Assembly: GCA_029834535.1 (NCBI GenBank)
Contig: JAQMWT010000034.1
Location: 164,901 to 228,900 of the forward strand
DNA from: Chrysophaeum taylorii
Lineage: Eukaryota > Sar > Pelagophyceae > Pelagomonadales > Pelagomonadaceae
Direction of reading: 5' to 3'
DNA length: 64,000 nt
In this document: in pieces, positions 1 to 64,000 of the stretch
Position numbering within the stretch: the first letter of the stretch is position 1
How the letters are laid out: every line of letters starts with the position of its first letter
The notes under the pieces: generated by a model
Told to the model about the DNA's origin: nothing
Seen by the model: the letters and a program-made list of their open reading frames with translations, nothing else
Databases searched by the model: none
Program-made: the position numbers and the translations under genes

Positions 1-1400
1 AGGCCGCACTGGCTGTTGACGTGGCCCTCGAGGCGTACGCAGAGACCCGGGTTTCGCTTGATAGTGCCGGCGAGGACGGCGAGCATCGGGTAGGAGAAGG
101 GCTTGATGACCGGAAGGTTTCCCTCGAACTCGATCGGCTCGGAGAGCCAGAGGCGGCGCGCGCCGGCGTCGACCGCGACGTGCAGAGAGCGCTCCTCGGC
201 GAGGGCGCACTTAACGCAGAGCGCAAAGGTCTGTGGCGCCGCGTCGCGGCCTCTCGCCCTGGCCGCGGCCGCGCCGCCCTCGAGGGAACGGTTGGTGGCC
301 CGCGCGAGCGGCGCGCCGCAGGCCGCGCAGATGGCGTCGAGCCGCGCGCCCGGCGCGACGGCGTCCTCGCAGCGAACCCACGAGCCGGCAGGCCCGGCGA
401 GCTCCTCCGGCGGATCGAGCCAGAAAACGGCCGAGGCGACGTCCGAAGTCTCCTCGGCGGCGACCGCCTTGGCGAGCAGCACGTACCGGCCCGGCCCGAG
501 CCGGACGCGCGCGGGCGCCGACGCCTCGCGCCACTTCTTCTCGCCGACGCAGTACGCGACCGTCGGCGTCGCCGCCGAGATCTCGATGACGAGCTCCGAT
601 GCGTCTCTGGCGACGTTCGCAAACTCCGGAGGCGCCACTCGCGCGCGCAGCGTCGCCTCCCGGCGCGCCTCTCGCCGGGCGTCGAAGTACGCGCGCGCCT
701 TGCGCGAATCCTTCTCGCGGAGCGCGGCGATCGACCGTGCCGACTCGGCCTCGGCGCGCGCCCACATTTGCTCCCACGTCTCCACGAGCGCCGCGACGCG
801 TGCCCCCGACGGCCGCCGCGCCCTCCACACCTTTGGCTGCGCTGCTGCTGCTGATTTTTCTTCGTATTCTTCTTCTTCTTCTTCTTCGACGCCGCGGCCA
901 CCGGGCGGCGGCGGCGGCGGCGGCGGTTTGGGCCGCGCCGGCGGTGGCGGCTTGGTGCGTGCTGGAGAAGGCGGTGGTGGCGGCTTGGGCCGCGCCAGCG
1001 GCGGCGGAGGCTTGGCACGCGCCTCTGGGTCGAGAGAAGGCACCGGATCTTCTTCTTCTTCTTCTTCTTCTTCTTCTTCTTCTTCTTCTTCAAAAACGAC
1101 AGCAGCAGCAGCAGCAGCAGCAGAACCGGGGTCTTTTTCTTCTTCTTCGTCGGCAAAGCGGGGGGGCGGGGGCCGGCGCTTGCCCTGGGCCGGCGGCGGC
1201 GACGGCGACGGCGGCGGCGGCGCGGTCGCAAAACCATCCACTTCCGAAAAGGCGCGCGCGGGCTTGCCCGCGTCTCCCAGATCTGAGAAGGCGCGGTTAT
1301 TGATGGGCGGGTTCCAGGTGATCTTGTCCTTCTCGGCCTGCGCCCTCCACTCGGCCTCGGCCTTGTCCACGCTCATCCTCCGGAAGGCGGCACGGAACAT
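1..1400 (-). CDS. OmpA-like C-terminal-domain protein, partial
   Basis: Open frame of 466 codons from an ATG at 1400 that runs off the left edge without a stop. The first ~55 residues are ordinary. A long low-complexity segment follows (proline runs, poly-E from GAA repeats, poly-A, KPPPP-type repeats). From about residue 185 it becomes globular, with two Cys pairs (ICAACG and LCVKC, about residues 350-400) that could bind a metal. It ends in a stretch with EFEGNLPVIKP and VRLEGHVNSQCG, which matches the core of OmpA-type domains (family motif EGHTD). In bacteria that domain binds peptidoglycan; in eukaryotic algae its role is unknown. The overlapping plus-strand serine-rich frame is the antisense of the poly-E/P region and was rejected. 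The next gene upstream is divergent, 100 bp away. Frame confidence is high, family moderate. Confidence 0.75.
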   Translation of the reverse strand, partial: MFRAAFRRMSVDKAEAEWRAQAEKDKITWNPPINNRAFSDLGDAGKPARAFSEVDGFATAPPPPSPSPPPAQGKRRPPPPRFADEEEEKDPGSAAAAAAAVVFEEEEEEEEEEEEEEDPVPSLDPEARAKPPPPLARPKPPPPPSPARTKPPPPARPKPPPPPPPPGGRGVEEEEEEEYEEKSAAAAQPKVWRARRPSGARVAALVETWEQMWARAEAESARSIAALREKDSRKARAYFDARREARREATLRARVAPPEFANVARDASELVIEISAATPTVAYCVGEKKWREASAPARVRLGPGRYVLLAKAVAAEETSDVASAVFWLDPPEELAGPAGSWVRCEDAVAPGARLDAICAACGAPLARATNRSLEGGAAAARARGRDAAPQTFALCVKCALAEERSLHVAVDAGARRLWLSEPIEFEGNLPVIKPFSYPMLAVLAGTIKRNPGLCVRLEGHVNSQCG

Positions 1401-1500
1401 TGCGAAGGAGGGAATTTTTTTTTCTGTCGAGGTCCGTTGGAGTGCTTTAGAACGGATCGTCGGATACAGTTAGCGCCGCCGGCGCCGCCTTTTCTTTTTG

Positions 1501-1613
1501 ATGCCCGCGGAGGACGTGGCCGTCGTCGAGACGCCGGCGTTGACGACGACGGCGAAAAAGAAGGGGCCGAAGCGGAAAGTGCGGAAGGGGGGGAACAACC
1601 TGATCGTGCCCCC

Positions 1614-1658
<45 letters not shown>

Positions 1659-2884
1659 GACCTGGTGCGAGGAGGCGTCGAAGAAGGGCGATGATGATGC
1701 CGCCGGCGGGTTTTACGAGGAGATATCTCGGGTCGCGGCCCAGAACTTGAGCGCCGAGAAACTGTGGCGGATCGCGGGGACCCGCGACCTCGCGAACGTC
1801 CGCGAGATCACGCTGAAGGTGAAGTCGTGCGAGTTCTTCGCGACGCTCGGCGAGTTGTTGCCGCGTTTGGCGTCGCTGACGCTGGACGACTCCGAGCTGC
1901 GGTCGGTGCGAGAGCTCGGGACATCCCTGAAAAATCTCAGGAGTTTGTCGCTGGTTAAGTGTGGGCTCAACGACCTCGACGGCCTCGCGGCGTTTCCCGC
2001 GCTCCGCGAACTCCGGATCGGCGAGAATAAAATCGCCGACGTAGATCCGTTGTTCCATCACGAAGCGCTCCAAGCGTTCGAGGCCCCGAACAACAAGATC
2101 GGAACCCTGATGGCCCTCGAAGTTTTGGGGACCTGCCCTCTCTTGTACCGGCTCGACCTCCGGGGCAACCCGCTGGTCGACCTCGACGCGTACGCGCGCG
2201 TCGTCTGCCACTACGCTCGAGGCTTGCGGGTCCTGGATGGCCGCCACATCTCGCGCCGCGTCCCGCCCCTCGAAGACGCCGACCTCGCGGCGGCCGCCGA
2301 GGCCCTCGAAAAGCTGCAATCGCCGAAAAAACAGACTATCGAGCACCAGCCGCCGCCGTGGCGAGAGGTTTTGGGCTCGAGGCGGTCGCGACGCCACCAA
2401 AAGGCGCTCCTGGACCTCGACCCCTCGGCCTCGGCGCTCACTTTGGACAACCGCGAACCGCTCAGCGGCTCGGCTCTCGCGATCGTGCGCCGCCGCGCGA
2501 TTGCGACCAACAAGGCCTCGGTCCTCGAGACGCTCGACGCGGCCAGAGATATCGACGACCGGAGAAAGGACGACCCCAGACTCTCCGAGTGGCGCCGGGA
2601 GACCGTTTTCTTCTGCGCGGAAGAAGAAGAAAAGTCCTCGTCGCCCCTCCCGGACGCGCGCCCGCGCACCGCCCCGAACTCTTCGATATCAGAAGAAAAA
2701 AAGCCGACAGACGATGTCGTCGTCCAAAGGCCGCGGACGTCGGCGGCGCGCGTCGCGGCGAAAAAACAGCCACCACCGATCCCGCTGCCCGAGCCCCTCA
2801 TGCGCCGCGGCGCTCGATTCGTCGATGTCGATGCCGCGGGGAGCCAGAACCGGAAGCCCCCCACTTTCGGACTACTCCTCGAAA

Positions 2885-2925
<41 letters not shown>

Positions 2926-3444
2926 ACAGACGACGACGACGAAGAAACAGCGCGACGCACGCGCGCGGCGATCAAGGCGCGAGCCGCCGCGAGCGTCCCG
3001 ACGACCAATAATAATACCCTCAACGACGACAACAACAACCCTCGGGACCACTCGCCCCCCTCGAGACCCCCCCCCACAGTCCCAGTCGGCTTCGACCTCC
3101 GGGGCTCGCTCGCGGCCCTCTCGCAGTGGAGTGATGCGGCCGCCGACGAGGACGACGGCGCCGTCCGCTTCGACCCGAGCGCGGCGCGCAAACCAACCCT
3201 CGGCGACACCGTTGGGGCCGCGCTAGCGCTCGACGACCACACCCTCGTTAACATGCTCCGCCAGCCACCAAAGGCCGTCCGCCACCTCCGCACCCGCGAG
3301 GGCTTCAGGAGATTCTTCACCGGTATCTCCCGAGCCCGCATGTCCGCGCTCCTCGAGGCCGCCTTTCTGGACGCGGACCAAAACGTTGATTCCAAGCGCC
3401 GCCTAGAGAAGCGCATGGAGCTCCTCGGCGACGTTATGCTCTAG
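1501..3444 (+). CDS. LRRC56-like: LRRC56-like leucine-rich-repeat protein
   Basis: 647 aa, single exon. The start is the ATG at 1501 (a TTG lies just upstream in frame). Residues 39-53 are poly-Q encoded by CAA repeats. From about residue 99 to 245 come leucine-rich repeats with the order typical of LRRC56: ELGTSLKNLRSLSL, then KCGLNDLDGLAAFPAL, then ENKIADVDPL, then LDLRGNPL. LRRC56 proteins help load outer dynein arms for intraflagellar transport, so this points to a flagellated organism. The C-terminal half is disordered, with a poly-D run around residues 463-477, and ends in a helical segment (TREGFRRFFTGISRARM). It is divergent from the OmpA-like gene and convergent with the small HhH gene, 24 bp away. 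Family assignment rests on remembered motif order. Confidence 0.8.
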
Positions 3445-3468
3445 ATTTAGTTATAACACTCCCTTTCT

Positions 3469-3771
3469 TTATCCAAAGGTCGCCCCGAGAAACGAGAGGA
3501 TCTCGTCGTTGACGTTGTCGTCGTCGTCGTCGTCCCAAAGCAACCGCGCACGCGCCGCGTCCTGCCACCGCAAGAATGTTTTCGTAGCATCGCGCTTGCG
3601 CGAGTTTCCCGTACACGCGCACGCGAGTCTGAGGTCGGCCGCCGCGAGCTCCCTAATGTTGCGAATTCCCTGCTCCCGGATCCTTGCGGCCTTCTTTTCG
3701 CCGATCCCGGGCAGACTTGTTAGCTCCATCCACGGCATCTCTTCTTCGGAGGCATCATCACCTCGTCCCAT
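3469..3771 (-). CDS. Small helix-hairpin-helix protein
   Basis: 100 aa with ATG at 3771. Residues 18-45 contain LPGIGEKKAARIREQG followed by IRNIRELAAAD, a clear helix-hairpin-helix with the G-I-G turn that contacts the DNA backbone in many repair and replication proteins. The rest has Cys-Ala-Cys, a basic helix and an acidic poly-D run near the C-terminus. No catalytic domain is attached, so it could be a DNA-binding adaptor or a remnant of a larger protein. It is convergent with the LRRC56-like gene. Confidence 0.6.
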   Translation of the reverse strand: MGRGDDASEEEMPWMELTSLPGIGEKKAARIREQGIRNIRELAAADLRLACACTGNSRKRDATKTFLRWQDAARARLLWDDDDDDNVNDEILSFLGATFG

Positions 3772-4970
3772 AATTCGTACCGTTCAGCACAAAAGTCTTG
3801 CCGACAAGGATGTATGTAACGGATCCCGAAAAATAAAAACCGTCCTTGCGGCAAAAAATCCACATGGAAGATTTTTTGACAAGCTCCCGGCGTCAGTTAC
3901 GGTTGGCTAAACACGTGCGCAAACAGAACCGAACAATATTCTGCGTTGGCGGTGCCTCGCAAAGCCTCTTAGGACGCCCGTGGGGCGAGCCAACAGAGTG
4001 GTGGATGCGTCCCAGGAAGCGCTCAATCTGCTCTTCGCGGGCGAGGTTGTCGGCCTCGATGTCGGTCAACGGGACGACAACAACGACTGCGGCGCGGGGA
4101 GCCCGCGACGAAGGGCCCGAAGGAGGGCAAAGACTTGTGGAGTAAAGTTTGTTCTACTCGGGCTGAGGCTTGAACAGCGCGGGGACGTTCGCGACCGACC
4201 GCTTTTTTTTGAGGGACGCGGTCTTATCGCACGACGCGTTAAGGACGTTGAGCTCGGCCCGGACTTAGGCGGTGTTGTTGAACAAGGTTAAAGCGTTTGT
4301 GATGTTATGCAAGACGACGGGCTCATCGGTCGGCACTGAGAGATTCTCGAGCCTTTCACGGCGGCGACCGCTCGGACCAAGCTTTTCGGAAGGAACTCGG
4401 CGGCAACTCTTTCTGTTCGGCGCTTCCGGTTCGCCGTCGGCCCGGTTGTGGTGTCCGCACTCGACGGCTCGGGTAGTGACTCGACCGACGCGGTGGCATC
4501 GGCAGCGCGGCGATGCGCCGAGATACTGGTTTGAAGCCCGTATGTGGGAATATCGGAAGCGGTGGTTGTACGACGGTCACTGGTGGTGGTGCTGTGAGGT
4601 CAACAGCATCGTCGTCCCGCCGCAGCCGTTCGCCAACGTCGCCCCGTATGCGCGTCCGCATTTCCGGCTCGAGCAACCACTCGTCGTAGGATGACGCTGC
4701 CAGACTGAGTACAATATTCTCTTCACTTCTTTCTCCTGGGTCTTCTCGAGTTGCGCCCAACAAGGTGACGACCAGGCCCTCTCGGCGCGCCGGCGTCGAC
4801 ACTCACATCAAATTGTATAAACTCAACTATCGCCTGCGGTGGAGCCGGGCGTCGATGCTGGTGCCGGCGATGATGCCTTGCGGGGGGATGATGCATCGGA
4901 GATCGGGGTGTTGGTGTCGGATATAGTCGGCGACTTTGGGATCCATGATGGCAGCGTCGGTGACGCGCAC
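3772..4970. other. Gene-free stretch, degenerate coding-like DNA
   Basis: No convincing gene. The minus strand around 4356-4802 has a GC-rich open frame (148 aa, with SYDEWLLEPEMRTRIRGD) that looks like decayed protein-coding sequence, but I recognise no family and adjacent frames are broken. Confidence 0.4.
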
Positions 4971-4973
4971 GGA

Positions 4974-5552
4974 CTACGTCGCGGTGGAAGAACCATTAGG
5001 CTGCCTCGAGCTCTGTGGGGCCGACTTGGAAAGGCCGCATCCATGTGCCGCGCTCGAGCCATTTCCTAACGGCTCGGCGGCTGTCTCGCTGCCTTGACGG
5101 GACGAGAGGTGGTGGTACGGACGCTTCCGGCCGAAGGCCTCGAGAGCGTCGAGCTCGACCCGACACAGCTCATCGGTCGCTCTGCCCCATAGTAAGACGC
5201 CCACCAGATCACCTGATTGGTCCTGGAGCTCCAAAGGGAACAATTCGTCGGTGACGGCATCGACGACGTGCTTCTCCAGCTCCAGGAAGAAGAAGAAGAA
5301 GAACTTGTGGATGTCCTCAATCTTGACTTTCCTCCCGTTGACCATATGATTGGAACGCGCCGGCATCGTCGGCATCTTTGAACAGTGAGGCGACCTTGGA
5401 AACAGGGCCGCTTGGAGCGAGAGGTGTCGCGGCTCACCCCACAGCAATATGACTGAAAATACCTCGATGCGCACTGCTTGCCGGCGCAAATCTTCGGGTA
5501 AATCGGCGGCAAACTCGAACAGCGAAGTGTCCGTCTTCCTCCGTTTCAACAA
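4974..5552 (-). pseudogene. Unrecognised ORF, probably decayed
   Basis: 192-codon minus-strand frame. The first ~40 residues (LPEDLRRQAVRIEVFSVILL) and a middle portion (LELEKHVVDAVTDELFPLEL, then GVLLWGRATDELCRVELDAL) look protein-like. A run of six Phe from an (GAA/AAG)n repeat and a Ser/Gly-rich tail suggest frame drift. No family recognised. Neighbouring sequence is also decayed and there is no obvious start context, so a remnant of a mobile-element or host gene is more likely than an active gene. Confidence 0.3.
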
Positions 5553-6640
5553 AAGCTGTCGTTGCAGGGGAAACCAGAACCTATCCGCTACATGTTAAGG
5601 TATCTACGGCCGCAGAGGTGATAATGATGGGGACGTCATCGGGCTGCATGCAGAGCTCGGCCACTCTGCGCGACGCACTGCGGCCTCAAAGCCGGGCTCT
5701 GCTCCGACGCGAAATTTGTGTCGGAAAGAATTTGACGTGCAGAGTTTCAGGATTGCTGTGACGGCTACGTGGTTTCGGGCGTAATAAGTTCAAAGCTTAA
5801 GGGCAGGGCGTCCGCGGAAGGAGGCTTATGCGAGTGGCAGGTCAGATGGCGTTGAGCAAGGCGAGAGCAGAGCGGGGTGAGGGAGGAAGGGACGAACGGC
5901 TAACGCTGTCCGCGGCTCATCAGCACCGGCGAGCTGGTACAGGCACCGCGCGCGCACCGCCGGGGGAGGTGGGAAAGTGAGGAGGACGACGGGAGAAGAG
6001 GAAGGAGGCGTGCGGGCCACGGGGAGATCTTGGACTCGAGCACCAAGCCGAGCGACCCGAGAAGAGTTGTCTCTTCTGGCAAAGGATTAGGGTTCAAGTT
6101 AGTGCGGCCCAAATCAGTACTTGCTGCACGGTGCAGTAGTAGGCCTGTGGGTGAGACTCTCTCTCCATGTCGGTCGTTTCATGTCTGAGCCCAACTTCGA
6201 GATGTGGGCCCTTCGCCCGAGATTACGCGGCCCGTGTGCCGCGCGTAGTAGGGATACGGGTGTCGGAATTTTTTTCGCCGACGCAAACCGAAGCATGTTG
6301 GCCGGCCATCGCAGTGGCCATGCATGGACTTCGAGTCGGGCAACGCGACCGCCCCGCACGCGCCTCCAGCGAAGCAGTCGAAACGGAGGATTACAAAGGA
6401 CGCAGTTGCGTGGGTACTTCGAATCCCGTCGTAGGGGAACCCTACCCCTTGGGGCGCAGGTGTCGACGCTCCATTTCAGCACCGAGTTCTCTGTGCGAAG
6501 CTGCATCGCGCCCGTCGGACGCAGCTCGGCGAGCTCTGACTCCTCCGGCTTTGTCGACTCCTCCTCCTCCTTTGTCGACTCCTAATCTTCCTCTTCGACA
6601 TCCTCCAGCACATCGCCGACATCCCTCGCCGCTTCCCCGA
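5553..6640. other. No gene seen
   Basis: Mixed-composition DNA with several open frames on both strands but none with recognisable motifs. A B-box-like TTCGAATCCC near 6420 has no tRNA fold around it. Confidence 0.4.
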
Positions 6641-7370
6641 GAAGCGTCATCTTGGGCGTTGTTGTTGTTGTTAATGACGAGGATTATTGTCAGCACGGGG
6701 CTGAGACCCCTAGGGCGAGATCCATCTTGCGGTGTCCGGAAGCCACGCCAGGGTGGCGCTTCGAACGACCAGGGCACTGTCGACGAGCGCCCGCGGGATG
6801 TTGCCGTGGAGCTCGTTGACCACCCTGAGATGAGCTGTTCGCCGCGAGAGCTCGGCGCCGAGGCACGCATTGCTTGGCAAGGAAGGTGTGGGCTGGCGGC
6901 TGGAAGAGGACCTCGGCGTCGGCCGTCGTCACGTCGAGGTCGCTGCAACGACTCAGCTCGTTATTGAGCGCGGTCTTGGAGTACCACGAGGCCCGCGCCG
7001 AGTCAGGGAGGCCAAGGACGAGCTGGAGCACGTTGGGGTCGTCGCGGCGGGCCCTGCTCGGAGGCCGCGCCGTCTTTTCGGCGGGAAACACGCGAGCGCG
7101 GCGTACGGGAAGCTCCTTCGTGAGTATGAGACACGCCACGGAACGCGCATTATCGCAAGCGGCCGACGTGCACTATCGCAAGCTTTCGACGCGAGCCAAG
7201 AGCGACCGCATCTTCGGAAGCACGTCGACGGACGCGTCGTCGTCGTCGAAGCGTGGCGTAGCTGACGCATCTTCTCAGCATCTCGAGCACCGAGTCCCAG
7301 TTCTCGACGAGGAGCTCCTCGACAAGGTACTAGTCGCGCGGCGGGAAGCCCAGGCCCTCGTTCGGTAGCG
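6641..7370 (-). pseudogene. Decayed coding-like remnant
   Basis: Successive minus-strand frames give protein-like segments: DDPNVLQLVLGLPDSARASW, then RCSDLDVTTADAEVLFQPPA, then in another frame RVVNELHGNIPRALVDSALV. This is what a GC-rich coding sequence broken by indels looks like. I could not assign a family; a transposon-borne gene is possible. Confidence 0.35.
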
Positions 7371-8246
7371 CGACGAAGTTAATCGTCTTGGCGTCGTCGT
7401 ACGCGCCTCGCACGGGGCGGTGATGCTTGAGGTCGACAGTCTCGCCGCGAGAGTTCATCGCCGTTCTCACTTTCTCGGCAATGCCGCCACGGTACCACCA
7501 ATTGCGTTTGTTTGGCCTGCGAGAGTCGAGTGAATGCTCAATCTTGCCGACACGGTAGGACGAGAATCTATCGGGCCACGACAACAACCACGTCTCGCGA
7601 CAATTACCGCGTCTTGCGAGATTTTTTTTTCGGAGTATGCTAGGAGTTCTTTCATAGGCTCCGACGGCCGTCATCCGAATAAAAAAATATGGTACACGGT
7701 GCCCACACCGACCATTCCAATTTCGGAAAATTCTGACGCGCGCCGACATCGAACTCACAACTCCCGTGATCTTACGTCGCCGAGGTAGCCTTGGACATCA
7801 AAGGACTCAACGCCCGCGTTGCCAGGCCCGGACGAGCTTATTTTGTCAGCGTCTCTTAAAATCGGGATCCGTTGGCTATAGGATCTTGGGATTGCTCAGT
7901 TCTCAGGCACAATGCCGCCGCGTGTTGATATGAACATGCCGTCCTCGTCCTCGTCCTTCCGGTTCACGCGCCGTTCGAACGAAGGACGATCTGCCCTGGC
8001 GCACGTGCGTCCCCGTCCGTCCGTCCGTCCAGAGGATATCCGTCCAGAGGATATCCGTCCGGTCGTTTGTGGCCACCACAGAGAGAGCTAGTTGTGCGCG
8101 ATAAAAACCCCTCGCACGCCTGGGTTGGATCGTGCGCCCCCATGCTTATATCTCGATCGAGCCGATTAATATATCTACAGCTTGGCTCGGTGTTCATCGA
8201 AATGAAGCCCCAATTTACAGAACGAAAGAGACAAAAAAAAAGAGAG
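7371..8246. other. No gene seen; short direct repeats
   Basis: No supported gene. A small cluster of GTCC repeats and a repeated AGAGGATATCCGTCC unit lies at about 8012-8062. This is the 3' flank of the acidic hypothetical gene. Confidence 0.4.
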
Positions 8247-8729
8247 CTAGGTCGTGGCGGGATTGTGGTCATCGGAGACGGTCTTGCGTTTCTTGACCGG
8301 AAGGCATGCCGTCCCGAAGAGGCGCGCCATCCATTCCCCGAGGCTGCCGCGACTGCTTCGGCTATCGCTGCGGCTGTCCGTGTCGCAGCACGCGCAATCG
8401 ACGGAGGACGGATCTACGTCCTCGAGGTCGTCCGCCTCCTCCTCGACGACCTTGAGGTCGGGCGCAGCGAAGCGGCGGCTGCATGACCTGGGGCCTGCGC
8501 AGGGCCTGCAGGCGGGGGTCGGGTCGGGGACGACGACCTCCGGGGGGGCGACGTCGAGGGTGGTTGCCTCGTCGAGGCTGAATATGGTGCGCGACCTTCG
8601 GCGTTCGCGGCGTGCTTTGGACTCTTCGGGCGGGATCCGTTTGGAGTCGTCGACGGGCGGGATCACGACGGCCTCGGCCATGCGCGCGAGGTCCGGCGGT
8701 GGGGCCGACCGCGAACGACGACCGCCCAT
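8247..8729 (-). CDS. Acidic/basic patch hypothetical protein
   Basis: 160 aa with ATG at 8729. No family recognised. The N-terminus is basic and proline-rich, followed by a possible phospho-site cluster (RRERRRSRTIFSLDE), a Cys-containing middle (PACRPCAG), an acidic stretch (VVEEEADDLEDVD), a CACC motif, a serine-rich region and a basic KKRK near the C-terminus that could be a nuclear signal. It is divergent from the EF-hand-like gene with only 52 bp between the ATGs, so the two probably share a bidirectional promoter. The plus-strand frame that extends the EF-hand ORF upstream across this region is most likely its antisense shadow. Confidence 0.5.
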   Translation of the reverse strand: MGGRRSRSAPPPDLARMAEAVVIPPVDDSKRIPPEESKARRERRRSRTIFSLDEATTLDVAPPEVVVPDPTPACRPCAGPRSCSRRFAAPDLKVVEEEADDLEDVDPSSVDCACCDTDSRSDSRSSRGSLGEWMARLFGTACLPVKKRKTVSDDHNPATT

Positions 8730-8781
8730 ACTGGCAATTATTATTACGGTATCAATAACGTCAAGATACGTATCTTATAGG

Positions 8782-9399
8782 ATGGGCCGGAGGCTCGTCC
8801 GCGGGGTCGTCGCCGCGCCCGAGGTGGTCGAGGCGGAGCGCGTCCTCGCGGTCGCGCTGGACCATCCCTCGCTCGGTCGGTCGCGGAGTTGGTTGTGGCG
8901 CGACACGCGAAGGGGCCTAAACGAGGTGTTTTTGCAGTTCGACTACGACAATGCGGGGGGGCTCGGCATTGCCAAGGTGCGTGCCCTCTTCATGCGGTAC
9001 GCGCCCCAGTTTACCGACGACGTCGAGGTTTTGTTTAATAAATTTTGCCGGAATCATTCGAGCCGTCGTCTCGAGTACCGCGATTTCGTGAGTTTGGTCG
9101 ACCACCAGCAGCGCCGCGGGAGGTTCGCGTGTTTCGAGCCCGCCGCCAAATCGGAGGACCTCATGCAGGATGCCTACGTTCAGGAGAGGTCCCGTGCGAT
9201 CCAGCGACTCCTCGACCGGATCGACCCGAGGCCGCCCGAGCCGGACGAGCTCAAGCCGCAATCCGAGCTTCCAAAAGCCGTCGTGGAGCCGTTTCGGGGG
9301 ATCCGCTCCTCGATCAACCTGCCCACCGACATCGGCAAGTCCCTGCTGATGGCGGTCAACGCCCACGAGGAAACCAAGAAGCTCGCCGCCCTCGAAAAA

Positions 9400-9437
<38 letters not shown>

Positions 9438-9594
9438 AAAGAGGCTCCAAAAGCAACAGCAGCAGCAGCAGCAGCAGGAGGAGGAGGGCCCGCCGGGAAA
9501 AAAGCAGCTCTCGACAACCACCGCGACGTTTTTGCCCCCCCTCAAAGCTCCAACAACAACAAGAACCAGGCGTCGTCGTCGAAAAAAACGATAG
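8782..9594 (+). CDS. EF-hand-like protein with poly-A/poly-Q tail
   Basis: 270 aa. I take the ATG at 8782, giving MGRRLVRGVV, rather than the longer open frame, because upstream sequence is antisense to a neighbour. Residues ~45-70 contain FLQFDYDNAGGLGIAKVRAL, an EF-hand-shaped helix-loop-helix. Loop position 5 is Ala and position 12 is Lys instead of the Asp/Asn and Glu needed for tight calcium binding, so it is probably degenerate. A second weak EF-hand-like unit follows (FCRNHSSRRLEYRDFVSLV). The C-terminal third has poly-Ala (GCC repeats), poly-Gln (CAG repeats) and a basic end. The stop is 22 bp before the next gene's ATG on the same strand. Confidence 0.65.
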
Positions 9595-9616
9595 TAGGGG
9601 TTAATAAATTATAAGC

Positions 9617-10642
9617 ATGGAGTGGTTCGTCGCCCCCTCAGATGCGCGGGTCGAGGATGCCCTCGCGTTCGCGGACGCGAGCAGGCCGGGTGCGGAGGAG
9701 TCGGAGCTCGTCGAGGCTCGGTCGGCGCTCGGAGGCATCGAAACCAAGGCGCTGCGGGCCGCGCGGGCTGCGTTAGATCCGTTCGATAACACGAAGCTGT
9801 TCGTCTGCCGGTCGGCGCTCAAGCTCGCGGAACTCGACGCCATCAGCGGGTTCTCGCTGCGCGGGCGGTTCGTCGACGTGTGCGCGGCCCCCGGTGGATT
9901 CTCCGAATATCTCTCGTGGCGCGGCTGCGAGGGGTACGCGATGTCGCTCCGCGGTCCGAACGAAAACGGCGTCGGCGTCGACTATTGCGGCACCCCGTGC
10001 GCTACGGTGGTCGAGGGGGATGGCACCGGGGACATCTACGACCGCGGGAACGCCAGGGCTCTCGTCGACGCCGCGAATCCGGCGGACGTTTGCGTCGCGG
10101 ACGGCGGCTTCGACTCGAACAAAAATGCGACCGACCAGGACGCGGCCCTCGAGCGTCTCGCCCTCTGCGAGGCGGCCATCGCACTTTCGGTCCTCGGTCC
10201 GGGTGGCGCTTTCGTGCTCAAGCTCTTCCTCCCGCTCAGAAGTCGCGGCACGGTGCGAATCGTCGCCGCGTGCGCCGCCGCCTTCGACCGCGTCGCGATC
10301 CTCAAACCTAAAGCCAGTCGCGCCGCTTCGGGCGAGGTCTACTTGTTGGCGCTCGGTTACCGCAGGGACGAGCGCATTGCGGCCACCTTTCACGATTGGG
10401 CCGACGGTCAAGATCCGCCGCCCCGCGCTTCTTCCGAACGCTCGTGGCTCGACCGAGCGTTCGCGCCCTACCTCCGCTCGCGCCGCGCCACCTTTATCGC
10501 CGACCAGGCGGACGCCTGCCGCGCCATCCTCTCCCACGCGCGACACCCTATTGTCACCGAGGACGCGGCCCGCTTTGTCGAGGAATGGCGCCTCTCGTCG
10601 CGAGCGACGACCAAAAAGCGCCGCCGCGGCGCTCGTCGATAG
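9617..10642 (+). CDS. CMTR1-like: Cap-specific mRNA 2'-O-methyltransferase, CMTR1-type
   Basis: 341 aa, single exon, ATG at 9617. It has an FtsJ/RrmJ-type Rossmann fold: SAM-binding motif DVCAAPGGFSEYL (about residues 87-99), then GDGTGDI (134-140), ADGGFD (161-166) and FVLKLF (199-204). The conserved catalytic K-D-K of cap methyltransferases is seen as K69 (RSALKL), D162 and K202; E240 follows in SGEVYLL. The DVCA-PGGFSEY, GDGTGDI and ADGGF signatures fit the CMTR family, which methylates the ribose of the first transcribed nucleotide of mRNA (cap1) in the nucleus. It lacks the G-patch and WW domains of animal CMTR1, so it is a catalytic core plus a short basic tail (KKRRRGARR). Adjacent to the EF-hand-like gene; no functional link is obvious. 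Confidence 0.88.
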   Translation: MEWFVAPSDARVEDALAFADASRPGAEESELVEARSALGGIETKALRAARAALDPFDNTKLFVCRSALKLAELDAISGFSLRGRFVDVCAAPGGFSEYLSWRGCEGYAMSLRGPNENGVGVDYCGTPCATVVEGDGTGDIYDRGNARALVDAANPADVCVADGGFDSNKNATDQDAALERLALCEAAIALSVLGPGGAFVLKLFLPLRSRGTVRIVAACAAAFDRVAILKPKASRAASGEVYLLALGYRRDERIAATFHDWADGQDPPPRASSERSWLDRAFAPYLRSRRATFIADQADACRAILSHARHPIVTEDAARFVEEWRLSSRATTKKRRRGARR

Positions 10643-11342
10643 GATATAGTAGAATTCGTTCCGAATACCCGACGAGGAATTGGCCCGGATTTTTATTTTA
10701 CTCCCTCCTCTCACACAACAACAGTCGTACCCACCACTTTTTTTTTTTTTTGAACGCGGTCGTTCCTCTCACTCGCAGGAAACGAAGAGACCGCAACGCG
10801 ACCCGGTCCTCCTTCGGTTCTTTGCGAGGGTCGACGTGAGCACGGTTCGAAAAAAACTTTGTGGGGTTTGCTTAGAGAGATAATAATAAACTGAGAGATT
10901 GGGGCCGAGTGAACGTACTGGCCTGCACTTGTTTATTACTCTACTCTTTCAAAAATTTTTAATAAAACTAACTCCGCGTAGTACAGCACGCGATCCCCCT
11001 TGTCTGTCTTGCAGCTCAAGGATCATCCGCCGCCGCCGCCGCGGATTAATTATCTTTGACGACTTAATTTCGCGACGGCGTCAACGATGTCCGACGGCGT
11101 CAAGTCAAGTCAAGTCAAGTCAAGTCAAGTCAAGTCAGTCCACGCTTCTTCATCCGGCGGGTCGTAGACGCGAGCGAGAGCCCGGCGGAGTACGCGTACG
11201 TTCATGGGTTTCTTTCTCCCGCAGACGGTTCTTGAAGAAATCGAAGATACAACAAACAACAACGGCGAAAAAAAACGGTGGCAATCCAATCCTGTCAAGA
11301 GAGAGATTCATTCGGAAGCTTCCTTCGCGCGAAAACCTAAGA
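10643..11342. other. Intergenic, repeats only
   Basis: Includes poly-T at about 10738-10752, a GTGAACGTACTGGCCTGCAC motif at ~10909-10928 that resembles a motif in the 53-64 kb array, and a CCG run near 11030. No gene supported. Confidence 0.5.
11101..11135. repeat. (CAAGT)7 microsatellite
   Basis: Seven perfect tandem copies of CAAGT, read directly. Confidence 0.95.
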
Positions 11343-11466
11343 TGGCAGCACATCTCCGCTCGTCAGGCACATCCCTCCTGCCCCACAAACCCACCCACAT
11401 CCCTTATGCTCCCCACACACCCCCCCCCCCCTCTTAGCAGTCGACATTTATTATTAAAGACAGCAG
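11343..11466 (+). repeat. R-family repeat end
   Basis: Similar to the right ends of the repeats at 20143-20466 and 26230-26562: CGTCAGGCACATCCCT, a CCCACACACCCC run, then CTCTTAGCAGTCGACATTTA. A C-run precedes the motif and AAAGACAG follows after a short insertion. Confidence 0.8.
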
Positions 11467-11483
11467 GACACTATTTAAATCTT

Positions 11484-11707
11484 ACTAACTAACTAACTTC
11501 AGACCTCTCCCGAGCATGGGAGCCAGGCCGGACCGACAGGAGCCAGTCCGGAATCACGGGCCTGTAGACGAGGAGCGCCGAAAGGTCGGTCGGCGGAGAG
11601 TGACCATCAAGCTTGTCGCCATGCGACGAGGAGACCGCGATGTGACTGACAACCAACTCGTCGATAACCTTCCGTCTTCGCCCCCCGGCCATACCCCGTC
11701 CCACTGC
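11484..11707 (-). mobile_element. S-family short element, 5'-truncated copy S1
   Basis: Starts (plus strand) with the ACTAACTAACTAAC tail followed by TTCAGACCTCTCCCGAG, and matches the other S copies up to CCCCGTCCCACTGC. The remaining ~130 bp head is missing, as expected for truncation at the head end. Confidence 0.85.
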
Positions 11708-11758
11708 TTACCCTTATGATTATTAAATAAGACTTCAATGCTTCAGCAACGTTGAGAC

Positions 11759-12277
11759 ATGTTGGTGTTCTTCTTCGTGTTCTCGTGCCATGCGCTCCTG
11801 GGGCCGACGCAGCCGACGCCGCGCCGACACGCCGTCGCAACCAACAACGCCGAGGTGCAGAGTCCCGTCAACGCTGAGGAACACAACCCCGTCAAGCGCC
11901 TGCTCGCTGCGATGGAATTTTTGGGACCGATGCGATTTATTACCGTTGGCGCCACGGCCATCCTCGAGGCGGTCGCCGAGGTCGAGGCCGTCTCCTACAA
12001 GAGCATGCCTGACGGGACGACGATGGCAACGCTCAAGACGGACGACGCTTCCTTCGAGGCTCATCTCCGGCTCGACCACCTCGACAAGGTGACGATGGAC
12101 GCGACGCCCAAAGGCGACAGAACGCTCTACGCTATAAGATTCGTATCAAGCCTCGGCGACAAGTCCCCGGCGCTCGTGTGCCTCCTCCACGCCGACCAGG
12201 GCGACGACTACGACCCCTCCACCATCGAGTACTGGGAGGGCCTCTGCCACAAATTTGGCCCCGAACTCGTCCTTTAG
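11759..12277 (+). CDS. Small protein with N-terminal signal sequence
   Basis: 172 aa with ATG at 11759. It begins MLVFFFVFSCHALLG, a hydrophobic signal peptide, followed by a Pro/Arg/Ala segment (PTQPTPRRHAV). This could be a secretory signal or a bipartite plastid-targeting leader of a secondary-plastid alga, but no clear ASAFAP-type motif is visible. The mature part is an alpha/beta domain (KRLLAAMEFLGPMRFITVGA; LYAIRFVSSLGDKSPALVCL; STIEYWEGLCHKFGPELVL). The end vaguely recalls HutX/ChuX-like heme-utilisation domains, but I would not name it. The stop codon lies only 10 bp from the stop of the convergent cyclic-nucleotide-binding gene. Confidence 0.6.
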   Translation: MLVFFFVFSCHALLGPTQPTPRRHAVATNNAEVQSPVNAEEHNPVKRLLAAMEFLGPMRFITVGATAILEAVAEVEAVSYKSMPDGTTMATLKTDDASFEAHLRLDHLDKVTMDATPKGDRTLYAIRFVSSLGDKSPALVCLLHADQGDDYDPSTIEYWEGLCHKFGPELVL

Positions 12278-12287
12278 CTCGTGTTAT

Positions 12288-14134
12288 TCATTTATTTATT
12301 TGTTTGTTTGTTTGTTTATGCCTCCTTTTGAGCACGTCCGCGACGATACCCCTCTTCTCCTTGTCCCACCGGCTTGACGCCCGGAGCCGATCGAGGAGCG
12401 CCGCGTCGTCGTCTCGGACGCGGTCGCGAACGCTCTGCGCGACAGCGCCCGAGACGCGCAGGCACGCCGTCTCGTCGCGCTGCCGGAGCGTTGCGACCGG
12501 GATCGACAGCACCTCCACCAGCGTCGTCGCGAGTACCTAAATAGCAACAAGAACGAATGGGTGGGAAATATTGGAGAAAGAAAGAAAGAAGAACACGCCG
12601 AGAAGGGGAGGCGGCCGTCGGTATTGGCGCCGACCATGTCGCCCGGGGAGAGCCGGGGCGCGATCTCGACCTGGAGGCGGCAGTTCCTCTTCTTCTTGCG
12701 CTGGTTGTCGAGGAGCACGGCGCGGACGATCCGACACTCGCCCGTCACGATCGCCACCACGTCTCGCCTGCGTCTTTCTCTCAACAGACGAAAACACGAG
12801 AAATCCTTGACTCACGGGGGGGCGTCCTGGGCGAGGAGGAGGTCGCCCACCTTGAAGGTCCTGCGGTGGGCAACGGCATAGAGCGACGACGCTACGAGCT
12901 TTGCCTCCTTTTTTATTCCGAGTCGCGAGAGCGCGGCCTCGAGCGCGGCCTTCTCCTTGACGCGGCGTCTTTGGGCAATCGCGGCCGCGACCGAGCGCGG
13001 GAGCCTCAAAAGCCAGGTCGGCTGGAGCGCGGCGACCGAGTGGTCCCACACGGGAGAATCTGTCGCGTCGTCGTCGTCGTCGTCGTAATTGATTCTCGAG
13101 AGGAGTAGGAGTTTAAAAAATGGCTGGTCGCCAAAGGAGTCGCCAACGAGGGCCTGGCCGACGCGCGTCTCCGCGCCGTCGACGGGTGCAAAGAAGGCGG
13201 CCGCGCCGCCGAGCACGAGGCACGCGTGGTCGATCGGGTCGCCGGCTCGGGCGATCGTCGCGCCCGCCGGAACGCGGCGTTGCGTCGCGGCGGCGAGGAG
13301 CTCGTCCCTCGCGGCCCTCGGAAGCGCGCGAAAGACGTCGCCGACCGAGAGAGGTTTCGCCCGGAGGATCACTCCCGCGATGACGTCGAGATCGGCGCGG
13401 ACCCGTTTCGAAGCAGCGAGCACCGACTTCAACTTCAGCTCAAACTCCGAGGAGGGCACTTCTTCTTCCTTCTCCTCGGGCAACGACGACAAGGTCGTCG
13501 GGGGCGCTGCCGCCTTGGTCATGCGCGTCGCGAAGCTGTGATGATGGTGGTGGTGGTGGTGGTCTTTGAGAAGGTATTGGCGGGCACGCCTCGCCCGGGT
13601 TCTCCCGTCGACCAGCCGCTTCACCAAGCCGAGCTTCCACAGGAGACGACGGAACACCTTGCGCCACGCGAGCCGTATCTTCTCGTCGACCGCGAGACGC
13701 AGCACGCGCCGGAGCCGGGCGAGGGCCTGCACTTCGAACGCTTCGTCGAGATCCTCGGAACAAAAAGACGACCTCTCGAGCTCCGAGGGGCCCGGCACTC
13801 GCAGGCACAGAAGACCGTCGGGTCCCGAGAGTTCCGCGACTTTCGCGCTTTGGAGCAAATCGCACACCGAGTCCTCCCCGTACGCCGTCAAATCCACCAC
13901 GAGAGGATAGTGAACGAGCTCGCCCTCTCTGAGCTCGAGCCTCAGTTCCGACCCGCGGGCGTGCGCCGAGGCCACCAGCACGCGCAACCCGTGACGCACA
14001 ATCCTGAGGGATGCTTCTTCTTCTTCTTCGGGGCCCGCCGCCGCCGCCGCCGCCGCCTTGGCCCGCTTTTTTTTATCGTAGTAGTAGTGCCGAGAGTCGT
14101 CGACGTGGGCCACGATCTGGCTTCGGTGCCACAT
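12288..14134 (-). CDS. Cyclic-nucleotide-binding-domain protein, 3 exons
   Basis: Exons 14134-12816, 12767-12599 and 12536-12288 join in frame to 578 aa. Intron 1 (48 bp) has GTGAGT...CAG. Intron 2 (62 bp) fits best with a GC donor (GCGTGT...TTTAG); a GT donor 12 codons upstream is the alternative. The N-terminal half has an Ala run, a poly-E run, a beta-rich segment (LRVLVASAHARGSELRLEL) and a basic helical region ending in poly-His. From about residue 280 a cNMP-binding (CAP_ED) fold is seen: VPAGATIARAGDPIDHACLV, then GDSFGDQPFF, then VAALQPTWLLRL. This corresponds to the beta-roll and hinge, though the phosphate-binding R-T/S-A signature is not evident. A likely second roll (RTFKVGDLLLAQDAPP, then DVVAIVTGECRIV) spans intron 1. 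No kinase or channel part, so it is probably a cytosolic cNMP sensor or a non-binding structural homologue. Confidence 0.75.
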
Positions 14135-14196
14135 ACGGCGCTAATAAAAAAAAGCTCAACGACGACGTACTCCTCCTTCAAGGGTAAGCGTCATTC

Positions 14197-17100
14197 ATGA
14201 TGGCGGGTCTCCCGCGTCCCGTACGGAGTTCGTCGGAGATGTCCGCTGACATCTCGCTCGCATCGCGGCGGTCGCGGCTGGTGGTGGGCGTGTGCGCGAT
14301 GGCGAAGAAGACGGGATCGAAGCCGATGCGCGAGATTCTTCGGCGATTGCCCGAGCCGGTCTTCAAGATAGTCGTCTTCGAGGAGGCGACGATTCTCGAG
14401 CAACCTGTCGAGGAGTGGCCCGTGTGCGATTGCCTGATCGCGTTCCACAGCCACGGGTTTCCTCTGGAGAAGGCGCAGGCCTACGCGGCGCTGCGTCGGC
14501 CGTTCGTCCTCAACGACCTTCGGCGGCAGACGACGCTGCGCGACAGGCGCAAGGTATACGACGCTCTGTCGCGCGCGGGCGTCCCGACGCCCAAGCACGT
14601 CGCCATGTCCCGCGACAGCGAGCACCCCCAGACGCTCGACGAGTACGACGACTACATCGTGTGCAACGGCGTTCGCGTTTTGAAGCCATTCGTGGAAAAG
14701 CCGGTGGACGCCGACGACCATAACGTCTACATTTACTATCCCATGAGCGCGGGCGGCGGTTCCAAGCGATTGTTCCGAAAGGTCGACAACAAGTCTTCCC
14801 GGTACTACGCCGACGAGCACAAGGTCCGCAGAGACGGCTCCTACATCTACGAGGAGTTTGTCGACACCCAAGGCACGGACGTCAAGGTCTACGCCGTCGG
14901 ACCGCGAGTGCGACGCCTTGGTCCTAAGAATAAGAAGAAATTCTCCGCAGGTACTACGGCCACGCCGAAGCCCGGAAGTCTCCCGCGTTGGACGGCGTCG
15001 TGGTGCGCGGTGACGACGGCAAGGAGCTCCGGTACCCGGTGATTTTGTCGTGGATCGAGAAGGACATCGCCTTCAAGATATACCACGCGTTCAAGCAGAC
15101 GGTCTGCGGCTTCGACATCCTGCGGACGCACGACGGTAGGCGGACGCGACGACGGGCTTTCCGTGTTATTGATGTCGAGCAGGGCGGACCCTCGTGTGCG
15201 ACGTGAACGGGTGGTCCTTCGTGAAGAAGTCGCGCAAGTACTACGAGGACTGCGCGGCGCTGCTGTCCGAGCTGATGGAGCACCGTCGCGCGCCGCACCC
15301 GCAGATCTTCGCGGGGTCGAGATCGCCCGCGGGAGAGGGGGGAACCTACCACCACCACCACCACCAACAGCAGCAGCAGCAGATGGGGCCCGCCCTCTCG
15401 ACGGCGCGACGGCGGAGCTTCCCGGGGGACCACCACAACCACCATCATCACCCCCAAAACTCTCCGCGACAGGCGACCGTCGCCACCAACAAGGCGGTCG
15501 CCGCCGCCGCCGCGACGGCCGCGCAAGAGTCGAGCGGGTCGTCGTCGCGCGAGTCGTCGCCGCGGACGCTGCCGCGTCACGTCCGCGAGCTGCGGTGCGT
15601 GATCGCCGTGGTGCGTCACGGCGACCGCACCCCCAAGCGCAAGCTCAAGGTGCGCGTGCGGCACCCCAAGCTGGTCGCGGTCCACGCGGCGCACGCGAGG
15701 CGGAGCGAGAAGAAGGCGGCGGCGAGGAACGAGGCCAAGATCCGCGAGTCGCGCGACCTCGGGGCGATCGCCGATATCGTGCGCGAGGTTCTCGCGGAGG
15801 GCACCGAAAGGCCCGAGGTCGCGACGGCCCTCGCGCAGCTGCGGGACGTGCTGCAGCAGCACGTGCCGGCGTCGTCGGGAAACGTGTCGTCGCTCAACAC
15901 GGCCCTCTTCTCGGGGTGCAAGCTGCAGCTCAAGCCCACCGACTGGGAGGAGGACGCGTCGGCGCCCGACGGTTTGCGCGCGACCGAGGTTGGTGTCGTG
16001 TTGAAGTGGGGCGGCGTGCTGACGGAGCTCGGGGTCGAGCACGCGTGCGCGCTCGGAGCTCACTTCCGGCGGTCGGTGTATCCCGCGTCGGACGACGGCG
16101 CGGGTCTCTTGCGGCTCCACGCGACCTTCCGCCACGACCTCAAGATCCGGACGAGCGACGAGAGCCGCGTGATGAAGACGGGCGCCGCCTTTACGAAGGG
16201 CTTGCTCGAGCTCGAGGGCGACATCTCGCCGATCCTCGTGTCCCTGATTCACCGCGGTCGCACGGACGTCCACATGCTCGACCGAGCGGGAAACCACGAG
16301 GCTCAGGATCTGCTCGCGCACGCCAAGCAGCACGTCGAGCGCGCCTTCCAGGTCGACGTCGACACGGGCGGCGACGACGACGAGGATTCTGACGAGACGA
16401 CCTCGGCGGCCGCCCGGGCGAGACGGTTGGTGGCGCCCGACGGACCCGCGTCCGTCCTGGACGCGCTCCGGCGCCTCGGGAACCCGCGCCGAGCGCTCGA
16501 CGAGCTCTACGATCTCGTCGACGGCCTCGTGCGCGCCCTCGAACGCCACGACGACGACGACGACGTCGCGTGCTACATGGGCGAGACGCGCCGCGTGTGG
16601 CTGGACTCGTGGCGCGACGTCCGAACCGAGCTTCGCAAGCCGGTCCAGCCGCCGGACTGGCGGTACGACCTCTCAAAAATTCCAGAGATCTTCGACAAGG
16701 TGCGCTTCGACGCGCAGCACAACGCGACCAAGCTCGACCTCGAGAACGCGTACCCGCGGTTCCCCGATCTCGTCCGGCACGCCCAGACCCTCAGCCAGGC
16801 CGTCGCCCCCCTCGAGTTTGGGGGCGCCGAAGACGAGCGACGGGACGTCGCGTGGCTCGTCTCCCGAGCTCTAATCGAAAAAATTTGCTTCGATCTCCAC
16901 ACGGCGCGCGGCGACGCCAACGACGGCCTCCACTTTCAGCTCGACGACGACCCCCAGCATCTCGCCGATTCCCAGATCAAAAGCTCGTGGCGCGCCGTCA
17001 GGAGTCGGCTCTACTTTACCTCGGAAAGCCACCTCCACGCGCTCCTCACGGCCCTCCGCGTCCCCGCCGATAAGCGCGACGCGACCTCCCTCGTCGACGA

Positions 17101-17536
17101 GCCCAATCGACGCTGGCTCTCGGACATTCCGGAACTCTCCTACCTCTCCCACATCGTCTTTCGACTCTGGGAGGACACGTCCTGCGACGAGACAGACCCC
17201 CAGAGGCACATGGTCGAGCTCTCCTTCTCGCCGGGGACCAAGTTCGACTACGATTCCCTCGACGACGAGACGAAACCAGTTCCGTCGCCGCCCCAAAGGA
17301 AGAGCAAGACGACCGCTGACTCGGACGCGAGCGAGCCCCCGCCCACGCAACCCCTCGAGCCCTTCGCCTACGTCCCGTGCCAGCGCCTCGAGGAATACTT
17401 CACCGCAAAGCCCTCCTCGAGCGGCGAAGACTGCCTAGCGAGCGCCACGAAGCGGTACGAAGACCTCGCGCGCAAGCTCCACGCCCTCGCCGCCGACCAG
17501 AAACAACAGCGCGGGGCCGGAGCGACAAAAAAATAA
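14197..17536 (+). CDS. PPIP5K: Diphosphoinositol pentakisphosphate kinase (PPIP5K/Vip1)
   Basis: Exons 14197-14903, 14951-15135 and 15183-17536 join to 1081 aa. The N-terminal ATP-grasp kinase (about residues 28-330) has [65 protein letters not shown] and [12 protein letters not shown], all hallmarks of Vip1/Asp1 enzymes, which add the 1-beta-phosphate to InsP6/5-InsP7. A His/Gln-rich insertion (about 350-365) separates it from the histidine-acid-phosphatase-like domain, whose RHGDRTP motif is near residue 441, with [12 protein letters not shown] and [13 protein letters not shown] further on. Both introns are exactly 47 bp; intron 1 has a GC donor (GCGAGT), forced by phase and by the conserved residues across the junction. 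The 3' end is 17 bp from a convergent gene. Confidence 0.93.
14904..14950 (+). other. 47-bp GC-AG intron of PPIP5K
   Basis: Exon 1 ends in GGA CC; the intron starts GCGAGT and ends TCCGCAG; exon 2 resumes G TAC TAC GGC CAC. Only this cut (phase 2) preserves the family stretch [14 protein letters not shown], and no phase-2 GT donor is available nearby. Confidence 0.88.
15136..15182 (+). other. 47-bp GT-AG intron of PPIP5K
   Basis: Donor G|GTAGGC, acceptor GAGCAG|GG, phase 1. Joining gives [14 protein letters not shown], continuous with the family. Confidence 0.88.
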
Positions 17537-17553
17537 ATAAATCTTAAGCATCC

Positions 17554-17556
17554 TTA

Positions 17557-17602
<46 letters not shown>

Positions 17603-18957
17603 TCGGGGGGTGATTTTGGATAGGCGCACGGAGCGATGGGGGCGCGGCGCGCGAAGCCGTCGTTGTGGTTGATTGTGGCGTAGTCCCGGCCTTTGTTGTA
17701 GCTGTAGTCCCCCACAAACCGGACGGGGGCCTTTTTGAACGCCTCGTCGAGCGTCACGTCGTGCTCGCCGAGGACGAAGTGGAAGGCGTCACCGCACTCG
17801 GGAGGTTTCCTCGTGCTGACCTCGAGGTGGAAGTGGCGGCGAATCAAGTCGGCGCAGGCGACGACATCGCCAGAGTCGCAGAGGCCCCGCGGGGTTTCTT
17901 GGAGATAAAAGGCAGAGACCGGGGGACCGAGGGCGCGGATGCGGTCAAAGTCTCCGAGAGCGACGGCGCAGGCCGCGTGGGAAGAGTCTATGTCGAGGCG
18001 CGCGGTAGTGTGCGCGCTCTGGCGCGCGAGGAGCCTCATGCGGTTGTCGACGGGCGCAAACTTGGCCCGGAGCCTCGAGGCGACGGCTTTGGCGAGGCTC
18101 AGCGGATTTTGGATCGTCGTCGTCGTCACGTTGGCCGCCATGAAGTTCATCGCGGCCCCCAAGACCTCGGAGACCACGAGGTCCCGCGACCCCAAAGCGT
18201 AGCTCTCGCCGTAGACGTACCATTCGCCGGAACGCGCGATATCGGCGCACGCGTCGACGTAAGAAGTCGCGCGGCCCGCGACCTTCTCGGGAGACACGAC
18301 GAGGCTCGAGCCGTTATGTTTGCGACAAAATATCGCGTCGCACACCTCGTCGACGCAACACCCGGCGGCCCAGGGCCCGCGGCGCCAGGTTGCCGGGGTG
18401 AGGGTATTGAACCGCGTCGGCCACAGCAAGGGTCCGACGACGACGTCGCCGCGGATCCGCCCCACTCTCGAGTACGCGGAGGATTCGTTGCCAGCCTTGA
18501 TGAGACGCGCGCACTCTTCGCACTGCCATCCCTGGATCAACGACGATTCGTCCTTCTCCGCCGGACGACTGGGATACCGCCGCTTGTCGATGATCACGCG
18601 AACCCGTCGTTGTTGTTGTTGGCCGCTCGTCGACCGTCTTACCGACGCCGTCTCGAGGTTCTCGAAGGTGATGGAGGCGATCGTCAAAGCCTTGGGTTTT
18701 ATCACCTTTAGGATCCACTCCTTCCATGCGACATAGCTATTCGACTCGGACGTCACGATGTACCAATCGACGATGTCGTCCTTGCTCACCACGACCTGGC
18801 CGATGGGGCCGGCAAGCCAGCTCTCGTAGACGAGGGGGAGCCCGCGGATTTCGCCCGTGATGCAAATCGCAACACGCTCGCCGCGCGCGGTGGTGGCACA
18901 CGCTGCTGCAGCCACCACCACCACCTTTACTACTACTACGAATCCTATTCGCATCAT
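17554..18957 (-). CDS. Secreted/lumenal protein, putative glycosyltransferase-like
   Basis: 467 aa with ATG-ATG at 18957. Residues 1-25 form a signal peptide or anchor (RIGFVVVVKVVVVAAAACAT). The body begins RVAICITGEIRGLPLVYESW, a start common to uncharacterised Golgi/ER glycosyltransferase-like families, and includes DWYIVTSESNSYVAWKEW and a RVGRIRGDVVVGPL segment reminiscent of the R-x-D motif of such enzymes. It has many paired Cys (WQCEECARL; GCCVDEVCDAIFC) and N-glycosylation sequons (NES, NGS, NVT), fitting an oxidising compartment. The C-terminus is a run of ~15 Arg encoded by the (GTC)n repeat at about 17561-17600, which also marks the 3' boundary with PPIP5K. Specific activity unknown. 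Confidence 0.65.
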
Positions 18958-18973
18958 CAGATGATTATCATCG

Positions 18974-19165
18974 TGTCGTTAAAAAGATATATATTGAGAT
19001 ACACACACATCTATATACGTAATATATATACATATATATATGCGGTACAAGGCGCGCACAGTGGAAAAAAAAAGAGCCATGACGTGGGGAGGTGTCATAA
19101 CGGCAATTATAAACTTGCACGTTAAAATATGGACAAATGCGTCGCAATTGCGACCAAAATGGGGA
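18974..19165 (+). repeat. AT-rich direct repeat, copy 1
   Basis: GTGTCGTTAAAAAGATATAT, an (AT)-rich ATACACACACAT...TATATATA stretch, then AAGGCGCG and GGGGAGGTGTCATAACGGCA. Matches copy 2 at 20646-20830 in the same orientation with scattered differences. It lies immediately upstream of the start of the secreted-protein gene (minus). Confidence 0.85.
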
Positions 19166-19560
19166 TTAGGGCCGGCGCGGCAGGTGAGGAAGCGCTTCGA
19201 GGTCAAGGTTCGGCTGCGCGGGCGATGGCGACGCCTTCGTCGTGTCGGAGAGCAAGCGGGACGGCGAGGCACGGGTTCGAGTGGGCGATGGGCGGCGAGT
19301 GGTCTCCCGCCTCGCCGAGCGCCGGACGGTTTGTCTCGTCATCCCGGGCCGCGCGGCGGTCCGCCGTCGCTCTCCACGAAGGGGCGAGCCACGACGCGGT
19401 TTACCGCGAGAAAAACCGGAAGACGTCCTAAGCAGTCTTGCGTCCTATAGTTCTAATATAGGTAATTTCTCTTTCTAGCAAGTTAGTTACGGCTTATCTT
19501 TTTTCTTCCTAACTACTAATCGACAGATGTTTGTTTGTTTGTCTGTCTGTTTGTTTGTCT
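19166..19560. other. No intact gene; possible coding remnant
   Basis: A plus-strand GC-rich piece at ~19170-19430 reads AFVVSESKRDGEARVRVGD in one frame but is not anchored to any gene. A GGTAATTTCTCTTTCTAGCA sequence near 19461-19480 recurs at ~19866-19885, flanking the helicase fragment. Confidence 0.4.
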
Positions 19561-19860
19561 GTCTTTAAATGTCGACTGCTAAGAGGGGGGGGGGGGCTCG
19601 ATTTAGGGTAAGGATCAGGTAGGCGCGAGAGCCAGACAGTGATCCAACAAGCCGTCTACGGCGACCTCGCAGACTATTTCCACGACCCGCGGCGGCTCTT
19701 TCAGCGCGCCATTCTCACGCCCCGTCGAAACGATGTTGTCGATGCTGACAACGCGCGCATGACCGCGGCCTTTTTTTCCCGGAGACGAGGCGTCGGAGTT
19801 CTTTTCGGGAGACTAGGTTGGGTCGGAAGACGACGCCTTTATCTTGGAAACAGTCTTGCG
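19561..19860 (+). pseudogene. Helitron/PIF1-type helicase fragment with R-family end
   Basis: Begins with GTCTTTAAATGTCGACTGCT and a G-run (R motif, reversed). The plus strand then encodes VYGDLADYFHDPRRLFQRAI and LTPRRNDVVDADNARMTA, matching the region of Helitron PIF1-like helicases where ...RAILTPRNDxVDxLN... is typical. The frame is soon lost (FFSRRRGVGVLFG). The same peptide is encoded at ~26200 on the minus strand. Confidence 0.7.
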
Positions 19861-20142
19861 TCCTAAAGGTAATTTCTCTTTCTAGCACGTAAAAAGAAAA
19901 TACGGAAGACTGACAGGATACACGGACACACAGACAGGCTTCTTGGGCAATGTCGAACAGCCTTTACGTAGCTACGGCACCGTCGCCGGCCTCGTCTTTG
20001 GTGCCTTCGGTGAGGCCAGCGCGGCGTGCCACGCTCTCGCCCAAATATGCGAAGAGCGCATCGCTGCGCGAACCTGGGTGGCAAGCGGCTGCGCCAACTT
20101 CACAGAGGCAAAGGCGGCCCAAACTCGCCGCATCTACCGTGA

Positions 20143-20466
20143 GTGGGGGATCTCCAACGCATTAGGCCGGGCTCGCTGTGCCCTCACCGCCCTCACCCAT
20201 GTCGCCGCCTCGGGGAACCCTACCCAGGCCGCCCGATCCCAGCAGGACGTCACCCTTGGTCGCACATACGTCCGGCGGCAGCATGCGTGCGACCTACGGG
20301 CGGGGCCCGTCCTCTCTTCGCCTGCCCCACGCCTCGGCGATGACCCCGACTAGGTCCCGCGTGCTTATCTCCGCCCGTCAGGCACATCCCTCATACCCCA
20401 CAAACCCACCCACATCCTTCATGCTCCCCACACACCCCCCCCTCTTAGGAGTCGACATTTAAAGAC
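20143..20466 (+). repeat. R-family repeat, copy 2
   Basis: From GGGGATCTCCAACGCATTAG through GGCCGGGCTCGCTGTGCCCT to CTCTTAGGAGTCGACATTTA and AAGACAGACGG. Very similar to 26230-26562; its last ~120 bp resemble 11343-11466. No intact coding sequence. Confidence 0.85.
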
Positions 20467-20645
20467 AGACGGACGGAAGTGACGTACATTGAACTTCCCG
20501 TTTGTTGCGATCCGTTTAGTATGCAATGTACTGATATACTGATCTGACGACGACGGTTTCGCGCACGCATTAATCACCCGAAGAGACTGCTTTTCAACCA
20601 AAGGATTAATCTCTCTTAATCGTGCTTGATTAAGTAAGACGCTCG
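20467..20645. other. Intergenic, short repeat
   Basis: Contains GGATTAATCTCTCTTAATCG at ~20603, repeated at ~20821 just before the receptor gene, so the AT-rich copy 2 lies between two copies of a ~40-bp sequence. Confidence 0.5.
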
Positions 20646-20830
20646 TGTCGTTAAAAAGAGATATATTGAGATACACACACATATATATACGTAATATACG
20701 TATATATATATACGTTACAAGGCGCGTGCTGTGGAAAAAAAACGAACCATGAGGTGGGGAGGTGTCATAACGGCAATTATAAACTTGCATGTTAAAATAT
20801 GGACAAATGCAACCAAAATAGGGATTAATC
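20646..20830 (+). repeat. AT-rich direct repeat, copy 2
   Basis: Second copy of the segment at 18974-19165, ending about 40 bp before the ATG of the receptor gene. It may supply the promoter region. Confidence 0.85.
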
Positions 20831-20869
20831 TCGCTTAATCGTGCTTGAATACGTAAGACGCCACCCTAG

Positions 20870-23800
20870 ATGATCATCGTGAGGTGGCTGGTGTGGTGGG
20901 CCTTGCTCCTCGCCGAGGAGGCCCCCGCGAGGAGCCTGAATGCGGGGTGCTTCGTGCCGTTCAGCGACAGCTCGGGGGAGATTTGGTTTAGCACGGGCGA
21001 GTTGTTTGGGCAGGTCGCCGCCGCAGCACTGCTCGCCGCCGACCTGTTCAACGCTCGGGATGGGGCGATCATCCCCGAGTTCGGGGATGCCAACTGCAGC
21101 GGCGTGAATATTTCGATCCGATTCTTCGACACGCGGGAGACGCCGTACAAGGCGTTGGAGGCGCTCTGGGAGCACGGGTCGAAGTTGGAAGCTATCATAG
21201 GCGCGGCTAAGTCGTCGTGCTCGCAGCCGCTCGCCGTCGCCTCCATAATCACCAACTACCCCCAAATTAGCTACTGGAGCAGCTCGCCGACCCTGGACCA
21301 GAAGAGCTTGTACCCGTATTTTACGCGGACGATCCCGTCCGACGACGCCGCCGCGTTGGCCGTGACCGATTTCGTCGCGAGCAACGGCTGGTCGCGGGTC
21401 GGAATTCTCCACGTCTCCGACGAGTACGGGATGGGATACGCCGACGCCGTCTTGATGTCGTGCTCGAGGTTTCAGATGTCGTGCACCTCGGCGAGTTTCG
21501 AGTCCGGGAACATCGATAGTATCGGGTCGGCCCTCGACGTGCTGTACCGCGACGCGTACGCCGTGATCCTCGCTATTCTCTTCGACTCCGATTTCTGGAC
21601 GATGGTGGAACTCGCGATCGAGAAAAATATGATGGGCGCGGACTTTATGTGGATTTTCACGGAGGCGGTCGCGGCTGAAGCCTTTGGCCGTTTTAAGGAA
21701 GAAGGTGCGCTGGTGGGGTCGGCGCGCATTTTTGTTTCCGCAAACATCGACGAGAAAATCGAAACTGCGCTGGAAGCGACGTACGCGAGACAGGACGAGG
21801 CGCGGTTCAACAAAATCGTCGCGGAGGCCGTGGGGTTGCCGCACGTCGACGACCTGTTCTACGACCGGGGCTTGACCTACGACGCGGCGAATTTCGCCTT
21901 CGACGCGACGGCCACGATGGCGTTGGCGGCGTGCGGCTCCTTTACTGCTTTCCTCGACGACAAAACGATTCTGCCCTTCACGGGCGACGATCTCCTCGCT
22001 CAAATATACGCGGCCAACTTCCAGGGGACCTCGGGGACGATCCGGTTCGATTCTTCCGGGAGCCGGCTCCCGCAGGACGCGGTGTATCTGGTCCAGAATG
22101 TCCGGAACGCGTCAGAACTCGTCGGCGTCGGGAGATGGACGCTCGACGCGGGGTGGGCGGAGACGGAGGCTGGACCCTTTGTGTTTCCGAGCGGGAAAAC
22201 CGAACCCCCCTCGGACGTGGTGTCGATCGAGTGCCCCCCGGGGTATTACGGCGAGTTCCGGGAGTGCGTCGCTTGCCCTCCGGGGCGTTACAAGCCCCAC
22301 AGCGGCTCGGCCAGCTGTTCGCTGTGCGACTCGTTCTCTTACGGCGATACCGTAGGGGCGACCTCGTGCACGGAGTGCGGGCCGTTTGCCAAGGTCCCGG
22401 GGGTCGGGAGCACCAACGTCACCGAGTGCATCTGCCAGGAAAACGCCTATTCGCGGCAATGGCCTATCGATCCAACAGCGGGCTGCGTCTCGTGTCACAA
22501 CCTCGAGGCCAACTGCGACGGCGGCTTGACGCAGCCGTACCCAAAGTCCGCGTACTGGATGGACCACCGAAAAAGCGACAAGGAGGCAACGACCTACCGA
22601 TGTCGATATTCCTTCTATTGCGCCGGAGGAACGGGGCCCGTCGAGTGCGCCGGCGAGTACGCGAGCACGCGAAACAACAACACCTGCCTCGACGCCGCGG
22701 GCGAGGCGATCAGACTCAAGTCGTCGGCGAGGTCCTGGTGCACGCCCGGGGCCTCCCACAAGGCGCCGCTCTGCGAAGCAACCTCGACGAGGGGGCGGGG
22801 CCGCGAGGGACTACGACGATATTTCCAAATCGCTAACCTCAACATCAAGTGTCCTCCCGGCACGAACAGATACGTCTTCACCGTCTTTTGCTGGCTCATC
22901 CTCTTGTCGTCGTTCATCCTCATCACCGAGGTCATCCGCCCGACCTATCACCTTCTCGACCTCGTCCTCGACGTATACCAGGACCTCGGTCTCATCGCCA
23001 ACTTCCGCTTCAACTGGCCCGTCTCCATCAACTATTACTTCGTCTTTTACTTCCTCTGTTTGTTCGACGTCGACACCTACTCGCCCAACTGCGCGATCCC
23101 CAAGTGGGGGTATGCCCATTCCTTCTGGCTCATGCTCGCGATGCCGATCGTCTACGCGATCGTCAGGTTTGGCTGGGCCGCCCTGGTGGCGGGCGGGAAT
23201 TGGCGGTCGGCGCTCGGCTCGACGCTCGCGTTCTTGTTCGGATCTTATCCCGCTCTCATCGCTACGTGCCAGAGCGCGTTTACGTGCCGCAAGTTCTCCG
23301 GCCGCCACCCCGTCCTCGCCGAGCAACCCGCCTTCAAATGCGCAACTCCCTCGGCCAGAACGCGCCAGATCTTCGCCATCTGCTACATGCTCGTCGTCGT
23401 GATCGGCATTCCGACCTTCGTCGTCCTCGAACTCACGAGATTATGGACAAAAAACCAACTCTGCAACGTCGAGACCCTCGACGTCTACGGGTTTTTGTTC
23501 AAGTCCTACCACGCCAACGCCCTCCACTGGGGGGTCGTCAAGTTCCTCAAGCAGGGCATCCTCTGCACCATATCCATAATGTTGTGGTTCAGCCCGTTGA
23601 CCCAAGGCATCGTCGCCGTCGTCGTGCTTTTATTCCTCGCCACGGAACATTCGCGCGTACGACCGTGCCTCGAGCCAGTCCGAAACATCTTCGAACTCAG
23701 CGGGCTCTGCGTCTGCATCGTCACCATCGTCCTGGGCGGCTGGTTTACCCTCGACGAAACCAACGGCGAAAAAGTCGCCTTCCAGGCCGTCTTTTTCGGG

Positions 23801-24673
23801 ATGCAACTTTCGTACCTCGCGTGCGCTGTCGTCGTCACGCGACTCGAAGCCCGCGAGGTCGCGAATCGAACGCACGCCCAGCAGCGCCTCGGTCGCCATC
23901 TCGAACTCCTCGAAACCATTAAGGGAAACTACCTCACGTCCTTCGACGCCGACGTCGACGAACTGCGCCGCGTGGACCGCTTCGTCGCGCCCTACGTTTC
24001 CGACGCCTCAACCACCAACAACTACAGCAACTCCTACGAGGCGAAATTTTACAGAAAGTTGGACGAAAACTTCCCAGCGACCCTCGACATGCTCCTCGAA
24101 TGCACGGACGACCAGCGCGTCGTCCTCGGACGCGCGCTCGCCCTCCTCACCAAGGCCGAGTTCTTTTCCCAATACTTCGAGGGCTTCCGAAACAGCAAGT
24201 GCATCGAGAAAATCGACCGCTCGAGCCTCTTGTTTTGGCTCACCCATTGTCCCTTGGCCCAAAGGCGCGACTTTATCTCGTTCTTCGACAAGCTCGTCTC
24301 CTCGAACCCCGCGCACCTCCGCCGCCGCGACATCTCGCGCGCCACCAAGCTTGCCGTCTTGCTTCAGCGCGCGTGGCGCAATCACCAAGTCCTCCAGCGC
24401 TTGATGCCGCCGAGCCTCCGGGGGGCGACCCTCAGCGCGGCTCTAAAGCTCTTTCCCGCCGCCTCGCAGCCTCAGAGCCCCCGAGACGCCGTCTGTTTTC
24501 GTCGTCCGAGCCGGCGCCTCTCCGCGTTCGCCGCGGGCTTCGCCGCCGCCGCCGCTGCTGCTGCTGCTGCTCCGTGGCACCACCGGTTCCACGCGGAAGA
24601 GGACGCTCCAAGGAGTCACAAGGTCCACACGATGCTTGGAGGGGAGGTCAAAGCCCCCGAATCTTTCGCCGCG

Positions 24674-24709
<36 letters not shown>

Positions 24710-25063
24710 AACAAACGCGAATTCACGAAACCGTCGAAGCGCTTCTTCTTCGAGCCCGTCACGTATCACCGAAACGACGACGACCGCCGTCACAGTAGCC
24801 CCGCGCCGAGGCGAAGTCGAATGATGTCGTCGCCGCCGCAGCAACAACAAATCGGCCGACCGCGCGCCGACGCCGAGTTCGTCTTTCACGAGGACGACGA
24901 TGATGTCGAGAGTCAGGGGGCGTCGTTGCGGGTCAGCAACAAGCCCCACACGCCGAGTGTGCTTCGCACCACCAGTCGGATTGAAGAGCGTGATGTTATT
25001 CCCATCGAAGAAGACGTGTGTGGCAGTAACGCCCATCCCTCCACTTGCCTGTCTGCCACCTGA
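20870..25063 (+). CDS. Venus-flytrap / Cys-rich / multi-TM receptor-like protein
   Basis: 1397 aa, single exon, ATG at 20870. A signal peptide (1-22) is followed by a type-1 periplasmic-binding-protein (ANF-receptor/LIVBP) domain to about residue 430: AAALLAADLFNARDG, IGAAKSSCSQPLAVASI, PYFTRTIPSDDAAALAV, GWSRVGILHVSDEYGMG. Residues ~453-640 are Cys-rich with GYYGEFRECVACPPGRYKPH and SASCSLCDSFSYGDT, as in ephrin-receptor/GCC2-GCC3 modules. From ~667 to ~990 come eight or nine hydrophobic helices, including HWGVVKFLKQGILCT, which resembles the YWE-type helix of TRP/polycystin-like algal membrane proteins rather than a class-C GPCR 7TM. The cytoplasmic tail (~400 aa) is helical, then disordered, with poly-A and poly-D (near 1270). 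Probably a plasma-membrane chemosensor for amino acids or similar ligands. Confidence 0.82.
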
Positions 25064-25609
25064 CTTACTTTGATTGTTGCCCTGGACTTTGATTGTTGCC
25101 CTGGTACTGACCTTTCAATTATGGGGGGGGGGGGGTGTCATCTTAACACCCTCACCTGCGCTTCCACTGAACCCAATGTACCAACTGGCATTTGTATTGC
25201 TTTCTTGCTATTACCCTCATTTTGATTGTCCGACAAGTGCAGGCCAGTAAGTTCACCTAGTCCCAATCTCTAACCCCAGTAAGTTCACCTCGCCCAGTAA
25301 GTTCACCTGGTCAGTAAGTTCACCTTGTCCCAATCTCTTGCCCCAGTAACTTCAAGTGAGTAAGTTCGGCGTAAACACACTCGTGCTCACACCCACTCAC
25401 CCCACTCTCCTTCGAGCTCGTCGCTCTCACCCCCGCCAATCCAAGCTGCTTTGATCCGCACACGCCGCTAACCTTTGAGTTTTTACTCTAAAAACCCCAG
25501 TGAGTTCACCTGGTCCCAGTAAGATCACCTGGTCACTAAGTTCACCTAGTCCCAATCTCTAACCCCAGTAAGTCACCTGGTCCCAGTAAGATCACCTACA
25601 GTGCGCGTG
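25064..25609. repeat. Minisatellite of AGTAAGTTCACCT units
   Basis: A G-run at about 25123-25135, then at ~25240-25600 about ten irregularly spaced copies of (CC)CAGTAAGTTCACCT(GG/AG)TCCCAATCTC. GGCCAGTAAGTTCACCT is the reverse complement of a motif present once in each unit of the 53-64 kb array. No gene. Confidence 0.8.
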
Positions 25610-26205
25610 TGGACGCCGGGAGGGGGCTTGTCTGTATTGCTCAGCACGTGTGGGGTAGGGTGGAGTCGTCGACCCAGAAGAGGATGTCCTCGCGGTTGCC
25701 GACTCGACAGAGAGCCACGTAGAGCTGGAGGTGGCAGAAGACGGGCCTTGGGCAAGAGGACGCCGACCTTGCGGGGCGTCTACCCCTGGCTCTTGTTGAT
25801 CGCTTGGCGTCGGCGGAGCTTAAGGGATACTGGTTGAAGGAGCCTCGGTGACACGACACAACACGATCGATGATGTACCGGGTGCCGTTGCAGTGGCCGT
25901 GCGACGGGTCGAGGTTGCGAAGACTTTAAGCTCGCGATCAAAGTCAGCATGCCGTTGGTTGTCAGGAAGTTCAAAACTCGACTGTAAAGAGCGAGACTTC
26001 GTATCCCGACCCAACCTAGTCGGCCGAAAAGAACTCCGACGCCTCGTCTCCGGGAAAAAAAGGCCGCGGTCATGCGCCCGTTGTCAGTATCGACAACATC
26101 GTTTCGACGGGGCGTGAGAATGGGCGCTGAAAGAGCCGACGCGGGTCGTGGAAATAGTCCGCGAGGTCGCCGTAGTAGATGGCTTGGAGGATCAATGCTT
26201 GGCTC
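25610..26205 (-). pseudogene. Helitron/PIF1-type helicase, C-terminal fragment
   Basis: Read on the minus strand from 26205: YYGDLADYFHDPRRLFQR, a frame break, SLKLRRRQAINKSQG (equivalent to the conserved ...ALTINKSQGQT... motif), a frame break, then SASSCPRPVFCHLQLYVALC and RVGNREDILFWVDDS. These are the C-terminal motifs (YVALSRV) of the PIF1-like helicase domain of Helitron Rep-Hel proteins. At least three frameshifts are needed, so it is dead. Confidence 0.8.
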
Positions 26206-26229
26206 GCGCGCCTACCTGAGCCTTACCCT

Positions 26230-27909
<1,680 letters not shown>

Positions 27910-28011
27910 CCTCAGGTGGGGCAGCAGACAGGGACAGACAGTGACTGACAACAGGAAGAACCCAGAGGGGACGGACGCACAGGAGAAGACAGCGGAAGGA
28001 CAGACAGACCT

Positions 28012-28228
28012 CCATTATTAATTAAACAGGAAGAAGAAGCAGACCCGTAGGGAGTGTTGGGTTGCTTCAGACTGTGTATTTGGAAATATATAATTGCGCA
28101 AGGGTGAGGAAGAAGGAAGCAGAGGGTAAGCCGTATTGCGCGAAAAGAAAACCCTCAAGTGGAGAAAGTGGGGAAAGTGGAGTAAGGAATGCCAGTGTCG
28201 TACACATCATAGTGTAGCGCTCTGGACC
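28012..28228 (-). repeat. 3' LTR of element B, truncated
   Basis: Aligns to 52250-52485: GCTTCAGACTGT, AAGCCGTATT(G/A)CG, GAACCCTC/AAACCCTC, CATAGTGTAGCGCTCTGGAC versus AATAGTGTAGCTCTCTGGAC. The distal end abuts the degenerate GACA tract. Confidence 0.75.
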
Positions 28229-28362
28229 CCCTCAACGTGTGGGAAAGGCTTTATGCGTTCCAGACGCTCTTGAGTGTGATGCTTGTGTACGATACATGAG
28301 AGCATCGAATAACCTAAACATAAAACAACAACATAAATGATAAGGTAACATAACAATTAACA

Positions 28363-28784
28363 TTAGGAGGAAGTTGGACGTGTTGTCACAATACGGAATG
28401 AATCAGCATCCACAACGTCAGATGTGCGGTCCAACTCATCATCACTATTGTCTTCAAGTTTCTTTAATTCTGGAGAGGAATTGTCATAGTCTTCGAACTG
28501 GTCGTTAGTTGTAGTGTTGTTTACAGTTGTCGCGTCGCAGAGATCAGCAAGTGGTGACATGACAGAAGACAAATAGGACATAGCCGCAGCAGGCGTTAGA
28601 GTATGCAAATTTGTTGCAGGAATAACATGATCCTGTGCATCAGACATAGCAGTATGTAAGCCAGCAGCTGTATCTTCGATTATGTTTTGCAGTGACTCCT
28701 CAAAAGTATTTGGAGGAGACTGTTCAACAAAAGCGATTAAGGATTTAGAAATCACATGAGCTAAGACAGCAAGGGTAGACAATG
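28363..28784 (-). pseudogene. 3'-terminal ORF of element B
   Basis: ~140-codon frame ending at 28363, between the C insertion and B's 3' LTR. Helical start (AVLAHVISKSLIAFVEQ), acidic C-terminal part (DYDNSSPELKKLEDNSDDEL). No family recognised. It occupies the position after pol where some LTR elements carry an extra ORF. Confidence 0.45.
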
Positions 28785-29096
28785 TGCAGAGCATTTAGCA
28801 AGCAGTGGTAAGTCACCTGGGAAACCATCCCGTCTCATCGTGAACGTCTGGCAGGTTAATTCGGGGAATGAAAGGTATGTTCCCTATATCCTCAGAACAC
28901 GACAGGCGGCATCTAGCACTACACGAGAAAGGTTAAGTGTATAGTGCTACATACCTCGGGGCGCGCTAGACCATAATGATGAGCGTAGGCACAAATCAGA
29001 GGACTATTAGATTGTGTAAAAAGGAAGAAGAAGGTTAAGGAAGAGATTACGTTCTCAACGGACGGATAAGGGTAAGAGGCAGCAGATTTCTCTGCA
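28785..29096 (-). repeat. 3' LTR of element C
   Basis: 312 bp, TG...CA with 7-bp inverted ends (TGCAGAG/CTCTGCA); about 95 % identical by eye to 41352-41666. Confidence 0.88.
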
Positions 29097-29102
29097 CCCC
29101 CT

Positions 29103-29130
29103 CGAGATGTCTTTAAATGTCGACTGCTAA
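29103..29130 (-). repeat. R motif next to C's polypurine tract
   Basis: GTCTTTAAATGTCGACTGCT on the plus strand, the same ~24-bp motif that ends the R-family repeats. Confidence 0.75.
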
Positions 29131-29188
29131 GATGTCTTAAGTGCAAGGTGTGACTGTAGAGCATCTCTTGAGAAAGATGATGGTGAAT

Positions 29189-29245
29189 AAGAAAAAAAAA
29201 AAAAAAAAAAAGGAAAAAAAAGAGAAAAGAAGGAGAATACAGTCT
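29189..29245 (+). repeat. A-rich tract
   Basis: About 20 consecutive A followed by AAGG/AGAA-rich sequence. Confidence 0.9.
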
Positions 29246-29294
29246 TGATGATCTCAGAGGTCACATAAGAGGCATCAAGAGTGTAACAGGTGTC

Positions 29295-29825
29295 TTAGGG
29301 CTTGGACTTGGTGGAGCTGAGAGTCGACTTGACGCTTTTGAACAGAGCATTACGAAACACAAGTACGACAGACAGTGTGTTAAAGCTATCTGAGGTAGTG
29401 GACGTTACTGGTTCGAGGGTATCGGTATCGTCTTCGTCAGCTTCTACTGTCAGGCGGTGAACGCCAATAGTAGAATGGTGTGGTACCATACGAAACGTGA
29501 GTTCAAGCCCATTCAGCAGGATGGCACTAGTGAGAAGTTGTATGGTGTCCAGTTGGTTTTCCAAGTTAGACTCAGCGAACGGATCCGAGAGGATAGAAGG
29601 GTCTTCCAGTTCACATGCAAAGGGAATGCTTTGAATACACGAGAGCAAATTATCACGTAGACGATGGAGGTGATCGTCCGTGGAGGAATGGTTGGCGGCA
29701 TATTGATCATGAGCTGTTAGCGTTAAGCGAGACAGTAGCTCTGTGATCTTGAACAGTGTTACAAGCAGCACGTGCATTGGCTGTAGGAGGAAAGAGCCGG
29801 TTTTCCAGGGAGGTAATTGAAGCAA
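29295..29825 (-). pseudogene. 3'-terminal ORF of element C
   Basis: 176-codon frame between C's RNase H region and its 3' LTR. It reads LFKITELLSRLTLTA, then DHLHRLRDNLLSCIQSI, then TSAILLNGLELTFRMV, then an acidic TVEADEDDTDTLEPV and a basic tail. No family recognised and no clear TM/signal arrangement of an envelope protein. Same position as the B ORF at 28363-28784. Confidence 0.45.
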
Positions 29826-29893
29826 TGGCGCCTGTAGATCTGTGTGCAGAGATAGATTCTCAGCGCTAAGGGTGTTGACCTTGCGAATAGCGA

Positions 29894-30242
29894 TACTAAC
29901 TAACTAATCGCAACCTCTCCCGAGCATGGAGCCAGGCCGGACCGACAGGAGCCAGTCCGGAATCACGGGCCTGTAGACGAGGGGCGCCGTTGGTCGGCGG
30001 AGATGATCATCGCTTGTACGCCATGCGACGAGGACACCGCGATGTGACTGACAACCAACTCGTCGATAACCTTCCGTCTGCGCCCCCGGCCACCCCGTCC
30101 CACTGCAACGTTCCGGCTGCCAACCGGCCCGCCCGAGAGGCGAATAGGTGCCAACCTACGCCGGGAGGGCGATGCCCTCGCAAGGCTCAGGATTCATGAG
30201 ACACCGCCTCCATCGCAACCACGGTCGGCGATCAGGGTAAGG
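29894..30242 (-). mobile_element. S-family element, copy S2
   Basis: Tail ACTAACTAACTAA first (plus strand), head GGCGATCAGGGTAAGG last; several indels relative to other copies. Target duplication not clean. Confidence 0.85.
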
Positions 30243-30946
30243 GAATATATAGGCGAAGAGTTTCCTGGAGTTGTTCGACTTGTTGAAAAATTTACTCCAT
30301 GCATCATCAGGCGAGGCAGAAGGAGCGTGTGTCGATGGTGGTCAATTTCCAGAGCGACTGATGAGGGAGGCAGTAGTTGACGGCATTCGGTCAACCCGCT
30401 GTGCGAGTGGTGGGCATTTGTGTTTGGGAAGGTCTTGACGTTCGGCCGAAGTATAGGTGGGACCGAACATTACATCCAAGGTGATGGCGGCTTTGTATGT
30501 CTAAGGATGACGCAGTCGTCAAGCGTGTTGTACCCACGATCGGATAATATGAATCACATGGTACATTTGGTGGCTTTGAACGCGGCCTGATGTTTACGAG
30601 CTTGTGTTCGCTCGAGCGTTACCAAAGTTAAGATGCTCCATGTGCATCTTGCTAGTAAGCAGATCCAGTGCCTGTACAAAAATGGCGCACAGATTCTGTG
30701 GTTGCAACGGTTACTGATAAGACTAAATGAGCAAGTAATGACGTTGCGTCAGGTTTCTGGCCAAGATACATGTAAGCCCTTGGCATGATACGCGCATGAT
30801 TTGTTGCACGTATATGATCGGCTGAGCACCCATTGCAGGAAGGTTAAACGAGGTAGCATTACGTGCACGCACAAACGTTAGGTTGTATGGGCGCTCGATC
30901 GGTGTTGTGACAAGCACAAACAACAAAGCAGCGGCGATGTTGAGAT
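30243..30946 (-). other. Element C internal sequence, no intact ORF
   Basis: Between S2 and S3. Presumed 3' part of element C; only short frames and no recognised motif. Confidence 0.4.
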
Positions 30947-31299
30947 TCCTTACCCTGATCGCGGACTACGTGGTTGCGATGGAGGACGGTGCCCATGAAC
31001 CTTGCCTTGCGAGGGCATCCGCCCTCCCGGCGTAGGTTGGCACCTATTCGCCTCCCGGGCGGCCGGTTGGCAACCGAACGTTCGCAGTGGACGGGGTATG
31101 GCCGGGTGGCGCGATGGTCGTTATCGACGAGTTGGTTGTCAGTCACATCGCGGTCTCCTCGTCGCATGGCTACGCTTGATGGTCATTCTCCGCCGACCGT
31201 CCTTTCGGCGCTCGTCTACAGGCCGTGATTCCGGACTGGCTCCTGTCGGTCCGGCCTGGCTCCCATGCTCGGACAAGGTCTGAAGTTAGTAGTTAGTTA
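30947..31299 (+). mobile_element. S-family element, copy S3
   Basis: Head TCCTTACCCTGATCGC, tail GAAGTTAGTAGTTAGTTA. Flanked by a perfect 8-bp target duplication GTTGAGAT (30939-30946 and 31300-31307). Confidence 0.92.
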
Positions 31300-31307
31300 G
31301 TTGAGAT

Positions 31308-31983
31308 GGGAATAGCGACCATTCTTCTTGTGGTCGTCCTGTGAGATCTCACCACTTCAGTGGGGAGTTCATCAGGTGCTTGTGACTTCGAATCATGTGG
31401 TAGAAGCCAAAATGCAGGCTGTCCTAAATTATTAAGACACTGCGTACAATAGATGACAGTGGCAAGCGTTCAAGTTTGGGGCCTCTGTAGCAGCCAATGC
31501 TTAGCCAGCAGGCTAAAGCCTAAGTCGAAGTGGGTAGACGCATAGATATGGTCAAGTTCCACACAATAAAGAGTCAGCAGATTCATATATCGAGTTGAGT
31601 GCCGCGAGATTTCCGCTCGCATAACAGAGAGAGAAAGCGGCGTAGCAGGAGTACGCGCTCTCAAAGAGAATCCTCGTTCAATCAGGGGTAAACCATGTTA
31701 GGCCATCTTGAAAGCAGGGATTGCAGTGAAACAGGCTCAGCTGGTGTCGATGAAACAGTAGCAGCCTGGGAGGTAGTGGAGTGACAGTGGTCGCGGTTGT
31801 CGCTTGTGGTCGCGGGTTGTCGCTTGTGAACCAACTTGGGAGGCTCGCCGTGGAGAGCGAGCAAAATTGTCCTTCGAACGACTGAGATGCCACGGCCACG
31901 GCCACGGCCACGTGCCAAGAAAGACATGAGTGACACTCACGCGACACGTACCAAAAAATGTGGCAAAAGAAGGTAGGCCAGGG
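31308..31983 (-). other. Element C, region after RNase H
   Basis: Short minus-strand frames with low-complexity WPWPWPW and repeated CACGGCCACGGCCACGGC (about 31891-31910). No family recognised. Confidence 0.4.
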
Positions 31984-33910
31984 CTAGTTTGCAAGTTTAA
32001 TGACGTTGCGGTCACTAGGTTGCATATCTTCAATCCCAAGCCGATTGTCGTCAGAGGCATGATGCACGCCGAGTAGAGAGCGAAAGGTGGAGAACTCAGC
32101 CGGCTTAGTAAAACCATCCGCCACGTTCAGCTTGCCGGGAACATGATGGACTCGTATTCTTCTGGATGCTGTACTGATTTTAAACCATCTAGTCGACAGT
32201 GCCTTTGATCGAGAGGACCCTTCTGGGTTTTTAGAGGTGTGAACAGCGGCAGCATTGTCAGACAAGTTATAGGCGGCTTCTGATGCGCCATTCTCAGCAA
32301 GGGTTGTCATCAAAGTCAACAGGGTCAGCGGTGTTCTCACCATTAGCATTATTGACGTAGAAGGTGGGGTTGACAACAAAGGAGAGTTCCAACAGCAGCT
32401 TGCGTAGCCAAACGGCTTCATCAGCACAAATGCTGAGGGCAATCAACTCAGCTTCGTGAGTTGAGCAGGAGACAATCGGTTGAAGTTTGCTTTTCCAACC
32501 AAGGCAGTTGAAAAGATAGAAGACAAACCCGGTGGTAGCATTCTATCTTCCTGTGCTAAGGAAGGGGCATTGTCAGCGTCAACCATGGCAACTAGGGGGT
32601 CAAACTGTCCAGTAGATACATCCTGTGGTTGGTAGTCGACCACAGTGGATAGATCAATTCGATTAGCGGCACAGTGCGAAGGTGAGCTTCGGCATACCTT
32701 TAGGGTGAAACCAGAGGCGAAGTGAGCGGTTTTCCGGCTTTGAGGTAGCGTCGCTCTAGCATTTGAACGTGACGCGCTGTGGGTGCATACCACGCGAACA
32801 TCTGCCCAAGGCTTGCGAGAAGTCAGGTCTGCAGGCAACTTGCATGAACACCAGCTTGCCTGGGGTGGCAAAGTGCGAGTTGATGCGTACAACTCTGTTT
32901 CAGTGCTGGGAGTGCCATCTTTATACTTGAAGGACGATGACGAGGATATTTGAGGGGTCGTTGCTGCAAGACTGGGTGATCAGCGAGTTCATCCAGCTTG
33001 GCTTGCACATCCAGTGAAATGGAGCCGTCAGACGCGACACGCATGACTAGGCGGTATGGACAGGTTCAAACTGCTTACAGCATACCGTTTGTAGGGCATC
33101 CTGTAATTAGTACGAAGAGGGTCGTCATTGACAATAACAATGTCGTCTACAGACAGACTGCATACGACGAACTTGGCATGTGCGGATACTCGAGCATATA
33201 GGCAAGAGTCCGAATGCGGCGTTTGTAACCAAGGCTACGGAAAAGCCGTCTATCTCTTTGTTCCAAGGGATGGTGATTGCCTAAGTCCATAAAGTGACGC
33301 AGTTTCGGTGAACGTCGGCCCTTGTACTTAGCGTCATCGGGGTCGATAAGCTTGATGCCGTCTGGTAATTGAACATAGACATTGGCATCGATGTCAGACT
33401 GAACGCGTTCGGACGTCTGCATGGTAAACAGGCAATTGCTTGTATGCTGCAATAGCTAGTAGTACCCGGATTGCGGTCATAGTGGCCACGGGGCTGAAGG
33501 TACCAAAGAAATCGGCGCCAAGAGATGCTAGGAAGCCACGCAGTACAAGGCGAGCCTTGTGCTTAACTATTTGCCTGCAGAGTCGGTTTTGATCTTCAAC
33601 ACCATCTTGCTGTCAATAGGACGAGAGACACCATCGCGTAAGGAGAGTTTGAAGCAGCCAAAGCGGATAATGTCGTGGAAAGTTTATATTCGTCAATGGG
33701 AACGTCCGCTTCTTGGACCTTATATTCGTCAGGACCAACAGTGGCTGGTATTGCGTTTAGCGACGTTGCGGTCGAGGCAGTGTGCGCAACTTCGGGATAA
33801 GCGGACAGCGTCAGTAGGAGTAGTAGGGGCAGATTCCAGTTGATATGGATAGTAGGGTCGGTACGTAAGACCTGGGATAAACCCTGTAGAGACCAAAGGT
33901 ATTCCTCCAA
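31984..33910 (-). pseudogene. Element C reverse transcriptase and RNase H
   Basis: Copia RT broken by frameshifts. The catalytic LSVDDIVIVNDD (YVDD equivalent) is near 33140-33105, with HKARLVLRGFLASLGADFF near 33560 and a palm end (RPDLSQALG) near 32830. RNase H is recognisable near 32500-32380 as ATTGFVFYLFNC..., then THEAELIALSICADEAVWLR, where the Glu/Asp of the active site lie. Parts are spread over three frames. The RT keeps both active-site Asp, unlike element B. Confidence 0.8.
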
Positions 33911-34105
33911 GTCAGCCAGAGATGCAGAAGTAGCGCCAAACTCAGATGAGCCAGATCAATAAAGCTGGTCGGCGCCAGGTACGTGCGTGCCCCTAAGTGC
34001 CGAAGGCAGCAGCGTGTTCAGTGAACGCAGATAAAAGGGGCTGAGGGATAGGGCACGTAGGTGAGCGGGCAAGTAAGTCAGTACGCAACGGGAGAAGAAG
34101 ACGAG

Positions 34106-35858
34106 CTAACAACGCATGTTCCCCCTCTGAGCAGATAGCAGACCAGAGGATACCACCACGGAGATGAAGGGCGGAGAGGGCGGGAGACTTGAACGTAAGA
34201 AAGTGGTGGCGAAGATCCCAGCGAAAATCGGCGAGCTTGCACCAGCGGCTTTGTAAGCACCAATAGTAGACGCCTGTAACCGGCGGGCTCGGATAGTTCT
34301 CATAGAGGTGGCCTTGCGAGTGTTAGGCTGTTTGGAACCTGGGACAAGAATGAGGTCATCTTGTGCAAAAAGATCTTTGTAAGAAGGAAGCAAGGGCGGC
34401 GGTGACATAGAGCCAGATTCGTCGGCGGTAGCGTCAGAAGATGGAGAAGAGGCCGGGGTAGGGGACGAAGACGGAGGAGCGGAAGGAGGTGGGGAGTGCC
34501 CCCTCTGAGGATGAGAAGTCTTGGTCCCCCTCTGAATGACATGGTCTTGTATAGTGGTGTGGGGTGTGGACGAGAAAGGCGCGGAAGGAGCGTGTGGCGG
34601 AGGAGCTAGTTCAGGATCAGGAGTAGGATGCTGCAACATGTAGAGGAATTGCAGCTTGGACGAAACACGAGTTTGTCGAGACGACGTCAGCCATGGTCGA
34701 CGCGTGGGGAGACGAGCGGGTTTTGTGCGTTGGCGCAACAGAGATATAGATATTTGCGGCGGCACGGTTCCCACTTGTGGTGTTCATGGGGCCCAATAGA
34801 GGTAACATTCAGCGCCAAAAATCTTGAGCACGTGTTGGGGAGTGCTGAGTTGGTTGTAGAGTAGCTGTTGCGGACTCAGAATAGCATGATGAATGCGCTC
34901 GAGCGTGGCGTTCGGGAGAAGGTTATAGCTTTGAACGGTGTGCATCACCGCCCATGGAACATGATAGCGGGCTCCACGATCTTGGCGCCACGAAAGTGAG
35001 CATTAAGGAGAGAACGAAGGCGAGTTGAGGAGGCGGAGGCGATGAAACCGATGGCAGACTCAACTTCAAAGTTAAAGTGGTGCATGTACGGCGGGAGGCA
35101 ATGAGTTGAATGCCCTTATCGACGCGGTACGGGAGGTAATGTGTGCTGGCTAGAATGCATCGGAGTAGAGGGTGCGCACACAAGTCATACACAAAATCCA
35201 GAGCTTGAGTGAACTCCGTGGCGTTGGTGGTGCGTGTAAAGTACACCAAGAGAAATTTCGAAATGAGTTCCTTGAAGACGATGATATGTGTGAAGCCTCC
35301 CCATTCGGATGGGATGGTCACATAGCCGCCGTCGCACGCCCAGACTTCACCGGCTTTGTGGGTTTGCTCGAAAGAGGGCTTGGTCGCATTGAAATGCTTG
35401 TGCGGGTGGCGCTTGTTGTGTGCGATGCAGTCGGTGCATAAGTCGCGATGGTATGTCAGAAGCAGATCCAGGGCGAGCAATGTTGGGGGCCTTGGCAGCG
35501 ACGTTGTCGGGGCAGTGATGCACCGGTGAAAGCGATTGCACGTTCTTTGGCATTGAGATATTCGGTGGATCCGTGTGCGAGGGACTTACGAGGAATTGAT
35601 GAGCGGGAATGTGCCGTTTGCGCCGAACATCGAACTTGAGTTCGGTGTCTAAGGCAGGGGAAGGCGGTGCGTCGTCATCCTGGTGCGCAGCAGGGTCACT
35701 TGAGGTGCATCCTATCACGAGTAAGCGAGAGTATCTTCGTAGGACGAAGATATAGTTTAACGACATTTCGGTCAAGCAGTTGCTGGAAATAGACATCATA
35801 AAAGCTTGTGCTAAAGACAAGGTATCTGTGCTGCACGTGGTGGAGGCTTGGTCGACGG
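34106..35858 (-). pseudogene. Element C integrase
   Basis: Zinc-binding end CTDCIAHNKRHPHKH near 35430, then the catalytic-core start EVWACDGGYVTIPSEWGG (first catalytic Asp in ACDGGY instead of the usual TDxxGP) and HIIVFKELISKFLLVYFTR. The region 34774-34106 is the proline/serine-rich linker between integrase and RT. Frameshifted and degraded. Confidence 0.75.
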
Positions 35859-37668
35859 TCATGAAATTGATACATAGCATTTCTTCGTCACGGCAGTATG
35901 TTGGAAGGTAGGGTCCAACATAAGGGATTTAATATCGGCGACGATGAGCGAAAGGTGCTTGTACAGAGTGCCGTACGTACCGGCAGGCAGAGCATTGCTG
36001 CGCATATCACAGCAAAGATCATGGCGTAGAGACAAGAGGAAGGATTCCTGTTGCTTGGTGTGGTTGTTAGCACGAATCAACTCCGGTCGAGTGGGGTAGC
36101 GTAATTTCCCGTTGCGAGGGTCGAGTAAAATAATATTGGCATACCCTCGGACGGTTGGCAATGGAGCAAGCATGGTGGATTTTAGAGCCGAGGTTGCGGT
36201 CACTTCCACGAAGGTACCCTATATAGCGACTACGAGATAAGTGGTGATCTTCCAGAGCAAAAGAGAATCCTTGTAATCGAAAGAGTTGTCGGTGGCCTTG
36301 TAGGTAAGGCAGCCAGGCATCACAAGCGAGCATCTGGACAAGAGCTTTTGTATGGCGGTGCCATAGGTGGCAGCGGAGCCAACTTGGGGAAGGGCTTGGA
36401 CTATCCACAAGTAACCCATAAACGGCTCCAAATATATGGACCTGTCCCGGTCGCGGGGGATGTCGGAAGCAGTGAACGTATACGTGCCTCCAAAGGCGTT
36501 GATGATTTTTTTTTGGTTGGTGGTGGCGTTCTCTATGGTGAGGTTGCCGTCGAAATGGTGGCCACCAGTTAAGAAGTAGGCGTTGTGTGATGTTGATGAC
36601 GTTGTAAGTAATAACCTGTGTGACGGTTGGTTAGTTTCGAAAACAGTTATGTAATAGGACACAGGAGTGGGTGAGTTAGTATGTAAGCTGGCAAACAGGT
36701 TATAGAAGATTGTAAAAACCTTGACGTGTATAGGATGTGCTGCATTGGGTAATGGCTCCATAGAGGAGCGTTTAAAGCACAACTGATGATAAGTACACTC
36801 GGATTGAACAGAGTGAGTACGTTGTTCGTGAGCCTGTTGTGAGTGAAGGCGAAGCAGTAACATATTGAGGGATTCAAGGTCAGCCATAGTAAGCTGAGCA
36901 GAACCTGTGCGAGAGTAAGGTGCAAAAGTTTTAGGAACGGGGATATATGGAGGATCGGGGAACACCCGGATCCAGTCTTTGGATACGTGGTTAGGTAGCC
37001 AAAGGCGCTTGGGAATAGCTTGTAGATCATCCACGATCTTTAGGAAGGGGCGTGGATGGAGGATGGGCCACGATGATAGTTTAATTGGTCCAGTAGAATA
37101 TCTGCGTGCGATGCATATCCATCTTTCTCTAGATTGGTAGTCGCCACAGAGGTAGGTCGGGAACCTATCAACAACATCGACACAGTAATCAAGTGTAGTA
37201 TGGATAAGGTTGGCCACTGTGATGTGGTCTTGATGACAGTATTTATGCGGAGGCGTCATCTCAGCCAGTAGTACCAAGGGCTGGAGTAGCTTGATGACAG
37301 ACAACATGCTGTCGAAAAGAGAGTCGTCCAGCAGGCTGTGTAAGTCTTCCGTCTTTTGCTGTTTTAGTAAATTCCTGTTTGTGCAGGGAGGAGTGATCTC
37401 AATTATATCACAATAGAATGTGCGCCTTTCCTCTGGTGAGATTAGGTGAAGATGGTTAATAAAGGCGGGGAGATTCAAATAATAGTACAGTAGGAAAACG
37501 GTGGCGTAACATACGAACAAGCGTATCATCAGACTCAACAACAACTTTTACATTGATATTTAAGCCTAAGTCATTAGTGGCTTGAGACAGGAACGCCGGA
37601 GTTGACAAACCAGAACAAAGTAACATGACAGAGGGTTTGCGGAGATTGGACTCTTGTGAGAGAAACAC
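35859..37668 (-). pseudogene. C5-cytosine DNA methyltransferase-like domain in element C
   Basis: Lies between protease and integrase. Motif I (SAM binding) LLCSGLSTPAFLSQATNDLG near 37620, motif II Glu in VKVVVESDDTLVRML and HRFPTV near 37550-37510. A frame change follows, then motif IV DIIEITPPCTNRN with the catalytic Pro-Cys near 37400, a motif VI-like VLLAEMTPP (ENV replaced) near 37260, motif VIII GDYQSRERWICIARR near 37130, motif IX KLRYPTRPELIRANN near 36080 and motif X SNALPAGTYGTLYKHL near 35980. This order and spacing fit a DNMT/Dcm-type enzyme with a ~300-residue target-recognition region between VIII and IX. At least two frameshifts make this copy inactive. Confidence 0.8.
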
Positions 37669-37683
37669 TGGACGTGAGAGTAG

Positions 37684-38583
37684 TCAGGTTAATGGCTGCG
37701 TGTTTTGCTGAACAAACTTGTTCTGTTTCCGAAGATTGAGAACCAAAGGGCGAATCCACGGCCGATCTGGTAAAACTCGTTGGAGTAGGTAGTTGTAGTA
37801 TGCCAGTAGATCCCTGTTTTCATGGTATCGCTTGAGGGGAAATGCAAGGGAGCGAAGTTCCAGCCGCTTGTCGCGCGCGATGTTGTAAGTGAGACAAGGG
37901 AGAGCGGGTAAATTAGCTGCTACATAATGTATGGGTATACGTACATCTTTGTCTATGCGGCTTGTGACAGCGCTGAGCTTTGGCTCAGCTCGATCATTGA
38001 ACACAGTGGTCAGGTTCGTCTGGTTCCACTCGAGCATGCTCAGGATAGCGAGATGTCGGTCATGCACTGGCTGAAGACATAAAGCGAAGTCGATCTTAAC
38101 ATAGCCAACTTGTGGATGATCTGGTAGGGGAATAACGATGTTGCGGGTTAACATCATGTGTGATGCCCGTTGTTGTCCTGTCGCCGTCTGAATAACAATC
38201 GGCGCGTATTTGGAGTCCAATGGAATTATATGATTGGGTATTGCGAAATCGTAGGTGGATATCAATGAGATGGTAGCACAAGAGTCAAAATATAGAAAAG
38301 AGCAATGTGGAGGGACACTGTTTACAATCATGTAGTTGGTGAGGAAGGCGTTTTCCGAATGTGGGCAAGTAGTGGAGAGGCTGGCTGTAAAGAAGTTCTT
38401 CAGCAATAACAGATTCGTTGGAATAATGATCGGTTGAACAGGTGGTGATGGTTCGTCAGCCTCATCAGCCATGCCGTGCTTTTCGTCAAATGACGATAGC
38501 GAAGTATCATCGGCATCCCTTTTGGTTTCGGCTTGTGATGGTAGGTTGAGGGCAGATTGGACCTGTGAAGATAGCGAGGACAA
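37684..38583 (-). pseudogene. Element C aspartic protease region
   Basis: 299-codon frame with CSFLYFDSCATISLIS near 38290; the Asp-Ser-x-Ala-Thr signature resembles the copia retropepsin D-S-G/C-A-T. Beta-rich sequence follows (TATGQQRASHMM, GYVKIDFALCL). It ends just upstream of the methyltransferase segment in a different frame. Confidence 0.65.
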
Positions 38584-38630
38584 TAATGCTGGTGGTAAAG
38601 CCGAGATGGCGGAAACGGTAAAGAGGTTAG

Positions 38631-38995
38631 TCCCTTACCCTGATCGCCGACTGCGGTTGCGATGGAGGACGGTGCCTCATGAATCCTGAGCCTTGCGAGG
38701 GCATCCGCCCTCCCGGCGTAGGTTGGCACCTATTCGCCTCCCGGGCGGGCCGGTTGGCAGCCGGAACGTTCGCAGTGGGACGGGGTATGGCCGGGGGGCG
38801 AAGACGCAAGGTTATCGACGAGTTGGTTGTCAGTCACATCGCGGTCTCCTCGTCGCATGGCGACAAGCTTGATGGTCACTCTCCGCCGACCGGCCTTTCG
38901 GCGCTCCTCGTCTACAGGCCCGTGATTCCGGACTGGCACCTGTCGGTCCGGCCTGGCTCCCATGCTCGGGAGAGGTCTGAAGTTAGTTAGTTAGT
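38631..38995 (+). mobile_element. S-family element, copy S4
   Basis: Head TCCCTTACCCTGATCGCC, tail GAAGTTAGTTAGTTAGT. Perfect 8-bp target duplication GAGGTTAG (38623-38630 and 38996-39003). Inserted between gag and protease of element C. Confidence 0.95.
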
Positions 38996-39003
38996 GAGGT
39001 TAG

Positions 39004-40921
39004 ACACAGTATTGGAAGGATTACCCTGTGTTTTTGTAGTAGGAGGAGTTGTCTTTGGGGTGGGAGCAGTAATAGCAGTATGGTGTTGTGGCTCCACGTA
39101 GTTTAACGACTTTTCGGTCGAGGATAGATGAGCGTCTACATCACAAATGATGTCTTCTGCAAACATGAGCTGTTCGTTTAGACGAAGGAAACTACTGTTG
39201 TCCTCAGTAGATGTCGTTGGCAGAATGTCAGCTGATTGTAATAGAGTCTCAAATAACTTGTCGATATTGTGCTGTAGCTGAGCCGTGGTATCATTATCTG
39301 TCACATGCTTCGTGAGTTCGCTACACTGTTCTCGCAGGGTGTTTAAGGTGTGGTTTCTTCGATCTTATAATTTCATGTTAGACCGAGAGGACCTGTCAAA
39401 GGTGCGGGGGTAAATTGGACGGTCATGGGACTGTCCGGCGGTTTTCTTGGTGACGTAAGAATCACCAGGACGATAATACGATAAATCGCTGCGAGAGAAA
39501 GGCTGGCGAGCATCATTTGAGTTGCGCAAGCGTCTAGCATTAAACGTGGAAGATGTACCAGGTTGGGACGAAGTGATGAAGGCGAGTGTGTTAGCAGTTT
39601 GAGTCAGACTTTTGTCTGATGAGTCCAAAGTGTGTGTAAGTAGTAACTTTGGCTTTGGTTGAGATGATAAACCTTCGACATAGGGTTGCCAAGAAACAGG
39701 GCGTTCTAAACGTCTTTTGTTCGACCCATTTGATACGACATTGTAAAGGTCTAATGCGCATTCTAAAATGTAGCTAGGGTTGGTAGGGTGGCACAATCGT
39801 TCAGCTTATGGCACAGGTCGAGATGAAGGTCGGGTTTCGTACATATAACACCAATCTACCCAACCACGATCGTAACGGTTGTTGCTGGTATTATCGGCAT
39901 AATGCCGATGTATCTCTTCATAGATTTTCCTGCAAAGAGTGCCAAGGTCGAATTGAAGGTCAGTCTCTTCCTGGTTAAGTTGGTAAGAGATTTGCCTAAA
40001 TGCTAGGACAGCTTCGATAAATACATGGACATACCAGTTAGGATTATAAACAACAGAGTTAAATTGCTGTTTCAAATAGGACACATCAGTAGTCGTAACA
40101 GACTCGTAGTGACTAAAGGCGATGAGCATAATAGCTCGAGCCTTTCTGGGTAAATAACTTTTGTTGTATACCTCATTGATGGCGGGCCAGGCCGCAAGTG
40201 CCGGTTTTCCAACACTTTCAAGATTGAAGTAAGTATGCAAGAATGTAGCGTACGTGTTCTGGTAAGTGTGCCAGTCAGCTGCAGTTAACGAAAACATGGT
40301 AACCGGGGCACGAACACGGGTGTCGAAAGCTAGTGCCTTCGGGTGCGCGCGATTTAAGATTCGTTCCTCTTCTAAGAAACGAGCATTGATTTCAGGACGT
40401 AATGCCTTGACTTCATAGTCGTAAAAGACAGTAGCTAGCTAAGCTACTCCTGCATCAGGTAAGTGGTGGAAAGATTCGTTGGTGAAATGCCATTCCTGAT
40501 ACTCAGGGGGTAATTCATCAACAGCTAAACGGAGATCAGCAGCCCTATCGGTCTTCCATTCGAGGAAAACGCGATCGAGAATTTGATTCCGGAGGATCTC
40601 TTAATCCTTGCATGACCGAGTATATGCTTCGTACGAGTCGTACTCGAGAAAAGCATCGGCATGACTGGACCGTAATAATTGCTTCATGTGTTTGATTTGC
40701 AAAGATACCTTGCGGTTCTGAAGCTGAAACCGATTTCCTAAGTTAAGAAACTCAACTACAGGAGCTTCGAGCTTCAATATATCCGCACCTGTGGTCGCCT
40801 TGGGTGCGGCTCGTGCTGCGTGTTCTGCCATAGCAGTTGACGGGGAACCTGTGGGTTCAGTCACGCAGTTGACACTGTCTAGACATTCTAAGGGGGTCTG
40901 TCTATCGGTGTCTATGTACAC
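39004..40921 (-). pseudogene. Element C gag region
   Basis: Several minus-strand frames. The N-terminal part contains KVSLQIKHMKQLLRSSHADA and DSYEAYTRSCK, equivalent to KVSLQIEMLGRHMTSPYVDA in element B. A gag-like helical part at 40297-39806 includes YNPNWYVHVFIEAVLAFRQI and EETDLQFDLGTLCRKIYEEI. No CCHC knuckle recognised. Stops between frames show decay. Confidence 0.65.
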
Positions 40922-41337
40922 TCATCGTTTTCGATGGAAGGTGTCTATTTGACGACTGTGCAAGCTGTGAGTCCAGAGTAGTGTCGCTAAGCGTAGTCAC
41001 TCAGGCAGCTGGTTAGTTTTGGTGCTCTCAAGGAGCTTGTTAAGTGCATTGCCATGGAATGTACGAGTGGACGTACCCAAAATATTCCATAACATGTGTG
41101 CAAGAGTACAGGTTAGCCAACTACACACACATCAACATTGACATGACAATACGATGCTATGAACAGGTGCACACAAGGTTACACGATCACGTGTGCAAAA
41201 AAATATTATATACAGCCCAATGGTAATGGCGTTGTATTTACAAGTGTGTTTTCGTGGCGAGGTTAGGTCGGCGCGGTAACGACCCAATACCCATAGGTTA
41301 CGTGCACGTTTTAACACATGGTTTCTCAGGGACCCGC

Positions 41338-41351
41338 CTGGGCCCATAACC
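41338..41351 (-). promoter_or_regulatory. Primer-binding site of element C (half-tRNA iMet type)
   Basis: Minus strand GGTTATGGGCCCAG immediately after the LTR's terminal CA. It is complementary to the anticodon stem-loop of eukaryotic initiator tRNA-Met, the PBS type of Drosophila copia. Confidence 0.85.
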
Positions 41352-41666
41352 TGCAGAGCATTTAGCAAGCAGTGGTAAGTCACCTGGGAAACCATCCCGT
41401 CTCATCGTGAACGTCTGGAAGTAGTTAATTCGGGGAATGAAAAGGTATGTTCCCTATATCCTCAGAACACGACAGGCGGCATCTAGAACTACACGAGAAA
41501 GGTAACGTGTATAGTGCTACATACCTCGGGACGCGCTAGACCATGATGATGAGCGTAGGCACAAATCAGAGGACTATTTGATTGTGTAGAAAGGAAGAAG
41601 AAGGGTAAGGAAGAGATCACGTTCTCAACGGACGGATAAGGGTAAGAGGCAGCAGATTTCTCTGCA
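41352..41666 (-). repeat. 5' LTR of element C
   Basis: 315 bp, TGCAGAG...CTCTGCA, direct-repeat partner at 28785-29096. Confidence 0.88.
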
Positions 41667-42866
41667 ATATCAGAAGATGGCTCTCCAGTTTTATAAGTGG
41701 TTGATGGTGACATCGGTGTAGAAGTGGGACGTAACTGCATTAAAATGGGGTACTCTTCGAACAATGCATCAAGTTTAGCTTGACAGTCCAGTGATATAGG
41801 ACCGTCAGTAGTACGCGTGATGCGCATGCCTAAGAGAGTATGAACTTCTTCAAAGGTGTCGACTGAGTATTCCTTTTTCAGGGCCTGCTGGAATTCACGA
41901 CGTAGAGTTTCCGAAGTGCAAGTGATAACGACGTCATTCACTGAGAGTGTGCAAATTTAAAATGTAGCGTCAGCTAGGACTTTAGCGTAAATGCACGTAT
42001 CTGTTCGGAAGCGTGTATAGCCTAAAGAATCAAAGAAGCTATTTATAATAATCAAAGAAGCTATTTATAGTTTGATTCCGAAGGGCAGGACTTTGTCGTA
42101 ATCCATACAGAGATTTAAGTAGTTTTGGGAGACGACGGCTTTGATATTTGGTATCTTCAGGATCGAGAAGGTAAATACCTTGTGGCAGTTTAACATAGAC
42201 ATGAGAGTCTATGGGAGCTTGAACAAAAGCGTTAGGTACGTCGACATGGTAGACGGGAAGTCGCAGATGGGCTGCTAGCGCCAGAACACAACGGATGCCA
42301 GTAAGCTGTGCCATAGGGCTGAATGTGTTGAAAAAATCAGTGCCCAGAGAGACTAAGAATCCTCGTAGGACCAGGCGTGCTTTATGCTTGAGATATTGAT
42401 CGGCAGCATTGGTTTTTATACGTAGGACGAGGCGGGTGTCAATAGGCTTTGAGTTGACCATTGGCAACGCAAGTTTAAAGCAGCCAAACTTAACAATATC
42501 AAAAATCTCTTTGGAGATAGCGGAGATATAAGCCTTACGATCAGCGTCTGAGAGACGTTTGAGGCAGCTCAACTCATATTCATCAACTTTGATATCTTTG
42601 GCTTGAATTTTGTATTCGTCCGGACCAACAGTGCTGGGGTCGTGAGCCGTCGTAAGATGGGTAATTGCGTAAGAAGCGACCTGATCAGTAGTATGAGCAT
42701 AATCGGGGTCTTCGACAAGTTGAACGATTAGTAGAGGAGCATCGCCAAAGTGGGTCTCAATGTAATGAGATTGCACGATGATGTGGTCTAGGATGGCGGA
42801 GAGGTGAGGCTTGGAGGCAACATAAGAAGCGTCATTATGATCCAAAATGGAATGGGGTGTGAGCAA
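41667..42866 (-). pseudogene. Element B reverse transcriptase (truncated)
   Basis: Copia RT: RLVLRIKTNAADQYLKHKAR, LVLRGFLVSLGTDFFNTFSP, PVYHVDVPNAFVQAPIDSHV, LKSLYGLRQSPA. The palm motif near 41935 reads SVNDVVITC, so the first Asp of the YxDD box is Asn. A 24-bp tandem duplication (AATCAAAGAAGCTATTTATA) lies at about 42025-42070. The RT is cut at 41667 by the LTR of element C; no RNase H of B is seen. Confidence 0.82.
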
Positions 42867-42878
42867 AGCACAAGCATA

Positions 42879-45064
42879 TTAAGCGGTAGGAACTTGAAAA
42901 GCGTGAGCATGTTCGGAAATGAGATGAACGAGAGCACGAGGAAGGTGAAAGTCTGTGAGGCTGAAGTCGTCGAAGGGATGAACAGGAGTGACATCCGGCA
43001 ATGGATGGCTAAGGCCCCCATGACACAGAGCGGAAGAAGAGTGAGAAAGCGCTTGGTGAACGTGATGATGAAGGGATTGTGTGTATTCCCCCTCTGGAGG
43101 TATAGCCGTCCAGTGGATGCCATGAGCAAGATGAAGGGAGTGGAGGGTGGGGTCGCAGAAAGTTATATACTGCTTGGAGAGGTCATACTTGAAGTCGGCA
43201 AGCGCACCACCAGCTTGTTTGTAAGCGGCAACAGTTGGCGAAGCAATGCGAGTAAGAACGTCCTTGAGATTAGTCTTGCGACGAGGTTGAGGGTGATGAG
43301 GACCACGGGTGAGACGGAGGACATCCTGGGAATAGAGAGACCGATAAGATGGTAGAAGGGGCAAAGTGTTGGAGGACACGTCAGATGGAGGTGTGGTGGC
43401 GGAAGCAGCGGGTGCAGAGGCAGCTGGAGCACATGCGGGAACGGGAGAGGGAGCATGGGTAGAAGAAGAAGGAATCCCCCTCTCGTGTTCAGTGTCGGTG
43501 GACATAGCATTCCCCCTCTGCGCCGCATCATTGGGGGTGCTGTGAACAGAGAAGGGAATGTCAGGTGGAGGTGCGGGAGGTGGATGTTGTTCATAATCAG
43601 GAGGATTTTTTGAAATAAGATGAGGAAAGGTAAGTTTAGAGGAGACACGGACTTGGCCGTTTTCAGGATTAAGGACAACATCGGCTAAATGATTAACATG
43701 GGGTGTTATTAATGGGTTTATGACATTAGCACCACATAAGTAGATGTAAGGACGACATCGAGGCACATATTTATGAAATTCGTTGGGTTCCAAATGCAAA
43801 TAACAAACACAACCAAATGGTTTGAGGTAGTCCCGTTGGGGAACATTACATTGGTCCAACAAATCTTGTTGGGGCTTAGGACTTTATTATAAATACGTTC
43901 GAGGGAAACATTAGGAAGGAGATTATATGATTGGACAGCATGTATAACAGACCACGTGTAGTGTGGTGCCGGATCTGTTAGGGGGTGACCTTTATAGGAA
44001 ACATTAAGCATATGCCGCAGTCGTGTAGACGCGGCAGTTGCAATATGACCAACAGCGGCTTCTACTTCATGATAAAAACATGTAAGTAAGGGGGGGAGGC
44101 AGGCATATTAATACCGTGTTCAACACGAAAGGGAGTGGTAACGTGTTGTGATGAGTAAGGGTTAAACGAATCACAATAAATTTGTTTTAGTTGTACACGA
44201 ACATAAGTAGAACAAAAATTGCGGACAAACTCGAGGGCGTTACAAAATTCGTTAGAATTAGTAACTAACTAACTAACTTCAGACCTCTCCCGAGCATGGG
44301 AGCCAGGCCGGACCGACAGGAGCCAGTCCGGAATCACGGGCCTGTAGACGAGGAGCGCCGAAAGGTCGGTCAGCGGAGAGTGACCATCAAGCTTGTCGCC
44401 ATGCGACGAGGAGACCGCGATGTGACTGACAACCGACTCGTCGATAACCTTCCGTCTTCGCCCCCCGGCCATACCCCGTCCCACTGCGAACGTTCCGGCT
44501 GCCAACCGGCCCGCCCGGGAGGCGACTAGGTGCCAACCTACGCTGGGAGGGCGGATGCCCTCGCAAGGCTCAGGATTCATGAGGCACCGTCCTCCATCGC
44601 AACCGTAGTCGGCGATCAGGGTAAGGGAATTAGTGCTACGACAAAAGTACACTAACAAAAATTTAGAAATGAGACACTTAAAGACAATGATATGGCGAAA
44701 GGATCCCCATTCCGAGAGAACAGATACGTAACCACCGTCACATGCCCAGGCTTCACCAGGTTGAAAATTTTTCGAATGATGGTTGCTTGGTAAGATGGTG
44801 TGGATGAGGAAAGCGTTTTTTATGGATCGTACAATCCACACAGAACTTACGGTAGGGTACATCAGAAGGATGATGTCCCGGACTGGCAATAACCTGAACA
44901 GCTTTTATAGCTTGAGAATCGCTAGAATGGTGGGTGTTGTGAAAATTGGTAGCACGTTGTTGCGCATCTCGAAATGCGAGGGTGCCCCTGGCATGTACTT
45001 TTCTATCAAAGGGTGCATGCTTCTCATGGAGCTGCCTTGGAGTTATGAGAGGAATGTGTCTCAC
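42879..45064 (-). pseudogene. Element B integrase
   Basis: His/Cys zinc-binding part with FCVDCTIHKKRFPHPHH near 44830, core start EAWACDGGYVSVLSEWGS near 44730, and HIIVFKCLISKFLLVYFCR up to the S5 insertion. Beyond S5, the RYxPFG-type region DYLKPFGCVCYLHLEPNEF lies near 43820, and a long proline-rich linker to RT extends to 42879. Closely similar in order to element C. Confidence 0.8.
44263..44626 (-). mobile_element. S-family element, copy S5
   Basis: 364 bp in B's integrase. Perfect 8-bp target duplication GAATTAGT (44255-44262 and 44627-44634). Plus strand reads AACTAACTAACTTCAG first and CGATCAGGGTAAGG last. Confidence 0.96.
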
Positions 45065-45167
45065 TTTAGTAGGAGATGATGTATCTGCGGATGCAGTGTT
45101 AGAGAGGAAGACGTGAGCTACTGAATCGAGGTGAAAAGGTAGATGTTTGGGATTAGAGGTAAGATCG

Positions 45168-45890
45168 TCACAACATGAAAAAAATTTTATTAGAAATGTA
45201 TAACATTGTAATGGAACTCTGGTGTAAAATTAAGGATTTGTCTGTGGAAAATATATGGGTGAAAAAGGTCGACCTGTAATTTTTGGTTAGTGAAGCATGA
45301 TCGGGGTCAAAGGATGGTGATAACGTTAATTTACGCAAGTCATAGACAAACTGACACAAATGTTTATAAATTATATGATATGTTCCAGCCGGAATAGCAT
45401 TAGCAATTATGTCACAGCATAAGTCCGGGGACAAAGACAAAAGAAAATTGATTTGGTGCGCTGTGAAGTTATTGGCGCGTGCCAATTCGCGAGTTGAGTA
45501 GTGTCGAATGCGATCGAGTCGTGGATCGTACACGAGCATATTAGCATATCCACGAATGGTAGGAGTGGGAGTGTATATAGAATGAACTTTGGCACCCATC
45601 TTCCTATCACTTGATGTAATAAAGCCAAGGTATCTGCTTTGAGACAAATGCATGTCACTTAGAGCAAAAATTTTATCGATAAATTCGAGACGATTTTCCT
45701 GAGGGTAGAAAACGAAAGAATTGTGAAGCACAGGTGAAGTATATGAAACCAGTGTTTGTACTAGACGACGCGTGTCTTGATATTCGTTATTATGATGGTA
45801 TGCTTGACAAAGCCAAAGAAAACCGGTGACAAAGCCAAAGAAAACCGGTAACAGGATCGAGAGAAGCAGTCTTATCGATTCCGGTGTCAT
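45168..45890 (-). pseudogene. Methyltransferase C-terminal part in element B
   Basis: ~240 codons homologous to the C-terminal methyltransferase segment of element C: LSQSRYLGFITSSDRKMGAK, RGYANMLVYDPRLDRIR, motif IX HYSTRELARANNF, DLCCDIIANA and motif X NAIPAGTYHIIYKHL. Motifs I-VIII are absent because the element is deleted between gag and this point. The hydrophobic start (LLLSILLPVFFGF) aligns with SIYLEPFMGYLWIVQA in C and is part of the domain, not a signal peptide. A 23-bp tandem duplication (ACAAAGCCAAAGAAAACCGG) lies at about 45808-45852. Confidence 0.75.
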
Positions 45891-45920
45891 GTGTTAGGAA
45901 AGTATAGGTTTGTGTTAGGA

Positions 45921-46198
45921 GTAGGTTGGCACCTGTTCGCCTCCCAGGCGGGCCGGTTGGCAGCCGGAACGTTCGCAGTGGGACGGGGTATGGCCGGGGG
46001 GCGAAGACGGAAGGTTATCGACGAGTTGGTTGTCAGTCACATCGCGGTCTCCTCGTCGCATGGCGACAAGCTTGATGGTCACTCTCCGCCGACCGACCTT
46101 TCGGCGCTCCTCGTCTACAGGCCCGTGATTCCGGACTGGCTCCTGTCGGTCCGGCCTGGCTCCCATGCTCGGGAAAGGTCTGAAGTTAGTTAGTTAGT
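45921..46198 (+). mobile_element. S-family element, copy S6, head-truncated
   Basis: Begins at GTAGGTTGGCACCTG (about 85 bp of head missing) and ends GAAGTTAGTTAGTTAGTA. No clean target duplication. Confidence 0.9.
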
Positions 46199-46237
46199 AT
46201 CTAATAAAGTGAGAACACGCTTAACACCCTCATTTAA

Positions 46238-46613
46238 TTAGGGACGAACAAGATTATATGACTCTTGAAAGAACAGTCGTTCGAGACTATTACGAACATC
46301 GACTGATAGTTGATGTGAAGAATTAACGTGAAATTTCGTTGATTTTTTCAGCTTCCCATTGAGCGAAAATGACACCAACTTCGTGTTCGAGAAGTTGGTT
46401 CTACTCCGGAGCATTCCGGGTGTAAGCGTCATACGAATCGAAGCAGAATAACGCGTCCACGTATGGACTTGTCATATGTCTGCCAAGCATCTCAATTTGG
46501 AGGCTTACTTTGATTGAGTTGTCTTGGAAGCGCAATCCAGCGTTGGGTTTATCAACGAGGATTTGTTCCTGCTTATAAATATCCGTGGTGGATATTGGTT
46601 TTGGTTTTGACAT
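46238..46613 (-). pseudogene. Element B gag N-terminus
   Basis: Frame from ATG at 46613 with KVSLQIEMLGRHMTSPYVDA and DSYDAYTRNAPE, homologous to the start of element C gag. Soon out of frame, then cut by a deletion and S6. Confidence 0.65.
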
Positions 46614-46747
46614 AGTCGTGGCCTATTGGAAATAGGTTATAGGAAGTATAAAACAAGTTGACATGTTTGAATGAAGGGCTTCTAACATGTAGAGGAATAT
46701 GTACAGTTCGCTATTTTAAGCGTGAGCATATCTACAAGACCAAACAC

Positions 46748-46782
46748 ACACCCCCCTCTTAGCAGTCGACATTTAAAAACAA
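46748..46782 (+). repeat. R motif in B leader
   Basis: CACCCCCCTCTTAGCAGTCG followed by ACATTTAAAAACAAA; the same motif as the ends of R repeats. Confidence 0.75.
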
Positions 46783-46830
46783 ATCATTATGCCATTTAAG
46801 CATGATGGTTTTGAGACTGAAGAATGGATT

Positions 46831-46926
46831 TGTTACGAATGGAATGAGGCGTTAGATTAGCGATAAGAGAAAGACGTATGGATACTGGATACGTGGTGCA
46901 GGGGTAAGTGTCATAGCTTCCTCACA
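46831..46926 (-). repeat. 3' LTR of element A
   Basis: 96 bp; followed on the right by two 51-bp tandem copies beginning CCTCACACAGGTGCTG. Confidence 0.93.
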
Positions 46927-47101
46927 CAGGTGCTGGAAAAGAAAGAAAAGGAAAAAGGGGTAAGTGAGGTCCTCACACAGGTGCTGTAAAAGAAAGAAAA
47001 AGGAAAAAGGGGTAAGTGAGATCCTCACAGAGGAGAAGCTTGAAGGAAGACGTCAGGAAAGGCATTGTGGCAGAAAGAGACAACAGAGATCAGGGCGAAG
47101 A

Positions 47102-48840
47102 TCACGAAGTGAGGTAACGAGCACGAAGCCGGAGGAAGGAAGGAGCTTCCGTACGGCGGGTGAAAATATCGCTAAGGGTGTCAAGACGAGTAATGTGTTG
47201 GAGATTAATGATGTGGTTGCGATGATATTCGGCGGTGCTGTAAAAGCAAATGTCAAGATGGCGGGTGCGCCGTGTGAGACATTGGAGACGGACTTGGGTG
47301 ACGGTGGTGCTATTATCGACATACATTGGGACCGTGTGACGAGGGAGATCAAAGTCATCAAAAAGTTTGAGAAGCCAAGAGAGCTCAGCAGTAGCAGCGT
47401 AAAGAGCGAGCAATTCAGCTTCAAAAGAAGAGCGAGCAAGTAAGTACTGCGAGCGGGAGCAGTAGGCTATCATAGAGCCAGCAAGGAGAAAACAAAAACC
47501 AGTTGTAGAGTGGCGGTCATCAGGGTCGTCGGCCCAGCTGGAGTCGGAATAACCACAGAGACGAAGGGTAGAATCGCGACCAAGAATAAGGGCAAGATCC
47601 TGAGAACCGTTGAGATAACGCAGAGTGTGGGATAAAGCGTGCCAGTGGGGTTTACCAGGATTGTGGGAAAAACGCGCACACTGATTGACGGACCAAGTGA
47701 TATCAGGGCGAGTCATGATGGAGATGAAGAGGACACAGCCAACAATACGGCGAAAAGGGATGCGTGCCATGAAAATGTGATCTGGAGAGCCAGGAGTAGG
47801 ACAATCAGCCGCAGAAAGATGAAGACCTTTGGGAGCGGGAGTGAGTTCGGGTTTACTGTTGATGAAGCGATGTTCGGTAAGGATTTCACGGATAGCATGG
47901 GATTGGTCAAGAGTGAGGGTTCTCCGAGGGCGATCACGCGTAATGCGAAGACCAACGTAAGAGGTGAGATCAAGTTCATTGACGTCAGTGAAAGCGCGGA
48001 AACGGAGGAAAAAGGCTTGGTAATGGCCAATGCAATGACGAGGGTGCGCCACAAGAAGATCATCAACGACCAGAACGAGACGTAGAAGGACGGTAGAATT
48101 GAGCACGAGCTTGTAATGGCAAGTGTCACCAGATCCGCGGACGAAGCCACAGTCATTGACGAGAAAGCGTGCCAAATAAAGCCACCAATTACGACAAGCT
48201 TGTTTGCAACCATACCAAGAGCGACGGAGCGTGTAAATGATTTTGGAACCATCGGTGGGTTGGCGAGGAGCATAGCCTTCGGGTGGCCAGACATAGATGT
48301 CTTCGTCAATGGGAGCTTGAATAAAAGCGGAGCTGACATCCAACTTGTGCAAATCCCAGTCATGAACAGCGACAAAGGTTAGAAAGAAACGGATCGTGAC
48401 GATGTTGGCAACCGGTGAGTAGGTGTCATGATAATCAATGCCGTGAACCTGGGTGTAACCGCGGACGACGAGGCGAGCCTTGTACGATTTGAAGCGGCCA
48501 GAGTCATACTTCTTGCGGAGGATCCACTTGAGGGTACAAATGTTGCCAGAAAAAATGTCGAAGGAAGGCGAACCACATCCCAGCAACCAAGCTGACCAAG
48601 AGAGCTGTATTCTTTAGCGATGGCTTGCAACCAGCCAGGACGCTCAGGATTGGTCGGAGCTAAAGCTTCACGTAAATGGGTGGAAGTAATAGTAGTTTCG
48701 TCAAGGTCTGAATACTGAGACATTTCTTCGGAAGCAGAGTAATAAACGTGTGCATGGGGATCAACAAGGGTGTTAGCTAAACAAAGGGGAAGGAAGACAT
48801 AATGAACTAACAAACGAAAGCTAACAGAAGAGACATACAA
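47102..48840 (-). pseudogene. Element A reverse transcriptase/RNase H
   Basis: The RT start PERPGWLQAIAKEYSSLGQL lies near 48630 in one frame. After a frameshift near 48550 a 495-codon frame continues: YKARLVVRGYTQVHGIDYHD, DVSSAFIQAPIDEDIYVWPP, catalytic LVLVVDDLLVAHP, TRPDITWSVNQCARFSHNPG, then RNase H with GYSDSSWADDPDDRHSTTGF and SSFEAELLALYAATAELSWL and the terminal TRRTRHLDICFYSTAEYH. Nearly intact except for the one frame break; the most recently active-looking pol in the window. Confidence 0.88.
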
Positions 48841-50250
48841 AGAGTTACAGGGGGAAACAGAAGCGACAGAGGAAACAGAATCAACATCGTGACAGGATGA
48901 AACAGAATCGACATTGCGTTGTTGACAAACGCCAGTATTAAAGTTTGTTGGTTGTTGTAATGCGCTTTGGTCGACTTTGCGCGGTCGGCTCCGTTTGGCG
49001 CGACTTTGTTTTGCACTTTCTGTTGCTTTCTCTCTTTGGTGCTCTTTTGCACTTTCTGTTGTTTTCTCTCTTTTGCACTTTCTGTTGTTTTCTCTCGAGC
49101 TCGTAGAATGGTCGGTTCACGTGATGGGGTGATCAGTCCCAGTGAAACCGGCGCATTCTCATCAAACAAGGGGCAAGGGGGCAACAGCGGACAAGGGGGC
49201 AACAGCGGAAGAAGAACAGGTGACAATCGGGCAACAGCAGGAACAGGTGACAATGGGGCAACAATAGACGAGAGCTTGGAAGCGTGATTCGAGAAAGTCA
49301 GAACAACGTTGAAGTGCCTTCGGTGGTTGACATTGCAGGAAATCGGGTAAGTGAAACTGTCAGCAAAATCGAGGTCTGAAGAACAATAGCGACAAAAGTG
49401 CCTGGGATGACGTGCGTTAGACGATTGTTGTCACTGAGGATCGCAGCGGGGCAAAGATAGCGGAAACACAGGCTGGTACATATGATGGCGGTGTACCAGA
49501 CGTCTGATGAGAACGTTGCCTTTGGGCAGATATGTTGTATGGTGACCAGGTTATGACGATGGTCGGAGGCGACTGAAGCAAAAAACAGGCGTAAACAGGG
49601 TTGATGCGAACGTTGGGTGTTTGGTTGTTGTGGCGCGAGCAAGTTCCCATGGGCACGACCGCGTCCTGTACGCGAAGATGGAAGACTTCGGACGCGCAAG
49701 CGGTGTAAGGAACGAACACAGGTAGACCAGGCTGCTGTATGCCAGCCTGTTGTGACAGATAAGAAAGTGGCCCGTTTTCGCATTCGCAAGAACGAAGTTG
49801 CCATATGGGCCAACGTTGGAGGAGCAAGCGGTGAGCTTCGTTCGTCATACTCGAATAGACTCCGGTAGAAGTTGGCGACAGTGGCAAAACAGTTGTGGCA
49901 CGTAAGAACGTTGCAGATAGCTTGCAGATAGCGTCGCAGTGGCACGGAAGAACATTGCAGATAGCGTCGACAGTGGCAAAACAGTTGTGGCACGTAAGAA
50001 CGTTGCAGATAGCTTGCAGATAGCGTCGCAGTGGCACGGAAGAACATTGCAGATAGCGTCGCGGGTGCTGAGCACGGAATTGACGTCGATAGCAAAACCG
50101 AATTTTAAAGGTCAGAAAAGCGGCGAAAAAGTGCGTGAAGGAGAACCACAAATCACACAGCAAAGAAGCGTCTGTCCAGGATCCCGAAGATGAGCGATCC
50201 AACCACATAGGAAGCACGAAAACTGCGCGCGCAAAAAATTGACAGGCACA
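48841..50250 (-). other. Element A middle region, tandem duplications
   Basis: No recognised integrase. Contains ~30-bp repeats of TTTTGCACTTTCTGTTG at about 48998-49098, an ACAAGGGGGCAACAGCGG duplication near 49190, and a perfect 92-bp tandem pair at 49877-49968 and 49969-50060. Confidence 0.6.
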
Positions 50251-51201
50251 GCTTAGTTGTGGCAGGTGAAATGCGCGATGGAACGTGATTCACTGGTTTT
50301 ACCAAAAACCGACAAGCACAACGAGGAGTGGATCAACGAATAGCTGAAAATGCACAACGGGGAGTGGAGCAACGAATAGGCGAAATACAGAACGAGGAGA
50401 GGAGCAACGACGAGGGGAAAAGACAGAACGAGGAGAGGAGCAACGAATAGCGGAAAATACAGAACGAGGCGCCTGTGCAATAGGAGCTAAAAACAAAAAA
50501 CGAGGGGCTTCCGTGGGATGGGGTTGTTGATGTGCTTGCATCAGCTTGGAAGAGTCTGGTGGCTGACGACGCGGCGGATAGCGCGGCGGAAGTGGTTGTG
50601 CATGCTTTCGAAATTGGTTGTTGTTGAACTTCTCAAGGGTACAACCACATTCATCGGTACGAAACGCGAGACGATAAAACAAAGCCAGTAAGGCTTGAAG
50701 CACGATGCACGTAGTCAAATGCGAGGACACACTCGAGGGTGCGTCGTATCAGGTACAATGCCGAGCAACTTGAACTCCGGTGATAGGTAAAATGCCGAGC
50801 AACTTGAACGCCGGTGATAGGTACAATGCCGAGCAACTTGTATACTCCGATGATGAACTTGTTGAGGAAGTTCGCTACGCGATCCCCACGGCCCATGTAG
50901 ACATCGGTAATGCGCTTGTAAAGTCGCGTGAAGTTCATGTCGCGGTTGTCATGTTGCTCGCGTGAAGTTCATGTCGCGGTTTTCATGGATATCAACGTTG
51001 TTGCTTGACGCGAAAGGCTTCTTCAGAGCAGCGAGATGCTGAGATGCTAGTCCAAGGATCGTTGGTCGAGATAATGTGATCGCCGGTAGAGATGATCATG
51101 TTCGCGAGACGACGTGGCCAGTGGTGGAAAAGATGTCGCGCACCGCTGAAGGCATCAAGTTTGTGCGAAAGCTTGCTATCCTTAATTTCGATCGAGGACA
51201 T
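50251..51201 (-). pseudogene. Element A gag-like region
   Basis: ATG at 51201 gives MSSIEIKDSKLSHKLDA and HHWPRRLANMIISTGD, the usual position for gag after the PBS. Further frames contain TRLYKRITDVYMGRGD and a proline/arginine-rich segment (LPPRYPPRRQPPDSSK). Broken by tandem repeats: three ~34-bp units (TGCCGAGCAACTTGAAC) at 50759-50840 and four ~37-bp units (AACGAGGAGAGGAGCAACGA) at about 50320-50468. Confidence 0.6.
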
Positions 51202-51297
51202 GATAAACGATAACGAACCGAACACGTAGCAATGAACTGAAGCCGATGAGGAGTCGCCGTTATCCGTGAAGTCAAGCAGTCGTTCGACCGCCGACGA

Positions 51298-51309
51298 CAC
51301 CTGGTACCA
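51298..51309 (-). promoter_or_regulatory. Primer-binding site of element A
   Basis: Minus strand TGGTACCAGGTG right after the LTR's CA; resembles the common TGGTATCAGAGC site complementary to the 3' end of tRNA-Met. Confidence 0.75.
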
Positions 51310-51405
51310 TGTTACGAATGGAATGAGGCGTTAGATTACCAATAAGAGAAAGACGTATGGATACTGGATACGTGGTGCAGGGGTAAGTGTCATAGCTTCC
51401 TCACA
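51310..51405 (-). repeat. 5' LTR of element A
   Basis: 96 bp, 2 differences from the 3' LTR. Confidence 0.93.
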
Positions 51406-51483
51406 GGATTAATTCTCGAGCAGTCAGTCTTTTGTTGGGGAATGGGAGTAAAAACCCGTACAAGTTTCCGCGGCTTGTCTTTA

Positions 51484-51844
51484 CCTTACCCTGATCGCCA
51501 ACAGCATGGTTGCGATGGAGGACGGTGCCTCATGAATCCTGAGCCTTGCGAGGGCATCCGCCCTCCCGGCGTAGGTTGGCACCTATTCGCCTCCCGGGCG
51601 GGCCGGTTGGCAGCCGGAACGTTCGCAGTGGGACGGGGTATGGCCGCGGGGCGCAGACGGAAGGTTATCGACGAGTTGGTTGTCAGTCACATCGCGGTCT
51701 CCTCGTCGCATGGCGACAAGCTTGATGATCACTCTCCGCCGACCCACCTTTCGGCGCCCCTCGTCTACAGGCCCGTGATTCCGGACTGGCTCCTGTCGGT
51801 CCGGCCTGGCTCCCATGCTCGGGAGAGGTCTGAAGTTAGTTAGT
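51484..51844 (+). mobile_element. S-family element, copy S7
   Basis: Head CCTTACCCTGATCGCCA, tail GAAGTTAGTTAGT; in B's leader, 79 bp from element A. No clean target duplication seen. Confidence 0.9.
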
Positions 51845-52073
51845 GTAGGAAAAATTTTAATTTTATTGGCTATGCGAGTGCATATGACCAGTGGCCGACC
51901 CAACTCGGTCACAAACCAAATTAACTCGTGGTCAAATACCGTCACACAACAGATATGTACAGTAGACTACCGCCAAACACATTGTCGCATTGTACTCCAT
52001 TGTACTCGTAATCAGGCGGAAACTGATCACTTCATTATACGGACAACACAGTTGGGCTGACACACCTACGCAT

Positions 52074-52087
52074 CTGGGCCCATAACC
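52074..52087 (-). promoter_or_regulatory. Primer-binding site of element B (half-tRNA iMet type)
   Basis: Same 14-bp GGTTATGGGCCCAG on the minus strand as in element C, directly next to the LTR's CA. Confidence 0.85.
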
Positions 52088-52487
52088 TGGAGAGATTTGA
52101 CCCTCTCCGGGTACATGGTAGAGACTGCGTGCAGTCTTAGGCGTGTACAGACCATTCCGCTTGTCACATGCTACTACACAAGGCAGGGATTTAGGCCCTA
52201 ACTCCTTAAGGACATTAAGTCCCATATAAGCGTTTACACTGACAACGAGGAACGAAGCCTCTGTTAGTTAAACAGAAAACCCCGTACCCGACGGTACGCA
52301 CCTGGAGGCCTACTCCATGTTGGGAGAAAGCTTCAGACTGTAATCTTCATAGTCATGAATAAGTAATTGCGGAAGGGTAAGGAAGGAAAGAGGGAAAGCC
52401 GTATTACGGAGAGAGAACCCTCGAGATAGGTGTGATAGGAGTGAGAAGTTCCAGTGACGCACACACAATAGTGTAGCTCTCTGGACA
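52088..52487 (-). repeat. 5' LTR of element B
   Basis: 400 bp from TGTCCAGAGAGC (minus strand, 52487) to CTCTCCA next to the PBS; its promoter-distal half matches 28012-28228. Confidence 0.78.
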
Positions 52488-53012
52488 TTCTGGAACTCTT
52501 CGTCGGCGCGCTTGATCAGGGCGCGAACGGCTTGTCCGGACCGTGTAGAGAATGCAAGATGCACTCGTCCGCTGCGACCGATATGGTCAATCAAATCTCG
52601 TATTCCTCCACCACCTGTGGCGTTAGGAGAATTTAGGCCTACCTGGCGCGCCTTCGAATCCTGGCTCGCCGTTCGCGTCCGTGCCCTTGGTGGAGTCACT
52701 GGACGAGGACGGCCGTTCTCTCGCCACACAACCACAAACAACTTCCGTGTCTGGCCCTAAAACTCGAGGATCGGCTGTTGCTTTATGATTAAGATAATAT
52801 CGAAACACAGAAATCAGGGTGACACATGTCACGGAAAAGGAAGATGATGTCATAAAGAAAACTGACATCATCATGACGGAGTAGGGCGCCCCTGATAACG
52901 GGGGGCCCTAGAAGAGGGGTAAGCCTTAGGAGGCGGGTGTTGCCGCCACAGTCAGTACCAGAGCAACAACCAGGGTATGTCAGGTGGCAGGCAGGCAAGT
53001 GGGGGGGAATGG
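52488..53012. other. Flank between element B and tandem array
   Basis: A minus-strand frame at 52488-52741 reads IRDLIDHIGRSGRVHLAF and QAVRALIKRADEEF without an ATG; possibly an exon remnant of the locus B inserted into. Otherwise nothing recognised. Confidence 0.4.
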
Positions 53013-53327
53013 GCGTTACTGCCACACCTTCCTTGCTTCGTTTCCGCTCGCGCCCCCCCAATTCTAACCCCCCTCGCCCCCTTTCTAACTCTCATAAACT
53101 TTCAAACGCCGGCCCTAATTAGCCCCCATCAACACCCCCAGCGTTAGCCCTTCTTAATCCCCTTGCCAGCAAACTTTGCGGGGGTTGAGATTTGGGATTA
53201 CATGAATGTGGGGTTGGAGGTGAACTTACTGGCCTGCCCTTCTTAGGTACTATTTCGAACGCTGCAAGTGGAACGCGCCAAACCAAGCGAGCATACAAAC
53301 AAGCCAAGCCTGCGCAACAAAAATCTG

Positions 53328-53705
53328 ATGACCTTCACGCTCGTGTCCGACAAGGCATTCGAAAATGGCGCACAACGTATTGCGGATCGCCTCGGCGACG
53401 TCGGAGAGAGGCTTGGGCAGCATGGAGAAAACTTTGCTAAGACTGGCCTCGCAGACGTCTCCGTCGGCATCAAGACTGGCCTCACTAGCGTCGGCACTAG
53501 CGTCGGCGTCGGCCTCGCCATCATTGGCCTCGCTATTTTCGGGAGCTCCATCATCCTCTCTCGCGATCGCGGCGGTCGCGACGACGCTCGCGGCCGCGTT
53601 CGCACCAGCGACGCTCCGAAAGCGTCCGCACCATCGTCAAAAGACGAGGCGAACATTCCGTCGCCGCGCGCACCGCACCTCACCCCTCCTTATTCCGGCG
53701 CTTGA
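53328..53705 (+). CDS. Array unit 1 ORF: repeat-bearing single-TM protein
   Basis: 125 aa from the first in-frame ATG (MTFTLVSDKAFENGAQRIAD). The frame is open ~60 bp further upstream without ATG, where a CTTCTTAG|G acceptor-like site could join an unseen 5' exon. Order: amphipathic start, one 11-residue GLADVSVGIKT unit, GLTSVG repeats, a TM helix (VGVGLAIIGLAIFGSSIIL), a basic RDRGGRDDARGR segment just after it, and a Ser/Pro/Ala-rich tail ending PPYSGA. No signal peptide; probably a tail-proximal membrane anchor. No family recognised. Differs from later units at a few residues (Q for K, G for A in the TM). Confidence 0.5.
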   Translation: MTFTLVSDKAFENGAQRIADRLGDVGERLGQHGENFAKTGLADVSVGIKTGLTSVGTSVGVGLAIIGLAIFGSSIILSRDRGGRDDARGRVRTSDAPKASAPSSKDEANIPSPRAPHLTPPYSGA

Positions 53706-54573
53706 GTGTCCTCGCTGGCACGTCATCTAAGACCAAGTACCATTGTCATTGCAGGAAATCAATCGCCCTATTGGCATATGCAAACCTGCGTTTAACATTT
53801 GGCTCTGACTCTGGAGCCACCCACTTAAAATAAGAAGCACGAACCCGCGCTGGAGTCCAGTGGCCCCTTGCTGTTACAACTTTCGGACGACAAGAGTCGA
53901 GCGCACGTTGTTGCGGCGGCTGCAGGTCGCAAAGCTTGGAAATCGGCTAGTATTAAAAACGAGCTCAAGAAGGTCAGTTGACACAACGGGCAGGGCGACC
54001 TGTTCGAGAAGTAGACCGAAGCGAAGGCGGCATTGGAAACAAACAAACAAACAAACCGGCGCCTCACTGTGTTCCAACAGCGCTCGTGGCTCCCTCCGCC
54101 GCCGCCGCCGCCTCGAAGTCGGCCGCTGCTGCCCTTCTCAGGTGAAAGGGCCGCGGTCCACGGTAGGACTGAGCAGCTTAGAGAGCTAGCTCAAGCTCAC
54201 TCGCTGCACAAGCTTGCTTTTAGCACCGCCGATAAGTGTTTTTTTCGACAGCGTGTTACTGCCACACCTTCCTTGCTTCGTTTCCGCTCGCGCCCCCACC
54301 AATTCTAACCCCCCTCGCCCCCTTTCTAACTCTCATAAACTTTCAACCAAAGCGCCGGACCTAATTAGCCCCCATCAACAGCCCCAGCGTTAGCCCTTCT
54401 TGATCCCCTTGCCAGCAAACTTTTCGGGGGTTGAGATTTGGGATTACGTGAATGTGGGGTTAGAGGTGAACTTACTGGCCTGCGCTTCTTAGGTACTATT
54501 TCGAACGCTGCAAGTGGAACGCGCCAAACCAAGCGAGCATACAAACAAGCCAAGCCTGCGCAACAAAAATCTG

Positions 54574-55005
54574 ATGACCTTCACGCTCGTGTCCGACAAG
54601 GCATTCGAAAATGGCGCACAACGTATTGCGGATCGCCTCGGCGACGTCGGAGAGCGCCTTGGGAAGCATGGAGAAAACTTTGCTAAGACTGGCCTCGCAG
54701 ACGTCTCCGTCGGCATCAAGACTGGCCTCGCAGACGTCTCCGTCGGCATCAAGACTGGCCTCGCAGACGTCTCCGTCGGCATCAAGACTGGCCTCACTAG
54801 CGTCGGCGTCGGCCTCGCCATCATTGGCCTCGCTATTTTCGCGAGTTCCATCATCAATTCTCACGATCGCGGCGGTCGCGACGACGCTCGCGGCCGCGTT
54901 CGCACCAGCGACGCTCCGAAAGCGTCCGCACCATCGTCAAAAGACGAAGCGAACATTCCGTCGCCGCGCGTACCGCACCTCACCCCTCCTTATTCCGGCG
55001 CTTGA
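54574..55005 (+). CDS. Array unit 2 ORF
   Basis: 143 aa. Three GLADVSVGIKT units, but a shortened GLTSVG segment (12 bp less), and SSIINSHDRGG after the TM instead of SSIILSRDRGG. Confidence 0.5.
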   Translation: MTFTLVSDKAFENGAQRIADRLGDVGERLGKHGENFAKTGLADVSVGIKTGLADVSVGIKTGLADVSVGIKTGLTSVGVGLAIIGLAIFASSIINSHDRGGRDDARGRVRTSDAPKASAPSSKDEANIPSPRVPHLTPPYSGA

Positions 55006-55873
55006 GTGTCCTCGCTGGCACGTCATCTAAGACCAAGTACCATTGTCATTGCAGGAAATCAATCGCCCTATTGGCATATGCAAACCTGCGTTTAACATTT
55101 GGCTCTGACTCTGGAGCCACCCACTTAAAATAAGAAGCACGAACCCGCGCTGGAGTCCAGTGGCCCCTTGCTGTTACAACTTTCGGACGACAAGAGTCGA
55201 GCGCACGTTGTTGCGGCGGCTGCAGGTCGCAAAGCTTGGAAATCGGCTAGTATTAAAAACGAGCTCAAGAAGGTCAGTTGACACAACGGGCAGGGCGACC
55301 TGTTCGAGAAGTAGACCGAAGCGAAGGCGGCATTGGAAACAAACAAACAAACAAACCGGCGCCTCACTGTGTTCCAACAGCGCTCGTGGCTCCCTCCGCC
55401 GCCGCCGCCGCCTCGAAGTCGGCCGCTGCTGCCCTTCTCAGGTGAAAGGGCCGCGGTCCACGGTAGGACTGAGCAGCTTAGAGAGCTAGCTCAAGCTCAC
55501 TCGCTGCACAAGCTTGCTTTTAGCACCGCCGATAAGTGTTTTTTTCGACTGCGTGTTACTGCCACACCTTCCTTGCTTCGTTTCCGCTCGCGCCCCCACC
55601 AATTCTAACCCCCCTCGCCCCCTTTCTAACTCTCATAAACTTTCAACCAAAGCGCCGGCCCTAATTAGCCCCCATCAACAGCCCCAGCGTTAGCCCTTCT
55701 TGATCCCCTTGCCAGCAAACTTTTCGGGGGTTGAGATTTGGGATTACGTGAATGTGGGGTTAGAGGTGAACTTACTGGCCTGCGCTTCTTAGGTACTATT
55801 TCGAACGCTGCAAGTGGAACGCGCCAAACCAAGCGAGCATACAAACAAGCCAAGCCTGCGCAACAAAAATCTG

Positions 55874-56317
55874 ATGACCTTCACGCTCGTGTCCGACAAG
55901 GCATTCGAAAATGGCGCACAACGTATTGCGGATCGCCTCGGCGACGTCGGAGAGCGCCTTGGGAAGCATGGAGAAAACTTTGCTAAGACTGGCCTCGCAG
56001 ACGTCTCCGTCGGCATCAAGACTGGCCTCGCAGACGTCTCCGTCGGCATCAAGACTGGCCTCGCAGACGTCTCCGTCGGCATCAAGACTGGCCTCACTAG
56101 CGTCGGCACTAGCGTCGGCGTCGGCCTCGCCATCAGTGGCCTCGCTATTTTCGCGAGCTCCATCATCCTCTCTCGCGATCGCGGCGGTCGCGACGACGCT
56201 CGCGGCCGCGTTCGCACCAGCGACGCTCCGAAAGCGTCCGCACCATCGTCAAAAGACGAGGCGAACATTCCGTCGCCGCGCGTACCGCACCTCACCCCTC
56301 CTTATTCCGGCGCTTGA
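55874..56317 (+). CDS. Array unit 3 ORF
   Basis: 147 aa, three GLADVSVGIKT units and the full TSVGTSVG segment; one Ser for Ile change in the TM (GLAISGLAI). Confidence 0.5.
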   Translation: MTFTLVSDKAFENGAQRIADRLGDVGERLGKHGENFAKTGLADVSVGIKTGLADVSVGIKTGLADVSVGIKTGLTSVGTSVGVGLAISGLAIFASSIILSRDRGGRDDARGRVRTSDAPKASAPSSKDEANIPSPRVPHLTPPYSGA

Positions 56318-57184
56318 GTGTCCTCGCTGGCACGTCATCTAAGACCAAGTACCATTGTCATTGCAGGAAATCAATCGCCCTATTGGCATATGCAAACCTG
56401 CGTTTAACATTTGGCTCTGACTCTGGAGCCACCCACTTAAAATAAGAAGCACGAACCCGCGCTGGAGTCCAGTGGCCCCTGCTGTTACAACTTTCGGACG
56501 ACAAGAGTCGAGCGCACGTTGTTGCGGCGGCTGCAGGTCGCAAAGCTTGGAAATCGGCTAGTATTAAAAACGAGCTCAAGAAGGTCAGTTGACACAACGG
56601 GCAGGGCGACCTGTTCGAGAAGTAGACCGAAGCGAAGGCGGCATTGGAAACAAACAAACAAACAAACCGGCGCCTCACTGTGTTCCAACAGCGCTCGTGG
56701 CTCCCTCCGCCGCCGCCGCCGCCTCGAAGTCGGCCGCTGCTGCCCTTCTCAGGTGAAAGGGCCGCGGTCCACGGTAGGACTGAGCAGCTTAGAGAGCTAG
56801 CTCAAGCTCACTCGCTGCACAAGCTTGCTTTTAGCACCGCCGATAAGTGTTTTTTTCGACAGCGTGTTACTGCCACACCTTCCTTGCTTCGTTTCCGCTC
56901 GCGCCCCCACCAATTCTAACCCCCCTCGCCCCCTTTCCAACTCTCATAAACTTTCAACCAAAGCGCCGGCCCTAATTAGCCCCCATCAACAGCCCCAGCG
57001 TTAGCCCTTCTTGATCCCCTTGCCAGCAAACTTTTCGGGGGTTGAGATTTGGGATTACGTGAATGTGGGGTTAGAGGTGAACTTACTGGCCTGTGCTTCT
57101 TAGGTACTATTTCGAACGCTACAAGTGGAACGCGCCAAACCAAGCGAGCATACAAACAAGCCAAGCCTGCGCAACAAAAATCTG

Positions 57185-57562
57185 ATGACCTTCACGCTCG
57201 TGTCCGACAAGGCATTCGAAAATGGCGCACAACGTATTGCGGATCGCCTCGGCGACGTCGGAGAGCGCCTTGGGGAGCATGGAGAAAACTTTGCTAAGAC
57301 TGGCCTCGCAGACGTCTCCGTCGGCATCAAGACTGGCCTCACTAGCGTCGGCACTAGCGTCGGCGTCGGCCTCGCCATCATTGGCCTCGCTATTTTCGCG
57401 AGCTCCATCATCCTCTCTCGCGATCGCGGCGGTCGCGACGACGCTCGCGGCCGCGTTCGCACCAGCGACGCTCCGAAAGCGTCCGCACCATCGTCAAAAG
57501 ACGAGGCGAACATTCCGTCGCCGCGCGTACCGCACCTCACCCCTCCTTATTCCGGCGCTTGA
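57185..57562 (+). CDS. Array unit 4 ORF
   Basis: 125 aa, one GLADVSVGIKT unit; ERLGEHGENFAKT instead of ERLGKHGENFAKT. Confidence 0.5.
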   Translation: MTFTLVSDKAFENGAQRIADRLGDVGERLGEHGENFAKTGLADVSVGIKTGLTSVGTSVGVGLAIIGLAIFASSIILSRDRGGRDDARGRVRTSDAPKASAPSSKDEANIPSPRVPHLTPPYSGA

Positions 57563-58430
57563 GTGTCCTCGCTGGCACGTCATCTAAGACCAAGTACCAT
57601 TGTCATTGCAGGAAATCAATCGCCCTATTGGCATATGCAAACCTGCGTTTAACACTTGGCTCTGACTCTGGAGCCACCCACTTAAAATAAGAAGCACGAA
57701 CCCGCGCTGGAGTCCAGTGGCCCCTTGCTGTTACAACTTTCGGACGACAAGAGTCGAGCGCACGTTGTTGCGGCGGCTGCAGGTCGCAAAGCTTGGAAAT
57801 CGGCTAGTATTAAAAACGAGCTCAAGAAGGTCAGTTGACACAACGGGCAGGGCGACCTGTTCGAGAAGTAGACCGAAGCGAAGGCGGCATTGGAAACAAA
57901 CAAACAAACAAACCGGCGCCTCACTGTGTTCCAACAGCGCTCGTGGCTCCCTCCGCCGCCGCCGCCGCCTCGAAGTCGGCCGCTGCTGCCCTTCTCAGGT
58001 GAAAGGGCCGCGGTCCACGGTAGGACTGAGCAGCTTAGAGAGCTAGCTCAAGCTCACTCGCTGCACAAGCTTGCTTTTAGCACCGCCGATAAGTGTTTTT
58101 TTCGACTGCGTGTTACTGCCACACCTTCCTTGCTTCGTTTCCGCTCGCGCCCCCACCAATTCTAACCCCCCTCGCCCCCTTTCTAACTCTCATAAACTTT
58201 CAACCAAAGCGCCGGCCCTAATTAGCCCCCATCAACAGCCCCAGCGTTAGCCCTTCTTGATCCCCTTGCCAGCAAACTTTTCGGGGGTTGAGATTTGGGA
58301 TTACATGAATGTGGGGTTAGAGGTGAACTTACTGGCCTGCGCTTCTTAGGTGCTATTTCGAACGCTGCAAGTGGAACGCGCCAAACCAAGCGAGCATACA
58401 AACAAGCCAAGCCTGCGCAACAAAAATCTG

Positions 58431-58937
58431 ATGACCTTCACGCTCGTGTCCGACAAGGCATTCGAAAATGGCGCACAACGTATTGCGGATCGCCTCGGCG
58501 ACGTCGGAGAGCGCCTTGGGAAGCATGGAGAAAACTTTGCTAAGACTGGCCTCGCAGACGTCTCCGTCGGCATCAAGACTGGCCTCACTAGCGTCGGCAC
58601 TAGCGTCGGCGTCGGCCTCGCCATCATTGGCCTCGCTATTTTCGCGAGCTCCATCATCCTCTCTCGCGATCGCGGCGGTCGCGACGACGCTCGCGGCCGC
58701 GTTCGCACCAGCGACGCTCCGAAAGCGTCCGCACCATCGTCAAAAGACGAGGCGAACATTCCGTCGCCGCGCGTACCGCACCTCACCCCCTCCTTATTCC
58801 GGCGCTTGAGTGTCCTCGCTGGCACGTCATCTAAGACCAAGTACCATTGTCATTGCAGGAAATCAATCGCCCTATTGGCATATGCAAACCTGCGTTTAAC
58901 ATTTGGCTCTGACTCTGGAGCCACCCACTTAAAATAA
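58431..58937 (+). CDS. Array unit 5 ORF, frameshifted end
   Basis: One GLADVSVGIKT unit. An extra C near 58790 changes the frame so the protein does not stop at PPYSGA but runs on through KYHCHCRKS to FGSDSGATHLK. Confidence 0.45.
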   Translation: MTFTLVSDKAFENGAQRIADRLGDVGERLGKHGENFAKTGLADVSVGIKTGLTSVGTSVGVGLAIIGLAIFASSIILSRDRGGRDDARGRVRTSDAPKASAPSSKDEANIPSPRVPHLTPSLFRRLSVLAGTSSKTKYHCHCRKSIALLAYANLRLTFGSDSGATHLK

Positions 58938-59677
58938 GAAGCACGAACCCGCGCTAGAGTCCAGTGGCCCCTTGCTGTTACAACTTTCGGACGACAAGAG
59001 TCGAGCGCACGTTGTTGCGTCGGCTGCAGGTCGCAAAGCTTGGAAATCGGCTAGTATTAAAAACGAGCTCAAGAAGGTCAGTTGACACAACGGGCAGGGC
59101 GACCTGTTCGAGAAGTAGACCGAAGCGAAGGCGGCATTGGAAACAAACAAACAAACAAACCGGCGCCTCACTGTGTTCCAACAGCGCTCGTGGCTCCCTC
59201 CGCCGCCGCCGCCGCCTCGAAGTCGGCCGCTGCTGCCCTTCTCAGGTGAAAGGGCCGCGGTCCACGGTAGGACTGAGCAGCTTAGAGAGCTAGCTCAAGC
59301 TCACTCGCTGCACAAGCTTGCTTTTAGCACCGCCGATAAGTGTTTTTTTCGACTGCGTGTTACTGCCACACCTTCCTTGCTTCGTTTCCGCTCGCGCCCC
59401 CACCAATTCTAACCCCCCTCGCCCCCTTTCTAACTCTCATAAACTTTCAACCAAAGCGCCGGCCCTAATTAGCCCCCATCAACAGCCCCAGCGTTAGCCC
59501 TTCTTGATCCCCTTGCCAGCAAACTTTTCGGGGGTTGAGATTTGGGATTACATGAATGTGGGGTTAGAGGTGAACTTACTGGCCTGCGCTTCTTAGGTAC
59601 TATTTCGAACGCTGCAAGTGGAACGCGCCAAACCAAGCGAGCATACAAACAAGCCAAGCCTGCGCAACAAAAATCTG

Positions 59678-60121
59678 ATGACCTTCACGCTCGTGTCCGA
59701 CAAGGCATTCGAAAATGGCGCACAACGTATTGCGGATCGCCTCGGCGACGTCGGAGAGCGCCTTGGGAAGCATGGAGAAAACTTTGCTAAGACTGGCCTC
59801 GCAGACGTCTCCGTCGGCATCAAGACTGGCCTCGCAGACGTCTCCGTCGGCATCAAGACTGGCCTCGCAGACGTCTCCGTCGGCATCAAGACTGGCCTCA
59901 CTAGCGTCGGCACTAGCGTCGGCGTCGGCCTCGCCATCATTGGCCTCGCTATTTTCGCGAGCTCCATCATCCTCTCTCGCGATCGCGGCGGTCGCGACGA
60001 CGCTCGCGGCCGCGTTCGCACCAGCGACGCTCCGAAAGCGTCCGCACCATCGTCAAAAGACGAGGCGAACATTCCGTCGCCGCGCGTACCGCACCTCACC
60101 CCTCCTTATTCCGGCGCTTGA
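59678..60121 (+). CDS. Array unit 6 ORF
   Basis: 147 aa, three GLADVSVGIKT units, standard PPYSGA end. Confidence 0.5.
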   Translation: MTFTLVSDKAFENGAQRIADRLGDVGERLGKHGENFAKTGLADVSVGIKTGLADVSVGIKTGLADVSVGIKTGLTSVGTSVGVGLAIIGLAIFASSIILSRDRGGRDDARGRVRTSDAPKASAPSSKDEANIPSPRVPHLTPPYSGA

Positions 60122-60988
60122 GTGTCCTCGCTGGCACGTCATCTAAGACCAAGTACCATTGTCATTGCAGGAAATCAATCGCCCTATTGGCATATGCAAA
60201 CCTGCGTTTAACATTTGGCTCTGACTCTGGAGCCACCCACTTAAAATAAGAAGCACGAACCCGCGCTAGAGTCCAGTGGCCCCTTGCTGTTACAACTTTC
60301 GGACGACAAGAGTCGAGCGCACGTTGTTGCGTCGGCTGCAGGTCGCAAAGCTTGGAAATCGGCTAGTATTAAAAACGAGCTCAAGAAGGTCAGTTGACAC
60401 AACGGGCAGGGCGACCTGTTCGAGAAGTAGACCGAAGCGAAGGCGGCATTGAAACAAACGAACAAACAAACCGGCGCCTCACTGTGTTCCAACAGCGCTC
60501 GTGGCTCCCTCCGCCGCCGCCGCCGCCTCGAAGTCGGCCGCTGCTGCCCTTCTCAGGTGAAAGGGCCGCGGTCCACGGTAGGACTGAGCAGCTTAGAGAG
60601 CTAGCTCAAGCTCACTCGCTGCACAAGCTTGCTTTTAGCACCGCCGATAAGTGTTTTTTTCGACTGCGTGTTACTGCCACACCTTCCTTGCTTCGTTTCC
60701 GCTCGCGCCCCCACCAATTCTAACCCCCCTCGCCCCCTTTCCAACTCTCATAAACTTTCAACCAAAGCGCCGGCCCTAATTAGCCCCCATCAACAGCCCC
60801 AGCGTTAGCCCTTCTTGATCCCCTTGCCAGCAAACTTTTCGGGGGTTGAGATTTGGGATTACGTGAATGTGGGGTTAGAGGTGAACTTACTGGCCTGCGC
60901 TTCTTAGGTACTATTTCGAACGCTGCAAGTGGAACGCGCCAAACCAAGCGAGCATACAAACAAGCCAAGCCTGCGCAACAAAAATCTG

Positions 60989-61558
60989 ATGACCTTCACG
61001 CTCGTGTCCGACAAGGCATTCGAAAATGGCGCACAACGTATTGCGGATCGCCTCGGCGACGTCGGAGAGCGCCTTGGGAAGCATGGAGAAAACTTTGCTA
61101 AGACTGGCCTCGCAGACGTCTCCGTCGGCATCAAGACTGGCCTCGCAGACGTCTCCGTCGGCATCAAGACTGGCCTCGCAGACGTCTCCGTCGGCATCAA
61201 GACTGGCCTCACTAGCGTCGGCACTAGCGTCGGCGTCGGCCTCGCCATCATTGGCCTCGCTATTTTCGCGAGCTCCATCATCCTCTCTCGCGATCGCGGC
61301 GGTCGCGACGACGCTCGCGGCCGCGTTCGCACCAGCGACGCTCCGAAAGCGTCCGCACCATCGTCAAAGACGAGGCGAACATTCCGTCGCCGCGCGTACC
61401 GCACCTCACCCTCCTTATTCCGGCGCTTGAGTGTCCTCGCTGGCACGTCATCTAAGACCAAGTACCATTGTCATTGCAGGAAATCAATCGCCCTATTGGC
61501 ATATGCAAACCTGCGTTTAACATTTGGCTCTGACTCTGGAGCCACCCACTTAAAATAA
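60989..61558 (+). CDS. Array unit 7 ORF, frameshifted end
   Basis: Three GLADVSVGIKT units. A missing A at ~61369 (TCAAAGACG versus TCAAAAGACG) shifts the tail into TRRTFRRRAYRTSP and the extended frame ending in SDSGATHLK. Confidence 0.45.
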   Translation: MTFTLVSDKAFENGAQRIADRLGDVGERLGKHGENFAKTGLADVSVGIKTGLADVSVGIKTGLADVSVGIKTGLTSVGTSVGVGLAIIGLAIFASSIILSRDRGGRDDARGRVRTSDAPKASAPSSKTRRTFRRRAYRTSPSLFRRLSVLAGTSSKTKYHCHCRKSIALLAYANLRLTFGSDSGATHLK

Positions 61559-62293
61559 GAAGCACGAACCCGCGCTAGAGTCCAGTGGCCCCTTGCTGTT
61601 ACAACTTTCGGACGACAAGAGTCGAGCGCACGTTGTTGCGTCGGCTGCAGGTCGCAAAGCTTGGAAATCGGCTAGTATTAAAAACGAGCTCAAGAAGGTC
61701 AGTTGACACAACGGGCAGGGCGACCTGTTCGAGAAGTAGACCGAAGCGAAGGCGGCATTGAAACAAACAAACAAACAAACCGGCGCCTCACTGTGTTCCA
61801 ACAGCGCTCGTGGCTCCCTCCGCCGCCGCCGCCGCCTCGAAGTCGGCCGCTGCTGCCCTTCTCAGGTGAAAGGGCCGCGGTCCACGGTAGGACTGAGCAG
61901 CTTAGAGCTAGCTCAAGCTCACTCGCTGCACAAGCTTGCTTTTAGCACCGCCGATAAGTGTTTTTTCGACTGCGTGTTACTGCCACACCTTCCTTGCTTC
62001 GTTTCCGCTCGCGCCCCACCAATTCTAACCCCCTCGCCCCCTTTCTAACTCTCATAAACTTTCAACCAAAGCGCCGGCCCTAATTAGCCCCATCAACAGC
62101 CCCAGCGTTAGCCCTTCTTGATCCCCTTGCCAGCAAACTTTTCGGGGGTTGAGATTTGGGATTACGTGAATGTGGGGTTAGAGGTGAACTTACTGGCCTG
62201 CGCTTCTTGGAGTACTATTTCGAACGCTGCAAGTGGAACGCGCCAAACCAAGCGAGCATACAAACCAAGCCAAGCCTGCGCAACAAAAATCTG

Positions 62294-62851
62294 ATGACCT
62301 TCACGCTCGTGTCCGACAAGGCATTCGAAAATGGCGCACAACGTATTGCGGATCGCCTCGGCGACGTCGGAGAGCGCCTTGGGAAGCATGGAGAAAACTT
62401 TGCTAAGACTGGCCTCGCAGACGTCTCCGTCGGCATCAAGACTGGCCTCGCAGACGTCTCCGTCGGCATCAAGACTGGCCTCGCAGACGTCTCCGTCGGC
62501 ATCAAGACTGGCCTCACTAGCGTCGGCGTCGGCCTCGCCATCATTGGCCTCGCTATTTTCGCGAGCTCCATCATCCTCTCTCGCGATCGCGGCGGTCGCG
62601 ACGACGCTCGCGGCCGCGTTCGCACCAGCGACGCTCCGAAAGCGTCCGCACCATCGTCAAAGACGAGGCGAACATTCCGTCGCCGCGCGTACCGCACCTC
62701 ACCCTCCTTATTCCGGCGCTTGAGTGTCCTCGCTGGCACGTCATCTAAGACTAAGTACCATTGTCATTGCAGGAAATCAATCGCCCTATTGGCATATGCA
62801 AACCTGCGTTTAACATTTGGCTCTGACTCTGGAGCCACCCACTTAAAATAA
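62294..62851 (+). CDS. Array unit 8 ORF, frameshifted end
   Basis: Three GLADVSVGIKT units, shortened GLTSVG segment, same tail frameshift as unit 7. Several 1-base deletions lie around it (for example CCCCA for CCCCCA). Confidence 0.4.
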   Translation: MTFTLVSDKAFENGAQRIADRLGDVGERLGKHGENFAKTGLADVSVGIKTGLADVSVGIKTGLADVSVGIKTGLTSVGVGLAIIGLAIFASSIILSRDRGGRDDARGRVRTSDAPKASAPSSKTRRTFRRRAYRTSPSLFRRLSVLAGTSSKTKYHCHCRKSIALLAYANLRLTFGSDSGATHLK

Positions 62852-63563
62852 GAAGCACTAACCCGCGCTGGAGTCCAGTGGCCCTGCTGTTATAACTTTC
62901 GGACGACAAGAGTCGAGCGCACGATGTTGCGTCGGCTGCAGGTCGCAAAGCTTCGGCTAGTATTAAAAACGAGCTCAAGAAGGTCAGTTGACACAACGGG
63001 CAGGGCGACCTGTTCGAGTAGACCGAAGCGAAGGCGGCATTGGAACAAACAAACAAACAAACCGGCGCCTCACTGTGTTCCAACAGCGCTCGTGGCTCCT
63101 CCGCCGCCGCCGCGCCTCGAAGTCGGCCGCTGCTGCCCTTCTCAGGTGAAAAGGGCCGCGGTCCACAGTAGGACTGGCAGCAGAGAGCTGCTCAAGCTCA
63201 CTGCTGCACAAGCTTGCTTTTAGCACGCCGATAAGTGTTTTTCGACTGTGTGTTGTTGCCAACCTTCTTGTAGCTTCGTTTCCGCTCCACCCCACCAATT
63301 TAACCCCCCTCGCCCCGTTGGGAACTCTCATGAACTTTTGACCAAAGGCCGGCCCTAATTACCCCCACAGCAGCCCTCAGCGTCGCCAATTGCTTGATCC
63401 ACTTGCCAGCAAACTTTTCGTAACTGAATTTGGGATTACTGAATGTGGGGTTAGAGGTGAACTTACTGGCCTGCGCTTCTTAGGTACTATTTCGAACGCT
63501 GCAGTGGAACGCGCCAAACCAAGCGAGCATACAAACCAAGCCAAGCCTGCCAACAAAAATCTG

Positions 63564-64000
63564 ATGACCTTCACGCTCGTGTCCGACAAGGCATTCGAAA
63601 ATGGCGCACAACATTGCTGCGGATCGCCTCGGCGACGTCGGAGCGCCTTGGGGCTATCGGAAAACTTTGCTAAGACTGGCCTCGCAGGCGTGCTCCACGT
63701 CGGCATCAAGACTGGCCTCGCAGACATCCTCCGTCGGCATCGAACTGGCCTCGCAGACGTCTCCGTCAGCTCAAGACTGGCAACCTCACCAGCGGCGGCG
63801 TCGGCCTCGCCATCATTGGCCTCCGCTATTTTCGCGAGCTCCATCATCCTCGCGATGGCGGTCGCGACGACGCTCACTGACCGCGTTCGCACCAACACTG
63901 ACGCTTTCCGGCGTCCGCACCATAAAATCAGACAGGCCCGAACATTACGTCGCCGCGCGTACGCCTCTTACCTTATTCCGGCGCTTGAGTGTTATAACGG
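63564..64000 (+). pseudogene. Array unit 9, degraded copy at window end
   Basis: The ATGACCTTCACGCTCG start and GLADVSVG-like repeats are recognisable, but there are many substitutions and indels (GCAGGCGTGCTCCACGTCGG for GCAGACGTCTCCGTCGG). No continuous frame. Confidence 0.6.

Follow-up and report, generated by a model that had tools for sequence, protein, structure and literature searches.

The window, i.e. the whole 64,000-nt stretch of the Chrysophaeum taylorii assembly GCA_029834535.1 that was analysed (contig JAQMWT010000034.1, positions 164,901-228,900), carries on its minus strand an LTR element bounded by positions 28785 and 41666, with LTRs of 312 and 315 bp that are identical at 302 of 315 aligned positions (Table 1). 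Along this strand, tblastn places gag, protease, a cytosine DNA methyltransferase (DNMT)-type domain, integrase and reverse transcriptase (RT) in this order. The preliminary description of this DNA had proposed such a domain from a series of short motifs between the protease and the integrase of a copia element. All of the motif strings that it quoted were found on the minus strand, in the order claimed and in two frames, and the placement held up as well, with a D-S-C-A motif upstream and a C-x-x-C motif plus a weak rve match (E=0.0044) downstream. Since LLCSGLSTPAF and VVVESDD lie in a different frame from the remaining motifs, and since positions 36238-36261 are again out of the main motif frame, this copy of the domain is broken; the element as a whole is decayed, with frame changes in the DNMT region and a 367-bp repeat within its gag-protease part.

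The element and its relatives, i.e. families A (that of the window copy), B and C described below, are Ty1/copia elements, as judged by an RVT_2-type RT, the order protease, integrase, RT, LTRs of the form TG...CA and a primer site beside the 5' LTR. Integrase precedes RT both in the family B frame and by tblastn, and the protease is placed by motif and position only. The primer-binding site, GGTTATGGGCCCAG, is complementary to 14 bases of a CAU anticodon arm, and a 20-base pattern around this arm occurs at nine places in the genome; at the one anticodon-arm locus examined ARAGORN called no tRNA gene, and the tRNA is termed only Met-tRNA-like. In Drosophila copia, the primer is a half-tRNA Met. 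A 5-bp target-site duplication was not seen at the window element (flanks CAATG versus ATATC), a single copy that may be recombinant.

Table 1. Features of the window copy, of the family C remnant and of the repeat; positions are those of the window
Feature	Position	Strand	Basis
5' LTR	41352..41666	-	pairs with 3' LTR, 302/315
Primer-binding site GGTTATGGGCCCAG	41338..41351	-	complementary to Met-tRNA(CAU)-like anticodon arm
Gag, assigned by position; without Pfam match	39689..40885	-	94% to same frame of another copy
Gag end / protease frame, split by repeat insert 38629-38995	37687..39685	-	tblastn 91-95% to another copy
Protease-like motif LYFDSCATISL (D-S-C-A)	38263-38295	-	motif and position; without Pfam match
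In-frame TGA, protease/methyltransferase frame junction	37684..37686	-	TGA in 19/19 mapped family A loci
Putative C5-cytosine methyltransferase domain, motifs I to X, at least 2 frames	35859..37683	-	motifs; paralogues; profile-profile
LLCSGLSTPAF (motif-I-like)	37591-37623	-	direct reading
VVVESDD	37525-37545	-	direct reading
IIEITPPCTNRN, motif IV with catalytic-type Pro-Cys	37371-37406	-	direct reading; invariant in 8/8 aligned members, three families
LLAEMTPPH	37245-37271	-	direct reading
CGDYQSRERWICIARR (motif VIII)	37101-37148	-	direct reading
LRYPTRPELIRANN (motif IX)	36063-36104	-	direct reading
SNALPAGTYGTLYKHL (motif X)	35952-35999	-	direct reading
Integrase: C-x-x-C motif 35400-35438 and rve core	34693..35450	-	PF00665 E 0.0044 (below cut-off); tblastn; motif
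RT / RNase H region, several frames, decayed	31984..34300	-	tblastn with family A frame and family B RT; DNA homology to copy on contig C42
Polypurine tract, sense ...CTCGAGGGGG adjoining 3' LTR	29097..29107	-	direct reading
3' LTR, ends TGCAGAG...CTCTGCA	28785..29096	-	302/315 identical to other LTR
Family C remnant: RT, integrase, DNMT motifs IX-X (45168-45893), gag-like piece (36% identity)	42039..46610	-	RVT_2 E 1.5e-26; tblastn
~365-bp repeat copies	11484-11707, 29895-30244, 30948-31297, 38629-38995, 44264-44628, 45918-46198, 51484-51848		

Between RNase H and the 3' LTR lies a long stretch without large frames (29107-31900), which resembles another copy in pieces at about 79-88%. The window contains seven copies of the ~365-bp repeat, two of them shorter than the others; they lie in both orientations, several are within the copia elements, and the repeat probably represents a small non-autonomous element. 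A further copia family is represented at 48113-48529 by an RT fragment (34% to the family B RT).

Families A, B and C and the identity of their Pol domain

The genome searched was the 70.8-Mb, 697-contig assembly of C. taylorii, the published assembly being given as 71 Mbp in 702 contigs in the available text of PMC10366177, where a transcriptome is mentioned as well. Family A occupies at least 95 places including the window (97 rows of matches, 76-100% identity), a lower bound reached with 95 of 1458 first-look candidates scored. The 442-aa window frame is matched at at least 94 other places at 76-96% identity, some of the matches being partial. Chance capture by a single broken copy is ruled out by this number of paralogues. 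Of the 97 family A rows listed, 59 are free of stops within the matched part, and the longest open frame listed for the family measures 1691 aa; in one copy the DNMT match and the RVT_2 match each lie in a frame listed with this identical length, behind an in-frame TGA. For family C, the best 150 of 151 matches to the piece with motifs IX-X comprise the window's own and 149 further places, and the longest frame without a stop in the match, among the matches listed, is 1720 aa. Between families A and C, the compared sequences of the DNMT region share 46-48% identity.

The surroundings of the RT agree with this arrangement. At 66 of the best 150 RVT_2 places (1670 candidates), a DNMT of the A or C type lies upstream on the same strand within 6 kb, while it lies downstream at none and nearby on the other strand at two; this count takes the A/C-type matches among those listed and leaves family B aside, and the remaining 84 places are uninformative. 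The upstream DNMT belongs to family A at 32 of the 150 places, with a median gap of 2.9 kb.

Family B was found directly by PF00145, which matches 57 places in the assembly. The best of these (3.8e-17) is a host DNMT2-like gene, whose protein is 100% identical to CTAYLR_008533. A B-type integrase is present within 6 kb downstream on the same strand at 38 of the 57 places and upstream at none; 18 of the places were read, with 16 in frames containing at least one B motif string and two being host genes. At one family B locus (L012), a single frame of 1951 aa behind a protease-like motif contains PF00145 (E=1.1e-7, residues 349-475), rve (0.0061, below cut-off) and RVT_2 (PF07727, E=1.6e-38), and PF00145 ranks second among all Pfam families, after RVT_2.

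Family B is the only one of the three to reach PF00145 directly, i.e. above the Pfam curated cut-off. TIGR00675 (NCBIfam) matches two family B sequences below that model's curated cut-off, and a profile search of the PDB with family B gave a chain named Cytosine-specific methyltransferase at E=0.026, with an unrelated chain at 1.2. Single-sequence searches of Pfam (PF00145 included) and NCBIfam with family A and the window pieces gave no DNMT match, those with the family C domain gave no match, and the family A profile found nothing in the PDB. The preliminary description had counted a negative profile search against a methyltransferase. We do not take it as a refutation because of four lines of evidence: the PF00145 matches of family B, the single frame at L012, the profile-profile scores as compared with shuffles, and the columns invariant across families A, C and B.

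In hhalign comparisons with 200 column shuffles per pairing, the joint profile of families A and C scored 32.6 against 102 DNMT relatives, a DNMT2-rich set (shuffle maximum 27.5, 0/200), family B scored 42.1 against the same relatives (shuffle maximum 25.9, 0/200), and A+C scored 27.1 against B, a small margin over the shuffle maximum of 26.7 (0/200). The probabilities given by hhalign itself were low to modest for these three pairings, i.e. 4%, 51% and 3%, respectively. The profile-profile alignment puts the motif IV Cys on Cys. An alignment of eight sequences from the three families, three of them from family B, has Pro-Cys, the Glu of motif VI, the last Arg of motif VIII, the Pro-Thr before motif IX, the Glu of motif IX and N-A-x-P of motif X invariant in 8/8. 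Other positions vary between the families: full ENV in motif VI is found only in B, with EMT in A and C; QxRxR of motif VIII is full in A and C (QSRER, QARER), and B is without the Q and the first R; and the second Gly of motif I is absent from A and C. Motif IX (R-x-x-[ST]-x-x-E, the R being replaced by G in one of the three B sequences) and motif X (N-A-[LIV]-P) are present in A, C and B, and a long target-recognition-like region (TRD) separates motifs VIII and IX.

It is very improbable that these are chance look-alike motifs in a copia-specific Pol spacer domain without methyltransferase kinship. Such a view could draw on the missing single-sequence profile matches of families A and C, on the protein-database search, in which no homologue of the A or B domain was found at E <= 0.01 among the scored candidates (the search needs shared 5-residue words and similar length, and distant or differently cut relatives may escape it), and on a single-sequence AlphaFold model of one unaltered window frame, which was uninformative (pLDDT 32). 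Scans of viral contigs likewise gave no relatives of the domain. Against it stand the direct match of family B to PF00145, second only to RVT_2, the three-way profile support, and motifs IX-X, for which the score of A+C against B was equalled by 0/120 shuffles. We show here that several Ty1/copia families of C. taylorii encode a homologue of C5-cytosine DNA methyltransferases in Pol, between protease and integrase, and profile-profile comparison together with the invariant motifs supports the family A domain as a very divergent relative of these enzymes.

Whether A/C and B share a single uptake is a separate question. The same place in Pol and 464 columns aligned in register argue against independent acquisition of methyltransferase domains by A/C and by B, as does the comparison of motifs IX-X, which beat all 120 shuffles, and we regard two separate acquisitions as fairly unlikely. 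However, A/C and B share only about 20% identity, and the core and the TRD taken alone (A+C versus B) were equalled by 57/120 and 13/120 shuffles, respectively; the case for a single uptake is therefore weakened for these two parts, in which the three-way split of the domain fails against shuffles.

Selection on the domain and expression layout

Ratios of dN/dS were obtained from pairwise comparisons among 11 family A copies without stops, which had been selected from 20 loci because their frames are open. The DNMT domain gave 0.28 (55 pairs), its core 0.26, the TRD-like region 0.31 and motifs IX-X 0.14 (54 pairs), the lowest value of the domain, as compared with 0.54 for the linker (45 pairs) and 0.32 for the integrase, for which there were few pairs (10). 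Single family A pairs exceed a ratio of 1 in the core, the TRD and the linker. Ten family B pairs ranged from 0.13 to 0.63, and dS between A and C was saturated. The DNMT domain is shown by these values to be kept by purifying selection about as strong as that on the integrase. The copia lineage with a C5-methyltransferase-type domain that had been proposed from the window alone is supported by the 1951-aa frame of family B, the 1691-aa frame of family A and the conservation of the domain under purifying selection.

Where the protease frame meets the DNMT frame, all 19 mappable family A loci (of 21 examined) have a TGA codon; these loci represent 18 distinct copies, the window's among them, since two of the loci are one and the same copy. 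CTA directly follows the TGA in 17/19, and the preceding codon varies among the copies. Several of these copies have a frame break close to the TGA, on one side or the other. Two loci could not be mapped: the first aligns with a gap at the site, through which its frame stays open, and the second lacks a junction match. Both family C copies that were read have the junction TGA as well. Common ancestry of the copies accounts for some of this uniformity. A CUA after the UGA makes a context known to be leaky, and Tca2 of Candida albicans, another Ty1/copia member, offers a parallel, although its flanks were not sufficient for readthrough in yeast. Programmed readthrough between the protease and DNMT frames is therefore likely, considering the conserved TGA, the varying codon before it, the leaky UGA-CUA context and the Tca2 parallel. 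In family B, the gag (1900-3633) and pol (3597-9452) frames of L012 overlap in different phases, which suggests frameshifting where families A and C have the TGA.

Methylation trace, host enzymes and a proposed role

Between 17 nearest-neighbour pairs among 20 loci, C/T or G/A differences were 1.31 times commoner at CpG (276/5564) than elsewhere (800/21116). The observed/expected ratio of CpG was 0.93-0.99 for stretches of families A and C and 1.00-1.05 for loci of family B; two further stretches of the window gave 1.37 and 1.16. These figures amount to a weak mutational trace of CpG methylation, for which codon use may be the cause.

The second host gene among the PF00145 places (L002, 1006-3537, and L055) has a full PF00145 match (7.9e-18) followed by SNF2 (8e-14) on the same contig and in the same frame. 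A DNMT domain joined to an SNF2 domain is the domain composition of DNMT5. This DNMT5-like gene resembles families A and C in being a C5-DNMT with a motif I that opens with C-S-G, and differs from them in its SNF2 domain in frame, its canonical ENV and its direct match to PF00145; its hhalign comparison with A+C (P 0.33) is no proof of the origin of the domain. DNMT5a has been reported in pelagophytes, according to the accessible part of PMC9998398.

We consider it probable that these copia elements carry a C5-DNMT homologue that is under selection, is made in Pol and marks DNA, the marks being copied by the host DNMT5-like enzyme. The domain would be produced within the Pol precursor, which in families A and C would require bypass of the in-frame UGA, and would then be cut out by the protease or be left fused to the integrase. 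Packed along with RT and integrase, it would methylate cytosines of the element's own double-stranded cDNA or of the integration site, and the marks would subsequently be copied by the host DNMT5-like enzyme. New insertions would thereby be silenced or tolerated early, limiting the damage to the host and allowing the family to be kept. That the element may methylate its own DNA to manage silencing is what we infer, as the preliminary description had.

Alternatively, the domain may have descended from a C5-methyltransferase and no longer methylate, serving as a DNA-binding or base-flipping module, e.g. in steering the integrase or in aiding the handling of cDNA. Loss of the motif VI Asn and absence of the second motif I Gly in A and C, loss of most of QxRxR in B, the extreme divergence and the weak CpG mutation trace would fit such a module, which is nevertheless unlikely in view of the Pro-Cys, motif-VI Glu and N-A-x-P that are invariant in eight sequences of three families, and of motifs IX-X having the lowest dN/dS of the domain.

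Returning to an active element-borne enzyme, one may speculate that new cytosine methylation in C. taylorii stems mainly from it, i.e. that the parasite writes and the host copies. This arises because the 18 of 57 PF00145 places that were read comprised 16 of family B, one DNMT2-like (tRNA) and one DNMT5-like (copying), and we rate it as doubtful. Regardless, C. taylorii is practical for asking why an element would carry an enzyme for its own silencing, since it combines a small genome (71 Mb), copies with long open frames and a DNMT5-like gene.

Comparison with known systems

According to the available text of PMC5890265, DNMTs are carried by LINE and DIRS elements in Symbiodinium and by a Gypsy element in Klebsormidium, in agreement with the precedents in dinoflagellates and charophytes named in the preliminary description, and the abundant Copia elements of Symbiodinium are without any DNMT domain. 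A sentence in the accessible part of PMC12344493, citing the 2018 paper, places DNMT3 members in LTR Copia and DIRS elements; it may be a slip for Gypsy, the 2018 paper naming Gypsy, DIRS and LINE. Stramenopiles appear in a pooled list of hosts for Dam- or Dcm-type methylases of Gypsy and DIRS elements in the parts seen of PMC6338049, and a DNA transposon of a brown alga carries a different, N4/N6-type methyltransferase (PMC12477816, accessible part). Apart from the sentence in PMC12344493, no copia element carrying a DNMT in this position was seen in the open-access papers searched, most of them as listings and some by passages, and the main text of the C. taylorii genome paper, in the portion available, makes no mention of transposons, repeats or copia (PMC10366177).

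Among the described systems, KnitGypsy-Dnmt3 of Klebsormidium nitens is alike in being an LTR element with a C5-DNMT in the Pol polyprotein ORF, under purifying selection and without introns, and unlike the copia families here in being Ty3/Gypsy, Dnmt3-related and from a streptophyte host (PMC5890265, available text). SymbioDIRS-Dnmt3 and SymbioLINE-Dnmt likewise comprise many retrotransposon-borne DNMT copies in a marine alga, whereas they belong to the DIRS (tyrosine recombinase) and LINE classes (same source). DIRS elements with a Dam-like adenine methyltransferase share an accessory DNA methyltransferase in a retrotransposon polyprotein, but this enzyme is structurally unrelated to cytosine DNMTs (PMC5890265 and PMC6338049, accessible parts). 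Tca2 has an in-frame UGA between two coding frames of a retrotransposon, as do families A and C; in contrast, its UGA lies between gag and pol, its flanks alone gave no readthrough in S. cerevisiae, and the available text mentions no methyltransferase (PMC2194720).

Retrotransposon uptake of a cytosine methyltransferase would extend, with the families described here, from LINE, DIRS and Gypsy elements to Ty1/copia, and to a pelagophyte. Considering the hundreds of listed places in pelagophyte copia elements, such uptake would therefore appear as a recurrent strategy rather than as an oddity of two lineages.
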